This document shows, in pieces, positions 1 through 64,000 of a DNA stretch of 64,000 nucleotides. The notes under the pieces were generated by a model. It saw only the letters and a program-made list of their open reading frames with translations. It did not search any database and was not told the DNA's origin. The translations under genes and the position numbers were made by a program. The stretch's first letter is position 1; each line of letters opens with the position of its first letter. The stretch is from Phlebopus portentosus (taxonomy: Eukaryota > Basidiomycota > Agaricomycetes > Boletales > Boletinellaceae): assembly GCA_037892935.1 (NCBI GenBank), contig JAYXKI010000001.1, forward strand, positions 2,294,001 to 2,358,000, in the 5' to 3' direction.

Positions 1-1415
1 TCGGTGGATTCTTCTTGTTCAAAAAGGAGTGCGACTCTGTCACAGGCATCGTCGTCTGGGGGGTCTTCTGGAGTGATAGCCTTGAAGTAGTTCGATTCCT
101 GGATTCGCGGCGGCAGGCCATTCGGCGGATTGGTATTGTAGGCTAAGGGAGGGGGTGCCCGGTTGAGGCCCTGGTACATAGATTCCTGTGATGGAGGGTG
201 CAACTGATACATGGATTGTTGAGTTGGTGGTTGTCCCTGATATGTAGGATCCTGCCTCGGTGGAGCGATCCTCAGCGGCGTGTCAGATACGGGCTGAATG
301 GGGAGCTGGACACCAACTGGTGTGTAGTTTGGATTCTCCATGAAGAGCTTATTAATCCTGTCCAGTACTGACATCCCCGGTTCTCCCTGAGGAAGTCGGC
401 CATTGGAGGGGTATAAGTACCCTTTGGCGTCGGCGAGCATGATTCCCCTCTGGATCAGGGAGATCTTGGTGGGACAGTCGCAGGTAGAGTGTGTTACACT
501 GGCGCATACAGCACATTTTCCGTTAAATCTGGCTTGTCGGGGCTGCGGCGGGGCTCCTGCGGTTGGCGGCAGAGCGCGGCGGTTTGACTTCTCGGTGGCT
601 TCATGGAGGGCGCACATTTTCTGGATTAGGAGAGACACCCACGGTTCTTCTTGCTTGACCTGGGGTTGGTTGATGACTCCGTAGGCCGGAGCGCCGGGTT
701 GCAGTGGCGGCGTGTACGTTGTAACTTGTATATAGGTGGGCATGGCCGCTGTCGCCGCATACATCAGGGGTTGTGAGGCGGTTGTGAGGCGGCCGCCGGT
801 TAGGATGCGTTCTAGTTCTCTTACAACTGTGTCGATGTCCCAGGGCACACCGGTAGGGTGGTCGTGCTTGACAAACTGCAAATTAAGATCCAGCTCTCTG
901 TTTAGCGTCGGGTGGAGGCCTTCTCTGAACATGCGCTTCTGTTCAAACTCTGATAGCATGCCGGCGTCGATAAGATATGAGGAGACGGTGATAAAGTTCC
1001 TATGGTATTCGCCGAGGGCAGCGGTGTTCAGCATAATTTGGTTGCGGCTTATGTTAATAAGGTTGTGGAGGTCGCCGAGTGTGTACTGGGTCGTAGCATT
1101 TGGGTAGTACTTTAGGATAGCGTCTTTGAATGCCATAAAGTCGTTTCCTCTCGTTTCAGGCCTTTTGCACCATAGCTGATCGTCTTTAGCGTCGGTGTAG
1201 CATCTTGCCCATGCGATCATTTGTGCATCTGTTAGGCCAGCGCTTCGTCCAAATAGCCGGACTCTGTTAAAGAAGATGGGGATTTTTGCGGGGTCGCCGG
1301 AGGCGTTGAACTTCGGCGCGCAGCGGTCTCCCGGGTAGAGCATTGTAGCTCCTGGGACTGGTGGGTTGGGACTACTTAATGGATGGGTATCTGGGTCACT
1401 GAGGTCTGGAAGAGG
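1..1415 (-). CDS. Gag-like protein of an LTR retroelement, 3' end beyond the window
   Basis: This frame is open to the left edge, so the protein is partial. The first ATG is at 1343, but similarity to the Gag-like protein at 47292-48401 starts earlier, near 1415: both share a PGD motif, a FF segment, an IAWAR motif and a YTLxDL motif. A CCHC zinc knuckle (C-x2-C-x4-H-x4-C, CAVCASVTHSTCDC) is readable near 480-525, followed by a P/Q/Y-rich tail. The family role would be assembly of the retroelement particle and RNA binding. It lies downstream of a primer-binding site (2304-2321) and LTR on the same strand, as expected for gag. It is joined to the proline-rich frame at 1376-2383 only by a -1 shift. 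No pol is visible because the window ends. The Gag call rests on the knuckle and position; the exact clade is not determined. Confidence 0.7.
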
Positions 1416-2383
1416 GGGAAAGGTGCCCGCGGGGGGTGGTGTTGGTGCGGCATAGGCTGGTGTGGCAGGGTCGATCCTGAGGCTGCAGGGGGCGTGGCGG
1501 GAATGCCGGTATGGGTGCTGGTCATTGTTGGTATCGAGGCCGTGTAGGGAGGTGTACTGGGGGTGGGTGGTTGGGCGTTGTCAATTGGGGAGAGCTGCGG
1601 CCTCTGAGCTGGGGTCGGCAGCTTAAGAGGGGGGGGTGGGGAGAGCCTTGCTGATCGCTCTTCTTTGACGGGGGTTAGTGGAGAGTCGGGGGTGATTGCG
1701 TGGCCATGTACGAGGGAGTCGGGGACGTAAAGGTCGTCATCCTCCTGTTCTTCTGCGGTGGAATATAACTGTAGGCCGGTGTGGCGGTGGATATCTGGGG
1801 GGTTGTCTGTGTTGGAGAAGAGGTCTGTTTCGATAGGGCCAGTGGCTGGAGGTTCCTGGAGGGATATTGACAGGTCCTCAATGCTGCCGGGGACACAAAC
1901 GTGAGTACTGGGGCGAATTTCAGATTCGTGGAGGTCTTTAGGAACGTGGATGAAGCAAGGGGGAATTATAGGCGATATAGGGTGTGCAGCGGCGGTGCTT
2001 GCACTTTTGCCAGGCGGTGGGTTGCGTGTAAAAGGAGTGATAGATGCTCTTCTGGGACGCCGGGTGGGTGGGTCGTCTGCGGCGATGGACGCGCGTCGAC
2101 AGTTCAGCGCGGATGGAGATCTGGGTGCAGTGGGATGGGGTTCTTCTGTTCGGCCTCTTGTAAAGAGTGTAGAATAATGGTATGGTTGGCCGGCGGTTGT
2201 GGCTGAGGCTGTTTGACTGTTTTCCACCCTTCTTTGCAGCCTTAGTGAGTATCGCGTGCCCTTGGAAGGGCCTGAGATCAGTTGGAATGACACCTTTTTA
2301 CCTCCCTCGCTGTGGGCTCCAAAATGTAGACTATCAGACTCTCCTAGATAGGGACAAAGGCGGCGGCGGCGGCATTTGACCAC
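1376..2383 (-). CDS. Proline-rich leader ORF upstream of the Gag-like frame
   Basis: An open frame of 335 codons, rich in P, S and T, runs from inside the LTR across the primer-binding site to a TAA at 1376. Its first ~20 codons lie upstream of the element's internal region, so the true start, if any, is lower than 2300. It overlaps the Gag-like frame at its 3' end. The overlap contains T TTC CCC (plus 1415-1421) in the phase of this frame, a canonical -1 slippery heptamer that would deliver ribosomes exactly into the Gag-like frame. No catalytic motif is visible. It may be an N-terminal Gag extension, or the frame may be split by a one-base indel. Low-complexity composition makes an independent protein uncertain. 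Confidence 0.35.
   Translation of the reverse strand: MVKCRRRRLCPYLGESDSLHFGAHSEGGKKVSFQLISGPSKGTRYSLRLQRRVENSQTASATTAGQPYHYSTLFTRGRTEEPHPTAPRSPSALNCRRASIAADDPPTRRPRRASITPFTRNPPPGKSASTAAAHPISPIIPPCFIHVPKDLHESEIRPSTHVCVPGSIEDLSISLQEPPATGPIETDLFSNTDNPPDIHRHTGLQLYSTAEEQEDDDLYVPDSLVHGHAITPDSPLTPVKEERSARLSPPPPLKLPTPAQRPQLSPIDNAQPPTPSTPPYTASIPTMTSTHTGIPATPPAASGSTLPHQPMPHQHHPPRAPFPLFQTSVTQIPIH
2304..2321 (-). promoter_or_regulatory. Retroelement primer-binding site (PBS)
   Basis: On the minus strand this reads TGGAGCCCACAGCGAGGG, starting with TGG as a site complementary to a tRNA 3' CCA end should. It lies 3 nt after the presumed LTR end (TG at 2325 on plus). The same sequence with one mismatch follows the 5' LTR of the complete element E1 (23530-23547), and a one-base-longer version is at 48497-48515. 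Confidence 0.7.
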
Positions 2384-3427
2384 AGGGAGGCGATGTCAAA
2401 GGTGTTGAGAGGAAAAAGGGGAGGTCCTACCAGATCTACAGACTACCTACAGGCTTTCAGAAGCGACACTCAGCTCAGATGCACAAGGATCTGGCCGTTA
2501 GGCAGATCTGCCACGCCTTCGAATAACTCACCACAGCGATACGGACCTCAACAGCTGAATAGGGATCGCCGAGTCCAACTGAACCGGCGAAGGGGTCGCA
2601 GCGGTGGACTGGGTGCGGCACCGCCGGAGGTTCGCACCAGTGCGATTCCGCCTGGTAATCGGGGAGATGATGTCGGAACGACACAGAGAAGGGGGAGGTG
2701 AGAGAGCGTCAACACCACTTGAAAGGGTAGTAGTGTCGGCGGTGGAACGACGCGGAGGCAGTGGAGGTGGCGAGAAGCGGGAGACTGGATTCAGATGGAA
2801 AGGGACGCCGGTGCCGGCAGTAGCAGCGAACACAAGAAGAGTGACAGCTGCGTCGAGACATCGAGGAAGTATGACAGATGCCTAGAAGAGTGACAGCTGC
2901 ATTGAGGAGTTGAGGAAGAATCACAAACGATCTGAACTGAGCGGCGGTGAGGAAACATGAAAGGGGGCCTCAGGCGCGGGGAGAAATCAAAGATCACAGG
3001 AATAATTACTAGAGGAGTGACAGCTGCATTGGGACGTGGAGGAGGAATCCCAGATGCTCAGGACCGAGCGGCGGCAGAGGATCGAGAGAGAGGGACGGCG
3101 ATGCAGATATAGGTGGGAAATCCCTGGAGCGATTACTAGAAGAGTGACAGCTGCACAGAAGGGAGATGTCCAGGGCGGCGAATGAGCTCAGCGGCTTCTA
3201 TCCTGTGAGATCCGGGGCCACGCCGTCAGGACGGGATTGGCGAGAGCACGTGACCGGGAGTTCGCCCAATCCGGCTGTCTGCTTCTCTGTATATACTGGT
3301 TTCTTGAAAGAGGCTTCTTTACTTGTGGTTGGTCTCTGGTAGCTGCGTTCTAGAGTGTATATCTGCTAGTTTTTAGGATAGATACATGCTCTCTATATAT
3401 ACTATGAGTCCTTGATAAGAAATATCA
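2325..3427 (-). repeat. LTR (5' in minus orientation) of the left Gag-type element
   Basis: The segment begins TGTAGACTATCAG next to the PBS and has no convincing gene. It contains four spaced copies of AGAAGAGTGACAGCTGC and a TATA-like run (CTCTATATATACTATGAG) near 3390-3412, also seen at the far end of the related LTR at 49694-49731. The outer end is uncertain; 3427 is an estimate based on a CA dinucleotide and the loss of resemblance after it. Confidence 0.45.
2834..3154 (+). repeat. Four dispersed copies of AGAAGAGTGACAGCTGC-like motif
   Basis: Copies of (A)GA(A/G)GAGTGACAGCTGC begin near 2835, 2884, 3011 and 3139, spaced roughly 50-130 bp apart, inside the left LTR. The core CAGCTG is an E-box-like palindrome. 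The spacing is irregular, so this looks like an amplified LTR regulatory motif rather than a simple tandem array. Function is unknown. Confidence 0.5.
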
Positions 3428-4156
3428 CTTAAAGCGGCGGGCGGCGAGGCATGACAGGCGCGCCGCAACAGCGGGAGCCGCCGCTGAGATGCGCCGCCAA
3501 GCCACCAAGACCTAGGGGCACCCCAATCGGAATGGCGGAATGCTGGTATGTCATATCGAACGTCGGGGCCGTTCGGATTGGTCAGGACGCGCTCTATATG
3601 GATCTGAAATGCCAAGGGGTCGAATAAAACTAAAAGGGGGAATATATGGATGGCCGCTGGGCGCGCTACTGCACTTGGCGTACAATGTGGGATGATAAGA
3701 ATATGAAACAATCAACGAAATGGACCTGAGATTGGCTATCGTTCACCCAGCCGGCGCGGCGGCGGGCATACACCTCCGCGATAGCGCGATATACATCCAC
3801 CACAGCATGTCCGGCCGCCGTGCGAGCATTTCCGAAGCCCGGAGTCACCGGATTTGGTGGAACTGTTCTTGAGAGAGGCTGGAGAAGGGGAACTAGGATT
3901 TGGTTGAAGGGGGGACAAGGTGATCATAAGATAGGAGTGGAGGTGTCACCACCGGTTTGTATGGTCGGCGGCGGCGGCATGGGTGCTGTTCCTAGGCTGC
4001 CAAAGGTCCGGCGGCCGCTGACCAGGCTGTATTATGTGTAATGGCGGCGAAGGCTGGTTTGCTGACAATAGTACACGGGGTGTCTTGGGTATGGCATAGA
4101 GGAGTACAGCCCTTACAGGCCTGTGCCGCTGGACCGGTACAGGTTAGTGCGGTGCA
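3428..4156. other. GC-rich intergenic stretch with no supported gene
   Basis: About 730 bp with CGG/CCG-rich patches near 3430-3490 and 3750-3830. The short open frames are not supported by any motif, and I find no LTR end, TIR or RNA gene. Its right edge is the point where E1 LTR similarity starts abruptly. Confidence 0.4.
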
Positions 4157-5355
4157 CTACAACGCGATACGATGGACGAAGGACAATTGCTGAGTGTATC
4201 GAAATGTGATGCGAGGGATGGAGGTGCAAAACGATGATGGAAGGGGACTGAGAGAATCGAAGGATATGTGTGGGACGATGGAACCGACCATTTCCGATCG
4301 AAACGGTGCGGAATAACGCCAGGCAATGACTTGAGGAAGCGGAGAGTGGAATGTCAAGAGGAAAGGGGTGATATGGTGTCCTTTCCTGACGACAATGGAG
4401 AGGAGAAGGTGTCGCGAGACCAAATGTGAGCAGCATGCAAAGTAACTGGGTTACGAGCAAAACCGGGCGAAATGGTTCGAAACACGTAAGGGGGTTTTGA
4501 TTCGGGTGAGAGAAGATAGAGAAGCCTTTATACGATGACAGCGAACTATACGAACACACGAACGGCTCTACTGTGAAGAGAGATCACCGATCGACTGTAC
4601 AGAACACAAAATATCGTATATTGGACTATAGAGACGAGAGAGTCCACTACAAACAAGTAGACTAGAGGTCGAGAGGCTTTGAGACGATGTGAGAACTGCA
4701 AGCTAAGCTCCCACTCAGCTCCCCCTAAGCTCTCCTTCTACTATGAGAGTCGTGCTATATTTATACTAAACGTCCAAGACTGAGCCTCCCAGCGGTCAGA
4801 GAACCTACGTCATAAAGAAAAGGGAACGCATATCGCTATCTACAAAGGAGAGGAGCGCATATGAATGGTTTAAGGGACACATAGGTCAAAAGAAACAATA
4901 CTAAGCATGTCTGGAGCGAGAGCATAATGGATTAAAGGGGACGCATATAGAAAGGTCAGAATATGTGCAAAACCTTCGGAACCGGATCTCTTTGAGCGGA
5001 ACGAAGCGGAACTTGGGGAAACGACTCGGAAGGGCTCTGGCTAGCCTGGCAAAGTAAGTCCGCGATGTTTGACAAAGGAGAGGGACTGAGGACGAGGTTG
5101 CAGGGTCAAATCTCTTTGTCTGGAATGCGGATCTGGGATCTGGAGACTTGTGATCGACGCGTGCAAACTCGATGCCGTGATTCTCCCGCCTTGATGGCTG
5201 ATCAAAGAATGGTGCACATGCCTTCTGGACTATGGCATTCTTGCTAAGTTTACTCGTTCGAGCGAAACCAGTCGAAACCGAGCGAAACCAGTCAGAACCC
5301 CGTGGAACTGGTCATAACGACTCCGTACATTCCCAAGCTTCAGACTTACTCTTCA
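4157..5355 (-). repeat. Truncated E1 LTR (fragment A)
   Basis: From about 4157 this matches the E1 LTRs (13122-14748 and 23550-25176) to the terminal TTCA at 5355, with many single-base differences. Roughly the first 430 bp of the plus-strand LTR are missing. Several differences are C-to-T or G-to-A at CpG. The internal sequence that follows has the same arrangement as in the complete E1 element. Confidence 0.85.
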
Positions 5356-5484
5356 TCTCCCAGGTTCATGAAATAGTGACCGTCCGCGGTCACTCCCATC
5401 TCAAATCCGACGTGTGGGAGTTTCGAAGCATATCGCATCGCGTCCAAATTTTCTTCCACTATCATCTCTTCTTCATTCTCCAAC

Positions 5485-7770
5485 ATGTTCACTTCTGAAG
5501 AAATCATCGTGCTCGTGGGACCCATCAACTCCGATGACGACTGGAAGGCAGCGGTCGCAAAATTTGAGGCAGACGTCACCTTGGCCAGGTCAGCAATGGA
5601 TGAACTAGACCATGGCGTCACAATGGTAATTCTGCCAGATAAGATGAAACTGGTCGAATGGATCGCACCTACAGGTTCGATGACGGTACGGTGGTTGACA
5701 AATCCGGTGATGGAATCTTTGATAGATGGGTGGAAGGCAACCACGGTGCGTAAACCGCACACTCTAATCAAGAATTTTTGTTAACGAAATTTGACAGGCA
5801 CGGAAGGAAGCATTGGAGCAAGTCCGTCCCAAAGGAACGAAAGAAGTCTGGTCGGAGACGGCATACTCCAACTACTGCGACACAGATGCTCTCCTACAGA
5901 TGCTGTACTACGATTGATGGGAAATTTACGCCAAGATGGAGACCAAACGATGAGCTTTCTTCTGCAGATGCAGAGTTCCATTCCATCCTGCCTCGTTCGA
6001 TTCGACTCGTGGGTTCTTCTTGTGCGAATTGTTCCCTCCAATGTTCCTGAAACCACGCCCTGACATCGAAAAGGCTCTCGAGAACGTGAGAATGGAGAGC
6101 TCCAAGTTCCAACGTACAGCGAGGTTTACCAGCAACACAGATTACACGTGAGACGAAGCTGTCCGGAGTCACGTAGGTACTTCTTCTTGTCTATCAACTC
6201 CATCTAATCCTTCCTACAGCAAGTGTTCGAATATTGGGAGGATATCGAGCAACGACACCTTCGTGCAGGGCACATCCTTCGCATCGACAAGGTGAAATTG
6301 AGAATGGTCTGGCTCCTCTGGGAATACTACGGCTATTCCATCCTTCGTCGTTGGCTCTATCAACTCGTTCGTGCTCAGGAATCCGAAACGCAACAACAAC
6401 AACAGTAACAACAACGATCCCAACAGGTGCTGTCTGAACCTTCTCAACCTCTCTCTCAACCGCAACAACAACAGCAGCAACAACCAATGCTGCCTGAACA
6501 ATTTCCTCCGCAACAACAACAACAGCAGCAACATCAAATGCTGCCTCAGGACGTCGATAGTCCAATGGAGGTTGATTCCGCTCCTCTTCAGGTCGAAACT
6601 GGCGAAACGATTGAGGACGGAGAGGTCATGGAACCAGTCAAAACGCTTGAAACTGGAGCAGAACGTTTGGAAGGGGCTAGCCGTTCTGCACCCTTAACCT
6701 CACTCGAACCCACAATGCTCGAGATTGAGCTTCGTGAGAGTGAAAGACGTGAAGAAGAGGAACACACTGCTCAACACGCCAAAATCTCCCGGATGGCTGC
6801 TGAAATCGAGGCCAACATGCGACGATGACTGGATGCAGGGACTCGCCACGTTCGTGGTGTTCGGCAAGTGGTGGACTCGGACGAGGAGACTCCTGCGATT
6901 CAGGAAAGTCCTGAGAGTCCTCCTCCTGGTCATTGGGGAGAAGACTCCATTGTCATGAGTCCAGGCGATGGTGGAATAGATATCGGTGATGTGGGAATGG
7001 AGGCGAATGAGCCGTTTGAGGTGGACACAAGCCTTGAAGAGATTCAGGCTCTCAATACCGCAAGCAACAACAACAACAACAATAGCGGTACTGCTGCTGT
7101 TCCACACGAAACTGTCGAAATGCAAGCGAGACGCATTTCTCTGGCACGACGAGCGTCTTCTCAACCCGAGGCTGGTCCTTCTAGGATTCCGGCTAATGGT
7201 GGTGGTTCTGGTGGTGACGACAATGATAATGATGACGACGACAATGACGATGACGATGGTGACGAACGATTGAGTGATGGGCGTGTTTGTCATTGGGTTC
7301 CGTGTGACCAGTGCCAGAAGTGTGGCCGTGATTGCATGGGTCTTCCGCAGAGGACCTGCGCTCCGTGCTTGAAGCAGGCGAAGGGCTGTAGTCTAGCCAC
7401 GAAAGGCAGGGCTGTAGCCGCGAAGTGTAAGGCAGCTCAGGAGGCACGTGATCAGGAAGCAAAACGCCAGAAAGTCACAGCTCTGGCGGCCAGATCGGTG
7501 GGTGGTCGCATCGAGCATGAAGCTCTGCAGCGGGAGGTTGGGGAATCCAAGCTGCAGTTCGTGCTGGCGTGGATGGATCACCGGGACAAGGTCCTATCCC
7601 GGATGCTGAACGGATTCAGCATCCTCGTTGTGCAGGCGCATGCAGATCATCGTCTGCTGCTCGAGTTGGCTGGGGTGAAGATGGGGGAAGGTGAAGATGA
7701 GGAAGAGGAAGATAGAGGGGAAGTGGAGAGGGTTCGTCAGTCGAAGGGGAAAGGTAGGGCTCGGGAATAG
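5485..7770 (+). pseudogene. Degenerate copy of the E1 antisense accessory gene (Zn2Cys6-like)
   Basis: This is a diverged copy of the three-exon gene at 14877-17168: the same start context, both introns, poly-Q tracts, acidic run, cysteine cluster and K/R-rich end. It is broken by at least three in-frame stops where the intact copy has sense codons: TGA at 5915-5917 (CGA in the intact copy), TAA at 6406-6408 (CAA) and TGA at 6826-6828 (CGA). All three are single C-to-T changes, two of them at CpG. The cluster spacing C-x2-C-x6-C-x7-C-x2-C-x6-C is still present in the last open stretch (6868-7770). It is flanked by the E1 LTR fragment on the left but lacks gag and pol. Confidence 0.85.
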
Positions 7771-8130
7771 AGTATAATTGTCACGTATGCTTTATGTCCT
7801 GGTCGGACTTTTGTAAAATAGAAAAAGAAAAGGACAAAAGAAAAAGAAAAAAATAACTTGTACTGTACATAGTTGTTTTTATAGTTAATTTATACAATTT
7901 TGTTTCAGTTTTTGTGAATTTTCATGCGATCGAGCGAGACTGAGTGAAGGCTAGAAGAATAGATCAAAGAATTCAAGGAATAGGATGAAAGGAAACTGAT
8001 ATGAAGTGAATTGAGGTGTTTCGCCGTCGTTCCGCTGTTTTGAATGGCGAAACCGTGCGGAACTGCGTATTAAGTAAAAGTACATGCGTTAGATCCTATA
8101 GTGGATCACGCTAGCAGAGACGAAACTATA
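7771..8130 (+). repeat. 3' flank of the accessory gene in fragment A, end of E1 similarity
   Basis: This matches 17169-17527 of E1, including an A-rich AAAAAGAAAAGGACAAAAG run that may serve as a 3' processing region. Similarity stops at CGAAACTATA (8121-8130), about 90 bp before the pol stop codon in E1. Fragment A therefore contains LTR plus accessory gene and almost nothing of pol. Confidence 0.75.
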
Positions 8131-9192
8131 CATCAGGAAATCAGTCCATTTAAGTTATTAATGGATAGTGAGTTATAACACCATAGTAGTTCATAGTAGT
8201 GCATAGTATACTATAGTAATATATAGTAATATATAGATACATATAGATAGTATTCTATAGTAATGCATAGTATATAGATATGAATAGCAATTAATAGTAT
8301 CACATAGTTTGATACCTCTGTATAGGGCCTGGTAGACAGTTATAGGTAATAGTTCAAAGAAGTATATAGCTGTTTATAGTGGTGAGCAATTCATAACAGT
8401 ATTTAGATAGCAATAGAGGTTAGTAATATATAGTCAATATATGATTAGTTATATATAGTAATATATAGTAATATATAGATGCATATAGATGATATCCTAT
8501 AGTAACATATACTACATAGATATAAATAGTAATTAATAGTAGTATATTGTCTGATATCTCTGTATAGATCCTAATAAATAGTTATAGTCCATAGTTTAAA
8601 GAAGTATATAGTTGTTTATAGTGGTAAACTGTCTATATTACTAGATAGAGATTAGTAATACATAGTCAATATATGACTAGTAATATATAGTAATATATAA
8701 ATGCATATAGATGATATTCTATATCAATATTAGTACATAGTTATGAATAGCAATCAATCACTGCATATTGGAGATCCTTAACACATGCCTGTATAGCTGA
8801 ATGTACCCAAGATAAGGAAATCTACACAAAAATCTGTCTTACATCACACAGAAAATTTGTGTAGAACAAGGTACATTAGGTACACAAATATATGCATTTC
8901 TGTGTAGATCACCTAACATAAATGTCTGTATAGTTTTGTCTAGCTGACATGGTGTTTGATTAGGTTTTGAGAGTTGATATACAAGAACTGGACTAGATTT
9001 GCATAATAGAACTATGTAAATCTACATAGATCTACATGGGCCAGTGCCAGTATTTGACGGGCTTAGATTCATTTTGACATGTTGTCCTCTTTGTCTCTTG
9101 CCACCACTGTCATGCCACTCTTTTCACCCTCAGCACCTACAAATCATCTCCATCCCTGCTTTATCCTCCTCATTTATGACTGTTTTACAGAA
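8131..9192. repeat. AT-rich region with ~220-240 bp tandem repeats
   Basis: Between about 8190 and 8765 a unit containing ATATAGTAATATATAG, CATATAGATGATAT, AAAGAAGTATATAG and TTTATAGTGGT recurs a little over two times. The CATATAGAT landmark recurs near 8241, 8483 and 8704. No gene is supported. At 8821-8830 and 8856-8865 the decamers TCTACACAAA and TTTGTGTAGA form inverted arms. The stretch 8866-9192 holds nothing I can support. Confidence 0.6.
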
Positions 9193-9948
9193 CTGTCACT
9201 GAGGCTGTCATCACTATTCCTGCTTACTTTAACAACTCGCAATGTCAGGCGACACCAGTGTTATCTCTAGCCTCAACTTCTTCCAACTCATCAATGAACC
9301 CACAGTGGCTGCTATCATGTATGGTCTTGACAAGAAGCTCTAAGGCAAGTGCAATGTCCTCATTTTTGACCTTGGTGGAGGTACCTTTGATGTATCACTC
9401 TTGACCATTGAGGAGGGTATCTTTGAAGTCAAGGCGACTGTCAGCAATAGTCACTTGGGTGATGAGAACTTTGACAATCACCTTGTAAACCACTTTATTC
9501 AGGAGTTCAAGTGCAAGAACAAGAAGGGTATGTAATTTAAGTTATTCTGATAGCGTATGATCATGGTATTGACACTGATTTTCTTAGATCTTTCATTGAA
9601 CCCTTGTGTTCTTTACTGACTCCGTACTGCTTGCAAGTGTGCGAAGCGTACACTGTCATCAGCAGCACAGATGACCATTGGAATTGATTCACTCTATGAG
9701 AGTATCAACTTTTACATCTCAATCACCCATGCACAATTCGAGGAGTTATGCCAAGATCTCTTCCGGTCTATGCTTGAGCCTATTGAGAAGGTTCTCTGGG
9801 ACTCCAAGGTTGATAAGTCCAATATACATGAGATGGTCCTTGTCGAAGGTTCCACCCATATCCTCTGTATTGTCAAGCTCTTTTCTGACTCCTTCAACAG
9901 CAAGGCGCCATGCAGGTCTGGCAACCCAGATGAGGCTGTCGCGGACGT
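9193..9948 (+). pseudogene. Hsp70 pseudogene fragment 1 (nucleotide-binding domain)
   Basis: Plus-strand reading gives recognisable Hsp70 ATPase-domain signatures in order: TIPAYFNNSQ near 9210, INEPT near 9290, [12 protein letters not shown] near 9370, then [16 protein letters not shown] near 9630 and [15 protein letters not shown] near 9740, ending at NPDEAVA. An intron-like GTATGT...TTAG separates 9529 from about 9588. The copy is broken: TAA follows the DKKL motif near 9341, a stop lies near 9622, and frames shift between segments. Functional Hsp70 is about 640 residues; here only the central-to-late nucleotide-binding domain survives. It is most like cytosolic SSA-type Hsp70, but this is not certain. 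Confidence 0.85.
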
Positions 9949-10623
9949 CTACATAGTAACTTGATAGAGAAATATATTGATTTTTTGGCACATACTGTCA
10001 TCACCGGAGACCCAAATCTAGAACTGGATGAAGTTGCCACACTGAAGAGCATTATCATGCCTCTCACGTACTAAGAAAGAGGTTAGTAGGAAGAGCATCT
10101 TGGTTGATGTGTGATTTAAAATTGTTTGACAGTGACTCTATACAATATCGCGTACTTATAAGAGCTCATGCAGAATGGATCGAGAGAATACCCTCAAGTG
10201 CAATATGTGATTCAAGATACCGGAAAGCATATAGATCTTTGGTACAATAAGCATATGGACATCTTTCTTCAGTATCAACATAGTTATATCATCTTCAACT
10301 GACAGCCATCATTGCACAAGATGTCTATGGTGTGTCTCCAGGTCTGACTAGTGCCCTATTTGAGTGCATACCCAACCTATATATTCATGTCTGAACTCTG
10401 ACCAATTTTATGCAGGCTTTCATCTCAATCTTTCTGTCACTCCTCTGTACAATGCCGGCTTCCATAGTGATGAATAAACATGCAGTATGTCGTATTGCTT
10501 TTGCTTTGTGTTATTGTCTCTGATCTCTGTGTGGCATTCCCTAGAGCGAGGAGACTGGGGCCAAACTCAGTCAAATAGTGTGGGTCCCCAGGCAGATCAT
10601 TTTGCTCCAAGCGAACAAGATTG
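9949..10623. other. Intergenic between Hsp70 fragments, no supported gene
   Basis: About 675 bp of AT-rich sequence. No open frame carries a recognisable motif and no repeat ends or RNA genes were seen. It could be an insertion or diverged Hsp70 intron and flank between the two fragments. Confidence 0.4.
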
Positions 10624-11030
10624 TTGGCTGCTATCCTCAAGGGCAACACCTCGGAGAAGACCTAAGACCCCTTCTTGCTCGATGTCGCTCCTCTGTCGCT
10701 CGGTATCGAGACCACTGGCAGTGTCATGACTGCATTTATCAAGCATAATATAACTGTCCCAATGAAGAAGTCAGAGATCTTCTTGACGTATGCCGACAAT
10801 GATTCAAGGAGCTGTGCCAGGATCTCTTCCATTCCATGCTTGAGCCTGTTGAGAAGATTATCCGGGACTCCAAGATAGACAATTCCAATGTACACAAGAT
10901 CATCCTCGTCAATGGTTCCACCTGTATACCCTGAATTGTCAAGTTCATGCCTGACTTCTTCAATAGCAAGGAGCCATGCAAGTCTATCAACCCAGATGAG
11001 ACTGTTGTGTATGGTGCCACCGTCTGCTAA
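10624..11030 (+). pseudogene. Hsp70 pseudogene fragment 2 with shuffled segment order
   Basis: The first part reads AAILKGNTSEKT, an in-frame TAA, then [11 protein letters not shown] and the segment up to TYADN, which is the start of the Hsp70 substrate-binding domain. Immediately afterwards, in another frame, comes [14 protein letters not shown] through [12 protein letters not shown], which belongs before that segment in Hsp70. The order is therefore reversed relative to the parent gene, consistent with partial duplication plus deletion. The second block duplicates the end of fragment 1 in diverged form. Nothing suggests expression. Confidence 0.8.
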
Positions 11031-11682
11031 GCTTGCATGTATTTTGATAATTTCTAATCAAATATAATTATAAATTGGTCTGAAAGTGGAAAACAAAATT
11101 TCTAACTGTTGAGGCAGCAGAGCCTGTTAACAAAGCAGAGAGTAAATGTATGCAGGCCTACACATAGAGATGTAGGTCATGTATGCATATCTATATGTAT
11201 GTACAACCTATTTCATCTAGACGGTCCGTGCTAAACCAGTGCTGGTTATACATTTGCAATTTAATACGGATCTCGTGTAGATGATGTATAAAGCTAGTGT
11301 AGTCATGGGTTACATGACCTACCCAAATACACACCTCCTAAGAGTAAGAGCAACAGATGCGTATGCATCCGAGTTTTTGAAGACTTTCCCACAATCACAT
11401 GATAGAGTTAAATAACACCTTAAATATAGTACAGTACTTTCTGGTTATGCTGACCTTCTGAGCTTGCTTTGTTTACATCAGGCAGCTTTAGAAAGTGCTA
11501 TAATGATATAAATTTAGGTTCAATTTTATCAAGATTTGTTTGTTATCATTAGGACTTGTGAACATGGGGAGCATCAATCTTGTCTTTTTTTTCGGTCTTA
11601 CCCTTTTGTTGCACGTGACGAAGTTGACTTTGCAACTCGCAACTCATACAAGTCACATCCCTCCTTCCCCATCCTCACCTCC
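11031..11682. other. Intergenic, no supported gene
   Basis: About 650 bp. A decayed copy of the palindrome GATGCGTACGCATC (one C-to-T change, GATGCGTATGCATC) lies near 11356-11369. No coding or RNA feature is supported. Confidence 0.4.
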
Positions 11683-11985
11683 TTACTGCCCTCGACCGGC
11701 GACATCACCTTGCACATGCTTGACTTGCCAGTAGGCTGGCAGTTTCAGGCTCACACCCTTCGTTGATGCTGACCACAGGTATGAGATTTCATTGATGCCT
11801 TGCTGTAGGGTGTTGGGAGATAACTTCTTGTCCTTATGGAGGACGGTGTAGTGAACTGCACGAGCGATACCTTGCATGCCTGCATGAGCCTGCAAAGGGA
11901 AATCGTAGTCGTAAATGCTCGTCATGCCCTGGTCTATGCTCGTTCCCACCATAGAGCACGAGGTCTTGTCAGTCGTCGTGATGTG
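11683..11985 (-). pseudogene. Argonaute pseudogene, C-terminal PIWI segment
   Basis: The minus strand encodes the end of a PIWI domain: a GTSIDQG strand, then YDYDFPLQAHAG, MQGIARAVHY and a KLPAYW near the C terminus. In Argonautes this is where the last catalytic His sits, and the H of the VHY triplet is present. Similarity ends near 11985, where an inverted SAC3/GANP fragment begins. Upstream Argonaute sequence resumes near 12655. The normal C-terminal tail after the PAY motif is not clearly preserved. Confidence 0.8.
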
Positions 11986-11989
11986 CAGG

Positions 11990-12650
11990 ATGCGTCTGAT
12001 GAACTTCAGTGACTTCACGGAGACTCGGGCATTTGCCAGAGATCGCTCTCGAGCTGTACGCAACGGTTTCACGATTCAGCAAGACAACGGACCAATAGCT
12101 ATCGAGTCTCACGAACGATGTACACGTTTTCATATCCTTTCACTCTATCTCATGTACGACGTACCTACGTTTGATCGAGCTTTGGAGATCCAGCAGCTTA
12201 TGAACTGTGAGTCCTCAACCTTGCCGTCAAGTTGTTGTCTGGATCTTTACGCCTGCAAAAGCTCTGCTGTCTCTAAAGGAGTTCTGTGACGATCAAAGAG
12301 GAAAGGCTGAATCACCTAACGAATTGGAGATGCGTGTATACCGTTGTCTCAGCCTCATCCATGACCAGCACGAACGAAATGACAGACCTCCACCACATAT
12401 CGCCGCCGACCTAGCCTTCCAGCTTATATCCCGTTTCCGCAGTGAAGTCCAGGCTGCCACAGTCCGATCACGAAGACTTCGAAGCTCAGAGTCAATGGGA
12501 CTGCCATGCAAACGTTTGCCGAACTAGCGACCACCACTGACGGTCGTCAACATCATCGACACTTGTTTGACGGGCAGCCTCGGGAATATGCAAGTTCCAG
12601 TGTTTTCGTACAGCAACTCAAGGAACTGTATAGGGGCATTTCGAACTTAG
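11990..12650 (+). pseudogene. SAC3/GANP-family gene fragment inserted inside the Argonaute pseudogene
   Basis: The plus strand encodes a recognisable piece of the SAC3/GANP domain: ARDRSRAVRNGFTIQ and ESHERCTRFHILSL (12030-12140), EIQQLMN just before a GTGAGT...AAAG intron (about 12208-12262), then LLSLKEFCDDQRG, NELEMRVYRCLSLIHDQ and FQLISRF to about 12440, followed by a weaker part to about 12600. SAC3 family proteins act in mRNA export and transcription-coupled complexes. Only a few hundred residues are present, with no start or end, and the fragment lies antisense between two Argonaute PIWI segments that should be adjacent. It is a captured gene fragment, not a working gene. Confidence 0.75.
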
Positions 12651-12654
12651 GATC

Positions 12655-13121
12655 GTCTGCGGCTGGGGTAGAACCGAGTCTGATGACCTTTGCTACAAGT
12701 GATGTAAGTCAACTTCGGTTTGTATTTCTTCAGTTCACCGAATGCTTCGTTCAGCTGCTTGATCTCGGTGGCCATTACCCGCGCGTGCTGGCCGTCTGAA
12801 ATACTGGCACGGAATATAAGGATCCGTTCGGGGAACGAGCCCATGCTTTGACACGTAAGTTTTCAACTGTCTATGAATAGCTGCATCAGGCGCCTGCATA
12901 ATAGCATAAAAACGAGAGCTCACCTCTTCTTTTACTCCCTGAAGGGAGACACTTGCATGGCACTGGGGTGAAGTTCACGTCGCACGACACCACGACCGCT
13001 GCGATACCAGGCGCGCCCTTGACCGCATTCCCACCCGGCTTAATCACATCGAACCCGACCACCATCGTGTTTGCCAGCCGTTTCAGAGAAGCAGGCTCCA
13101 GCCGATGGTTGACCCCACCGA
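12655..13121 (-). pseudogene. Argonaute pseudogene, middle segment (start and core of PIWI)
   Basis: Reading minus from 13121, the sequence continues Argonaute directly from the other side of retrotransposon E1: GGVNHRLEP, then MVVGFDVIKPG, which carries the first catalytic Asp of the PIWI triad, and DVNFTPVP. A GTGAGC...TATGCAG intron-like stretch follows near 12880-12925. Then comes PERILIFRASISDGQ and YITCSKGHQTRFYP. In active Argonautes the second catalytic Asp sits in R-D-G-V-S-E-G-Q; here the aligned residue is Ala (codon at 12806-12808). Even without the insertions the protein would lack a slicer residue. Confidence 0.82.
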
Positions 13122-14748
13122 TGAAACTCCTGTGGACGTTCTGATGCCGGACAGGGAGTGTATAGTTCGAGGGGCTGCCCTAGAATACCTTCAAACGGTC
13201 AGCAGAGAATTACACCCGAGCTAAGGGCACGAAGGAATGGAGGGAAATAGGGATAGGCAATGGAAGGGCTTGGTGAGAACCGGGGATATGAGGGAAGCGC
13301 TCGAGGAGGAATTCCGAGGGTAGGCTTCTCCCGAGATCGACGGTGGCGGTGCAAAGGCAAAATCGACTCTCCGGCTCAGCTGCGAGCTCTGGACTAAAGC
13401 CGACTAACCCAAGGCACAAGAACTAAACTAACTAGGCTATGCTAGTCGAACCACCAACCCGAACGTGACTAATCGACTGTGCTAACACACTGGTAAGCGA
13501 CTGCAGCCGATCTCACTCGTAGTCTAAAGTGTCGGAACGCGGCGTAACGATTCGAAACGCGATTCGATGGACGAAGGACAATTGCTGAGTGTGTCGAAAT
13601 GTGATGCGAGGGATGGAGATGCAAAACGATGACGGAAGGGGACTGAGAGAATCGAAGGATATGTGTGGGACGATGGAACCGACCGTTTCCGATCGAAACG
13701 ATGCGGAATAGCACCGGGCTGGTTTTGAGGAAACGGAGAGTGGAATGTCAAGAGGAAAGGGGTGATATGGTGTCCTTTCCCGACGACAATGGAGAGGAGA
13801 AGGTGTTGCGAGACCAAATGCGAGCGGTACACAGAGTAACTGGGTTACGAGCGAAACCGGGCGAAACGGATCGAAACACGTGAGGGGGTCTTGTTTCGGG
13901 TGAGAGAAGATAGAGAAGCCTTTATACGATGACGGCGAACTATACGAACGCGCGAACGGCTCTACTGCGAAGAGAGATCACCGATCGACTGTACAGAACA
14001 CGAAATGTCGTATATTAGACTATAGAGACGAGAGAGTCCACTACGAACAAGTAGACTAGAGGTCGAGAGGCTTTGAGACGATGTGAGAACTGCAAGCTAA
14101 GCTCCCACTCAGCTCCCACTAAGCTCTCCTCTACTACGAGAGTCGTGCTATATTTATACTAAACGTCCAAGACTGAGCCTCCCAGCGGTCAGAGAACCTA
14201 CGTCATAAGGAAAAGGGAACGCATATCGCTATCTACAAAGGAGGGGAGCGCATAGGAATGGTTTAAGGGACACATAGGTCAAAAGAAACAATACTAAGCA
14301 TGTCTGGAACGAGAGCATAATGGATTAAAGGGGACGCATATAGAAAGGTCAGAAAATGTGCGGAACCTTCGGAACCGGGTCTCTTTGAGCGGAACGAAGC
14401 GGAACTCGGGGAAACGACTCGGAAGGGCTCTGGCTAGCCTGACAAAGTAAGTCTGCGATGTTTAACAAAGGAGAGGGACTGAGGACGAGGTTGCAGGGTC
14501 AAATCTCTTTGTCTGGAATGCGGATCCGAGGTCCGGAGACTTGTGATCGACGCGTGCAAACTCGATGCCGTGATTCTCCCGTCTTGATGGCCGATCAAAG
14601 AACGGTGCACGTGCCATCTGGACTATGGCGTTCTTGCTAAGTTCACTCGTTCGAGCGAAACCAGTCGAAACCGAGCGAAACCAGTCGGAACACCACGGAA
14701 CTGGTCGTAACGACTCCGTACGTTCCCAAGCTTCAGACTTACTCTTCA
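13122..14748 (-). repeat. E1 3' LTR
   Basis: 1627 bp, equal in length to the other LTR. It begins TGAAACTCC and ends ACTCTTCA on plus. It is the 3' LTR for gag-pol but lies immediately upstream of the plus-strand accessory gene (ATG 128 bp beyond its end), so it may supply that gene's promoter in antisense. GCGAAACC/CGGAAC motifs are frequent, including a doubled GAGCGAAACCAGTCG near 14652-14690. Confidence 0.93.
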
Positions 14749-14876
14749 TCTCCCGGGTTCATGAAATAGTGACCGTCCGCGGTCACTCCCATCTCAATCC
14801 GACGCGTGGGAGTTTCGAAGCATAACGCGTCGCGTCCAAATTTTCTTCCGCTGTCATCTCTTCTTCATTCTCCAAC

Positions 14877-17168
14877 ATGTTCACTTCCGAAGAAATCGTC
14901 GCGCTCTTGGGACCCATCAACTCCGATGACGACTGGAAGGCAGCGGTCGCGAAATTCGAGGCAGACGTCGCCTTGGCCAGGTCGGCAATGGATGAACTAG
15001 ACCATGGCGTCACGACGGTAATTCTGCCGGATAAGACAAAACCGGTCGAATGGATCGCGCCTACAGGTTCAATGACGGTTCGGTGGTTGACGAATCCGGT
15101 GATGGAATCTTTGATGGATGGGTGGAAGGCAACCACGGTGCGTAAACCGCGCACTCTAATCAAGAATTTTTGTTAATGAAATTCGACAGGCACGGAAGGA
15201 AGCGTTGGAGCAAGTCCGTCCCAAAGGAACGAAAGAAGTCTGGTCGGAGACGGCGTACTCCAACTACTGCGACACGGACGCTCTCCTACGGACGCTGTAC
15301 TACGATCGACGGGAATTTTACGCCAGGATGGAGACCAAACGACGAGCTTTCTTCCGCAGACGCAGGGTTCCATTCCATCCTGCCTCGTTCGATTCAATTC
15401 GTGGGTTCTTCTTGGGCGAATCGTTCCCTCCAATGTTCCCGAAACCGCGCCCTGACATCGAAAAGGCTCTTGAGAATGTGAGAATGGAGAGCTCCAAGTT
15501 CCAACAAACGGCGAGGTTCACCGGCAACACGGACTACACGCGAGACGAAGCTGTCCGGAGTCACGTAGGTACTTCTTCTTGTCTATCATCTCCATCTAAT
15601 CCTTCCTACAGCAAGCGTTCGAATATTGGGAGGATATCGAGCAACGACACCTTCGTGCAGGGCACATCCTTCGCATCGACAGGGTGAAATTGAGAACGGT
15701 CCGGCTCCTCTGGGAATACTACGGCTATTCCATCCTTCGTCGTCGGCTCTATCAACTCGTTCGTGCTCAGGAATCCGAAACGCAACAACAACAGCAGCAA
15801 CAACAACGATCCCAACAAGTGCTGTCTGAACCTTTCTCTCAACCGCAACAACAACAGCAGCAACAACCAATGCTGCCTGAACCATTTCCTCCGCAACAAC
15901 AACAGCAGCAGCAACATCAAATGCTGCCTCAGGACGTCGATAGTCCAATGGAGGTTGATTCCGCTCCTCTCCAGGTCGAAACTGGCGAAACGATTGAGGA
16001 CGGAGAGGTCGCGGAACCGGTCGAAACGCTCGAAACCGGAGCGGAACGTTTGGAAGGGGCAAGCCATTCTACACCCTTAACCTCACTCGAACCCACAATG
16101 CTCGAGATTGAGCTTCGCGAGAGTGAAAGACGTGAAGAAGAGGAACGCGCTGCTCAACGCGCCGAAATCTCCCGGATGGCTGCCGAAATCGAGGCCAACA
16201 TGCGACGACGACTGGATGCAGGGACTCGCCGCGTTCGTGGTGTTCGGCAAGTGGTGGACTCGGACGAGGAGACTCCTGCGATTCAGGAAAGTCCTGAGAG
16301 TCCTCCTCCTGGTCATCGGGGAGAAGACTCCGTTATCATGAGTCCAGGCGACGGCGGAATGGATATCGGTGATGTGGGAATGGAGGCGAATGAGCCGTTT
16401 GAGGCGGACGCAAGCCTTGAAGAGATTCAGGCTCTCAATACCGCGAGCAACAACAACAGCAACAACAACAACAACAATAGCGGTACTGCTGCTGTTCCGC
16501 GCGAAACTGTCGAAACGCAAGCGAGACGCGTTTCTCCGGCACGACGAGCGTCTTCTCAACCTGAGGCTGGTCCTTCTAGGATTCCGGCTAATGGTGGTGG
16601 TTCTGGAGGTGACGACAACGATAATGACGACGACGACGACGACGACGACGACGATGGTGACGAACGATTGGGCGATGGGCGCGTTCGTCATCGGGTTCCG
16701 TGCGACCAGTGCCAGAAGCGTGGCCGTGATTGCGTGGGTCTTCCGCAGAGGACCTGCGCTCCGTGCTTGAAGCAGGCGAAGGGCTGTAGTCTAGCCACGA
16801 AGGGCAGGGCTGTAGCCGCAAAGCGTAAGGCAGCTCGGGAGGCGCGCGATCGGGAAGCAAAACGCCGGAAAGTCACGGCTCTGGCGGCCAGATCGGTGGG
16901 TGGTCGCGTCGAGCATGAAGCTCTGCAGCGGGAGGTCGGGGAATCCGAGCTGCAGTTCGTGCTGGCGCGGATGGATCACCGGGACAAGGTCCTGTCCCGG
17001 ATGCTGAACGAATTCAGCGTCCTCGTAGCGCAGGCGCACGCGGATCGTCGTCTGCTGCTCGAGTTGGCTGGGGTGAAGACGGGGGAAGGTGAAGACGAGG
17101 AAGAGGAAGATAGAGGGGAAGTGGAGAGGGTTCGTCAGTCGAAGGGGAAAGGTAGGGCTCGGGAATAG
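14877..17168 (+). CDS. E1 antisense accessory gene: acidic Q/N-rich protein with Zn2Cys6-like cluster
   Basis: Three exons, 14877-15137, 15190-15564 and 15612-17168, all in phase 0, give 730 residues. The introns are GTGCGT...GACAG (52 nt) and GTAGGT...TACAG (47 nt). The N-terminal ~210 residues are unrecognised. Exon 3 has poly-Q tracts near the start, an E/R-rich helical stretch, a poly-N tract, an acidic D-run, then cysteines at residues 576, 579, 586, 594, 597 and 604 with spacing C-x2-C-x6-C-x7-C-x2-C-x6-C, followed by K/R-rich sequence and a KGKGRARE end. That spacing fits the fungal binuclear zinc cluster that binds DNA, though here it is C-terminal. The gene is convergent with pol, whose stop is ~450 bp away. 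The diverged copy at 5485-7770 keeps the same exon plan. A regulatory or nucleic-acid-binding role is inference. Confidence 0.82.
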
Positions 17169-17614
17169 AGTATAATCGTCGTGTATGCTCTATGTCCTGG
17201 TCGGACTTTTGTAAAATAGAAAAAGAAAAGGACAAAAGAAAAAGAAAAATAACTTGTACTGTACATAGTTGTTTTTATAGTTAATTTATACGATTTTGTT
17301 TCGGTTTTTGTGAATTTTCGTGTGATCGAGCGAGACTGAGTGATGACTAGAAGAATAGATCAAAGAATTCAAGGAATAGGATGAAAGGAAACTGATACGA
17401 AGTGGATTGAGGCGTTTCGCCGTCGTTCCGCTGTTTTGAACGGCGAAACCGTGCGGAACTGCGTATTAGGTAAAAGTACACGCGTTAGATCCTATAGTGG
17501 ATCACGCTAGCAGAGACGAAACTATAGAAGGAGAATTGGAAGATTAGAATTGATCAGAGGAGAGAGAGAGAATCGGAAATGAGTAAGGAGCTTATATGAA
17601 GGGAAATGAATGAT
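17169..17614. other. E1 interval between the convergent accessory gene and pol
   Basis: About 450 bp with an A-rich run (17217-17247) after the accessory gene stop, probably its 3' end region. There is no further ORF. Similarity to fragment A ends at 17527. Confidence 0.5.
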
Positions 17615-20600
17615 TTAATCGGAATTTTGGGACTCATCGTCAGGGAATTTCTCTGGCGAATCTTCTATTTCGGGTATGTCATCATCTTTGTCCGATCCAA
17701 TGAGCTTGGTCACCGGAACAGTCAAATGCGAACGCGGGAAGTACGGAACCAGGCGAAACGCTGCTATTCGGAGTTTCGAAACCGCTCCATCGAGTTCGGC
17801 GACGATATACGAACCGCCTTGGGTGCGTCGAACTACCACGTAGGGGCCTAAATAGCGGGGTTTCGTTTTACGATTGAGTTCCATCTTGATACGCGTGTTT
17901 CGCAAGAGTACGAGACTTCCTGGCTGAAAGTCGTAGTCCTTGATTCTATGCTTCTCCACCTCGGCGAACTGCTTCGCGTATGCATGCCTTGCATTCATGA
18001 CGAGTTTCGCAACGCGATCCAACTCTTCTGGACGTTTCTGGAGTTGTTTCGCACGTATTACGATGAGTTCCGACGTCGTAATTGGCGAATCGAGCGGCGG
18101 TGCTAGGTATGTTGCTTCTGCGAGGTCGAAAGGCAAAACTGCTTCGACTCCATGGGCCATGTAATACGGGGACATTCCTGTTGCTCTGTTGATCGTGATT
18201 CTTTCTGCCCAAAATACCGAGTCAGCGTGATCACTCCAACGCTTGTCATTACCGTCTGCAGCTTTAATCAAGGCTTCCTGTACGTCGAAATGTCTGCGTT
18301 CGACTAAACCATTTGCGCGTGAGTTGTATGACGAAATCCGAATGTGGTTGATGTGATACCGCGTCTTCAAGTAATCTAGCGCGGCGACGAATGGTGTGCC
18401 GTTATCTGTAACGATTTCGGGGCATGCTCCATATCGACACAAAAGGTTCTGAAAGATAAACTGGCCTACGGTCTTACCAGTTTCTTCTCGAAGAAGTCTA
18501 AATTCGGGATACGCGGTTAACGAACAACGCGCATGCACGATATACCGGAATCCACTCGATTTCGGCATAACCTTCGAGTCAATATGGATGCGTTGAAACA
18601 GAGGGGCTACCTCCGGTACGTTCGGTGGGATAAGAATATTCTTCGTCTGGCGTATCTGGCACTCATGACAGGTGCGCACGAAATACTTCACGTCCTGTCC
18701 TAAGGACGGCCACCAAAATCTCTCCAGCAGTCGCATTCGAGTGCAGAAAATTCCTTTGTGTCCTAGATCGTCGTGAGCTTGCTTGACTAGGTCCCACCTG
18801 CGTTTCGCTTCTATTACGACTTGGTGCCGGCCGTTCCGCGCCTTTCTCCACAGACGGCCTCCCTTCACGAAGAAGTCAGCTGCGTACCTGATTAGCTTCG
18901 CATAGCCACTATCGCTAAGATTGTCTGGGCGTGTGAGATGCGTGATTAGCTTCGTGACGTCATCTAAGCGGCTATCCTTCCTTCTCGCGGATTCCGTAGA
19001 AGGAAATAGGTTCTCTGTCGCTGTTTCGCTAGGTGTTCCGCCCTGTTGCGCTACTTGGTATGTCGAAACCGGCTCTTCTATCGCAAAACCGTACGTTTCG
19101 TCTACCCATTCTTCGTACGTTTCATCCGGAGGGGGGTCTTCTTCAGCTGCTCTTCGTCTGGATAATCCATCGGTACACCGGAAATCGGCTGCTGGGATGT
19201 GTCTGAGCTTGAAACTGAAGAGAAGGATACCTGCGATCCATCTGTTAATGGTCGCATTGGGCTGTAGATCGGGATTGTTGATCATCCCCTTGATGTATGC
19301 TGCATCCATTTCGACTACTAGATTCCGGACTCCGATGAGATACAGTCGCATCGCGTGCAGTGCCCGAAATAGGCCGTATAACTCGATTTTCGGCTGTGAA
19401 TACGATGCCTGGGTCTGATTCCAGTTAATAGAACCGAAACGATTGATCCTACGCCTTCCATCCGAGTGCTCTTGTCCTAAATACCAACCAACTCCAATAA
19501 TAGACGAGTCTACCGCCAGTATTACTTCGTTGTCTGACGCGTAGTCGATTGCGCACAGCGCCGGGCAAATAATAACGGCTTGCTTTAGTTCGTCCATTGC
19601 GTTCTGTTCTTCGTCTGTCCACGCGAAAATCTGGTTCTTCCTTGTCATGCGGTACAACGGGCGAGCGAGTTTCGAATAATCCTTGACGAAAATCCGAAGG
19701 ACTCCTACCGTTCCCAGAAATCCTCGGACTTCCGTCAGCGTTCTACATGGCGGCCAATCTCGTATCTTCTGTACTTTCGAATCGTCTGGCTCGCGTCCTT
19801 GGTACGTCAACTTGTGTCCAACAAATACGGCTGACTCCACACACGGAACCAGCTTTTTTCCTGAAAACGTTCCTCCTACGGCCTTCATTCGCTGCAAAAT
19901 TCTGTTCACATCGCATATATGCTCATACACGAAACGACGAATCTCTGAGTTTCCCGGTATGGTCTCGTACGAACCGTCTGGTAACTCGTATCGCGATTTC
20001 GGACCTAAACCGGGCGCATCGTCTGCGAAAGGGTTCGTAACGTGCGGAATCTCGTCCTGAAGGATAAAGGCCACGTCGTTATGCATAATCTGCAAGGAAT
20101 TGGTGTATCCCATTGGTAGAACCGTCATTCGAAATGTTCCCAAGGGTGTCTGGAACGTAGTAAGATCTCGTGAGTGTTCGTCAAGCTTTCTTTGGTCGAA
20201 GGCAACGAATAAATCCAACTCCGTGTAACAAGCTCGTCCTCCACTACTCTCCGCGATCGTTTCGACGTTCGGTGGTACTGCCGAGTCCTTAACCGTAACC
20301 GCATTAAGATCCTGCAAGTCGATGATGGATCGTAACGATTCTTTGTCTTTCTTTACCAAGCAAAACCATCTGGATCGATACGACGAATTCGACGGTTCAA
20401 TAACCCCGTTGCGAATCTTCTCTCGAATAAGTTCGAGGGCCTTGTCATGAATTCCCGGGGGAATCGGAATGCTCTTGTGCTGCCACGGTATATGCGGTAT
20501 CGTGGGAATGCGTATCGGGTCGAAATACGTCGGATCGAGTGTTCCGCGTTCGGATTCGGTCCATGCTAATGCTTCTTCCTGCAACATAATTAGATTCTTC

Positions 20601-21058
20601 ACTAACAACCTCTCCGCCGGCCACAGAAAGGTATTCTCGTCGATCTTCAGCGCTTCCATCCTTTCGGCGGTTACACGACCCGTGGGTTCGAACGGCTTCG
20701 GTACAACTGGCATCTCGGGCATCCCTCTCAACGGATCCGGATGCTGCCTTCGAACGATCCTGTACTCTTCTGGAAGGACTCCCGGGATCGGCCTGACTTT
20801 CTGCGCTACTCGTTTGTAAGCCATTACTGCCGCGTCTTCTTCTTCTGGGGTTTCTAAAACACATGAACGATATGACCGTTCTTCTTTGTCAGTAGTATAG
20901 CAATTTTTGTTTAATAAATAAGGCAATCGTTGGTTGAAAAGAGATGGGATCATGTGTGAGATAAATTCGAAATCATAAGAAAATACCTGAACCGGCAATT
21001 GGTTACTACCATTCTCGTCTCGCCGATTTCTCTCAATCAGTTCCTCGACGCTTGCGGA
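17615..21058 (-). CDS. E1 Pol polyprotein (RT, RNase H, integrase), reached by -1 frameshift
   Basis: The frame is open from the slippery site at 21058 to the stop at 17615, about 1150 codons; there is no ATG at its start. The RT shows LDLFVAFDQ and LPMGYTNS, and a box reading FADD (near 20020) where the family usually has Y-x-D-D; it is followed by an extra ~30-residue segment before the thumb. RNase H has AVDSS, KIELYG and VEMDA. Integrase has an HHCC motif (H-x4-H, CHEC) and D, D, E in IHIDS, VTDNGTPF and LVERRH. No chromodomain is present, unlike the other two Pols here. It makes cDNA and inserts it. A GTATTT...TTTAG pair (about 20993 to 20856) could be an intron near the start, but the frame is open through it. 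Confidence 0.92.
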   Translation of the reverse strand, partial: SASVEELIERNRRDENGSNQLPVQVFSYDFEFISHMIPSLFNQRLPYLLNKNCYTTDKEERSYRSCVLETPEEEDAAVMAYKRVAQKVRPIPGVLPEEYRIVRRQHPDPLRGMPEMPVVPKPFEPTGRVTAERMEALKIDENTFLWPAERLLVKNLIMLQEEALAWTESERGTLDPTYFDPIRIPTIPHIPWQHKSIPIPPGIHDKALELIREKIRNGVIEPSNSSYRSRWFCLVKKDKESLRSIIDLQDLNAVTVKDSAVPPNVETIAESSGGRACYTELDLFVAFDQRKLDEHSRDLTTFQTPLGTFRMTVLPMGYTNSLQIMHNDVAFILQDEIPHVTNPFADDAPGLGPKSRYELPDGSYETIPGNSEIRRFVYEHICDVNRILQRMKAVGGTFSGKKLVPCVESAVFVGHKLTYQGREPDDSKVQKIRDWPPCRTLTEVRGFLGTVGVLRIFVKDYSKLARPLYRMTRKNQIFAWTDEEQNAMDELKQAVIICPALCAIDYASDNEVILAVDSSIIGVGWYLGQEHSDGRRRINRFGSINWNQTQASYSQPKIELYGLFRALHAMRLYLIGVRNLVVEMDAAYIKGMINNPDLQPNATINRWIAGILLFSFKLRHIPAADFRCTDGLSRRRAAEEDPPPDETYEEWVDETYGFAIEEPVSTYQVAQQGGTPSETATENLFPSTESARRKDSRLDDVTKLITHLTRPDNLSDSGYAKLIRYAADFFVKGGRLWRKARNGRHQVVIEAKRRWDLVKQAHDDLGHKGIFCTRMRLLERFWWPSLGQDVKYFVRTCHECQIRQTKNILIPPNVPEVAPLFQRIHIDSKVMPKSSGFRYIVHARCSLTAYPEFRLLREETGKTVGQFIFQNLLCRYGACPEIVTDNGTPFVAALDYLKTRYHINHIRISSYNSRANGLVERRHFDVQEALIKAADGNDKRWSDHADSVFWAERITINRATGMSPYYMAHGVEAVLPFDLAEATYLAPPLDSPITTSELIVIRAKQLQKRPEELDRVAKLVMNARHAYAKQFAEVEKHRIKDYDFQPGSLVLLRNTRIKMELNRKTKPRYLGPYVVVRRTQGGSYIVAELDGAVSKLRIAAFRLVPYFPRSHLTVPVTKLIGSDKDDDIPEIEDSPEKFPDDESQNSD

Positions 21059-23430
21059 AAACCCTTTGGAAGTGGTCCTCGCGCGATCGTTCGAATTCCG
21101 GTGGCCACTTTGCTTTGCTTTCTGCGATCGTTCGGGTCCGTTAAGGTGATATGTTGGTCACCTGACGTGTAATCCTTCGTTTCGCACTCCGTAATAGCGA
21201 AAAACGGTCTCCCCAACAAAGCCTGGAAGGGAGCGTTCGGAACGACTTGCACTTGGAGCGAAACGTCAATCCCGGCTATCGTGAACTTCGCATTAGAGAT
21301 CATGCCAATGGTAGATGACCTAGCCGCGTCTGCTGTCTCGAGGATCATTCCTTTGTCAGGGGATAGGGGTATCTGAAGCTTCTCCCACACGTCTTCGCGG
21401 AGCAGACACACTACGGCTCCCTGGTCGAGCACACATTCGACTTCCAGAGTGTCTTCAATCAACGCGCTAACGGTCCTGAGGGGCATGGATGCCTCTGCGG
21501 CAACGCCTTGTCCACTGAGCGCCAGTATTTCTTCCGTCGAAAGCGTTTCGCCTGTTTCGACTTGTTCCGACGCGAAACACCCAACTTGTAACGTAAGTGA
21601 ATCATCTACGACCTCACCGTATTTGACTTCAGCCGCGTTGTATCTCTTCGCCGTCGTCAACTCCTTCATCTGTTTCCTAACGTCCGGGGCGATTGAGAGG
21701 AGTTCACGTTGGCTGATGGTGATAGGGGTATCGAGGGTACGAGTCAGAACGTTGGAGACTGCGCTCGAGTCTTCTATTGGTACGACGTATTTATACTGGG
21801 GTTGTGATTTCCTGGTAATGTCGTCCTGCTGCGGTGACTGGAGTGACCTTGTCGAGGGCCGCGCGCCACTCGGTGGCGCGGGCTGCGGTTTCGCCTGCGC
21901 CTTCTTATGAGGCTGAACTCTAGGGATCTCTACGCCATCGGGCTTCGTTCTTCGTCCACCAGCTGCCTTCTTCTTCGCCTCGTTAATCAAAATCTCCAAA
22001 CGTTCGATGTCGTAGTTTTCCTGCTCGTCCTGATCTTCTTCGTCGTGACTATATGCGTACGCTGGACCAGCTTGATGGCTATATGCGGGCGTGACCGACT
22101 CGACCATCCCTACTGTGTGTGTCGCCGGGGCTTTAGCATGAAAGCTATCGATTCGTTCTTTGAGATTGTTCCCCGGTAGCGACCTCGTAATGAGACCGCC
22201 GTTCGGCAACACAATCCTTCCATCCTGGCTCCTAACGCACTTTCCGGCTTGGATGTACTCGAGAACCTTTGTACACGATCGAATATAGTGTCCTGCTTCG
22301 CCACAGAAGTTGCAAACTGGGTTTCGCGGAGTTTCGCTGCGTTCCGCCCCTGATCGATGCGGAACGTTCCCCTTGCTCAGGGCGTCGAGCGTAACCTGAA
22401 AACTCTTCAACGTATCCATTACCTTGGCCAAATCCACTTCTTCCTTCTTTACGATACTTGTCGAAGCTTCTCCGGTAGCTGGGGGTGGAAAGTTACTGCC
22501 GAAACTGCCCACAATCTTTCCTCCCAGCACGAAATTCGAATGTTCGAGCACGTCCTTAATTTTGTAAGGCGTAGACGAATCGTGGTCTGGTAGCTTGATC
22601 TCGATACGACGAATGAGCGCCTCTCTAAGGTCTCCTGTAATTCCCATCAGGAACATCTCGTCAGCTTGGGACTCCAAGATCTTTCCGTTCGTTATAAGAT
22701 ACTTAGAGCGCCTGACGAATTCTCGATGATATTCGCCTAGGTCTTCTCGGTTCTTGATCCCTTTCTTCGCCCGTTCTACGACCAAATGCTCCAGTTCTCC
22801 CTTGGAGTAGCGTTTCCCTGCCGTGAGACTCGGGTATAGAGCTATAATCTCTCTCTTCACCGTCTCCACATCAGGGTTCGGGTCGTTAATCTCGTCGGTA
22901 GTCTCGCAAAGTTCTGCGACGTCGGTCTTTGCATAGTACAAGAACTTCCGGACGTGATCTCTATCGTTCCACGCGGCCTGTCTTGCGATCTCTGCAACGT
23001 CTTCGAAGAACCTAGGGAGTTCCTTTGGTTCTGAGCCGTCAAACGTTGGGGCACGTTTGTCCCCACGCGAGGGCGGCTGGTACGCCATTGCGGTTTGTCG
23101 ATTTGTAAGTTGTTGTAATACGTTAGCGTTAGCAGACAGACGAGCTATTATTGCTGCGTTGCTGGCTAAGATCTGTTGAGTTCCGGTAGGTAGTTGGTAA
23201 TTGGTAGGCGGGCTAGCTGGTCTGTTCGGCGAGCCTGGGGTGGAAGCTGGCACGGATGAGAGGTTGGGGAGTTCTGAATCAGCGATGGTAGATGGGGAAT
23301 GATCTAGGGAATCGGTGTTGGAAGGAATGGCGCTAACGGATTGTCGCAAGGGTGTTTCGCTGTGTTCCGCGTTTTCCGCAGCGGAATGTATGTTGCGATT
23401 GACAATCCTAGGCCTTCGAGTCGGCGGCAA
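21037..23430 (-). CDS. E1 Gag-protease polyprotein
   Basis: 797 codons from an ATG about 100 bp after the PBS. The N-terminal ~90 residues are S/T/P-rich, followed by a helical capsid-like region (PTFDGSEPKELPRFFEDV onward). A zinc knuckle CNFCGEAGHYIRSC lies near residue 371. An aspartic protease-like domain at the C terminus has VLDQGAVVCLL near residue 667 and FQALLGRPFF later. The usual active site is D-S/T-G; here it reads D-Q-G, so activity is uncertain or divergent. Protease lies with Gag, not with Pol. The frame ends seven codons after a canonical -1 slippery heptamer, so most product would be Gag-protease and a minority Gag-protease-Pol. Confidence 0.9.
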   Translation of the reverse strand: MPPTRRPRIVNRNIHSAAENAEHSETPLRQSVSAIPSNTDSLDHSPSTIADSELPNLSSVPASTPGSPNRPASPPTNYQLPTGTQQILASNAAIIARLSANANVLQQLTNRQTAMAYQPPSRGDKRAPTFDGSEPKELPRFFEDVAEIARQAAWNDRDHVRKFLYYAKTDVAELCETTDEINDPNPDVETVKREIIALYPSLTAGKRYSKGELEHLVVERAKKGIKNREDLGEYHREFVRRSKYLITNGKILESQADEMFLMGITGDLREALIRRIEIKLPDHDSSTPYKIKDVLEHSNFVLGGKIVGSFGSNFPPPATGEASTSIVKKEEVDLAKVMDTLKSFQVTLDALSKGNVPHRSGAERSETPRNPVCNFCGEAGHYIRSCTKVLEYIQAGKCVRSQDGRIVLPNGGLITRSLPGNNLKERIDSFHAKAPATHTVGMVESVTPAYSHQAGPAYAYSHDEEDQDEQENYDIERLEILINEAKKKAAGGRRTKPDGVEIPRVQPHKKAQAKPQPAPPSGARPSTRSLQSPQQDDITRKSQPQYKYVVPIEDSSAVSNVLTRTLDTPITISQRELLSIAPDVRKQMKELTTAKRYNAAEVKYGEVVDDSLTLQVGCFASEQVETGETLSTEEILALSGQGVAAEASMPLRTVSALIEDTLEVECVLDQGAVVCLLREDVWEKLQIPLSPDKGMILETADAARSSTIGMISNAKFTIAGIDVSLQVQVVPNAPFQALLGRPFFAITECETKDYTSGDQHITLTDPNDRRKQSKVATGIRTIARGPLPKGFPQASRN
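21058..21064 (-). promoter_or_regulatory. -1 ribosomal frameshift heptamer G GGT TTT between E1 gag and pol
   Basis: In the gag frame the codons read AAG GGT TTT CCG, so G GGT TTT fits X XXY YYZ exactly. Slipping back one base enters the pol frame, which is open from here onward, and gag ends 7 codons later. Phase, position and open frame all agree. I did not identify a downstream pseudoknot by eye. Confidence 0.85.
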
Positions 23431-23529
23431 AACCTGATGTTCTACAGGGACTCGAGCGGATTGGCTACGTGTAACTCGTCTGCTAGACGAATTTGGCGGG
23501 GTATTCGTAATGGTTGGACAGTGAAATCC

Positions 23530-23547
23530 CCCTCGCCGTGGGCTCCA
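23530..23547 (-). promoter_or_regulatory. E1 primer-binding site
   Basis: Minus strand TGGAGCCCACGGCGAGGG, two bases after the end of the 5' LTR, the canonical position. It is complementary to a tRNA ending CCCTCGCCGTGGGCTCCA; I cannot name the tRNA. Confidence 0.85.
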
Positions 23548-23549
23548 CT

Positions 23550-25176
23550 TGAAACTCCTGTGGACGTTCTGATGCCGGACAGGGAGTGTATAGTTCGAGG
23601 GGCTGCCCTAGAATACCTTCAAACGGTCAGCAGAGAATTACACCCGAGCTAAGGGCACGAAGGAATGGAGGGAAATAGGGATAGGCAATGGAAGGGCTTG
23701 GTGAGAACCGGGGATATGAGGGAAGCGCTCGAGGAGGAATTCCGAGGGTAGGCTTCTCCCGAGATCGACGGTGGCGGTGCAAAGGCAAAATCGACTCTCC
23801 GGCTCAGCTGCGAGCTCTGGACTAAAGCCGACTAACCCAAGGCACAAGAACTAAACTAACTAGGCTATGCTAGTCGAACCACCAACCCGAACGTGACTAA
23901 TCGACTGTGCTAACACACTGGTAAGCGACTGCAGCCGATCTCACTCGTAGTCTAAAGTGTCGGAACGCGGCGTAACGATTCGAAACGCGATTCGATGGAC
24001 GAAGGACAATTGCTGAGTGTGTCGAAATGTGATGCGAGGGATGGAGATGCAAAACGATGACGGAAGGGGACTGAGAGAATCGAAGGATATGTGTGGGACG
24101 ATGGAACCGACCGTTTCCGATCGAAACGATGCGGAATAGCACCGGGCTGGTTTTGAGGAAACGGAGAGTGGAATGTCAAGAGGAAAGGGGTGATATGGTG
24201 TCCTTTCCCGACGACAATGGAGAGGAGAAGGTGTTGCGAGACCAAATGCGAGCGGTACACAGAGTAACTGGGTTACGAGCGAAACCGGGCGAAACGGATC
24301 GAAACACGTGAGGGGGTCTTGTTTCGGGTGAGAGAAGATAGAGAAGCCTTTATACGATGACGGCGAACTATACGAACGCGCGAACGGCTCTACTGCGAAG
24401 AGAGATCACCGATCGACTGTACAGAACACGAAATGTCGTATATTAGACTATAGAGACGAGAGAGTCCACTACGAACAAGTAGACTAGAGGTCGAGAGGCT
24501 TTGAGACGATGTGAGAACTGCAAGCTAAGCTCCCACTCAGCTCCCACTAAGCTCTCCTCTACTACGAGAGTCGTGCTATATTTATACTAAACGTCCAAGA
24601 CTGAGCCTCCCAGCGGTCAGAGAACCTACGTCATAAGGAAAAGGGAACGCATATCGCTATCTACAAAGGAGGGGAGCGCATAGGAATGGTTTAAGGGACA
24701 CATAGGTCAAAAGAAACAATACTAAGCATGTCTGGAACGAGAGCATAATGGATTAAAGGGGACGCATATAGAAAGGTCAGAAAATGTGCGGAACCTTCGG
24801 AACCGGGTCTCTTTGAGCGGAACGAAGCGGAACTCGGGGAAACGACTCGGAAGGGCTCTGGCTAGCCTGACAAAGTAAGTCTGCGATGTTTAACAAAGGA
24901 GAGGGACTGAGGACGAGGTTGCAGGGTCAAATCTCTTTGTCTGGAATGCGGATCCGAGGTCCGGAGACTTGTGATCGACGCGTGCAAACTCGATGCCGTG
25001 ATTCTCCCGTCTTGATGGCCGATCAAAGAACGGTGCACGTGCCATCTGGACTATGGCGTTCTTGCTAAGTTCACTCGTTCGAGCGAAACCAGTCGAAACC
25101 GAGCGAAACCAGTCGGAACACCACGGAACTGGTCGTAACGACTCCGTACGTTCCCAAGCTTCAGACTTACTCTTCA
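23550..25176 (-). repeat. E1 5' LTR
   Basis: 1627 bp, with no difference from 13122-14748 in the parts compared by eye. It starts transcription of gag-pol on the minus strand by position. The outer end abuts CCGAGCTTTG, the Argonaute codons for KLG. Confidence 0.93.
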
Positions 25177-26793
25177 CCGAGCTTTGTGTTAACCTTGAGC
25201 GCGAGATTCGGCAGATACTGATCGTGGCCCTCCTTGTCGAGCATGTTCTCGATGAGGCCAATCACGGACCGGAGGCCCTGGCCGACGTCAAAGTACCGGT
25301 GGAGTCCCGCATAGATGTGCTGTTTGACATGAGGGCGAGAACCATCTGGGGCCTGCCTGGCAGCGATTCGAACAACCTTGATACTTTGTCCACATCCTCA
25401 TCGCGGTATGGATCCTCTCGACTCGGACGGCGGAGCTGCAGGACCTGCATGATGAAGTCCGAGTTGACGTTCATTCCACGTGCGTGACATTTTCCGATCA
25501 GAGCCTTCACCGCCTCGCGCACCTGCACCTCGAGCGAGCTGTCGGACTCTTCTATATTCCCATCCTTTAAGACCACAACTGCAAGGCGTTTAAGCTCTGC
25601 AAGCCTCGCGAACTGAATGCCACGCGCCGTCCAAGATCCATTGACAATTTGTGCACGGCCCGAAGGATAAATCACCAACGGTGCGGGGAGAACGCGAGCC
25701 GCGACAACAGCCATATTTGTCGAGATTTTGATTCCGAAGCTGACCATCGGAGGTGTGCCCTCCTCGAAGCCTAGGAGACGGAGACCCTTGATAGTGATTG
25801 TCTGTGCGTGACCGGCTGGCGTCTTGTTGTTTGCAGCACACAGGGCTGCGCTCTCCCCAGACTTCAGCTCACCCGCGAAAAGGGTCCCTGGTACAATCTT
25901 GCACAGCTCGGCTGGTACGAAAACGTCCTTGCCCTCTTTCCCGACATTCACCACGGGCAGGTCATCTGCGTGGCGGAGTGTGATGTGGAACTCTGTGCGA
26001 TAGTCAGCACGATTCCTATTCGATCCACGGATGACTTACTTTTCTGGAAATATTCCTCCACTGTGATATTGCCGAATTTTTCACTCTGGATCTTTGTCCG
26101 TCTCGCCGTACCGGGTCCAATCGCCTTCACGGTGTTGCGCCTATCGTACCCGAGGTAACTTGTAACTACCCTCATATTACCGAAGAATTTCTGAGGTACG
26201 GCACCGCGAGATTGCTGCATGAACTCGCGCAGCGCATCGGCCATGCTTCGCGGGACGTGGAACGCGCTCATGCACGTATTCACGCTGACCATGAGGGACT
26301 TGTGAACTGGACGGACGGAAGCGAAGAAGCCGTTGACGACCTTGATGCTAGGGCGAGTAGGCACGCCCGTATCCGCATTGGGGTTGAAATAGTATGCATC
26401 CTTGGTGAGTGCGCGAAAACCAGTGTGAGCGGCATGCGCCATAACGATCAGGTTGAAGGCCGAGACGATAGGTGCAGGATCGTAGTCGGGATTCTCACCA
26501 CGTAGGTACCTGTTGAAGAAAGAAGTCAGTATCACTATTAGATTACGGTCGAAGGGCAAGCCTTACCCAGCGAGGTCCACTGATTCAAGAGGATTAGGTC
26601 CGACAAGTGTGACAAAGTACGGGATATCGTGCGTGCGTGCGCCCAGTTCCTCGGACGATGGGGCCGGTGCCGTCACCGTGACCTGAAAGTTTTTCGGCAG
26701 CGGCAGCTTTGCGAACGAGGCGACCGACGCCATCATGCGCGATGCCCTGCACGTTCTGCGACAGTTCCTGAGACTGAGAAAATTCGGCAACAA
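25177..26793 (-). pseudogene. Argonaute pseudogene, N to MID region
   Basis: Reading minus: LPLPKNFQVTV (N domain, exon at or above 26567), an intron GTAAGG...CAACAG (26510-26566), YLRGENPDYDPAP and LIVMAHA, GFFASVRPVHKSLMVSVN (linker before PAZ), an intron GTAAGT...GCACAG (25993-26039), then DLPVVNVGKEGKDVFVPAEL and CKIVPG (end of PAZ), NGSWTARGIQFA (linker 2) and a MID region to NLALKVNTKLG, cut by E1. A one-base frameshift near 25330 separates QMVLALM from KQHIYAGLHRYF, so the gene was damaged independently of the insertion. Argonautes bind small RNAs for silencing. The N-terminal start is not resolved. Confidence 0.88.
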
Positions 26794-26814
26794 TGTGCCT
26801 GCGCAAGTCGACGG

Positions 26815-26935
26815 CCTCCTAGGTACGGCACTGCAAGATTACTGCATGAACTCGCGCAGTGCATTGGCCATGCTGTGTGGGACATGGAATGCACTCATGC
26901 ACGTCTCCAGGCTGGTGCTGAATGGACCTGTAAGG
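26815..26935 (-). pseudogene. Duplicated, diverged Argonaute segment
   Basis: This ~110 bp matches 26188-26290 of the same pseudogene (the VPRSMADALREFMQQ region and the codons before it) with many C-to-T or G-to-A differences. It sits upstream of the N-domain exon, so it is a local duplication or part of a second decayed copy. Confidence 0.65.
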
Positions 26936-27327
26936 TAATTGGCTCCTTATGTTGAGCCACCGAATTGTGGATGCGTACGCATCCACATTCTGAACCATCT
27001 CTCACCTTGCAGATTGCAATGGCTTCAGGCCACTTCATTACCTTTTCTTTTAATTGTTGTTCTGGCTGTTGGGAGGTCTGTGGTTCTTGGACACCTCTGT
27101 CCCTGTCGCAGTGGGCAGCCCAGGTGTAGAGGCAGTATGTTGAGTGCTGCTGAACCTGTGCACTTAGCCAGGGCGGCACCTATTATACTGTGGCTGTTTG
27201 CCAGCCAGCTGGAGGTGTGCTATGCGCTGCTGAACCTGTGCCACTTAGCCGGGGCGGCGCTAGTGCACTCTGACCTTGTGTTAACCAGTTTGGGCCTTGA
27301 AGCCAGTGGAAGTTCCTTTGTCCTGTC
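26936..27327. repeat. Spacer with a 22-bp perfect palindrome and an 83-bp-spaced direct repeat
   Basis: A perfect palindrome spans 26966-26987 (core GATGCGTACGCATC). The segment GCTGCTGAACCTGTG and the following CACTTAGCC.GGGCGGCGCC-like sequence occurs near 27145 and again near 27228. No coding support. Confidence 0.6.
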
Positions 27328-27332
27328 AACAG

Positions 27333-28938
27333 TGTTAGGACCAGTGTTTTCGGACGAGGTGGTCAGTCCGAGCGTACCGGAACAAGTCCCTGCTTCCTCC
27401 TTCTGACAATGTATGATTGGAGAGTAGAGTAGCGAAGGTTAGATGTACTACTAAGAAGCGAGCTATAGGCTCAAGCTTGACCCAGCAGTAGAGCAGAGGT
27501 TCAATCAAAGGGGTACAGTTATGATTGAAAGTACAAAATAATTTTGCTGAGGGACAACACCCCGCTCAGCTGGTGCTTTAAATAAAGTTTCTACTGAATA
27601 CTACCGACTACCAAATACTACCGACCATGCCTCGCTATTGGTTAGGACAATGTGTTTCAGCTGGTGTCACTACTACTCTCTTGAGTCTGTAGTACCACTG
27701 ACAACTCTGGTGGTGCTACCGAAACTCCTGGTTGCACCACCGACTACTTCCTTCCCTATTAGGCAGGCCCTAACTTCCTTCCGTTCCGAAGAAGCCTTCC
27801 CCAGGCTTCTATCGATCTCCGTTCCTATCACATGTTAATCCTTAACGCCAATCTTCCCATGAGAGACTTCTTTCATGTGCCGCGATCTCGCTTCGCCGGC
27901 GCTCCGTTACTCCGGCCGAGCTTCTGCCGTTTAATCTTCCATCATGGGGCTGACCGTTATCTCGGGATTTGGGATCGGCAACCCCTGCCGATCATCGGAG
28001 ATTAACCTTGGCGGCTGTGTAAATTTAGCCGACACCCTTCTGTGCCTTGCCGCGATATCGATGTCAGTGAATTGTAGTCCGGTACCCGTCGTTAACCTGT
28101 ATCTTCTTCCCAGGTGATTCGTTCCGCGCCATTCGTCGACTGTAATAACCCCTTCTTCCGATCGTTCCCATGCTTCTAGCATTCGATCCGTTGCTTCTTC
28201 GATAAGACTTTCGACGTCCGATGGCGCACTGTAATAGATCGGCCAATCGACTTCTACTGCAGTGTTTCGACACAAGGTCTGGTGACGATGCTGATTGATC
28301 CAAGCTCTCACGCCAACCTTCAGTGCATAGATATCCCTGTCGCCAAGCCATACAGATACCTCATGATCGTATGCGCTCATTCCGCGGTTCGGCAATGGTT
28401 GGTCAAACGTTCGTTCCGAGGGTCCGGGTTTATGCCGAATCTTGACATCGGCCCCTTCCCTAGTTACTAAGCGCTCCACGAAGTTCTTGAGGAGCCACTC
28501 CGAAAGAACCCAACTCCTTTGGTATGCCAAATAGCAGTTTGTACAAACCAGGCTTTCATGAACAAAGCGTCTGGTTGCACTATGTCGATATCGTCTCTTC
28601 TGCAGGAGTTCCACGTATCTTGCGATGTTCCATTCTTCCATGTCCACGTAGCTTCGCTCGGGTGGAGGAGTATGTCCAATATGCATTCCAGCTAGTCCTT
28701 GCTGTAAATCGTATGGGTCCTCCCTTTCGTCGCGTTCGTCCTCGTAATATCGTCGATCAGGTTCCTCTTGAATATATTCCACAGCGACCTCCCCAGGTCC
28801 TTGCTGTACTAGTGGGCGAGAATCGCCTCCACTATTCTGTCCTTGAAGCCTTTCGAAATGCTCTTGATTAGGCTGCATAATTCGGTGTGTAAAGCGTCTG
28901 ATGCCACGCCGCATTGTATATCCACAATTTTCGTAACA
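27333..28938 (-). repeat. E2 3' LTR
   Basis: 1606 bp with TGTTA...TAACA ends. On the minus strand its first ~1 kb is occupied by a 327-codon ORF beginning 24 nt inside the LTR; the remaining ~600 bp include a TTTATTTAAAG TATA-like site near 27575-27585. Confidence 0.93.
27931..28914 (-). CDS. LTR-encoded 327-residue protein of E2 (3' LTR copy)
   Basis: The ORF starts at the first ATG after the LTR terminus and ends inside the LTR. The N-terminal ~90 residues are Q/E/R/D-rich. Then come YVELLQKRRYRHSATRRF, a C-x2-C pair (CTNC), a helical stretch, HEVSVWLGDRD, TAVEVDWPIYYS, a helix, GVITVDEW and a P/S-rich end. I recognise no known domain. A broken homologue occupies the same place in the E4 LTR (57488-58228), with the C-x2-C pair, the HxVxV motif, the V-D-W-P/I-D-I-P motif and the GVxVxDE motif alignable. 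In the 3' LTR it lies downstream of pol on the same strand, like the U3-encoded gene of some retroviruses. Function unknown. Confidence 0.8.
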   Translation of the reverse strand: MRRGIRRFTHRIMQPNQEHFERLQGQNSGGDSRPLVQQGPGEVAVEYIQEEPDRRYYEDERDEREDPYDLQQGLAGMHIGHTPPPERSYVDMEEWNIARYVELLQKRRYRHSATRRFVHESLVCTNCYLAYQRSWVLSEWLLKNFVERLVTREGADVKIRHKPGPSERTFDQPLPNRGMSAYDHEVSVWLGDRDIYALKVGVRAWINQHRHQTLCRNTAVEVDWPIYYSAPSDVESLIEEATDRMLEAWERSEEGVITVDEWRGTNHLGRRYRLTTGTGLQFTDIDIAARHRRVSAKFTQPPRLISDDRQGLPIPNPEITVSPMMED

Positions 28939-28949
28939 TTCCTCCCCTT
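28939..28949 (-). promoter_or_regulatory. E2 polypurine tract
   Basis: Minus strand AAGGGGAGGAA directly precedes the 3' LTR, the site expected for plus-strand DNA priming. This also fixes the orientation. Confidence 0.8.
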
Positions 28950-29437
28950 AAGATCCACTTCGGACTGCAAGGAGAGTGTGGATCCCTTAATTGTGGTAGC
29001 CATAATCTTGCTGTTTCGTATTGTTGCTTCCTAGACCAGACTCTTCTTGTGTACTAGTGTCTCATTCCTCTTGTCTGGAATAACTGTAGCACTGTACATC
29101 CAGAGTCCTCCGCTCATTATTGATCATGTGACCTGACGCACAACCCATTCGAACAAAAGTGCGGCAGTCATGTGACTTAAACACTTCCTGTTTGGATGAG
29201 AGGGTGGCAGTCACGTGATTGACGCTCAACCTGTTCTCAGAGAAAGGCGGCGGTCACGTGACACTTGCTCAATAACTCAAAGCCTCGCTGAGTGTCGGCT
29301 CCCAACATACTAGATGCTTCCCAGCATGCTAGGAATAGTTTAATGACTTATTCAGGTCAAATATGACCTCGATTAGTGTCGGTCCCAACTTACAAGGTAC
29401 GTCCCAGTACGCTTGGAATAGTTTAACGACTTGTTCA
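28950..29437. other. E2 region between pol and 3' LTR, with three CACGTG-type repeats
   Basis: About 490 bp interrupted by E3 at 29438. It contains GGCAGTCATGTGA, GGCAGTCACGTGA and GGCGGTCACGTGA near 29166, 29209 and 29250, and near-duplicate TATTCAGGTCAAATATGACCTCGATTAGTG/CTCAAAGCCTCGCTGAGTGTCGG segments. No ORF is supported; 28809-29003 has a short frame without motifs. Confidence 0.5.
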
Positions 29438-29897
29438 TGTTAGGCGGACGGCTCAAGGACTGAGTCGAGGCAGGCCAACACAACAACAAACAAGCGTGAA
29501 TGAGATAATCCCAAACACGTCGCTCAGGTCAAGACAGCTAAGACGAGGCTTAAGTCCAGACCGTCGAACGCTAGGTCGCAGTGAAGGTAAGTAGAATTCA
29601 GCAAACTAATAATACAAGAGTAGGTACCTAGGTCGCAGTGAAGGTAAGTAGAATAGAAAGACAAGGAACGAAAGAGTCAAACTATCTACTTATATAGACT
29701 TTGGGCGCGGGAAAAGGTCTACCCTAATGGGAAGTCACATGACAAGGAATGGGATGATTAGTGAGCGTGATAGAACATTGTGGAATGTTCCGGCAAAAGG
29801 ATGAATAAGCGCATAAGAAAAATAAAAGAAAAAGAAAAAGAATATTAAAATAAATGATGACGTCAGAAAAGAAAAGGAAAATGTTCGAGTCCTTACA
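29438..29897 (-). repeat. E3 3' LTR
   Basis: 460 bp. It contains a direct repeat of (T)AGGTCGCAGTGAAGGTAAG (near 29570 and 29631) and an A/G-rich segment near its inner end. A polypurine tract AAGGGGGGG (minus strand, 29901-29909) precedes it by a few bases. Confidence 0.93.
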
Positions 29898-32800
29898 TCA
29901 CCCCCCCTTCAAGGTTGGGCGTCCCGACCAACCACATAAGCCTTCTGAGGACGTGAACTTGTACAGCGTTCGCAGGCTTTGTCGAGGTATCGTTAACTTC
30001 CTTGGAGCTCCAGGATGTTTGCGGTAGAATTCTTGAATTGACTCCTGCGCATTATCCTTGACGTCGGATTCTGGCTGCCAAGTCGCTTCCTCATATCCAA
30101 CCCACTTGACCAGAAATTGGAGCTTGCCTCGATGCAGACGCGAGTCGAGTATTTCTTCAACCTCGTACTCTTCCTGCTCATCAATGATCACTGGTGGTGG
30201 TGGAGGTGGTTTCTTCTGCGATTCAAAGGACGGTTGGACGGCTGGTTTGAGCAAGATCTCATTGAAAACTGGATGGACCTTCTTCCAGGTCTTCGGTAGT
30301 TTGAGTCTGTATGCGCTTGCGCCAACCTTTTCCACTACCTCGAAGGGACCAAACCATTTATCATCCATCTTCTTCGTCGGTCGGATCGTCTTGATATTTC
30401 GTCCATCTAAGAAGACCTTCTGCTCTGCCTCATAGGTAACGGACTTCCCAGCATGGCGGTCGTAGAAACGCTTCATGTCTTCGTTTGCTTGGGTTAGGTT
30501 ACCTTGAGCGAGTTCGTGCACCTCCTTGACATGTTTGGCAAATTCTTCTGCTGACAGGTTCGATGATGCCGTTCCAACCCCCATGAAGTCTAGGGGGTGC
30601 ATTCCCGTATTGACGAAGAAGGGAGATAGCTTCGTCGCTGAATGTTCACGATTGTTGTATGCGAATTCTGCGAGAGCCAGCCAGTCTGCCCAGTCCGACT
30701 GCCGATGGTTGACGTATAGCCGCAGGTATTGTTCTAGTTCCTGATTAACCCGCTCTGTCTGTCCGTCAGTTTGTGGGTGATACGCTGTCGATGGGTTGCC
30801 TTCAATGTGGAGGAGCTTGTACAACTCCTTCATCATCTTTGCATCGAATTGCACCCCTCGGTCATGAATGATCTTCCGTGGTAGTCCGTGTAATCGGAAG
30901 ACGTGGTCCCTGTAGATCTTAGCCATGCCTTCCGCCGTTAACTTTGTCGTTGTTGGAATTGCATGGATTTGTTTGCTAAAGCGATCGACCACTACGCAAA
31001 TCGCATTGAACCCATTTGATTCTGGCAACTCTCCGATTAGGTCGACCGTGACAATCTGCCATGGCGCCTCCGGCACCTCATTAGGGTGCAAAACCTTTGC
31101 TCTCGTTGTCCTTAGAGCCTTCGTCCGTTGACAACGATCACACCCCCGCACGTACACTCGCACATCTGCACTCATCCTCGGCCACCAGTACTTGCGTGCT
31201 ATTAGCTGGATCGTCTTTGTTGCTCCTGGATGTCCTGCCAGGGTCGAGTCATGGTGTTCCTTCATGACGTCCTCTCTGATGCTCGCTGGTACATATAGTC
31301 GGCGGCCCTTTCTCCACATGTCCCCTCTCTTCTCGACGTCCTTCGGCCTCACTCCCTCGTCCTCTTGTCTCTGCGCTTCCACAACCTTTTCAACGAGTAC
31401 TTCTCTCGACGTCTGAACCATTCCTCTAACCAGCCATTCCTTCTTGATGAAAGTCACGTTCTCATTATCGCGCTCGCCCTTGTCATAATCCGCCCGGCGT
31501 GACAACAGATCAGCTTTTCCCAACGTTTTTCCGGGTTTATGGACTAGCGTGAAATCGAACTCAGCTAAATCGAGTCGCCAACGAGCTTGTCGACGATTTA
31601 ACTTCTGCGGCGATCGGAAGTACGTTAGATTTGCATGGTCTGTCCATACCTCAAAAGGTTGGCTAGCTCCCTGGAGATATTGTCGCCATTCCTTTAGGGC
31701 TTGAACGATAGCGAGCATTTCCTTGTCGTAAATCTCATAGTTTCGTTCTGCCTCTAGGAATGTTGACGACCGATAAGCGATCACCTTCCATTTACCGTCT
31801 TGTTTCTGGAGAAGGACTCCACCAGTCGCAAAGTCCGACGCATCCGCTTCTACACGGAAAGGGTCCTCGTTGTTAGGTATCGCTAACACGGGAGGACTAC
31901 TCAAACGACGCTTCAATTCCTCAAACGCTGCCTGCTCATCTTCGCCCCATCTCCATTCCACCTTACCCGTTAGGGTAGTCAAGGGTTTGACGACTGAACT
32001 GTAGTCCTTAACAAAACGTCGCAACCAATTTCCTAATCCCAGGAATTGTTGCAGTTCGTGGACGTTTCTTGGAACTGGCCAGTCCTGTACTGCCGCCGTC
32101 TTCTTGGGATCCATTCGAACTTCGCCATTGCCAATAATGTGCCCGAGGTACTTGACTGTATCAACTTCGAACTCGCACTTCTGCGGCTTTAGGAAAAGTC
32201 CGTTTTGGCGAAGGATCTCAAAGACTCGTTTGGTGCGTCTGCGGTGTTCTTCTAGATCATTCGAGAAGATAAGGATGTCATCGAGGTAAATGATGACGAT
32301 ACCCTCATGAATTAGCTCCCGAAAGATGTCATTCATAAAGCCTTGGAACGTCGCTGGCGCATTACACAAGCCGAAGAACATGACTGTGGGTTCGAATAAG
32401 CCTAGATTTGTCCGGAACGCTGCCTTCCACTCGTCTCCCTCGCGAATCCGGATGTTGTAGTATCCCCAACGAACGTCGAGCTTCGTGATGTACCTTGCAT
32501 CCTTAACCTTGTCGATGAGCTCATTTATCAGTGGCAACGGGTATTTGTTCTTGACCGTTCCTTCATTGAGCTTTCGATAGTCTTGGATTGCTCGTAAGCT
32601 CCCATCCTCTTTCTTGATAAAGAAGAATGGTGACGCCATTGGAGACTTCGACTGTCGGATACGTCCTGACGCTAGGTTTTCCTCAATGAACTCCCTCATC
32701 GCTTCTTGTTCTTTTGGCGATAACGGGTAAACCTTGCAGTCGCTGGGTTTGAAATCCGGTTTCAGGTCAATAGCGTGGTCCCACGTTCGGTGGTTTGGTA

Positions 32801-33755
32801 AGCGTTCGAACGATTCCTCACTAAAGACGTCGGCGTATTCCTCCAGGTAAGGTGGCCATTTTGCCGCTTCCTTCATCCGCACATTCCTCACAAACTCTTC
32901 ATCTATCTCCTCGCTCGACAGTGGCGACTCACATTCATCAGGGCAACGGGTGAACTTAACTGTTCCTAACCTCCAATCAATCTCAGGATTATGCTTCGTC
33001 AACCAGTCATGTCCGAGGAAGATGTTGCTTGACGCTAAGGATGTCACTGCCAGTCGAATCTCTTCCTCGTGTTTCCCAAAGAACATTCGTACGACTACGT
33101 ATTCCTTGATCAATCCAGCCTCGTTGCTTGTTCCGTCAGCATTGAAGACTGGTCTAGGCCGAATGTACCTTTGGGTGGGGAAACCATACCGTTTGACAAA
33201 ACCTTCGTCGATGCATGAGCCCGTGCACCCTGAGTCGATCAGTGCATGAGCATCAATGAAGTTTTCCTCTTCGAGTAGGGGGTTCGACAAGTCTACTTCG
33301 TCATCACCTGCTACCTTTGGGTGTACGATGCTAACGAAGGTGTCTAACTCCTTTCCTCCTGCCCGTCGCACAAACTGATCTGCGTCCACAATGCCCTCGC
33401 GCCATACCTCAGCCGCGCGTCTGCCTACTACATCCCACACTGCTTCAGTGACGTTCGCCTGAGCAACAACGTTCTCGCGGTAAGGTGCTTCCGCCACAAC
33501 CTCATTTTTTATAGCGGTTTGATTCCGCTCTTCCTCTCTCAATTCGCCTGCTTGCGCATCTGTTCTTCTGACAAATAAATCTTCATAGACTTCGAAGTCA
33601 TCGTTGTCATCTTCAGATTCATCTGGCAGTACGTCGGTAAGGATCTTTCGAAGGATAAAACCGTCACTGGTATTCGCATCTTGATATTGTACAACAGGAC
33701 GATTATATTTTAACGAGTCCAACGAAAAGAGTCCTTTAGGATACCGACCAGTCAT
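29898..33755 (-). CDS. E3 Pol polyprotein (protease, RT, RNase H, integrase, chromodomain)
   Basis: 1285 codons. An acidic N-terminal part is followed by protease ALIDSGCTGSC near residue 173, RT with FFGLCNAPATFQ and YLDDILIFS near 489, RNase H with EADASDF near 635, an integrase HHCC zinc site (GHPGATKT to CDRCQRTK) near 830-875, catalytic D, D, E in VDLIGELP, HDRGVQFD and ERVNQELEQ, a GPF/Y motif (KWFGPFEVV) and a C-terminal chromodomain EEYEVEEILDSR to WVGYEEATWQPES (about 1190-1240). The chromodomain would direct integration to chromatin marks. All key residues are present and the frame is intact, so the element may be active. The ATG lies 8 nt after the gag stop in another frame, suggesting reinitiation. 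Confidence 0.96.
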   Translation of the reverse strand: MTGRYPKGLFSLDSLKYNRPVVQYQDANTSDGFILRKILTDVLPDESEDDNDDFEVYEDLFVRRTDAQAGELREEERNQTAIKNEVVAEAPYRENVVAQANVTEAVWDVVGRRAAEVWREGIVDADQFVRRAGGKELDTFVSIVHPKVAGDDEVDLSNPLLEEENFIDAHALIDSGCTGSCIDEGFVKRYGFPTQRYIRPRPVFNADGTSNEAGLIKEYVVVRMFFGKHEEEIRLAVTSLASSNIFLGHDWLTKHNPEIDWRLGTVKFTRCPDECESPLSSEEIDEEFVRNVRMKEAAKWPPYLEEYADVFSEESFERLPNHRTWDHAIDLKPDFKPSDCKVYPLSPKEQEAMREFIEENLASGRIRQSKSPMASPFFFIKKEDGSLRAIQDYRKLNEGTVKNKYPLPLINELIDKVKDARYITKLDVRWGYYNIRIREGDEWKAAFRTNLGLFEPTVMFFGLCNAPATFQGFMNDIFRELIHEGIVIIYLDDILIFSNDLEEHRRRTKRVFEILRQNGLFLKPQKCEFEVDTVKYLGHIIGNGEVRMDPKKTAAVQDWPVPRNVHELQQFLGLGNWLRRFVKDYSSVVKPLTTLTGKVEWRWGEDEQAAFEELKRRLSSPPVLAIPNNEDPFRVEADASDFATGGVLLQKQDGKWKVIAYRSSTFLEAERNYEIYDKEMLAIVQALKEWRQYLQGASQPFEVWTDHANLTYFRSPQKLNRRQARWRLDLAEFDFTLVHKPGKTLGKADLLSRRADYDKGERDNENVTFIKKEWLVRGMVQTSREVLVEKVVEAQRQEDEGVRPKDVEKRGDMWRKGRRLYVPASIREDVMKEHHDSTLAGHPGATKTIQLIARKYWWPRMSADVRVYVRGCDRCQRTKALRTTRAKVLHPNEVPEAPWQIVTVDLIGELPESNGFNAICVVVDRFSKQIHAIPTTTKLTAEGMAKIYRDHVFRLHGLPRKIIHDRGVQFDAKMMKELYKLLHIEGNPSTAYHPQTDGQTERVNQELEQYLRLYVNHRQSDWADWLALAEFAYNNREHSATKLSPFFVNTGMHPLDFMGVGTASSNLSAEEFAKHVKEVHELAQGNLTQANEDMKRFYDRHAGKSVTYEAEQKVFLDGRNIKTIRPTKKMDDKWFGPFEVVEKVGASAYRLKLPKTWKKVHPVFNEILLKPAVQPSFESQKKPPPPPPVIIDEQEEYEVEEILDSRLHRGKLQFLVKWVGYEEATWQPESDVKDNAQESIQEFYRKHPGAPRKLTIPRQSLRTLYKFTSSEGLCGWSGRPTLKGG

Positions 33756-33763
33756 TCCGACGT

Positions 33764-35218
33764 CTATGCCTGGTCTTCTGGAAAACCCTCGCCTTCTATG
33801 AGTTCTTCCAGCTCAGCAGGTACCGCTCGTACATCGACGTCGTCGTCCTCTTCGAAGGAGGATTCCTTTGCTTGGCCGAGTTCCTCGAAGAGCGCCTTTC
33901 TGTCTGCTGGGACGAAGGCTGCGATGATGGCACGTATTGCTTCACGACCTCGCGGGCAGTCTCTGATGTAATGGCCCATCTGACCACACTTGTAACAAGC
34001 ACGTGTACGACGCGCCTGGTTCATCATCACCTCCATGGGTTGTCCTAAGCCTCCATACGTTACTCCTGTAGCATCACGACGATCTTGAGCGGGGGGTACG
34101 AAAGGACGGGCTGCTTGTTGAGGCGGCATAAAACGCCTCATTGGTGGTGTCGGAGCTGGTTTTATTGCTGTCGAACTAATTGTCTTTCTCCGACGTTCAG
34201 CCATCAGGTCCCTGATTTGGCGCTCAACCCTGTCGACCTTGACGGCGGCCTTCTTGAACTCTTCATATGACGTCGGTTCATTGGGCAATCTCATGACCCC
34301 TTCCACAACCTTTGGGTTTAGCGCCCTCTTCAAGCGACTCATCAACCATTCGTCGTGTGCCTCTGTTGCTAGGCCAGCATCCACTCGACAAATGTCAAAC
34401 TTGTTGAAAAATTCGTCGGCGTTGAGGTCTCCTTGGTACATCGCATCTAGTCGTTCGAAGGCCTTTTGGGATCTGGCAGGGTCATCGAACGAAGTGTCCA
34501 GCTTCTTTAAGAAGGCGTCCCAGGCGTCCGTGAACGTCAGGTTGCCGTCCGCATCGACTGCTCCACTGGTGTAACTCTCTGCCCATCGAGCCGCAGCACC
34601 ACTCTTCATGTACGACAGGGCGAACATAATCTTACTCTTGTTCGTCCTGAACTCTGACTCAGATGCGTAGATGTAGAGGCGCAGCTCTCGCTTGAAGTCC
34701 ACATAATTGTGTTCACCATCGAAGTCTCTTGGTTTGGCGACGTGGACCTTCTTCGACACCTTTGATCCTTGGTTCGCACCTTCGCCTGCAGCTTGGAGCG
34801 CTAGTGCGACCGCCGTTGCGAGATCAGTCATTGCTTCCTTCGATAATGACATCTCGTGTTCTTCTTCTTCTTCTTCGTCTTCTTCACTCGGTATAAGCGG
34901 CGCTGGTTCTCGGAACTTTCCAAACGCTGGAGAGGGCTCGACAGTGGGGGCCAACGCTTGGGTGGTCGAACCCGATGGTTCTGGTAAGGGGGCCGTTGGT
35001 TGCGTCGGAGTAGGAGGTGAGGGCTCGTCTACGTCGCCTTCTTGTTTCACTCTCCAGTGGATGGACCTTCCTTCTCTCTGGGAGTACCACCTCTTGGCAG
35101 TCTCGTCCCACCAGGCGCCGAAGACTTGATTTCCTGCTTTGACGATATAATGTCCCCGCGAGGCGCTCCACCTAGAGTTCGCAGGGAGGGCCGCTCGTTG
35201 CTCGTCAGTTAGCTCCAC
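33764..35218 (-). CDS. E3 Gag
   Basis: 484 codons. The N-terminal ~60 residues contain a WxxS-type segment (ANSRWSASRGHY), then a P/T-rich linker with an E-run, a capsid-like domain (KPRDFDGEHNYVDFKRELRLYI to RLPNEPTSYEEF) and a zinc knuckle CYKCGQMGHYIRDC near residue 415, with an acidic tail. It forms the particle and packages RNA. It lies between the 5' LTR and pol, with pol starting 8 nt after its stop. Intact. Confidence 0.93.
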   Translation of the reverse strand: MELTDEQRAALPANSRWSASRGHYIVKAGNQVFGAWWDETAKRWYSQREGRSIHWRVKQEGDVDEPSPPTPTQPTAPLPEPSGSTTQALAPTVEPSPAFGKFREPAPLIPSEEDEEEEEEHEMSLSKEAMTDLATAVALALQAAGEGANQGSKVSKKVHVAKPRDFDGEHNYVDFKRELRLYIYASESEFRTNKSKIMFALSYMKSGAAARWAESYTSGAVDADGNLTFTDAWDAFLKKLDTSFDDPARSQKAFERLDAMYQGDLNADEFFNKFDICRVDAGLATEAHDEWLMSRLKRALNPKVVEGVMRLPNEPTSYEEFKKAAVKVDRVERQIRDLMAERRRKTISSTAIKPAPTPPMRRFMPPQQAARPFVPPAQDRRDATGVTYGGLGQPMEVMMNQARRTRACYKCGQMGHYIRDCPRGREAIRAIIAAFVPADRKALFEELGQAKESSFEEDDDVDVRAVPAELEELIEGEGFPEDQA

Positions 35219-35634
35219 CTTGATAGGCTGGGGGTGGAACGGGGATCGGGATGCTGTTCGGGCGGGACCGACTTCGGATAACCGGCTCGTCTTTGAAATT
35301 GATGACTAAACGAAAGGCTCCGAGGTAGACAATGAAGGAGATACTTGTCGACGACTGGACTCTATGTGTTACCCACGAGAAGGTTTGATGGGAGTTCCAG
35401 AGAAGGGTGATTCGGAGCGCCACGGTGATGTGATTGGTTGATACTTCGGGTACTATCGGGTCACGTCGGAGTCAATCGGACTTCGACGGGCAAGATAGGG
35501 GTTTGTTGTCTGCACGGTAGGAACCGGGTTTCGTTCGATGTCGTCCTTCGAAGATATACTTCAGGGGACACGTCACAGGCGAGCGCTCGACGACAACGGA
35601 ATCGAGCGTGAGCCAGAGGTAGGTCTTTCTATTA
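35219..35634 (-). other. E3 5' untranslated leader
   Basis: About 415 bp between the 5' LTR and gag ATG. The minus strand just inside the LTR contains TGGCTCACGCTCGATTCC, a TGG-initial PBS candidate about 16 nt in, further than usual. The shared TGGAGCCCAC site of the other elements is absent. Confidence 0.45.
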
Positions 35635-36094
35635 TGTTAGGCGGACGGCTCAAGGACTGAGTCGAGGCAGGCCAACACAACAACAAACAAGCGTGAATGA
35701 GATAATCCCAAACACGTCGCTCAGGTCAAGACAGCTAAGACGAGGCTTAAGTCCAGACCGTCGAACGCTAGGTCGCAGTGAAGGTAAGTAGAATTCAGCA
35801 AACTAATAATACAAGAGTAGGTACCTAGGTCGCAGTGAAGGTAAGTAGAATAGAAAGACAAGGAACGAAAGAGTCAAACTATCTACTTATATAGACTTTG
35901 GGCGCGGGAAAAGGTCTACCCTAATGGGAAGTCACATGACAAGGAATGGGATGATTAGTGAGCGTGATAGAACATTGTGGAATGTTCCGGCAAAAGGATG
36001 AATAAGCGCATAAGAAAAATAAAAGAAAAAGAAAAAGAATATTAAAATAAATGATGACGTCAGAAAAGAAAAGGAAAATGTTCGAGTCCTTACA
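35635..36094 (-). repeat. E3 5' LTR
   Basis: 460 bp, no difference seen from 29438-29897. The outer end is followed by the GTTCA duplication and then by E2 sequence. Confidence 0.93.
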
Positions 36095-36121
36095 GTTCAG
36101 GTCAAATATGATTAGGCCTTC

Positions 36122-39100
36122 CTAAGCCTCGCTGTACTCGCTATCCGAGGAGTCAGCCCAAAACCAATCCTTGTATGAAGGATCCCCTTTTTCTTCTGGC
36201 AGATCCCATCTGCGAACTGGCAGCGCTTTGTTTCGAGTGAATGGCCTTTTTGCGGCTCTCCAATGACGCTTGTGCCATTCCGGATAACCGAAATCTCGCT
36301 GCTTGATACCTGTCTTGCTCTGGTATCTCCTTCTCTTGATTACCCTCTGAGCTACGGACTCTCCCAGTGCCGTCCTCAGGAACTCATCATCTTCTTTCTT
36401 GATGTCGATTACTCTCTGCGTAGAGTCTATAATATCCGCAATCTTCTTTCTAGAGGGAAGATCTATCGTGTCCGGCCAACGATTCCTCTCGTGATACTCC
36501 CGCAATTTCTCTGGGGCATTGCGTAGCCCTTCCACAGGTTCCCAGGTATTCTCTTCCTCCGGGTAGCCGAGCCATTTAACCTGATACTCCCATTTTCCGT
36601 GCCTTTTCCTCATGTCCCGGATCGCTTCAACCTCGTATTCGGTTTCTCCAGCGATAACTTCTGGTGGTGGTCTTGTTCTCTGTGCCGGATCTTTTCTTTC
36701 TCGATAGGGAATTAATAGTCCTGCATAGAACACCGGGTGGATCCTCAACTCTTTTGGGAGATCCAATTCGTAATTGACTAGCCCATGCTTTGCGATAACT
36801 TGATAAGGTCCCAGGTTTCTATCCCCTAGCTTCCTCGTGGGAACTAGCAGGGTTAGATTCCGACCATCTAACATAACTTTATCGCCAACTTCGAATGACG
36901 GCATCGGGCCTCGGTGTCTGTCCGCGAATCTCTTCATCGCGTCTCGTGCCTTCTCCAGCGCCTTTGTTGCTTCTTCCTGATTCTTCTTTCGCATAGCCAC
37001 ATAGTCCTGTGTTCCTCGGATTGGAAGCTTGAATCCTAATTCCGGTTGAAATCCATACACCAATTCAAATGGTGTCTTGCCTGTACTAGAGTGAGAGCGA
37101 CTATTATAGGCGAATTCTGCCATAGGTAGATGTTCGTCCCAATCGTCTTGCTGCAAGCTGGAATAGCAACGTAGCAGCTGTTCCATTTCTTGATTTACTC
37201 GCTCTGTTTGACCATCTGTTTGTGGATGATATGCCGTGCTAAGCTTCGTTTCAATCCCGAGGGCCTGGTTCACCTGTTCTGTAAACCGGCTAGCGAATTG
37301 AGGTCCCCTGTCGCTGATTACTGTCTTCGGAGTTCCGACCTTGCTGTAGACATAATTGATCATCAAGTCCGCAGTGGTCTTCGAGTTTGCATTTACTGTA
37401 GTAGGTATAAAAGTTCCCATTTTAGAGAACCTGTCTACCACCACTAGTATCGCATTGTTTCCTTTGCTCGTCGTTGGAAGTCCGGTGACATAGTCCATGG
37501 TAATCTCGTCGTAGGGCTTTGTCGCTATCTGCAATGGTTGTAGCGGTGGTTGCGTCTTTCCTCGTCGCGCTTTCGTCCTTTGGCACACGTCGCATGTGCG
37601 CACATATTCTTCGACCCATTCCCTCATCTTCGGCCACCAAACTCTTCTTTCCAGTTTGTCTATAGTCTTCTGTAACCCCGGGTGTCCTGATGCCGGTGCG
37701 TCATGGCACTGTCGTACAATTTCCTTCTTAACTTCTTCATCTGGTGGGATAACCAATTTATCATCCTTCCACCAATATCCTTCTTCGAACGTTCCGTTTG
37801 TTGGCTCTTTGGATCGTTCATAGGCGTCTCGAATCTTCTCTCCCAGTTCAGGACCCCCTGTAAGCTCAAATACCCGTACTGTGCGCATGGGCAAGTCCGA
37901 TGTTCTGAACAATTGCGGAGGAAGTAGGACTTGTTCTGGCTGGTCCTCTTGGCCCTGTTCATAGTCTGGCCTCCTTGATAATGCGTCCGCTCGTGAATTC
38001 TTGGTTCCAGGTCGATACTCGATTCGAAATCGAAATCTGCTGAGAAATGTCGCCCATCTTGCTTGGCGGCCACTTAGCTTCCTAGCTCCCATAAAATATC
38101 GAAGGTTAGCTTGATCGCTGACCACTCGAATCTCATGTTTAGCTCCTTCCAAGTGGTGCCTCCAGTTGCTCAAGGCCTTGACAATTGCTAGTAATTCTTT
38201 GTCCATTACTGGATAGTTATTCTCGGCGTCTCGATAGGTGTTCGACCAATATCCAATGGGGTGCAAAATTTCATCGTCCCCAAGCTGCGAGAGCACGGCT
38301 CCCATCGCAAAGTTTGACGCGTCGGTTTCCAGCACAAATTGCTTCTCATGATCCGGTCGTACTAGCATTGGTGCAGTGGTAAAAGCTTCTTTAAGTTTCC
38401 TAAAGCTCTCTTGTTGTCGTTCTCCCCAGGTAAACGTCTTCTTGCTGGACATAAGTTCCGTTAGTGGCCTAGCGATCTTGGCGAAACCTTCAATAAATTT
38501 TCGGTAGAAGTTTGCAAAACCGATAAACTTTCGAATGTCTCGCTTGCTTGACAAATCTGGCCATTCTTGAACTGCCTTTACCTTGTAGGGATCCATCTGC
38601 ATGCCCGACTGGTTAACCACAAATCCTAAATAATCGAGTTCCTTCTTTCCGAAGTAGCACTTCTCTGGTTTGCAGAAGAAGTCTGCTTCCCTCAACCTGC
38701 GCAATACCTCTGCTAACAGGTCCCAATGTTCCTGTTCCGTTTCCGCATAGACTATAATGTCGTCCAAATAAATGAGTATGCCCTGCCCAATCATGTCCTG
38801 AAAGAGCTCGTTCATTGCACGTTGGAATACCGCAGGTGCATTCATTAATCCAAACTGCATTACCATCGGCTGGTATACTCCCATATGAGTCCTGAAGGCG
38901 GCATACTTCTCATGCCCAGGGTGTATTCTGATGTTGTTATACCCGCTTCGCAGATCCAGTGTAGAGAACCATTTGGCATGTGCAAGGTCGTCCGGGAGCA
39001 TATGTAATAGAGGCATCGGTTGGTGGTCTGGAATGACCACCGCATTCAGTCCTCTATAGTCGATAACAATCCTATACTCCGGCTTGCCATCCTTCCCTAT

Positions 39101-41413
39101 TGTCTTCTTGGCTATGACAAATACTGGTGCGCAAGTGTTCGCCTTTTCTTCAGCTGGTACTCGGTTTCCTACAACACGAATCCATCCCTTCTTCAGGTCC
39201 TCGCGAATCCATTCTTCTACCGCTCGCTTTTCAGCAGGAGCGAGTGGATATACCGGTCCAGGTTTCGGGAGCTCTGCTCCTGGTAGGAGCTCGATCTTCA
39301 TGTCCCATTGTCCCGACTTAGGTAGCCGCCTAGCAGCATCCTTGTCGAACCTATCCCTGAACTCCCATATTTGTTTTGGAAGAGTGTCTTCGAGAGATTT
39401 GTCGCCAGCAGAGCCTGCCATCCTTTCATCGAGTGCTTTCTCTTGTGCATATTTTTGAGCTATGCTGTTGTACTTGAGAAGGCGTTCTCTCCGTGATGCG
39501 ACTTGTCGATGCTCTAGGCGGCGGATCCAGTGAGGAGGTTTGGGTGGCTCTCCTCTTCGAGAGGCGTCCTCTGCTTCCCCTAAGGTAGCAGGCTTGTGCG
39601 ATCCTAGGATACCCTTGAACTCCGTCTCAGATCCAGCTCTTCTCTCTAGCACTTTTCTTTCCCCTTTGGGCGGCTGCATGACCGAGTCAACAGGTGTGCG
39701 CCATCGGCGCCTCTTCTGCCCCTGCGAGAGCTCCTGCTCCATCACGGCATAATTCGAAATGAACCCGTTACCTTTACCGTTTGTTTTCCCTGTCGGAGCA
39801 GGGCCCTGCATTTGGTTCTTAAACCGTGGTCTTCGCGGGCGCACTTGAGCTCCCGAAGCTAGCCTACTTGATGGTTGCGGCGTACTAACTTCGGCCCTGT
39901 GCCGATTGAGTGGGACTACCCTCCCTTTGGGGTGGACCACTTTCCTAGACACTAGCCTACCCTTGAACGGCGTCTCATGTCTAGTCACTCCTCGGTTTCT
40001 CGTAGGAGGAGTTTTCGCTAGGTGGCCGAACCTAGTACGCTTCGTGGCCTTAGTTCCACGGCGCTCCCGACCCGAAGTACTCCTGCTTGTACCTCTGCTT
40101 CGTGTGGTGAAGCTTACCGACTGCTTTTGCACTGCCAGGGTTGAGTCATTGTGGCCCTCGTGCACGGATGGAGGAGTCCACTCCACCCTTATACTCCTTA
40201 TGACAGGGTTTGAATCCGTACCACTTCCTCCGCTCTTCTGTCGACGCATCTTGAGAGGATCAGGTGCGTAGTGTCCGGGCTTTCCTCCTTTAGGTGGTAC
40301 ACTAGGCTTCTTCCTTCTATTCGTATCAGATCCTTCTGCGTCGATTGTCATTTGTGCCTGTATTTCTTCCCGCACTCTTGCTTGGTCTTCAGATGTTGTT
40401 GGTGAGGTCGTTGTTCCTAGGCCTCCCTGAATCGCTATCAGCTGAAGACGCGCCATATACATGCCGCCATATTCATCGAGGAGTTCATCATGTTTGGCGC
40501 CCTTGTCCATTTCTCTGACCATGGTGCGGTATACTGCACCATCTGCATCCTCGAGACTGTTAAAGTTGTGCCAGTTTTGATCGTCCTTCGTTATTCGGCA
40601 CTTGTCCCCGAACCAAAAGAATTTCCATCTTCCTTCTTGCTTAGCGAAGGAGAGTTCTGGCGGCTTGTGCATGACTTCTTCGAACGTGACAAGCGGTGCT
40701 GCTGATTCCTTTTCTTTTCCTTTATCTGGTGGTACGATCGTAGGTTCTTCTTCTATGTCTTCCTTCTCGGTTTCTTGTCCTGTTTCGATGTCGCTGTGGT
40801 AATAGACCCTAGTTTCCCAAGCTTCTTCCTTTTCATCATCGGCATCCCATTCGGGTGGAATGTAGTCTGGAATTCTTCGCCATCTTCTGCGTTTCCGGAG
40901 CTTCCTTGGGGCTAGGACTAGCTGTATGGAACGCAATCGTGCCGTTCCATTAAATGCAATTTCCTTCCCGCCTTTGCGAAGAATCCCCTTTGTCCAGTCG
41001 ATAGTTGGCTTATGCTGTTCAAGCCAATCATTTCCTATGAGAAACTTGTCTTCGTGTGTATCCACCACTGCGATGTCCATTAAACCTCTTGTAATCCCTG
41101 TGTCCACTATTGCTCTGACGTTCCGAGTCCATCCACCATGATTAATCGATCCGTCGGCATTCCGGATGGTATAATTACCTTCTGCAGGCACTGTTCTCAG
41201 CCCTAGGCTCTGTACAACCGTGGGGCTAATAGTAGTGATCGCAGATCCGGAGTCAATCATAGCCGAGAGATTAACCTTTTTCTGTCCCTGAATGACGTCA
41301 ATGGGTATAGTGGGATGGTTGGAATTTGGTCTAGCAATAGTCCATCGGCGCTTTATCTCTTGTGTGTCCTTCGAGCCCTCGCCAGTGTCCGATGTTGACT
41401 GGCGGCCCTTCAA
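36122..41413 (-). CDS. E2 Pol polyprotein (protease, RT, RNase H, integrase, chromodomain), unusually long
   Basis: The frame spans 1763 codons with no ATG at its start; it overlaps the end of the zinc-knuckle frame in a -1 relation. Protease AMIDSGSAITTIS is near residue 51. It is followed by an exceptionally long ~650-residue basic, S/T/P-rich region with no domain I recognise, then RT with YLDDIIVYA near 880, RNase H with ETDASNF near 1028, integrase HHCC (SGHPGLQKT to CDVCQRTK) near 1240-1280, D, D, E in MDYVTGLP, SDRGPQFA and ERVNQEMEQ, GPYQV, and a chromodomain ETEYEVEAIRDMR to WLGYPEEENTWEP near 1590-1640. A further ~120 residues rich in K, R and W follow the chromodomain. Key catalytic residues are intact. 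Confidence 0.94.
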   Translation of the reverse strand: MKGRQSTSDTGEGSKDTQEIKRRWTIARPNSNHPTIPIDVIQGQKKVNLSAMIDSGSAITTISPTVVQSLGLRTVPAEGNYTIRNADGSINHGGWTRNVRAIVDTGITRGLMDIAVVDTHEDKFLIGNDWLEQHKPTIDWTKGILRKGGKEIAFNGTARLRSIQLVLAPRKLRKRRRWRRIPDYIPPEWDADDEKEEAWETRVYYHSDIETGQETEKEDIEEEPTIVPPDKGKEKESAAPLVTFEEVMHKPPELSFAKQEGRWKFFWFGDKCRITKDDQNWHNFNSLEDADGAVYRTMVREMDKGAKHDELLDEYGGMYMARLQLIAIQGGLGTTTSPTTSEDQARVREEIQAQMTIDAEGSDTNRRKKPSVPPKGGKPGHYAPDPLKMRRQKSGGSGTDSNPVIRSIRVEWTPPSVHEGHNDSTLAVQKQSVSFTTRSRGTSRSTSGRERRGTKATKRTRFGHLAKTPPTRNRGVTRHETPFKGRLVSRKVVHPKGRVVPLNRHRAEVSTPQPSSRLASGAQVRPRRPRFKNQMQGPAPTGKTNGKGNGFISNYAVMEQELSQGQKRRRWRTPVDSVMQPPKGERKVLERRAGSETEFKGILGSHKPATLGEAEDASRRGEPPKPPHWIRRLEHRQVASRRERLLKYNSIAQKYAQEKALDERMAGSAGDKSLEDTLPKQIWEFRDRFDKDAARRLPKSGQWDMKIELLPGAELPKPGPVYPLAPAEKRAVEEWIREDLKKGWIRVVGNRVPAEEKANTCAPVFVIAKKTIGKDGKPEYRIVIDYRGLNAVVIPDHQPMPLLHMLPDDLAHAKWFSTLDLRSGYNNIRIHPGHEKYAAFRTHMGVYQPMVMQFGLMNAPAVFQRAMNELFQDMIGQGILIYLDDIIVYAETEQEHWDLLAEVLRRLREADFFCKPEKCYFGKKELDYLGFVVNQSGMQMDPYKVKAVQEWPDLSSKRDIRKFIGFANFYRKFIEGFAKIARPLTELMSSKKTFTWGERQQESFRKLKEAFTTAPMLVRPDHEKQFVLETDASNFAMGAVLSQLGDDEILHPIGYWSNTYRDAENNYPVMDKELLAIVKALSNWRHHLEGAKHEIRVVSDQANLRYFMGARKLSGRQARWATFLSRFRFRIEYRPGTKNSRADALSRRPDYEQGQEDQPEQVLLPPQLFRTSDLPMRTVRVFELTGGPELGEKIRDAYERSKEPTNGTFEEGYWWKDDKLVIPPDEEVKKEIVRQCHDAPASGHPGLQKTIDKLERRVWWPKMREWVEEYVRTCDVCQRTKARRGKTQPPLQPLQIATKPYDEITMDYVTGLPTTSKGNNAILVVVDRFSKMGTFIPTTVNANSKTTADLMINYVYSKVGTPKTVISDRGPQFASRFTEQVNQALGIETKLSTAYHPQTDGQTERVNQEMEQLLRCYSSLQQDDWDEHLPMAEFAYNSRSHSSTGKTPFELVYGFQPELGFKLPIRGTQDYVAMRKKNQEEATKALEKARDAMKRFADRHRGPMPSFEVGDKVMLDGRNLTLLVPTRKLGDRNLGPYQVIAKHGLVNYELDLPKELRIHPVFYAGLLIPYRERKDPAQRTRPPPEVIAGETEYEVEAIRDMRKRHGKWEYQVKWLGYPEEENTWEPVEGLRNAPEKLREYHERNRWPDTIDLPSRKKIADIIDSTQRVIDIKKEDDEFLRTALGESVAQRVIKRRRYQSKTGIKQRDFGYPEWHKRHWRAAKRPFTRNKALPVRRWDLPEEKGDPSYKDWFWADSSDSEYSEA

Positions 41414-41703
41414 AAATCCTCCTCGGAATCCTTCTCGAGGGCATACGAAGCCCGTTCCTTACGCCTTGGTAACTTCGTTTTCTTGTCCAGTAGTTCCTCC
41501 ATTTCAGAATCGCTGCTAATCCCAACTTCCCGGCGTTTTAGGAAGCGGCCAGTCTTGCCAGATCGTCTCTTCTGCACCCGTCTCTTGTAGTTGGTTCGGT
41601 GTCCACGGCTTCCCTGTGTGTCTCGCCCTACATTATTGCAGTCCCGTGCGAAGTGACCTGTCTTGCCGCATGCCCAGCATATCCCGGCATCTCCTCGGGA
41701 CCC
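41410..41703 (-). CDS. E2 zinc-knuckle frame between gag and pol
   Basis: A short frame holds the knuckle CWACGKTGHFARDC and a basic tail ending SEEDF before TGA at 41410-41412. It is -1 relative to the upstream gag ORF (41628-42431) and pol is -1 relative to it. A TAG just upstream (41704-41706) means ribosomes must enter by shifting after that point. At the pol end GAT TTT TGA overlaps the pol frame, and a one-base slip on the T-run reads through. The first shift has no canonical heptamer and may be an indel in this copy. Confidence 0.65.
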   Translation of the reverse strand, partial: GSRGDAGICWACGKTGHFARDCNNVGRDTQGSRGHRTNYKRRVQKRRSGKTGRFLKRREVGISSDSEMEELLDKKTKLPRRKERASYALEKDSEEDF

Positions 41704-42431
41704 CTAGTAAAGCGCCTAGACATGTCGATGTCCATAGGCTCACCCAGAAACTCAGCTGGACGGCGAGCTTCTGGGGGCACTGGCGTGTACGATACTGCCT
41801 GCCCATCTTTAAACATAGGGGTGTACTTCCTATTGCTGCCTATCACCTTGGCAGCCATCAGACTGGCCTCCAGATTACTAGCGTTCTCCTTCCATTGGTT
41901 CAGGTCCCATTCTGGGTGGTCTGTATTCGTAAGCAGGGCCTTTAGGATCGTTTGATTGAGTCCTCTCTTGTACTCGTAAATCAGTGCCTGATGGTCGTAG
42001 TGCTTTGGCAGCCTCATCCTAATGTCGTCAAAGGCCCTGTTATACTGCTTCACCCGCGCCCGTTCCTGATAAATTGTCCTAATATTCCGCTCGGCTTCTT
42101 CTTGAAGTCCAAAAATGCCATTGTGGTTGAGCGCTAATTCGTTCCATAGGTCGTCCTCGCTGTCCCATCCACCCTTCTTGTCTATAACAAGCTTGCCATC
42201 CGCATCTCGCTTGTAGGTGGAGACTAATTGATTTCTGTTCACGGCCCACTTGCCATTAACCCAAGTCTGAGCTTGACCTCGCAGACATTCCAAAATAATC
42301 TTAACCCTCTTGACTGGGTCGCTCGGATGTTTTTCATTCAACCGGCTGATCATTTGATTCTGGAAGTTCTCAAGTGACTCATAAGGGTTTCCCTTAAACA
42401 AGGGATACTTCATGATATCTTTGTTTGACAT
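41628..42431 (-). CDS. E2 Gag (capsid part)
   Basis: 267 codons. The start ATG is followed by SNKDIMKYPLFKGNPYESLENF, and the protein is helical and capsid-like, with an EEAERNIRTIYQ segment and a PMDIDMSRRF motif typical of sequence just before a Gag zinc knuckle. In this frame the knuckle itself is out of phase (see 41410-41703). It is flanked upstream by ORF2. It would form the particle. Confidence 0.85.
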   Translation of the reverse strand: MSNKDIMKYPLFKGNPYESLENFQNQMISRLNEKHPSDPVKRVKIILECLRGQAQTWVNGKWAVNRNQLVSTYKRDADGKLVIDKKGGWDSEDDLWNELALNHNGIFGLQEEAERNIRTIYQERARVKQYNRAFDDIRMRLPKHYDHQALIYEYKRGLNQTILKALLTNTDHPEWDLNQWKENASNLEASLMAAKVIGSNRKYTPMFKDGQAVSYTPVPPEARRPAEFLGEPMDIDMSRRFTRGPEEMPGYAGHAARQVTSHGTAIM

Positions 42432-42628
42432 AATGACCTAGACGAATTCAACCAACATTTTTATGAGTATCACCTTCGTTCAGCGCATTACAATAATACA
42501 TGGTTTAGTAGCTAAGTTATCCAGCGAGTACCACCTCCGCTTTCCAACTAGCCACCTTACCCTTCCTCCCCGGTCGGTTCTTGGGCGTCTTTCTTCCTCC
42601 TGGCAAGCTCTCAGCTCTAAACCAGGGC

Positions 42629-44279
42629 CTATCTCCTTTCTTCCCGAGCTTCGTATCGTTCCTCGCCGCTTTCGTGTTCCTCGCTTTCCTCTTCTGTTTC
42701 CCATTCGTCATTGGCATCGAAGTACTCTTGATCCTCGCTGGTTGGCTCTTCTACGTTGTTACCTCGCACCCAAACTACCATCGCCATGTTCGCTACCCCC
42801 TGCCTCGGTGGTCCCTCTCGTATGTCGAGAAACTCCGATGGTATAGGGCAGCTGTTAGGACGAATGATAGGATCATAGATATAATCAGAGTCTGGGGAGT
42901 ACTCACTGACCGCCTGGAGCCTTGCTTCTCTCTCCTCAAGCTCAAGAGCACTTGGAGTAGGCGATCCTGGCGGCGAGTCCTGGTGCGGGTATTGAATGTG
43001 GTTCCTTTCGACGTAGTGGCCATTCCATCCCAGCCGTTGAATCGCTCCCTCGACGAGTTCTCCCTGCTCATTCCACATGAGCTCCCGGATTCCCGTGCCA
43101 TAGCCCGTTTCTGCCGTGTTGTCCGCCTCCCATGCTTCCCCAGCATCGGGAGGCGGTCCCCATCCGTCGTTGGATGGCCAGGGCTGTGGTGACTCAGGAA
43201 TTACCTCCCTCAGCAGTTCTTCTGCTTGCTGGTCCAGGCTTCCGGGTTGCGTTTCTGTGGAGACGTAGTCTGGGAGATCTTCTTCCACTTCGATGCTTCC
43301 TTCGACTTCCTGTTCCTCTTGGGCGAGCGCAGCAGGCGCTACCAGCCCTCTTTCCTCAACTACCTCAGCGACGTAGCTTCTTCCAACTTCCACTGCTTGT
43401 TGTCGCAACTGCGACGACGGTTGTCCTGTTCGAGTGTCCGTTCCTCCTGGTTCCCTGCTCTGGCGAATGATCTCGACCATCTGATCCACAAAGCGTTCAC
43501 TTGCTGGGATCAGGCTGGGCATCTGGTCGTCGTCGGAGTCTGAGCTCACGCTTGCGAAGCGGTTAGCCAGACTTAGGCCTCTACCTTGTAGCGGGGAGTC
43601 AGGGCTCAACCTTGCCCTTCCTCGCCTAGCTCGCTGTGTCAGGTAGGATTGACGAAGCCTAATCGTTTGTTGGATCCGACGAATGCCTTCCGTGATCGAG
43701 TACTGGGCCGCGAGTTCTTCCTCGGCATTGCTGATCCGGGCTCGAATAGCCTCGACCTGTTCGACCAGGTAGCTAGCCTGCGTGTGTAACTGCAGGAAGT
43801 CCGTACCAGTCAGCCGAATAATCTCTTGCTGGGAGTTGACCACTTGTTGAGCAAGGGCTGATTGACTGCCCTGAATGGCCATTGTTACCGCTCCCAGAAT
43901 TCGAGCCTGAAGAATACCGAACGCATAGTTGATTCGTACGTCCCGCTGTTCGCCTTCTCGCCTGAGACTGGTGATGACTGCCTCGGCGATCGCATCTCCG
44001 ACGTGTCCCTGAACATGTGCCAGAAACTCCCCCAGTGTCTGTCCTTCTACGGTAAGGTTCTCGGAGTATTGAGAGCCCATGTCGTAGAGTCGAGCAACAG
44101 TAGCTGTGAGAGTTCTGAGGGACCGATCAACGCTAGTAAGTCGATTGTCGAGGTCGATGACGGCGTGTCGCAGGGCGGAGACAACTTGGTTGGGTTGCCC
44201 GTCAGTACTGACCATTCGGTCCAAGCGTCCGTGTAGACTGTCGAGTCGTTCACTGATGCGTGCCAGAGCGGATTCCATA
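42629..44279 (-). CDS. E2 ORF2: unrecognised coiled-coil and acidic protein
   Basis: From an ATG at 44279 the frame gives ~550 residues. The first ~260 are strongly helical with coiled-coil character (SALARISERLDSLHGRLDRM, VEAIRARISNAEEELAAQY), followed by a S/D/P-rich middle and a very acidic E/R end. The frame is open further upstream to 44536, but there the other frame (ORF1) is the conserved one, so I place the start at 44279. It lies between ORF1 and gag, with a -1 relation to ORF1. No catalytic motif is seen. It could be an extra structural protein, or the second half of an ORF1-ORF2 product. Confidence 0.6.
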
Positions 44280-44964
44280 CGTTCTCCAGGTCCGGGTTGA
44301 GGAACTGCCAGTCGTTGAGTTTGGAGTAGAAATCTCCGACCGGCACGACGGAATGGGGAACCTCTTTCGTTGTCTTGCCGTTCCATCCACGTCCATAACG
44401 TTCCAAAGCCTCGAAGAAGGCAGACTCGACCTCGGAGTTGTTGAGCAACGACGAATACCAGGGAAGAAAACCAGATGAAGCCGAGTGTAAACCAGAAACT
44501 AGACCAACCAGCTTGCCACAGTTCCATCGGTGACATAGCTGTTTCGCAGAAGTGTAGTTGCCTTGATAAACTTGTAGTAGGACTTGGTGGAGGAAATGGG
44601 AATGTTCGAGTAGGGTGTATTCGAACGCTTTATATTCCTGACACAGAGCGAGTAATTCTTCTTCAACTGGTGTCGGACCTCTAAGTGCCTCCCAATTGAA
44701 ACTGTGTCCGTTCAATAGGTTGTCCGCGTGTACAAGCAAGAACTTCCTCCCAACTCTTTCGTGTCTTTCGGCGGTGATTCGAAGCTCCAGGGCGGATAGT
44801 ATAACCGACCGGTAGGGTTCTAGGATAGGGGTGTTTGAGTGCTTCTTACCTCGATAGAAGTTTATCGTGCGAAACGCCGAATTGACTTCTTCTTCGAATG
44901 TATGGAGCGCTCTAACAAAACTCCGATGGAGTGTATAAGCCTGCTTTAGCCGTCGACGATACGC
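44047..44964 (-). CDS. E2 ORF1: unrecognised protein shared with E4
   Basis: The frame opens after a TAA at 44965-44967 and has no ATG before its conserved region (YTLHRSFVRALHTFEEEV, GPTPVEEELLALCQEYKAF, FLHQVLLQVYQGNY). The same pattern occurs at 56168-56752 (GTPVTDEEFGKCITKYRYA, CLHQALTYLIKGDY), so the coding assignment is supported by conservation. A 3' splice-like AAAGCAG at 44941-44947 precedes the conserved part, so ORF1 may be spliced to an upstream leader exon. The last ~70 codons overlap ORF2 and are doubtful. No known domain recognised. Confidence 0.6.
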   Translation of the reverse strand, partial: AYRRRLKQAYTLHRSFVRALHTFEEEVNSAFRTINFYRGKKHSNTPILEPYRSVILSALELRITAERHERVGRKFLLVHADNLLNGHSFNWEALRGPTPVEEELLALCQEYKAFEYTLLEHSHFLHQVLLQVYQGNYTSAKQLCHRWNCGKLVGLVSGLHSASSGFLPWYSSLLNNSEVESAFFEALERYGRGWNGKTTKEVPHSVVPVGDFYSKLNDWQFLNPDLENVWNPLWHASVNDSTVYTDAWTEWSVLTGNPTKLSPPCDTPSSTSTIDLLALIGPSELSQLLLLDSTTWALNTPRTLP

Positions 44965-45101
44965 TTATCGGTGATCAGCTAACTGAATTAACAGGCACGG
45001 GAGAAACCCTCCCGGGGCAGAGCAATACTTACTGATCGATAGTGGGTATTGCACTATGAAACAGCAAGATTGATTATCCCAGGATTGGAGCAAAATTATA
45101 A
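44965..45101 (-). other. E2 leader after the 5' LTR
   Basis: The minus strand directly after the LTR reads TTATAATTTTGCTCCAATCC. The E4 leader has a similar TTTGAATTGAACTCCAAACC. This may be the primer-binding region, different from the TGGAGCCCAC type of E1. The primer is unknown. Confidence 0.45.
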
Positions 45102-46707
45102 TGTTAGGACCAGTGTTTTCGGACGAGGTGGTCAGTCCGAGCGTACCGGAACAAGTCCCTGCTTCCTCCTTCTGACAATGTATGATTGGAGAGTAGAGTA
45201 GCGAAGGTTAGATGTACTACTAAGAAGCGAGCTATAGGCTCAAGCTTGACCCAGCAGTAGAGCAGAGGTTCAATCAAAGGGGTACAGTTATGATTGAAAG
45301 TACAAAATAATTTTGCTGAGGGACAACACCCCGCTCAGCTGGCGCTTTAAATAAAGTTTCTACTGAATACTACCGACTACCAAATACTACCGACCATGCC
45401 TCGCTATTGGTTAGGACAATGTGTTTCAGCTGGTGTCACTACTACTCTCTTGAGTCTGTAGTACCACTGACAACTCTGGTGGTGCTACCGAAACTCCTGG
45501 TTGCACCACCGACTACTTCCTTCCCTATTAGGCAGGCCCTAACTTCCTTCCGTTCCGAAGAAGCCTTCCCCAGGCTTCTATCGATCTCCGTTCCTATCAC
45601 ATGTTAATCCTTAACGCCAATCTTCCCATGAGAGACTTCTTTCATGTGCCGCGATCTCGCTTCGCCGGCGCTCCGTTACTCCGGCCGAGCTTCTGCCGTT
45701 TAATCTTCCATCATGGGGCTGACCGTTATCTCGGGATTTGGGATCGGCAACCCCTGCCGATCATCGGAGATTAACCTTGGCGGCTGTGTAAATTTAGCCG
45801 ACACCCTTCTGTGCCTTGCCGCGATATCGATGTCAGTGAATTGTAGTCCGGTACCCGTCGTTAACCTGTATCTTCTTCCCAGGTGATTCGTTCCGCGCCA
45901 TTCGTCGACTGTAATAACCCCTTCTTCCGATCGTTCCCATGCTTCTAGCATTCGATCCGTTGCTTCTTCGATAAGACTTTCGACGTCCGATGGCGCACTG
46001 TAATAGATCGGCCAATCGACTTCTACTGCAGTGTTTCGACACAAGGTCTGGTGACGATGCTGATTGATCCAAGCTCTCACGCCAACCTTCAGTGCATAGA
46101 TATCCCTGTCGCCAAGCCATACAGATACCTCATGATCGTATGCGCTCATTCCGCGGTTCGGCAATGGTTGGTCAAACGTTCGTTCCGAGGGTCCGGGTTT
46201 ATGCCGAATCTTGACATCGGCCCCTTCCCTAGTTACTAAGCGCTCCACGAAGTTCTTGAGGAGCCACTCCGAAAGAACCCAACTCCTTTGGTATGCCAAA
46301 TAGCAGTTTGTACAAACCAGGCTTTCATGAACAAAGCGTCTGGTTGCACTATGTCGATATCGTCTCTTCTGCAGGAGTTCCACGTATCTTGCGATGTTCC
46401 ATTCTTCCATGTCCACGTAGCTTCGCTCGGGTGGAGGAGTATGTCCAATATGCATTCCAGCTAGTCCTTGCTGTAAATCGTATGGGTCCTCCCTTTCGTC
46501 GCGTTCGTCCTCGTAATATCGTCGATCAGGTTCCTCTTGAATATATTCCACAGCGACCTCCCCAGGTCCTTGCTGTACTAGTGGGCGAGAATCGCCTCCA
46601 CTATTCTGTCCTTGAAGCCTTTCGAAATGCTCTTGATTAGGCTGCATAATTCGGTGTGTAAAGCGTCTGATGCCACGCCGCATTGTATATCCACAATTTT
46701 CGTAACA
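45102..46707 (-). repeat. E2 5' LTR
   Basis: 1606 bp, differing from the 3' LTR at one visible position (C at 45342 against T in the 3' copy). The outer end is followed by the AACAG duplication. Confidence 0.93.
45700..46683 (-). CDS. LTR-encoded 327-residue protein of E2 (5' LTR copy)
   Basis: Same protein as at 27931-28914. Here the frame happens to run on upstream through the LTR end into flanking sequence (to 46761); I treat that extension as chance because it lies outside the element and is absent from the other copy. In the 5' LTR the ORF would lie in the U3 part and would not be in the genomic transcript unless transcription starts upstream. Confidence 0.75.
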   Translation of the reverse strand: MRRGIRRFTHRIMQPNQEHFERLQGQNSGGDSRPLVQQGPGEVAVEYIQEEPDRRYYEDERDEREDPYDLQQGLAGMHIGHTPPPERSYVDMEEWNIARYVELLQKRRYRHSATRRFVHESLVCTNCYLAYQRSWVLSEWLLKNFVERLVTREGADVKIRHKPGPSERTFDQPLPNRGMSAYDHEVSVWLGDRDIYALKVGVRAWINQHRHQTLCRNTAVEVDWPIYYSAPSDVESLIEEATDRMLEAWERSEEGVITVDEWRGTNHLGRRYRLTTGTGLQFTDIDIAARHRRVSAKFTQPPRLISDDRQGLPIPNPEITVSPMMED

Positions 46708-46712
46708 AACAG

Positions 46713-47290
46713 TGTCTAGTGTTAACACTTTTGACCATTTATTATCTCCGACAAGTAGCATTGGTCTATATTAGTATAGGTGTATATGGGTGTACACCTC
46801 GCTCACATAGATTCTGTAGTTAGCTGTACATGTAATTAGTTACATGCTTGTATGGGTCTGTAAGTAGTATACTATCGATATATTTAAATTTAATAAAAAT
46901 TAAATATGTTCTCCGATATGCTCATGGTCTCTAATAAGTGCTATCTATGATAATATATGACTATCTATATCTTTAATATGCTATGGCAATATATCACCTA
47001 TAAGAACTATCAACTATAAGCATCTAGTATCAGCTATAAACTCATACTAATTACTATAAGGCACTATGCACTATGCGCTAGTAGCACTATAAATCTGTAT
47101 CAATTGCTACAGGTTGCTATATATTATGCACTATTCATCTCTTTCTAGTACTATGAATAAATATTAACTATAGCATCTATACACTGTTACAGCCCTCTAT
47201 ATAGTAGGGGGGTCACGATAAATCACTATGGACTACTAACCTACTATAGGCTGCTATATAGCAGCCTATAGTAGTGAGTAGCTATGAGTA
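46713..47290. repeat. AT-rich spacer with a 34-bp perfect palindrome
   Basis: CTATA/TATAG-rich sequence without ORFs. 47241-47274 is a perfect palindrome centred on GCTATATAGC, and 47275-47315 repeats GAGTAGCTATGG/GGTAGCTATGGG about four times. It resembles the repeats at 8190-8765 in composition. Confidence 0.65.
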
Positions 47291-47291
47291 G

Positions 47292-48401
47292 CTATGGGTA
47301 GCTATGGGTAGCAGTGGATAATTTGGACTGTTTTCCTGATGTAGAATCATCCGCCGAGGCTTTGCATTTGGCAGGGGGTGGCGGCGGCGGAGCAGGAAAG
47401 TCAGCGGCGAATGCATTAGGGGCTGAAGAACACTTTTGCATGTCCAGAAAGTGTGTGGGCTGGGCCTGGTGTGCAACTGGCGAAAATGTTGAGGGCAAGG
47501 CTAGAGTAGGCCGCTGGACATGCCATGGGGCCGGCGAAGTGATCAGGGCATTGGTAGGCATCAGCGAGGGGCTCAGTTTTGGCTGAGGAGGCCATACATT
47601 CGCCGGCGAGGCGTATAGACCATTGGCTGCTGGTGCTGCAGGCATCGGCGGCTTGTTTTTGGCATGGGCGTCGATGCCGAGGGTGTTCTGGATGTGACTG
47701 ATGGCTGGGGGACTTGTGCTGGCATAGTAGGCCTCGACTAGGGGTGCTGGGGACTCGGTATATGCTAAAACCTGTTGTACCTTGACAATTCGCTGAATTT
47801 CGTCTGTCACTGCTTCTACCGGCCAGGGAACGCCGGCGGCGTGTTCTGGGTCAGTCAGGCGAAGGGAGAAGTTGAGTTCCCTGTGATAGGCGGCGGGGAT
47901 TCCTTCCATAAACATTCGTTGTTCTTCAAACGTCGAAATTTCGCCATTTCGCAGTAAGTACCCAGAAACTCTGTGGAAGTCTTGCAGAAATCCGCCGTAG
48001 GACTCTAGGGTGAAGCTGGGGAGTGCCTGAGTCGATAAAATGAGGCGCCGGAGGTCTTGGAGGGTGTAAACCGGTTGGGAATGTGGGTACATCTTGAGTG
48101 CGGCGTCTCGGAAGGCAGAATAGTTATCGCCTGCCACTTCGGCGCAGTGCCTCCAGAGAGGTTGTTCTTTCGCCGGTGCATAGAAGCGAGCCCAGGCGAT
48201 GATATGGCAGTCTGAGAGGCCGGCGGTTCGTCCAAGGAGGTAGACAGTGTCGAAAAACCTAGGTATAGAGGTTGGGGAGCCAGAAACATCGATTTTGGGG
48301 ATAGATTTGTCGCCGGGGAGTGGCATAGTGAAGCCTGAGATGGTAGGAGAGGGTCCGGCGAATGGGAGATCATTAGGATCGATGAATTGAGGGAGTGTCA
48401 T
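47292..48401 (-). CDS. Gag-like protein of a second left-type element
   Basis: 369 codons from an ATG 96 nt after the PBS. It aligns with the Gag-like protein at 1-1415: PGDKS, PRFFDTVYLLGRTAGL, IAWAR, YTLQDLRRLIL, then a P/A-rich C-terminal half. The zinc knuckle present in the other copy is not visible here. The stop is followed at once by simple repeats, so pol is missing and the element is truncated. Particle assembly would be the family role; probably non-autonomous or dead. Confidence 0.75.
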   Translation of the reverse strand: MTLPQFIDPNDLPFAGPSPTISGFTMPLPGDKSIPKIDVSGSPTSIPRFFDTVYLLGRTAGLSDCHIIAWARFYAPAKEQPLWRHCAEVAGDNYSAFRDAALKMYPHSQPVYTLQDLRRLILSTQALPSFTLESYGGFLQDFHRVSGYLLRNGEISTFEEQRMFMEGIPAAYHRELNFSLRLTDPEHAAGVPWPVEAVTDEIQRIVKVQQVLAYTESPAPLVEAYYASTSPPAISHIQNTLGIDAHAKNKPPMPAAPAANGLYASPANVWPPQPKLSPSLMPTNALITSPAPWHVQRPTLALPSTFSPVAHQAQPTHFLDMQKCSSAPNAFAADFPAPPPPPPAKCKASADDSTSGKQSKLSTATHSYP

Positions 48402-48496
48402 GGCGCCGAAGGCCTTGGCAGTCCGCCGGAGTATTGAAAAGTTGAAAAACGGCGAAAATAAGGGTGGGAGGGAAGGGTCTTCAAAATCAAACAGCT

Positions 48497-48515
48497 CCCT
48501 CGCTGGTGGGCTCCA
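48497..48515 (-). promoter_or_regulatory. PBS of the 47-50 kb element
   Basis: Minus strand TGGAGCCCACCAGCGAGGG, one base longer than the E1 site, three bases from the LTR start at 48519. Confidence 0.7.
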
Positions 48516-48518
48516 AGA

Positions 48519-49742
48519 TGTGGTATTCTGGGTGGTCTCTCTATCTGAAGGCGCTACAGATGTCCGTCCTACTAAGGGAGCTGAATGTGTGAAGAAACCT
48601 CCAGAAACGAAGCCTCAAGCTATCAGACTCTAACCACTAACCACCTGGCAGGTGCCAAAGACCGTCAGAGACGTGGGGGAGTGGCCTAGTGATGCCGAGG
48701 TATGAAAGGAATGCTCTAGTAGGTCCGCCGGATCGAAGGGGAGGTCACAGGAGTCCGCCGGAGTAGTGCAATCTCAGTAGGGGGAAGCCAGGAACTGTAT
48801 ATGACGAATATGAGGCGTAACGTGCAGCGAGTAGGTGAAAAAGACGCCGAGGGGGAATACAATGGAAGGCCTGTGTCGCCGGAGGGCCGCCGAGGTCGAA
48901 TAGGGGGCTGCCGGGGACGAGGGAGCTTGTACAAATCCGCCGCGGTAGCGTAAACTGGATAAACAAAAGGGAGGGACCGTATATGATGAATATAAGGGGC
49001 AACGTGCGGCCAGCAGATGAAAAGGACGCCGAAGGGGAATAGGAAAGGAGGCCTGGGTCGCCGGAGGGCCGCCGAGGTCGAATAGGGGGCCGCCGGGGAC
49101 GAGGGAGCTCGTGCAAATCCACCGCGGTAGTGTAAACTGGATAAATGAAAGGTAGGGACCGTATACGATGAATATAAGGCGTAACGTGCGGCAAGTAGGT
49201 GAAAAAGACGCCGAGGGGGGGTACAGTGGAAGGCCTGTGTCGCCGGAGGGCCGCCGAGGTCGAATAGAGGGCCGCCGGGGATGAGGGAGCTCGTGCAAAT
49301 CCGCTGCAGTAGCGTAAACTGGGTAAATGAAAGGTAGGGACCGTATATGATGAATATAAGGGACAGTGTGCGGCGAGTAACTGGAAAAGACGCCGAGGGG
49401 GGATACAATGGAAGGCCTGTGTTGCTGGAGGGCCGCCAAGGTCGAATAGAGGCCGCCTGACAGGTACGATGTAGTGCGGCGGACGTTTGGGGGTAGGTTC
49501 CCAGTCCTAACTCACACACTAAATGTCAGAGGTGCCGAAGGAGAATAGAACGACGAGTCAGGGGTAGTATATAGTCAATGGGGGAGCTCAGTACATGAGG
49601 GGGAGCTCAGAGTGAGGGAATCTCGAACCCTGGCTCTTGGGTGCTGTATATGCTCTCTATCCCGTCTATGGTCGAGTCTACTGATGAATATACACTCTAT
49701 ATATACTCTACTGCTCTCGCCGATGAGTCCTACTGTCTGACA
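48519..49742 (-). repeat. LTR of the 47-50 kb element, containing a 182-bp tandem array
   Basis: It begins TGTGGTATTC next to the PBS; a possible end at CTGTCTGACA (49742) follows a CTCTATATATACT promoter-like run also seen in the left LTR. No real gene: the long proline-rich frames on minus all come from the tandem array. The outer boundary is uncertain. Confidence 0.5.
48775..49500. repeat. 182-bp tandem repeat, about four copies
   Basis: The landmark GCCGCCGAGGTCGAA ends at 48900, 49082 and 49264, and a variant GCCGCCAAGGTCGAA at 49446, giving an exact 182-bp period each time. Since 182 is not a multiple of three, each copy falls in a different frame, which explains the similar long frames in all three minus phases. 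Confidence 0.9.
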
Positions 49743-50690
49743 ACATCTCCTGAGTCACTGGGCTCGCCAAGGGCCGCCGCCGGAGCATCTAGGAGGCATA
49801 CAGCAGCACCAACGTGAGGGGGCTATCCAATAGTATGATATATCGTGTATCTGCAATAAAACGGGCGCCGGCGGAGTCTGGCTTGGCGGCGGCGGTCGGT
49901 GGCTTGGCACGCCGCTGTACCACATGCCTGACTGCCATATATGGTCTAGAGTCGCCCGCCGCTTGGGGGGAAGTCGGGAAACATCGGGGCCGATGTTCGG
50001 AGGCTCATATCGCATATATGAGATAGAGGGCGCATCAGTCAGGGTCTCTGGGCCGCCCAAGGCCGCCGCCGCACTCAATATAGAGTGTAGGCGATCCATG
50101 GTAACTAAGGAGGGCGCCGGAGCGGCGGATCTGCAAGTCGCCGCTCGATCGGCGGCAGATTCGTAAAACTGCGGCCTTTAGTGGCATATGAGCAGGGATG
50201 ATACTAGATAAATCCATAGGCCTTGGGGGACTGCCTGGTAAGTTGTGGGAGGCCTCGGCGAGGGCACCTGAGGATGCCTGAGTGGCCGCCGGACCAATCT
50301 GAGGCTTGGGGGGCCGCTGCAGGGGTGTCCAAATCCGCCTCGAGCCTGTACGTATGAGGAATCATAATAACGAAGGCCTATAATGATTGAGGGACATCTC
50401 CTATGGTGTCTGGTGCTGGGTAGGAGCCTTCGGCGGATGTGTGTGGGTGCCGGGGAGCCAGCGGCGGACTCATCTGGGCTCTTGGAGGGCGCCGCAGGGG
50501 AAAGCATAGGCTAGAATCTATAGATATGTGCTCGTATGGCCTCTAGAGTGTGGTATGAGTATGCCCTGGTCCTCTGAGGTGTAGGCGGCGAAGGGATATG
50601 GTATCTGAAGTAGGGGAGAGCCATAGTATGAGTGTCCTGGCACAGGACTGGCCAGGGCACTACAGCGCCTCTCTGTCTTCTGGAATGAAG
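49743..50690. other. GC-rich, CGG/CCG-studded region without supported genes
   Basis: About 950 bp similar in composition to the preceding LTR (GCCGCCGG-type patches). It may be a further LTR or leader of the same family, but I cannot place ends. The short frames have no motifs. Confidence 0.4.
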
Positions 50691-50855
50691 GCCGTGATGA
50701 TGGCCCATATCACTTCATGACCTCACAGGCATTCCCTGATATAGTGGCCCACCTGACCACACTTGTAACAAGCGTGCGTACGACACACCTGGTTCATCAT
50801 TATGTCCATCAGCTGACCCAGACCTTCATACGTCACTCTAGTCGCATCACGATGA
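50691..50855 (-). pseudogene. E3-family gag fragment
   Basis: This matches the knuckle region of E3 gag (33895-34085) with many transitions, and is cut by an E3-type LTR at 50856. It is a remnant of one E3 copy into which another inserted. Confidence 0.75.
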
Positions 50856-51315
50856 TGTTAGGTGGACAGCTCAAGGACTGAGTCAAGGCTGGCCAACACA
50901 GCAACAAACAAGCGTGAATGAGATAATCCCAAACACGTCGCTCAGGTCAAGAAAGCTAAGACGAGGCTTAAGTCCAGACCGTCGAATGCTATGTCGTAGT
51001 GAAGGTAAGTAGAATTCAGCAAACTAATAAATACAAGAGTAGATACCTATGTCGCAGTGAAGGTAAGTAGAATAGAAAGACAAGGAACAAAAGAGTCAAA
51101 CTATCTACTTATATAGACTTTGAGCATGGGAAAGGTCTACTCTAATGGGAAGTCACATGACAAGGAATGGGATGATTAGTGAGCATGATAGAACATTGTA
51201 AAATGTTCCGGCAAATGGATGAATAAGCACATAAGAAAAAGAAAAGAAAAGGAAAAAGAATATTAAAATAAATGATGACATAAGAAAAGAAAAGGAAAAT
51301 GTTCGAGTCCTTACA
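50856..51315 (-). repeat. Decayed E3 LTR
   Basis: TGTTAGGTGG to GTCCTTACA, 460 bp like the intact LTRs, but with C-to-T and G-to-A differences (for example the ACGTC element near its end reads ACATA). Confidence 0.88.
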
Positions 51316-53740
51316 TCACCCCCCCTTCAAGGTTGGGCGTCCCGACCAACCACATAAGCCTTCCGAGGACGTGAACTTGTACAGTGCTTGCAGGCTTTGT
51401 CGAGGTATTGTTAACTTCCTCGGAGCTCCAGGATGTTTGCGATAGAATTCTTGAATTGATTCCTGTGCATTATCCTTGATGTCAGATTCTGGCTGCCAAG
51501 TCGCTTCCTCATATCCAACCCACTTGACCAGGAATTGGAGCTTGCCTCAATGCAGACGCGAGTCGAGTATTTCTTCAACCTCGTACTCTTCCTGCTCATC
51601 AATGATCACTAGTGGTGGTGGAGGTGGCTTCTTCTGAGATTCGAAGGACAGTTGGACTGCTGGTTTGAGCAAGATCTCATTGAAAACTGGATGGACCTTC
51701 TTCTAGGTCTTCGGTAGTTTGAGTCTGTATGCGCTTGCGCCAACCTTTTCCACTACCTCAAAGGGACCGAACCATTTATCATCCATCTTCTTCGTCAGTT
51801 GGATTGTCTTGATATTTCATCCATCTAAGAAGACTTTCTGCCCTGCCTCATAGGTAATGGACTTCCCAGCATGACAGTCATAGAAACACTTCATGTCTTC
51901 ATTCACTTGGGTTAGGTTACCTTGGGCGAGTTCATGCACCTCCTTGACATGCTTGGCAAATTCTTCTGCTGACAGGTTTGACGATGCCGTTCCAACCCCC
52001 ATGAAGTCTAAGGGGTGCATTCCCATGTTAACAAAGAAGGGAGATAGCTTCATCGCTGAATGTTTGCAGTTGTTGTATGTGAATTCTGCAAGAGCCAGCC
52101 AGTCCGCCCAGTCTGACTGCCGATGGTTGATATATAGCTGAAGGTATTGTTCTAGTTCCTGATTAACCCACTCTGTCTGTCCATCAGTTTGTGGGTGATA
52201 CGCTATCGACGGGTTGCCTTCAATGTGGAGGAGCTTATACAACTCCTTCATCATTTTCGCGTTGAATTGCACCCCTCGGTCATAAATGATCTTCTGTGGT
52301 AGTCTGTGTAATCGGAAGATGTGGTCTCTGTAGATCCTAGCCATGCCTTCAGCTGTTAACTTTGTCGTTGTTGGAATTGCATGGATTTGTTTGCTAAAGC
52401 GATTGACTACTACGCAAATCACATTGAACCCATTTGATTCTGGCAACTCTCTGATTAGGTCGACCATGACAATCTGCCATGGCGCCTCTGGCACCTCATT
52501 AGGGTGCAAAACCTTTGCTCTCATTGTCCTTAGAGCCTTTGTCCACTGACAATGATCACACCCCTGCACATACACCCGCACATCTGCACTCATCCTCGGC
52601 TACCAGTACCTGTGTGCTATCAGCTGGATTGTCTTTGTCGCTCCTGGATGTCCTGCCAGGGTCGAGTCATGGTGTTCCTTCATGATGTTCTCTCTGATGC
52701 TCGCTGGTACGTATAGCTGACGGCCCTTTCTCCACATGTCCCCTCTCTTCTCAATGTCCTTCAGCCTCACTCCTTCATCCTCTTGTCTCTGCACTTCTAT
52801 GACCTTTTCAACGAGTACCTCTCTTGACGTCTGAACCGTTCCTCTAACCAGCCATTCCTTTTTGATGAAAGTCACATTCTCGTTATCGTGCTCACCCTTG
52901 TCATAATCAGCCCAGCATGACAACAGATCGGCTTTTCCCAATGTCTTTCCAGGTTTATGGACTAGCATGAAATTGAACTCAGCTAAATCGAGTCACCAAT
53001 GAGCTTGTTGACAATTTAGCTTCTGTGACGATCGGAAGTATGTTAGATTTGCATGGTCTGTCCATACCTCAAAAGGTTGGTTAGCTCCCTGGAGATATTG
53101 TCACCATTCCTTTAGGGCTTGAACGATGGCGAGCATTTCCTTGTTGTAAATCTCATAATTTTGCTCTGCCTCTAGGAATGTTGACGACCAATAAGTGATC
53201 ACCTTCCATTTGCCATCTTGTTTCTGGAGAAGGACTCCACCAGTCACAAAGTCCGACGCATCTGCTTCTACATGGAAAGGGTCCTCGTTGTTGGGTATTG
53301 CTAACACAGGAGGACTACTCAAACAACGCTTCAATTCCTTGAACACTGCCTGCTCATCTTCACCCCACTTCCATTCCACCTTACCTGTCAGTGTAGTCAA
53401 GGGTTTGATGACCAAACTGTAATCCTTAACAAAATGTTGCAACCAATTTCCTAGTCCCAGGAATTGTTGCAGTTTGTGGACGTTCCTTGGAACTGGCCAG
53501 TCCTGTACTGCTACCGTCTTCTTGGGATCTATTCAAACTTCGCCATTGCCAATGATGTGCCCAAGGTACTTGACTGTGTCGACTTTGAACTCGCACTTCT
53601 GCGGCTTTAGGAAAAGTCCGTTTTGGTGAAGGATCTCAAAGACTCATTTGGTGCACCTGCGATGTTCCTCTAGATCATTTGAGAAGATGAGAATGTCATT
53701 GAGGTAAATGATGATAATACCCTCATGAATTAGCTCCCGA
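51316..53740 (-). pseudogene. Decayed and truncated E3 pol
   Basis: This matches 29898-32330 of E3 in order (chromodomain, integrase, RNase H, part of RT). Many codons are altered by C-to-T or G-to-A changes, creating several stops, for example a TAG near 51703-51705 where E3 has a tryptophan codon. Integrase signatures are still readable (AYHPQTDGQTEWVNQE). It is cut at the RT palm by an E2-type LTR at 53741. Confidence 0.9.
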
Positions 53741-54538
53741 TGTTAGGACCAGCGTTTTTGGACGAGGTGGTCAGTCCGAGCGTACCGGAACAAGTCCCTG
53801 CTTCCTCCTTCTGACAATGTATAATTGGAGAGTAGAGTAGCGAAGGTTAGATGTACTACTTAAGAAGCGAGCTATAGGCTCAAGCTTAACTTAGTAGTAG
53901 AGCAGAGGTTCAATCAAAGGGGTACAGTTATGATTGAAGGTACAAAATAATTTTGCTGAGGGACAACACCCCACTCAGCTGGCGCCTTAAATAAAGTTTC
54001 TACTAAATACTACCGACTACCAAATACTACTGACCATGCCTCGCCATTGGTTAGGACAACATGTTTCAGCTGGTTTCACCACTACTCTCATGAGTCGGTG
54101 GTACCACTGACAACTCTGGTGGTGCTACCAAAACTCCTGGTAGCACCACCAACTACTTCCTTCCCTATTAGGCAGGCCCCTATTCTTCCTTCGTTCCGAA
54201 GAAGCTTTCCCCAGGCTTCTATCAATCTCTGTTCCTATCACATGTTAATCCTTAATGCCAATCCTCCCATGAGAGACTTCTTCCATGTGCCGCGATCTCG
54301 CTTCGCTGGCGCTCCGTTACTCCGGCTGAGCTTCTGCCATTAGTCTTCCATCATAGGGCTGACCGTTATCTCAGGATTCAGGATCGGCAACCCCTGCCGA
54401 TCTTTGGAGATTAACCTTGGCGGCTGTGTAAATTTAGCAGATACCCTTCTGTGCCTTGCCACTATATTGATGTCGGAGAATTGTAGTCCGGTACCCAACG
54501 TTAACCTGTATCTTCTTCCCAGGTGATTCGTCTCGCGC
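53741..54538 (-). repeat. Truncated E2-family LTR with the end of the LTR protein
   Basis: It begins TGTTAGGACC and matches 27333-28128. The last ~66 codons of the LTR-encoded protein are recognisable on minus (54340-54538: NHLGRRYRLTLGTGLQF, NPEITVSPMMED). It is interrupted by an E1 LTR. Older than the E2 LTRs, with several transitions. Confidence 0.85.
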
Positions 54539-56167
54539 TGAAACTCCTGTGGACGTTCTGATGCCAGACAGGGAGTGTATAGTTCGAGGGGCTGCCCTAG
54601 AATACCTTCAAGCGGTCTGCAGAGAGCTACACCCGCGCTAAGGGCACGAAGGAATGGAGGGAAATAGGGATAAACAATGGAAGGGCTTGGTGAGAACCGG
54701 GGATATGAGGGAAGCGCTCGAGGAGGAATTCCGAGGGTAGGCTTCTCCCGAGATCGATGGTGGCGGTGCAAAGGCAAAATCGACTCTCCGGCTCAGCTGC
54801 GAGCTCTGGACTAAAGCCGACTAACCCAAGGCACAAGAACTAAACTAACTAGGCTACGCTAGTCGAACCACCAACCCGAACGTGACTAATCGACTGTGCT
54901 AACACACTGGTAAGCGACTGCAGCCAATCTCACTCGTAGTCTAAAGTGTCGGAACGCGGCGTAACGATTCGAAACGCGATTCGATGGACAAAGGACAATT
55001 GCTGAGTGTGTCAAAATGTGATGCGAGGGATGGAGGTGCGAAACGATGACGGAAGGGGACTGAGAGAATCGAAGGATACGTGTGGGACGATGAAACCGAA
55101 CGTTTCCAATCTAAACGATGCGGAATAGCACCGGGCTGGTCTTGAGGAAGCGGAGAGTGGAAAGTCAAGAGGAAAGGGGTGATATGGTGTCCTTTCCCGA
55201 CGACACTGGAGAGGGGAAGGTGTTGCGAGACCGAATGCGAGTGGCACGCAGAGTAACTGGGTTACGAGCGAAACCGGGCGAAACGGATCGAAACACGTGA
55301 GGGGGTCTTGTTTCGGGTGAGAGAAGATAGAGAAGCCTTTATACGATGACGGCGAACTATACGAACACACGAACGGCTCTACTGCGAAGAGAGATCACCG
55401 ATCAACTGTACAGAACACGAAATGTTGTATATTAGACTATAGAGACGAGAGAGTCCACTACGAACAAGTAGACTAGAGGTCGAGAGGCTTTGAGACGATG
55501 TGAGAACTGCAAGCTAAGCTCCCCACTCAGCTCCGACTAAGCTGTCCCTCTACTACGAGAGTCGTGCTATATTTATACTAAACGTCCAAGACTGAGCCTC
55601 CCAGCGGTCAGAGAACCTACGTCATAAAGAAAAGGGAACGCATATCGCTATCTACAAAGGAGAGGAGCGCATAGGAATGGTTTAAGGGACACATAGGTCA
55701 AAAGAAACAATACTAAGCATGTCTGGAACGAGAGCATAATGGATTAAAGGGGATGCATATAGAAAGGTCAGAAAATGTGCGGAACCTTTGGAACCGGGTC
55801 TCTTTGAGCGGAACGAAGCAGAACTCGGGGAAACGACTCGGAAGGGCTCTGGCTAGCCTGACAAAGTAAGTCTGCGATGTTTAACAAAGGAGAGGGACTG
55901 AGGACGAGGTTGCAGGGTCAAATCTCTTTGTCTGGAATGCGGATCCGAGGTCCGGAGACTTGTGATCGACGCATGCAAACTCGATGCCGTGATTCTCCCG
56001 TCTTGATGGCCGATCAAAGAACGGTGCACGTGCCATCTGGACTATGGCGTTCTTGCTAAGTTCACTCGTTCGAGCGAAACCAGTCGAAACCGAGCGAAAC
56101 CAGTCGGAACACCGCGGAACTGGTCGTAACGACTCCGTACGTTCCCAAGCTTCAGACTTACTCTTCA
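54539..56167 (-). repeat. E1 solo LTR (copy D)
   Basis: TGAAACTCC to ACTCTTCA, about 1629 bp, with scattered transitions relative to the E1 LTRs. The flanks do not match (GCGC to the left, GCGT to the right; the left lies in an E2-type LTR and the right in an E4 ORF), so it was joined by recombination or deletion rather than standing as a simple solo insertion. Confidence 0.88.
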
Positions 56168-56752
56168 GCGTCCCCACTAGGATCTGTTGAAACCAAGCTT
56201 TGTCCAAAGGCAATGAGTATTCCGGTGGCAATGCAAAGGAACCAAGTGCAAATCGTCGTGTAATCCATTTTAATCTCCAGTAGTCTCCTTTAATCAAGTA
56301 AGTAAGGGCTTGATGTAAACAATTCCTGTGTTGGAATGTCCCGTAAATTGCGTAGCGGTACTTGGTAATGCACTTCCCAAACTCTTCGTCAGTTACTGGG
56401 GTGCCGCTATAAATTGGATGTGCAGAAATTAGGTGTCCTGTTTCCAAAAGGAATTGTTGCACTTCAGTTACAACTTTAAGTATTTCTTGGGCCACTGCGA
56501 TGTACTGGTCAAAATACTGAAAGAATGCTAAGTCGATGATATCAAGAATCTTACTACTTTTGTTCCTAGTAGTATTGATAGATACTTCTTGTTCCGTGTG
56601 TAAGGTGGTTAATTCGTCGATAACTACGATGTGGAAGTTTAAACTTTCTTTAAACTGCTCACGTTGTTCTTGTAAATCCAGTTTGTTAGTTAGGTTGACC
56701 CCCTGAAGAACCAGAGCTACTAACCAATAGTAGATCAGATTGGCTAGAGGTG
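56168..56752 (-). CDS. E4 ORF1-like partial protein
   Basis: The frame is open from after a TGA near 56755 down to the E1 LTR at 56167, about 190 codons. It aligns with E2 ORF1: REQFKESLNFHIVVIDEL, GTPVTDEEFGKCITKYRYA, CLHQALTYLIKGDYWRLKW. As in E2 there is no ATG at the start, and a splice-acceptor-like GGTTCTTCAG lies near 56701-56710, before GVNLTNKL. The C-terminal part is lost. Function unknown; its conservation between two families is the main reason to call it coding. Confidence 0.65.
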
Positions 56753-56779
56753 CGTATCAGGTTTGGAGTTCAATTCAAA

Positions 56780-58238
56780 TGTTAGAATCAGAGTAAGAAG
56801 AGTAATATATGGCTTACTACTGAAGCAAGTGTCTCACACTGCTGATTGATAAGCATTGTCAGAGAATCAGGCAAGGACAAGTATCAGACTAGTGTTTGTA
56901 TGAGAGAAAGCTCCAACTCGCTTGAGGGGCATTTGGAGAGATGAATTGAACTGCTACTCAGGATGACTCGTTTGGCCTCCTTTTATACTCTACAGGTGTG
57001 GCTATGCTAGGCTACTACTATAACTATCTACCTCAGTCTTTCTACTGACCATGTATACCTTCCAGCGCCTTCTACAAGGTGCTCCACTTGCTCCACCTTT
57101 TCCTTGTCAATTTCGTACATTCCTTGTCAATTCCAATTGTACTGTATGTTCTAGTTCGTTCTACTAGTTTCTTGCTGTGTACTTCAATGTCTGAGCTCTA
57201 CTGTTATGGTCTAATGACTCTAGCACTTTCTGGTGCATACTTACTATCCTCAGCTACTCTGCTGGCGTCTGTACTGGTTCTGAGCTCCACTGGTTTATTC
57301 TCTACTGTTCTATGGCCTTCTTTCCTTAGAGTTAGGACTTATATTCTTCTTCCAACTCGGATGGCTGACTGATGCTGCTACTTTGCCTGAGCTAGTTGTA
57401 AAAGCTTTCCTCTCGTCTACTACTCCTATAGATGCGTACGCATCGCTTCTCTTCTTATCACCTTCCTGATTAGATTAACTTTCCTTATCAGTGATCGTCG
57501 ATCTCCATGGCTTCTGAGGTTCGGTGCCTGTGGGGTACTACATCTTCTTCTGAAAGTCCTGGGGTTTTTCCCACCGGCGTTCTATCATCTACCGGGAAGC
57601 TTCTCTTGTGGAGATATGTTGTCATTCTTGTGAATCCTTCTTCCGGTGGCATTGGAATCTTAATTGGACCAATCACAAACTTGATCCTGTGTTCCATTGA
57701 TATCTCTGTGACTCGTTCGTCCATTACTGATACTCCTTCTGTATCAATGAGTCTAATGAATTCCTTAACTCTAGTTATTGTATTTTCTGCTATACGTCGT
57801 ACTATTTCATTAGCTCCCCTTCTGTATGGTATGTCAATATTAATATGAATAAATTGACATTCTTCTTTATGCTTCCGCTTTGGGAATTTAATCTGTACTC
57901 CTGCATTCATTAGATAGTCTCATTCGTCATGTGAGAATACTGCTACCATATGTTCAAATGTCACATAATTCATATTAGGCTGTTGTATGCCCTCTTAAGT
58001 AACGTATCCTGGAAATACTCTATGCGTCCCTCGTATGTCGAAGTTCATTGCTAATACCTCTGTCATCAAGAGTGATGAGATTATTGTACAATAAATGTCC
58101 CATCCTATCTGCTGTGCTTGTTTGCATTTCTCGCAGTCGTCTTTGACTTCTGGCCATTGACTGGCTCGTCCTTGGTTAACTATTCTCTTTAATATAGTTT
58201 CCAGCGTTCTCACTTGTCGTGTGAACATTTTGATTACA
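56780..58238 (-). repeat. E4 LTR (5' in minus orientation), E2-related
   Basis: 1459 bp from TGTTAGAATC to TTTTGATTACA. It follows the E2 plan: the element-proximal end is TGTTAG, the outer end is TTACA, and most of the outer part holds an LTR-encoded ORF. Sequence identity to the E2 LTR is not obvious at DNA level. The outer end abuts a Tc1/mariner relic. Confidence 0.72.
57488..58228 (-). pseudogene. LTR-encoded protein homologue of E4, broken by two stops
   Basis: Starting at an ATG ~10 nt inside the LTR, one frame runs from 58228 to 57488 with two in-frame stops (TAA near 57993, TGA near 57926). Features alignable to the E2 LTR protein: CEKC against CTNC; HMVAVFSHDE against HEVSVWLGDR, where the TGA falls at the position of Arg in GDRD; NIDIPYRRG against EVDWPIYYS; GVSVMDERV against GVITVDEW. 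About 247 codons against 327. The TGA at the Arg position suggests a CGA-to-TGA change. Function unknown. Confidence 0.72.
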
Positions 58239-58812
58239 TGCTGTCACGTGCACGCTATACTGCTGACTAAAGCAATTTCTAACAATTCTTCACGTAGCTT
58301 CTGAGTGACATAAACCAACCCTGGATTTCCACCTGCATGCACATGTGTCTCGTCTGACCAAATAACATGATCCTTCCAGCCAGGGGACACTGCATTCAAC
58401 CTCAGCAGGTTATGAGCAAGCTCTCAATGTATGATTTTGTGCTATAGTTTCAGTGTTAGCTTATGATGTGCTCTGCACCAGTAGTAATGCTGCTCTTGGA
58501 GAATTCTTCAGACAGTTGAATGTGATACTGATGGGTCACAGTTGATTCCAAGGTCTCGTAGAGGTGCTCTTTGATTTTGAACTGCTGTCTAGATCAGCTA
58601 GTTGTGTTGTGTTGTGTTAAGTTTCTTCTTTCATCCCCAATAGGGTGAGTAGTATACAGAGCCAGTTTTTTTAAAGGTTTTGATTGCTTTTTGGGCTGCC
58701 TTTCAGGAGCAATAGAAGAGGTCTGTAGCCTCCTGGATAGACAGTCCTGCATGGTAAGCACTAACAATTTGATTTTTTATAGGAGAGCTAAGTTTGTGGA
58801 GCATTGATGAAC
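58239..58812 (-). pseudogene. Tc1/mariner-like transposase relic
   Basis: Minus strand shows an N-terminal HTH-like start MLHKLSSPIKNQIVSAYHAG (near 58805), LGINCDPSVSHSTV and RAHHKLTL in the middle, and the catalytic-core motif HVIWSDETHVH near 58350, with stops and frameshifts between. Tc1/mariner transposases cut and paste at TA. The E4 LTR truncates it at 58238. Too decayed to be active. Confidence 0.72.
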
Positions 58813-58971
58813 TGTATGACACAATACGTGCATGACACAAAGGTTATAACATGTATTGATCATTATATAATAAATGCATGTGACTGCCTACATTTTGATA
58901 CCCACCTGTAGAGGCAACAATAGGTATTTACATGACAGATATAATAGTGAATAATATAAATAATATTAATA
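58813..58971. other. AT-rich flank between Tc1 relic and MITE, no gene
   Basis: AT-rich sequence with ATAATAAATG-type repeats. It may contain the degraded terminus of the Tc1 relic; not resolved. Confidence 0.35.
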
Positions 58972-59606
58972 AGGTAGGGAAAGTATAAACTCAACCAACC
59001 TGTTATATATGACTGATGACCCTGACAGACTCTGATTTAACCCGATTTGAAAGGACCCTGTGGCAAAAATCTAAGGTCTGGTTGACCCAACCCAGGACTT
59101 TTATTTTATTTCCCTTGAGACTCATGAATTTTAAGCTCTGTAAATGTAGATTAGCTTCCTAGAGCTGGTTTGAAGCCTTTGGTTGGCTAATCTATGCTTT
59201 TCTGGTCTTTCAAGTAAAACTACTTGATTTGGATATGACAAAGCTATTATAAATGTATAATAAATGTATGACAAATGCAAGCTTTACATAATAATTTTGC
59301 ATATGTAAGTGGCAAAATTCTTATTCGAAAATTTTCAAGTTGTGCTAAAATGTGCAAAAATGACATTCTGAGTAAGTTTATAAGGTCAAGGTTCTTCCTT
59401 AAATAGGAAGCTCAAATAGCCATATTTTTAGAAAATAAGACCAACAAAATGTAGGTTTAGATACCCTCTACAAATGTACGGAGTCAGAATTTTTATTTGA
59501 GGTGTTATATTGTGTGTATTTCTGTTGAAATGTTGTGGAAGGGTGAATGACCAAATAGGGTAAGCACATCGCATCATGGTTGGTTGGGTTTATACTTTCT
59601 CTACCT
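58972..59606. mobile_element. 635-bp non-autonomous Tc1/mariner-type element (MITE)
   Basis: The ends are inverted repeats: AGGTAGGGAAAGTATAAAC onward at 58972 matches the reverse complement of the sequence ending at 59606 (two mismatches in about 29 bp). TA dinucleotides flank it (58970-58971 and 59607-59608), the Tc1/mariner target. The interior has no transposase frame. Confidence 0.85.
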
Positions 59607-59608
59607 TA

Positions 59609-62313
59609 ATATTCTTAGCCATATCAGAACATGGAATAATTAAAATATCTGATGAGATATCTGAGGCTCATATATTATAAATATACTAATCCATATCAGA
59701 GACAGGGGTAGTGAAAGAATCCGCTCAAAAACTCGCATCAAGATCAATACAATTGGCAGATCAACAGGATCAGCATTTCAAACAAGACTAGTAACAGGCC
59801 AGTAGTCACTAGAGCCAAACTACTGTTCACGCGATGAAACGTGTCTACTGGCTCTGAAGGCCAACTGACAGTCTGAAGGTCTGAGTTTGACCTCTGGGGG
59901 TCAACCAGATGTGTACAATGTAAGAGAGAGTGTCTAAAATGTGAGGAGTGTATGCTGGTGTTGAGGGGAATAGCTTAGAGAAGGGGGAAACAAGATACAA
60001 AAGGGTGCTGTGTCGGAAGTGTAAACTGAGCCACCTACTCTGAGGTCGAAAACTAGCTAGCTAAGTCGATAATGTAAAATAAGAGATCAAAAGTACTCAT
60101 CGACACGATCCTAACAGATCAAGAATCACAATGAACGGATAAGAAATGAGGGAGATACAGACTGAACAAGATATTGGAAAACTATCGTAAAATTGGAACT
60201 TGGCTAAATAAAGCGAAACTCTGCAGAACTCGTGGGTGAAAATACTCGAGGATAAAGAATAATGAGACGAATCAAACGAATGCTGGACTGAGGTGATCCG
60301 TGGAGAACTGATAGAGATATAGCAAAATCGACGATCTGCTGGGCTGGAGTATATGCACAACTGGTGCAACTGTCAGAACTGGACTGGAACTCGAGGAAAC
60401 AGACTGAGACGAAGCTGGGAGACTAGGGAACTTGACTGAAGATGATATGAGTCGAAACTGGGGCATTCTGAGGCTCTCCCTTTTCATTAGAGCAGCACAG
60501 GAGGCTTATATACAGTAGTGAGCCACCCATAGAACAAAGGCTCGAAACATGATTCAGAGAGATAAATAAGGAAAGAAACCAAATAAAATGTAAATATGGA
60601 CATCCAACCAAGTCATCTGCATTACAGCCTGTCACCTGAAAGGGGTAGACAATAGAGAGTGAGGCTGGATGGAGGGAAATAGAAGGCTGCTGAACCGTAA
60701 ATGCACAACCTAGTGATCCACACTGCAGATCCTTCCACATATGGTCAAGGTCAATCGTTCTGATGATCAGCATGTCAGATTGTCCAAATAGAGTAGATCT
60801 GAGCTCAAATCTGCAGGTATCTCTACAGCGACCAAGGCAATGGTCACGGGCATCAATAGTAATATACAGGTGCCTAAGAAGCATGCTACAAGTACATAAC
60901 CTTGCGAACTACTTAACACCGCTAACCGGCAATTACCATCACTGACTTATTACCATTGACTGTCACCTTAACACTGCTGACCAAACTCCTGATCTGACCC
61001 GATCAAAAGAAGTCAAGAAGTAATCAAACTACTAGAAGCTTGAGAAGTCTAGAACGTGACTACCAAAGCTTAATATCTAATGACTAAAGTCTAAAGGCTA
61101 ATCCAAGCCCAATGGAGACATTACTGGCATTCCAGCACTGTCAGACTTATGCTTGAACGTACATAGTCCTTTATGAGATATACTTCACAGTATATTATGC
61201 TACAAGCGAAATGCATGACTGCCAAATTGAAGTCCAACATCACACACAAGAAGCATTACATGCCAATCCACCAAATCCTATAATACTCAAGTAACATGAG
61301 GAACTCATTGTTACAACTTGAACCTCTTGAGCTACAGACCCGATAACTTAGAGGATAATAGGATGGTACAAGCCAGAGCTGCACAATCTATGTCCAGCTT
61401 CTACAGTACAAGTAAATCTTTATTTACCAAGGAATGCAAACCAGAATACTAAGTAACTACAACTGGTACTCCAACAAAGAATATGGCAGTACATTCATGA
61501 TATTTGACTTCCAGACAAAGCATGGCTAGTCACTCGAACACAACTGCATTCCCCAGCAGAACTCATACAGTTCATGGTATGCATTGGACCATACTCTACA
61601 CTAACCTAACATCTCAATACCGATGTACAAGTTGTGCTTACACCCTTTGGACTACAAGATGAATAGTAAAGAGTCACATATTGAGCTGCTTACATTGCAC
61701 CAAGAGCTACAATCTCACCTGATGATAGAATCGACGTCATAATGGAGCAATGACAGTAAAGCTTTCCATACTGGAACAGCACCTCTATTGTCTCAGTCAG
61801 CAACCCCATAGAATTCTATCATGGTAGAGATATATTAGAGTAAAGTGGTGCTCAGTGGAGCAGAATGATGAAGAAAGTGATATAATGGTAGAGAGAAGTG
61901 GAGAAAGGTGGAGCAAGGTAGAGTAAAGTAGAGAGGAGATGAGTAAGAAATAGGATAGAAAATGGATTGTCTAGAAAGCATAAATAGCATTAGAAGTAGG
62001 CCCTCTTTCCTCTATCTTTCAATCCTTATAACAAGTGCCTTAACACACTAGTGATAGTGTCCTAGCATGACTCACTATATACTTTGTACTACTACGCCTC
62101 TTGAAAATTCTAATCTGCTCTTACTCTACCTTGTCTCTAAAAGCATCCCTAACTAGGACTGTGACTAGGAATGATAGTAAGAGAACTGCATGGTATAGCT
62201 AAACATGAGTAGATAGATCACCTCTGCACAACATACTGCTGCTTAGGCAAAAGGATTAAAACTGGTGTAACCCCAGACCTACACCTCTAACAGACCTATA
62301 CCTCTAACAATAG
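59609..62313. other. 2.7 kb AT-rich region without supported genes
   Basis: Open frames of 70-150 codons at 60097-60884 lack motifs and codon regularity. A purine-rich stretch of GTGGAGAAAGGTGGAGCAAGG-like units lies near 61885-61945. A possible LTR-like segment (CATAAATAGC near 61980, TTAACA near 62045) has no confirmed partner. No tRNA or rRNA recognised. Confidence 0.4.
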
Positions 62314-62777
62314 TTTGACTTTTTGATTTCCCCATCTTACTGTTCTACTTACCACCATCACGACTTAGCATTTGATGGCTTGGACTTAAGCCTCGTCTTA
62401 GCTGTCTTGATCTGAATGATGTACTTGAGATTATCTTATTTATACTTATTTGTTATTATATTGACCTGTCTCAACTCAACCTTTGAGCCATCTGCCTAAC
62501 AAAATACCTAAGTCATCACAATGGTAAGTAGAAAAGTCAGATGGGGAAACAAGAAGTCAAACTATCTACTTATATACATAGCACTTGTAGAAAAGGTCTA
62601 CTCTATTAGAAAGTCACATGATAAGGAATGGAGTGATTAGTGAGTATTGTGAAAAATGACAGAAAGTTCCAGTAGATGGATGAATAAGCACAAGTAAGAA
62701 GATAAAAAGAAAAGAAAAGAGTATTAAAATAAAAGATGATATAAGAAAAATAAAAGGAAATTGTTCGAGTCCTTACA
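62314..62777. repeat. Decayed E3 LTR with its 5' part inverted (fold-back)
   Basis: 62502-62777 matches the later part of the E3 LTR in plus orientation and ends GTCCTTACA. 62314-62501 matches the first ~190 bp of the same LTR but inverted. As a result about 40 bp are duplicated as inverted arms (62314-62352 and 62522-62560). Confidence 0.8.
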
Positions 62778-63119
62778 CAAATCACATTCCTGATGCAACC
62801 TCTGATGAAATTACTAATTTCATTTCTACTTTTGACCATTATTGCAGCCATGCTGAAACTGGTTTTTGCCTGCTGTGTGTGCTACTTTCCTCTATGGTGT
62901 TTATGTAATCATGGTCCGGCTTTACACTGAACAAAAGTCAAACTGCCTTGTATGGAAGTGATCTGCAAAGTCAATCACTTGCTCAATCGACTTGTTTTAA
63001 ATATGCTTTATGCCCTCATTGTGAATTAACACATGAAATATATGTTCTATGCATCAATTTTGTTTATTTTATTATGCTACCTTACATTAAGAACTTGTAT
63101 TCAAGTTCTGGAGGGCGTA
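62778..63119 (+). other. Possible internal remnant of an LTR element
   Basis: A short frame reading EITNFISTFDHYCSHAETG occurs near 62810-62870, then AT-rich sequence up to a purine-rich GGAGGGCG just before the LTR at 63120. I cannot assign a family. Confidence 0.35.
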
Positions 63120-63380
63120 TGTGACGAAGTAACCATCACTTTGATTTCTAAGTATCTTACCCAATAGCTTATGTGAGCGTGACCCTATTCATTTAGTTAG
63201 CTTTTGTTTTCACGTTTCCCCCATGCGTAGTTTAGTTTATATAGCTGGTAGATAGCGAATGTAGGAGGGATTCTTCCCTCTCGGCTATCTCACTAATACT
63301 ACAGTTATTCCAGTCAGTAGCGGTGTGATCTGAGTGCCAGAGGAATCTTTCGTGTGACCGAACTTTACATTCGTGTCACA
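63120..63380 (+). repeat. 261-bp LTR directly upstream of the PP2A gene
   Basis: It begins TGTGACGAAG and ends GTGTCACA with inverted TGTGAC/GTCACA ends. A TTTATATAGC TATA-like site lies at about 63236-63245. The flanks (GCGTA left, ATGAA right) do not match, as expected if it is the 3' LTR of a truncated element rather than a clean solo LTR. Confidence 0.7.
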
Positions 63381-63548
63381 ATGAAACCCGTTCAACGCGT
63401 GCCCTTCGATCCAAAACCCATAAGTACTGGTCATTTGCCCTCTTCATCATCTTGTTCACGAACTTATAGCACATCATATCATCCAGTATGTCGCGTCTCA
63501 TGATAGATATATCTAACTTATTCACCCTTCCTCTGGTTTGGCTAGATC

Positions 63549-64000
63549 ATGGAGACTGGTAGTCCTCTCGACGACGTATGCCTCTGTGACTTGATTTCAA
63601 TCACTGGATCTTGACATGCCTCATATATGCTAGGTCGCTCCAATTGCCATCCTCATGGATGAACTACGATCCGAAGACGTCCAGCTTCGCCTTAACGCTA
63701 TCCATCGCATCTCCACGATTGCTCTTGTCCTTGGTCCCGATAGGACGCGTGAAGAACTCATACCTTTCTTACAAGATTCTGTCGACGACGAGGATGAGGT
63801 CCTTCTTGCTCTTGCAGAGGAGCTTGGGAAAGGCTTCGATGAGTATGTCGGCGGACGAAAATACGCGCATGTACTCCTCGGACCTTTAGAAATGCTCGCA
63901 ACAGTCGAAGAAACCCTTGTGCGCGACAAGGTCCGTGGCTTCGCCTTGGATTCCTGGATTCTGCTAATATGGGAATCGTGATTTTCAAATGCTTTGTTAG
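63549..64000 (+). CDS. paa1: PP2A scaffold (A) regulatory subunit, N-terminal exons
   Basis: Exon 1 is 63549-63575 (METGSPLDD), then an intron GTATGC...GCTAG (63576-63633), exon 2 is 63634-63930, and an intron begins GTCCGT and reaches the window edge, whose last bases TTTGTTAG look like a 3' splice site. Exon 2 encodes the first HEAT-repeat region of the PP2A A subunit: [55 protein letters not shown] and [12 protein letters not shown]. The A subunit is the scaffold that holds catalytic and regulatory B subunits. The full protein is about 600 residues; only about 108 are here. No damage is visible. A retroelement LTR ends 168 bp before the ATG. Symbol follows the fission yeast gene; TPD3 is the budding yeast name. 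Confidence 0.9.

Follow-up and report, generated by a model that had tools for sequence, protein, structure and literature searches.

Introduction

Retrotransposon LTRs usually count as non-coding regulatory DNA, and they are frequently masked ahead of gene prediction. A protein family under selection that occurred in LTRs alone would be missed, or its members would be dispersed over gene lists as hypothetical proteins, as happened with P0003-P0005 of Sanghuangporus sanghuang and S. vaninii. Among retroviruses, HIV nef and foamy virus tas/bet are 3'-terminal accessory genes that reach into U3 and are expressed from spliced or internally promoted mRNAs. They resemble the ORF described here, which is carried by two families of fungal elements (E2 and E4), in extending into U3, but they start outside the LTR, whereas the E2/E4 ORF lies entirely inside it. 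In Tf1/sushi elements we know of no U3 gene. These elements share a Ty3/gypsy pol with E2 and E4, as well as the 11-nt self-primer outlined in the available part of the source (PMC7175516). Additional ORFs located downstream of pol, ahead of the 3' LTR and frequently in antisense orientation, are described for Grande (gene23), RIRE2, Retand, and the Botrytis element Boty, and gene23 of Grande has its own promoter, as far as the accessible portion of the review goes (PMC7264820). Like the E2/E4 ORF, they encode accessory proteins of unknown function beside gag-pol; unlike it, they are, in the account of that portion, not placed in the LTR.

The nearest genome plan is that of MMTV, whose U3 contains the sag ORF (PMC9412291, available part). 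Sag (and Naf) and the E2/E4 gene have in common a sense ORF in U3, which is hence present in both LTRs. E2 and E4 differ in that their host is a fungus, they are self-priming chromoviruses without env, and no Pfam relationship was found. A search of open-access papers, with subscription papers outside its range, returned no retrotransposon gene located wholly inside an LTR.

Organization of the E2 element

The window analysed here is a stretch of 64,000 nucleotides from the genome of Phlebopus portentosus. E2 occupies its minus strand, which makes 45102..46707 the 5' LTR and 27333..28938 the 3' LTR; both measure 1606 bp and were delimited by self-comparison and by the target duplication CTGTT (5 bp), which is found on both flanks. 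The two LTRs start with TGTTACG, end with CTAACA, and are 99.94% identical (one mismatch in the window self-comparison). All internal features share the minus strand: an ORF upstream of gag (42629..44536, 635 aa, N-terminus hydrophobic), gag (41628..42431), pol (36122..41413), and the polypurine tract AAGGGGAGGAA (28939..28949), which adjoins the 3' LTR on its upstream side. The nested chromovirus E3 (29437..36094, minus strand), which served as a comparison element, is inserted between E2 pol and the E2 3' LTR. Its 461-bp LTRs are identical to each other, its insertion is recent, and among the listed ORFs none of at least 150 aa lies in these LTRs.

The order protease, RT, RNase H, integrase, and chromodomain in E2 and E4 is that of Ty3/gypsy chromoviruses, and the TG...CA LTRs with a target duplication of about 5 bp, seen in 23 E2 pairs, are likewise typical of this group. 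Once the nested E3 is subtracted, the interval from E2 pol to the 3' LTR measures 27 + 498 nt and contains no env and no listed ORF of at least 150 aa. An env-bearing retrovirus is ruled out for E2, which has no env gene and whose U3 protein shows no hydrophobic span; in the E4 protein, a single stretch, at residue 45, is moderately hydrophobic (KD 1.51). An additional ORF of the plant type (Grande, RIRE2, Retand) is ruled out as well, the U3 ORF being inside the LTR and not in the interval between pol and 3' LTR.

E2 and E4 each possess an extra ORF between 5' LTR and gag, without a Pfam match in either. In two E4 copies (L013, L109), this ORF is preceded by an 83-codon open stretch without ATG, which may mean leader splicing. 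About 1.5 kb separate pol from the 3' LTR in another E4 copy (L014), where a frame of about 90 codons with an Asn/Arg/Gln-rich start is open about 0.8 kb before the 3' LTR.

An ORF within U3 and its copies

The preliminary description had reported an intact 327-codon ORF in both E2 LTRs, starting 24 nt inside the LTR, and this holds: the ORF spans LTR nt 25-1008 in the sense of the element, at 27931..28914 in the 3' LTR and at 45700..46683 in the 5' LTR (both minus strand), and the twin copies are identical. All 80 copies fetched keep codons 1-12 open, and the true start may nevertheless be Met13 (28878 in the 3' LTR), because the NCBI-predicted relatives P0003 and P0004 start there. A third, shortened copy noted earlier at 54340..54538 (minus strand) was recovered as a remnant with the last 65 codons open, 89% identical (58/65) to the E2 ORF and cut off by the start of an E1 LTR.

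Across the genome (38.4 Mb, 23 contigs), the E2 protein gave 122 scored matches among 241 candidates. Ranked by protein score, the best 80 of these 122 were used as the E2 copy set; read from Met13, the frame is intact in 68, interrupted by a stop in 11, and carries a 3-nt gap in one. E4 is present in about 29 copies (30 matches including one split copy; 29 in a second search). A sample of 15 comprised eight intact copies, which encode 246 aa, six with stops, and one with a gap. Twelve E2 loci were classed as solo/other; nine of them are bordered by matching 5-bp sequences on either side, and six of the nine (L029, L053, L070, L078, L081, L098) have kept the frame. Because it lies in the LTR, the gene is doubled at every insertion, and it can outlive its element as a solo LTR.

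The E4 LTR in the window (5' LTR, 56780..58284, minus strand, with the E4 primer-binding site directly after it) was likewise said to encode an alignable homologue beginning about 10 nt inside. The homology stands, while both the start and the state of the copy have to be amended: the ORF (57488..58228, minus strand) spans LTR nt 57-797, and the window copy is a relic with two in-frame stops. The E2 and E4 proteins are 22% identical over 156 residues (BLASTP E=4e-10), and their profiles align over 170 columns (hhalign E=5.1e-8). As had been proposed, this homology is confined to the protein level: a comparison of the window with itself (E no higher than 1e-10, at least 80 bp) listed no DNA match between the two LTRs. 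Identity between E2 and E4 amounts to 30% in gag, which is thus better conserved than the U3 protein, and 51% in pol, whereas E3 pol is 39-42% identical to E2 and E4 pol. E2 and E4 are the closest pair among the three elements, and the U3 ORF therefore probably descends from their common ancestor. The best matches in protein searches were hypothetical proteins (P0003-P0005), one of Sanghuangporus sanghuang (97% identity) and two of S. vaninii (65% and 62%); beyond these two species, only one further contig was matched, and no host gene. Taken by themselves, these matches would very likely place the host among Sanghuangporus mushrooms.

Selection on the protein

Observed replacement and silent counts were set against those expected from an identical spectrum of base changes, CpG sites being handled separately. 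Variants present in at least two loci of the best 80 of 122 E2 copies comprise 71 replacement, 118 silent, and two nonsense changes (omega 0.29, p=3.6e-17), and private variants in the same set comprise 54, 36, and three, respectively (omega 0.67, p=0.043). The shared variants gave omega 1.92 and 2.26 in the two wrong frames, and the distribution over the three codon positions is 45/26/120 for shared versus 30/27/36 for private variants. In the 15 E4 copies, six replacement, 29 silent, and two nonsense changes are shared (omega 0.09, p=9.8e-11). Private E4 variants are constrained too (omega 0.34), which counts against a clean contrast in this family and which we read as incomplete sampling. 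Random stops and a dN/dS near 1 had been named in advance as the pattern opposed to selection; with 68 of the best 80 of 122 copies intact and the shared omega given above, the outcome is the opposite.

Ranking by protein score could itself mimic constraint, and for this reason the key test relied on LTR pairs. It drew on 23 E2 elements whose target duplications agree on the two sides, and on the fact that the LTRs of one element are identical at insertion. Variants found in both LTRs include 51 replacement, two nonsense, and 85 silent changes, whereas variants confined to one LTR and found nowhere else include 13, one, and four, i.e. 53:85 versus 14:4 changing to silent (Fisher p=0.002). These substitution patterns demonstrate purifying selection on the U3 protein during replication of the element and its relaxation after insertion. 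Together with the frame controls, they bear out the earlier proposal that conservation across families reflects selection on the protein. Eight of the 23 pairs show no difference between their LTRs. In two of the 23 elements, both LTRs share one and the same stop, and in three more a single LTR has a stop; there is therefore no strict requirement for the ORF in cis, unless both LTRs of those two elements were struck by CpG decay. With so many near-identical LTR pairs, selection before and after insertion becomes directly measurable within one genome. At the level of sequence, it is confirmed that the ORF exceeds chance openness, by the number of matches, the frame-specific codon constraint, the contrast before and after insertion, and the homology across families.

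Features of the protein

In line with the earlier statement that no domain was recognisable, searches of Pfam, NCBIfam, and PDB yielded no significant match for the U3 proteins and none reaching a curated cut-off; the best PDB match was a designed scaffold (E=0.013), and the best Pfam match was DUF1570 (E=0.0033), obtained with one member of an alignment (A2). The model of the E4 protein (pLDDT 69, pTM 0.70) shows an alpha/beta domain that begins with two helices and continues with a series of strands, one long helix, more strands, and a disordered tail. Structure searches with this model, which was also compared with a phage tail-terminator-like alpha/beta fold, gave weak matches to common arrangements and no confident fold. 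Cys124, Cys127, His211, and Cys215 are invariant in all of the best 80 of 122 E2 copies and are aligned with E4 counterparts, forming a possible metal site.

Self-priming and the predicted start of the RNA

The start of the element RNA was placed by the self-priming rule of Tf1, as given in the available part of the source (PMC7175516). In E2, the primer-binding site (45089..45099, minus strand; 2 nt inside the internal region, i.e. +3 to +13 past the 5' LTR) is the exact complement (11/11 nt) of LTR nt 1391-1401, AGCAAAATTAT. This segment lies at 45307..45317 (minus strand) in the 5' LTR, where the RNA is predicted to start, and the self-primer match recurs at 27538..27548 (minus strand) in the 3' LTR, which would be the start of R. 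E4 has an independent 11/11-nt complement to its LTR nt 1333-1343, and the primer-binding site of both families thus pairs with the first 11 nt of the putative RNA, as in the Tf1-like self-priming group. A match of this length was reached by 3/500 shuffles for E2 and 2/500 for E4. The placement is supported by the leader that follows: the 782 nt from the putative start to the next E2 ORF (44537-45318, minus strand) contain no ATG, whereas 1000 single-base shuffles had 11.3 on average and never fewer than three; in one E4 leader, the initial 446 nt are free of ATG as well.

It follows from the self-priming sites that the predicted start is downstream of the ORF in both families. A complete sense ORF is accommodated between LTR start and transcription start (nt 25-1008 versus 1391 in E2; nt 57-797 versus 1333 in E4) and, with the RNA start so predicted, lies wholly in U3. 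The comparison with U3-encoded retroviral genes made in the preliminary description, which concerned position, is thereby strengthened. With such a start, the copy in the 5' LTR would be left out of the RNA, and the copy in the 3' LTR would come to lie at the tail of the genomic RNA.

Candidate signals for expression of the U3 gene

Both families carry a pyrimidine tract followed by AG (E2, TCTCCTTGCAGTCCGA; E4, TCTCCTTTTAGTCCGA) at the same 26-nt distance before the 3' LTR. In E2, the tract with its AG (CACTCTCCTTGCAG) is located at 28965..28978 (minus strand) and is a candidate for either a 3' splice site or the start of a U3 mRNA. The blocks of the two families match over 16 columns with two mismatches, a similarity reached by 0/300 shuffles of the stretch. 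A longer match between E2 and E4 (19 nt, two mismatches) lies far upstream, at unequal distances, and shared DNA in this region is therefore not unique to the pyrimidine-AG block. Across 31 E2 copies, no shared variant falls in the 57 nt that adjoin the 3' LTR and the preceding 383 nt hold 48 variable sites, a comparison in which 3' LTRs recognised partly via their tract favour conserved ends and from which one copy (L085) without an exact LTR start was left out. Single changes do occur in this stretch, one of them within the last 40 nt. Inspection by eye of the 90 nt before the E3 LTR revealed no pyrimidine-AG block at the matching place; TCCTCAG occurs further up, inside pol.

The ATG-free E2 leader contains a single GTRNGT, located 285 nt past the putative start within GTAAGTAT (45025..45032, minus strand), which follows ATCA directly at 45032 and is not preceded by any ATG. 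It is a candidate 5' splice site, picked out by its match to the consensus. Its eight positions show one private change in 35 copies. The E4 leader has GTACGT or GTATGT at 446-447 nt from the start in 4/4 copies examined, with more GTRNGT sites later.

It is quite likely that translation of the U3 protein would use the copy in the 3' LTR, placed as the final cistron of a subgenomic mRNA that begins its body at the pyrimidine-AG block; this block may act as splice acceptor or as start site. Given such an mRNA, there is about an even chance that it is produced when the ATG-free leader is spliced to the AG located 26 nt ahead of the 3' LTR; most of the remainder would fall to an internal promoter situated after pol and before the polypurine tract. 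Splicing would place the ORF behind a clean leader, except that, where polypurine tract and U3 meet, a short frame with an ATG precedes the main ATG in both families. Against it, the splice would span about 10 kb, and an intron of this size is unusual for a fungus. Donor-like hexamers are, moreover, common by chance, and others are present in the E4 leader. Fungal start sites, in turn, often follow CT-rich stretches. Leader splicing appears favoured only slightly over a promoter before the polypurine tract, and the pyrimidine-AG block could instead serve plus-strand priming.

Four E-box-like TCACRTGA motifs (29124-29261, minus strand) are found at -323, -280, -237, and -193 before the E2 3' LTR, spaced by 43, 43, and 44 nt. 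They constitute a possible internal promoter of E2; none was found before the E4 3' LTR.

Possible functions of the U3 protein

The position of the ORF, its open frames, the homology across families, the selection during replication, the self-priming sites, and the shared pyrimidine-AG block are demonstrated directly in the DNA. The explanation we consider moderately likely as a whole, expression and role included, is that of a genuine accessory gene of two related fungal Ty3/gypsy chromovirus families, contained wholly in U3. Its biochemical role is a guess, because no domain, PDB relative, or confident fold was obtained. A soluble factor with a regulatory or counter-defence role, active in trans at least to some degree and raising RNA output, RNA export, or escape from silencing, seems to fit best, followed by a particle cofactor, although the regulatory role taken by itself is put forward with somewhat less than even confidence.

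A cofactor of the particle, either structural or enzymatic, expressed in the same manner and serving assembly, reverse transcription, or integration, would be in keeping with strong constraint during replication; the invariant Cys/His set could bind metal, and the E4 model suggests an alpha/beta domain. However, the U3 protein has diverged further between E2 and E4 than gag and pol have, the related E3 has inserted recently with no comparable listed ORF of at least 150 aa in its LTRs, and two elements were mobile despite stops in both of their LTRs, so that such a role is rather unlikely. Ty1 p22, a Gag fragment that lowers copy number, offers the model for a self-limiting factor, whose dose could grow with copy number if intact ORFs persist in solo LTRs, as they do in six of the nine with matching flanks. 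The U3 proteins, though, show no Pfam match to gag, and any brake would have to be weak in view of the high copy number and the 8/23 LTR pairs without difference, which renders this role improbable.

An open frame and a high copy number alone would also be compatible with a captured host gene travelling as a passenger. Constraint in the replicating lineage followed by decay after insertion, a homologue in a second family, and protein searches that returned no host gene make this very improbable. U3 regions are regulatory in general, and conserved promoter elements might leave a frame open by chance; this explanation, the least credible of all, is refuted by the frame controls, since the codon-position pattern differs between shared and private variants and omega for shared variants exceeds 1 in both wrong frames, and the families share a protein while their LTRs show no DNA match in the window self-comparison.

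For the accessory gene favoured here, a wider reading may be offered tentatively, as possible but doubtful: a lineage of fungal chromoviruses could have arrived independently at the plan of complex retroviruses, with a donor in an ATG-free leader, an acceptor by the polypurine tract, and a trans-acting U3 gene that is recopied to both LTRs, kept in solo LTRs, and fast-evolving against host silencing. With a U3 gene of this kind, the retroviral habit of lodging accessory genes in U3 would prove to have arisen in an env-less element as well, and the habit would therefore not need an animal immune system.

Neighbouring sequences

Between an E1 LTR and E2, two overlapping ORFs (25262-26559, minus strand) encode ArgoL1 and ArgoL2 domains and appear to represent a host Argonaute gene, or a fragment of one, amid transposons. 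Tandem repeats with a period of 182 bp are located at 48739-49402, within a minus-strand open frame.
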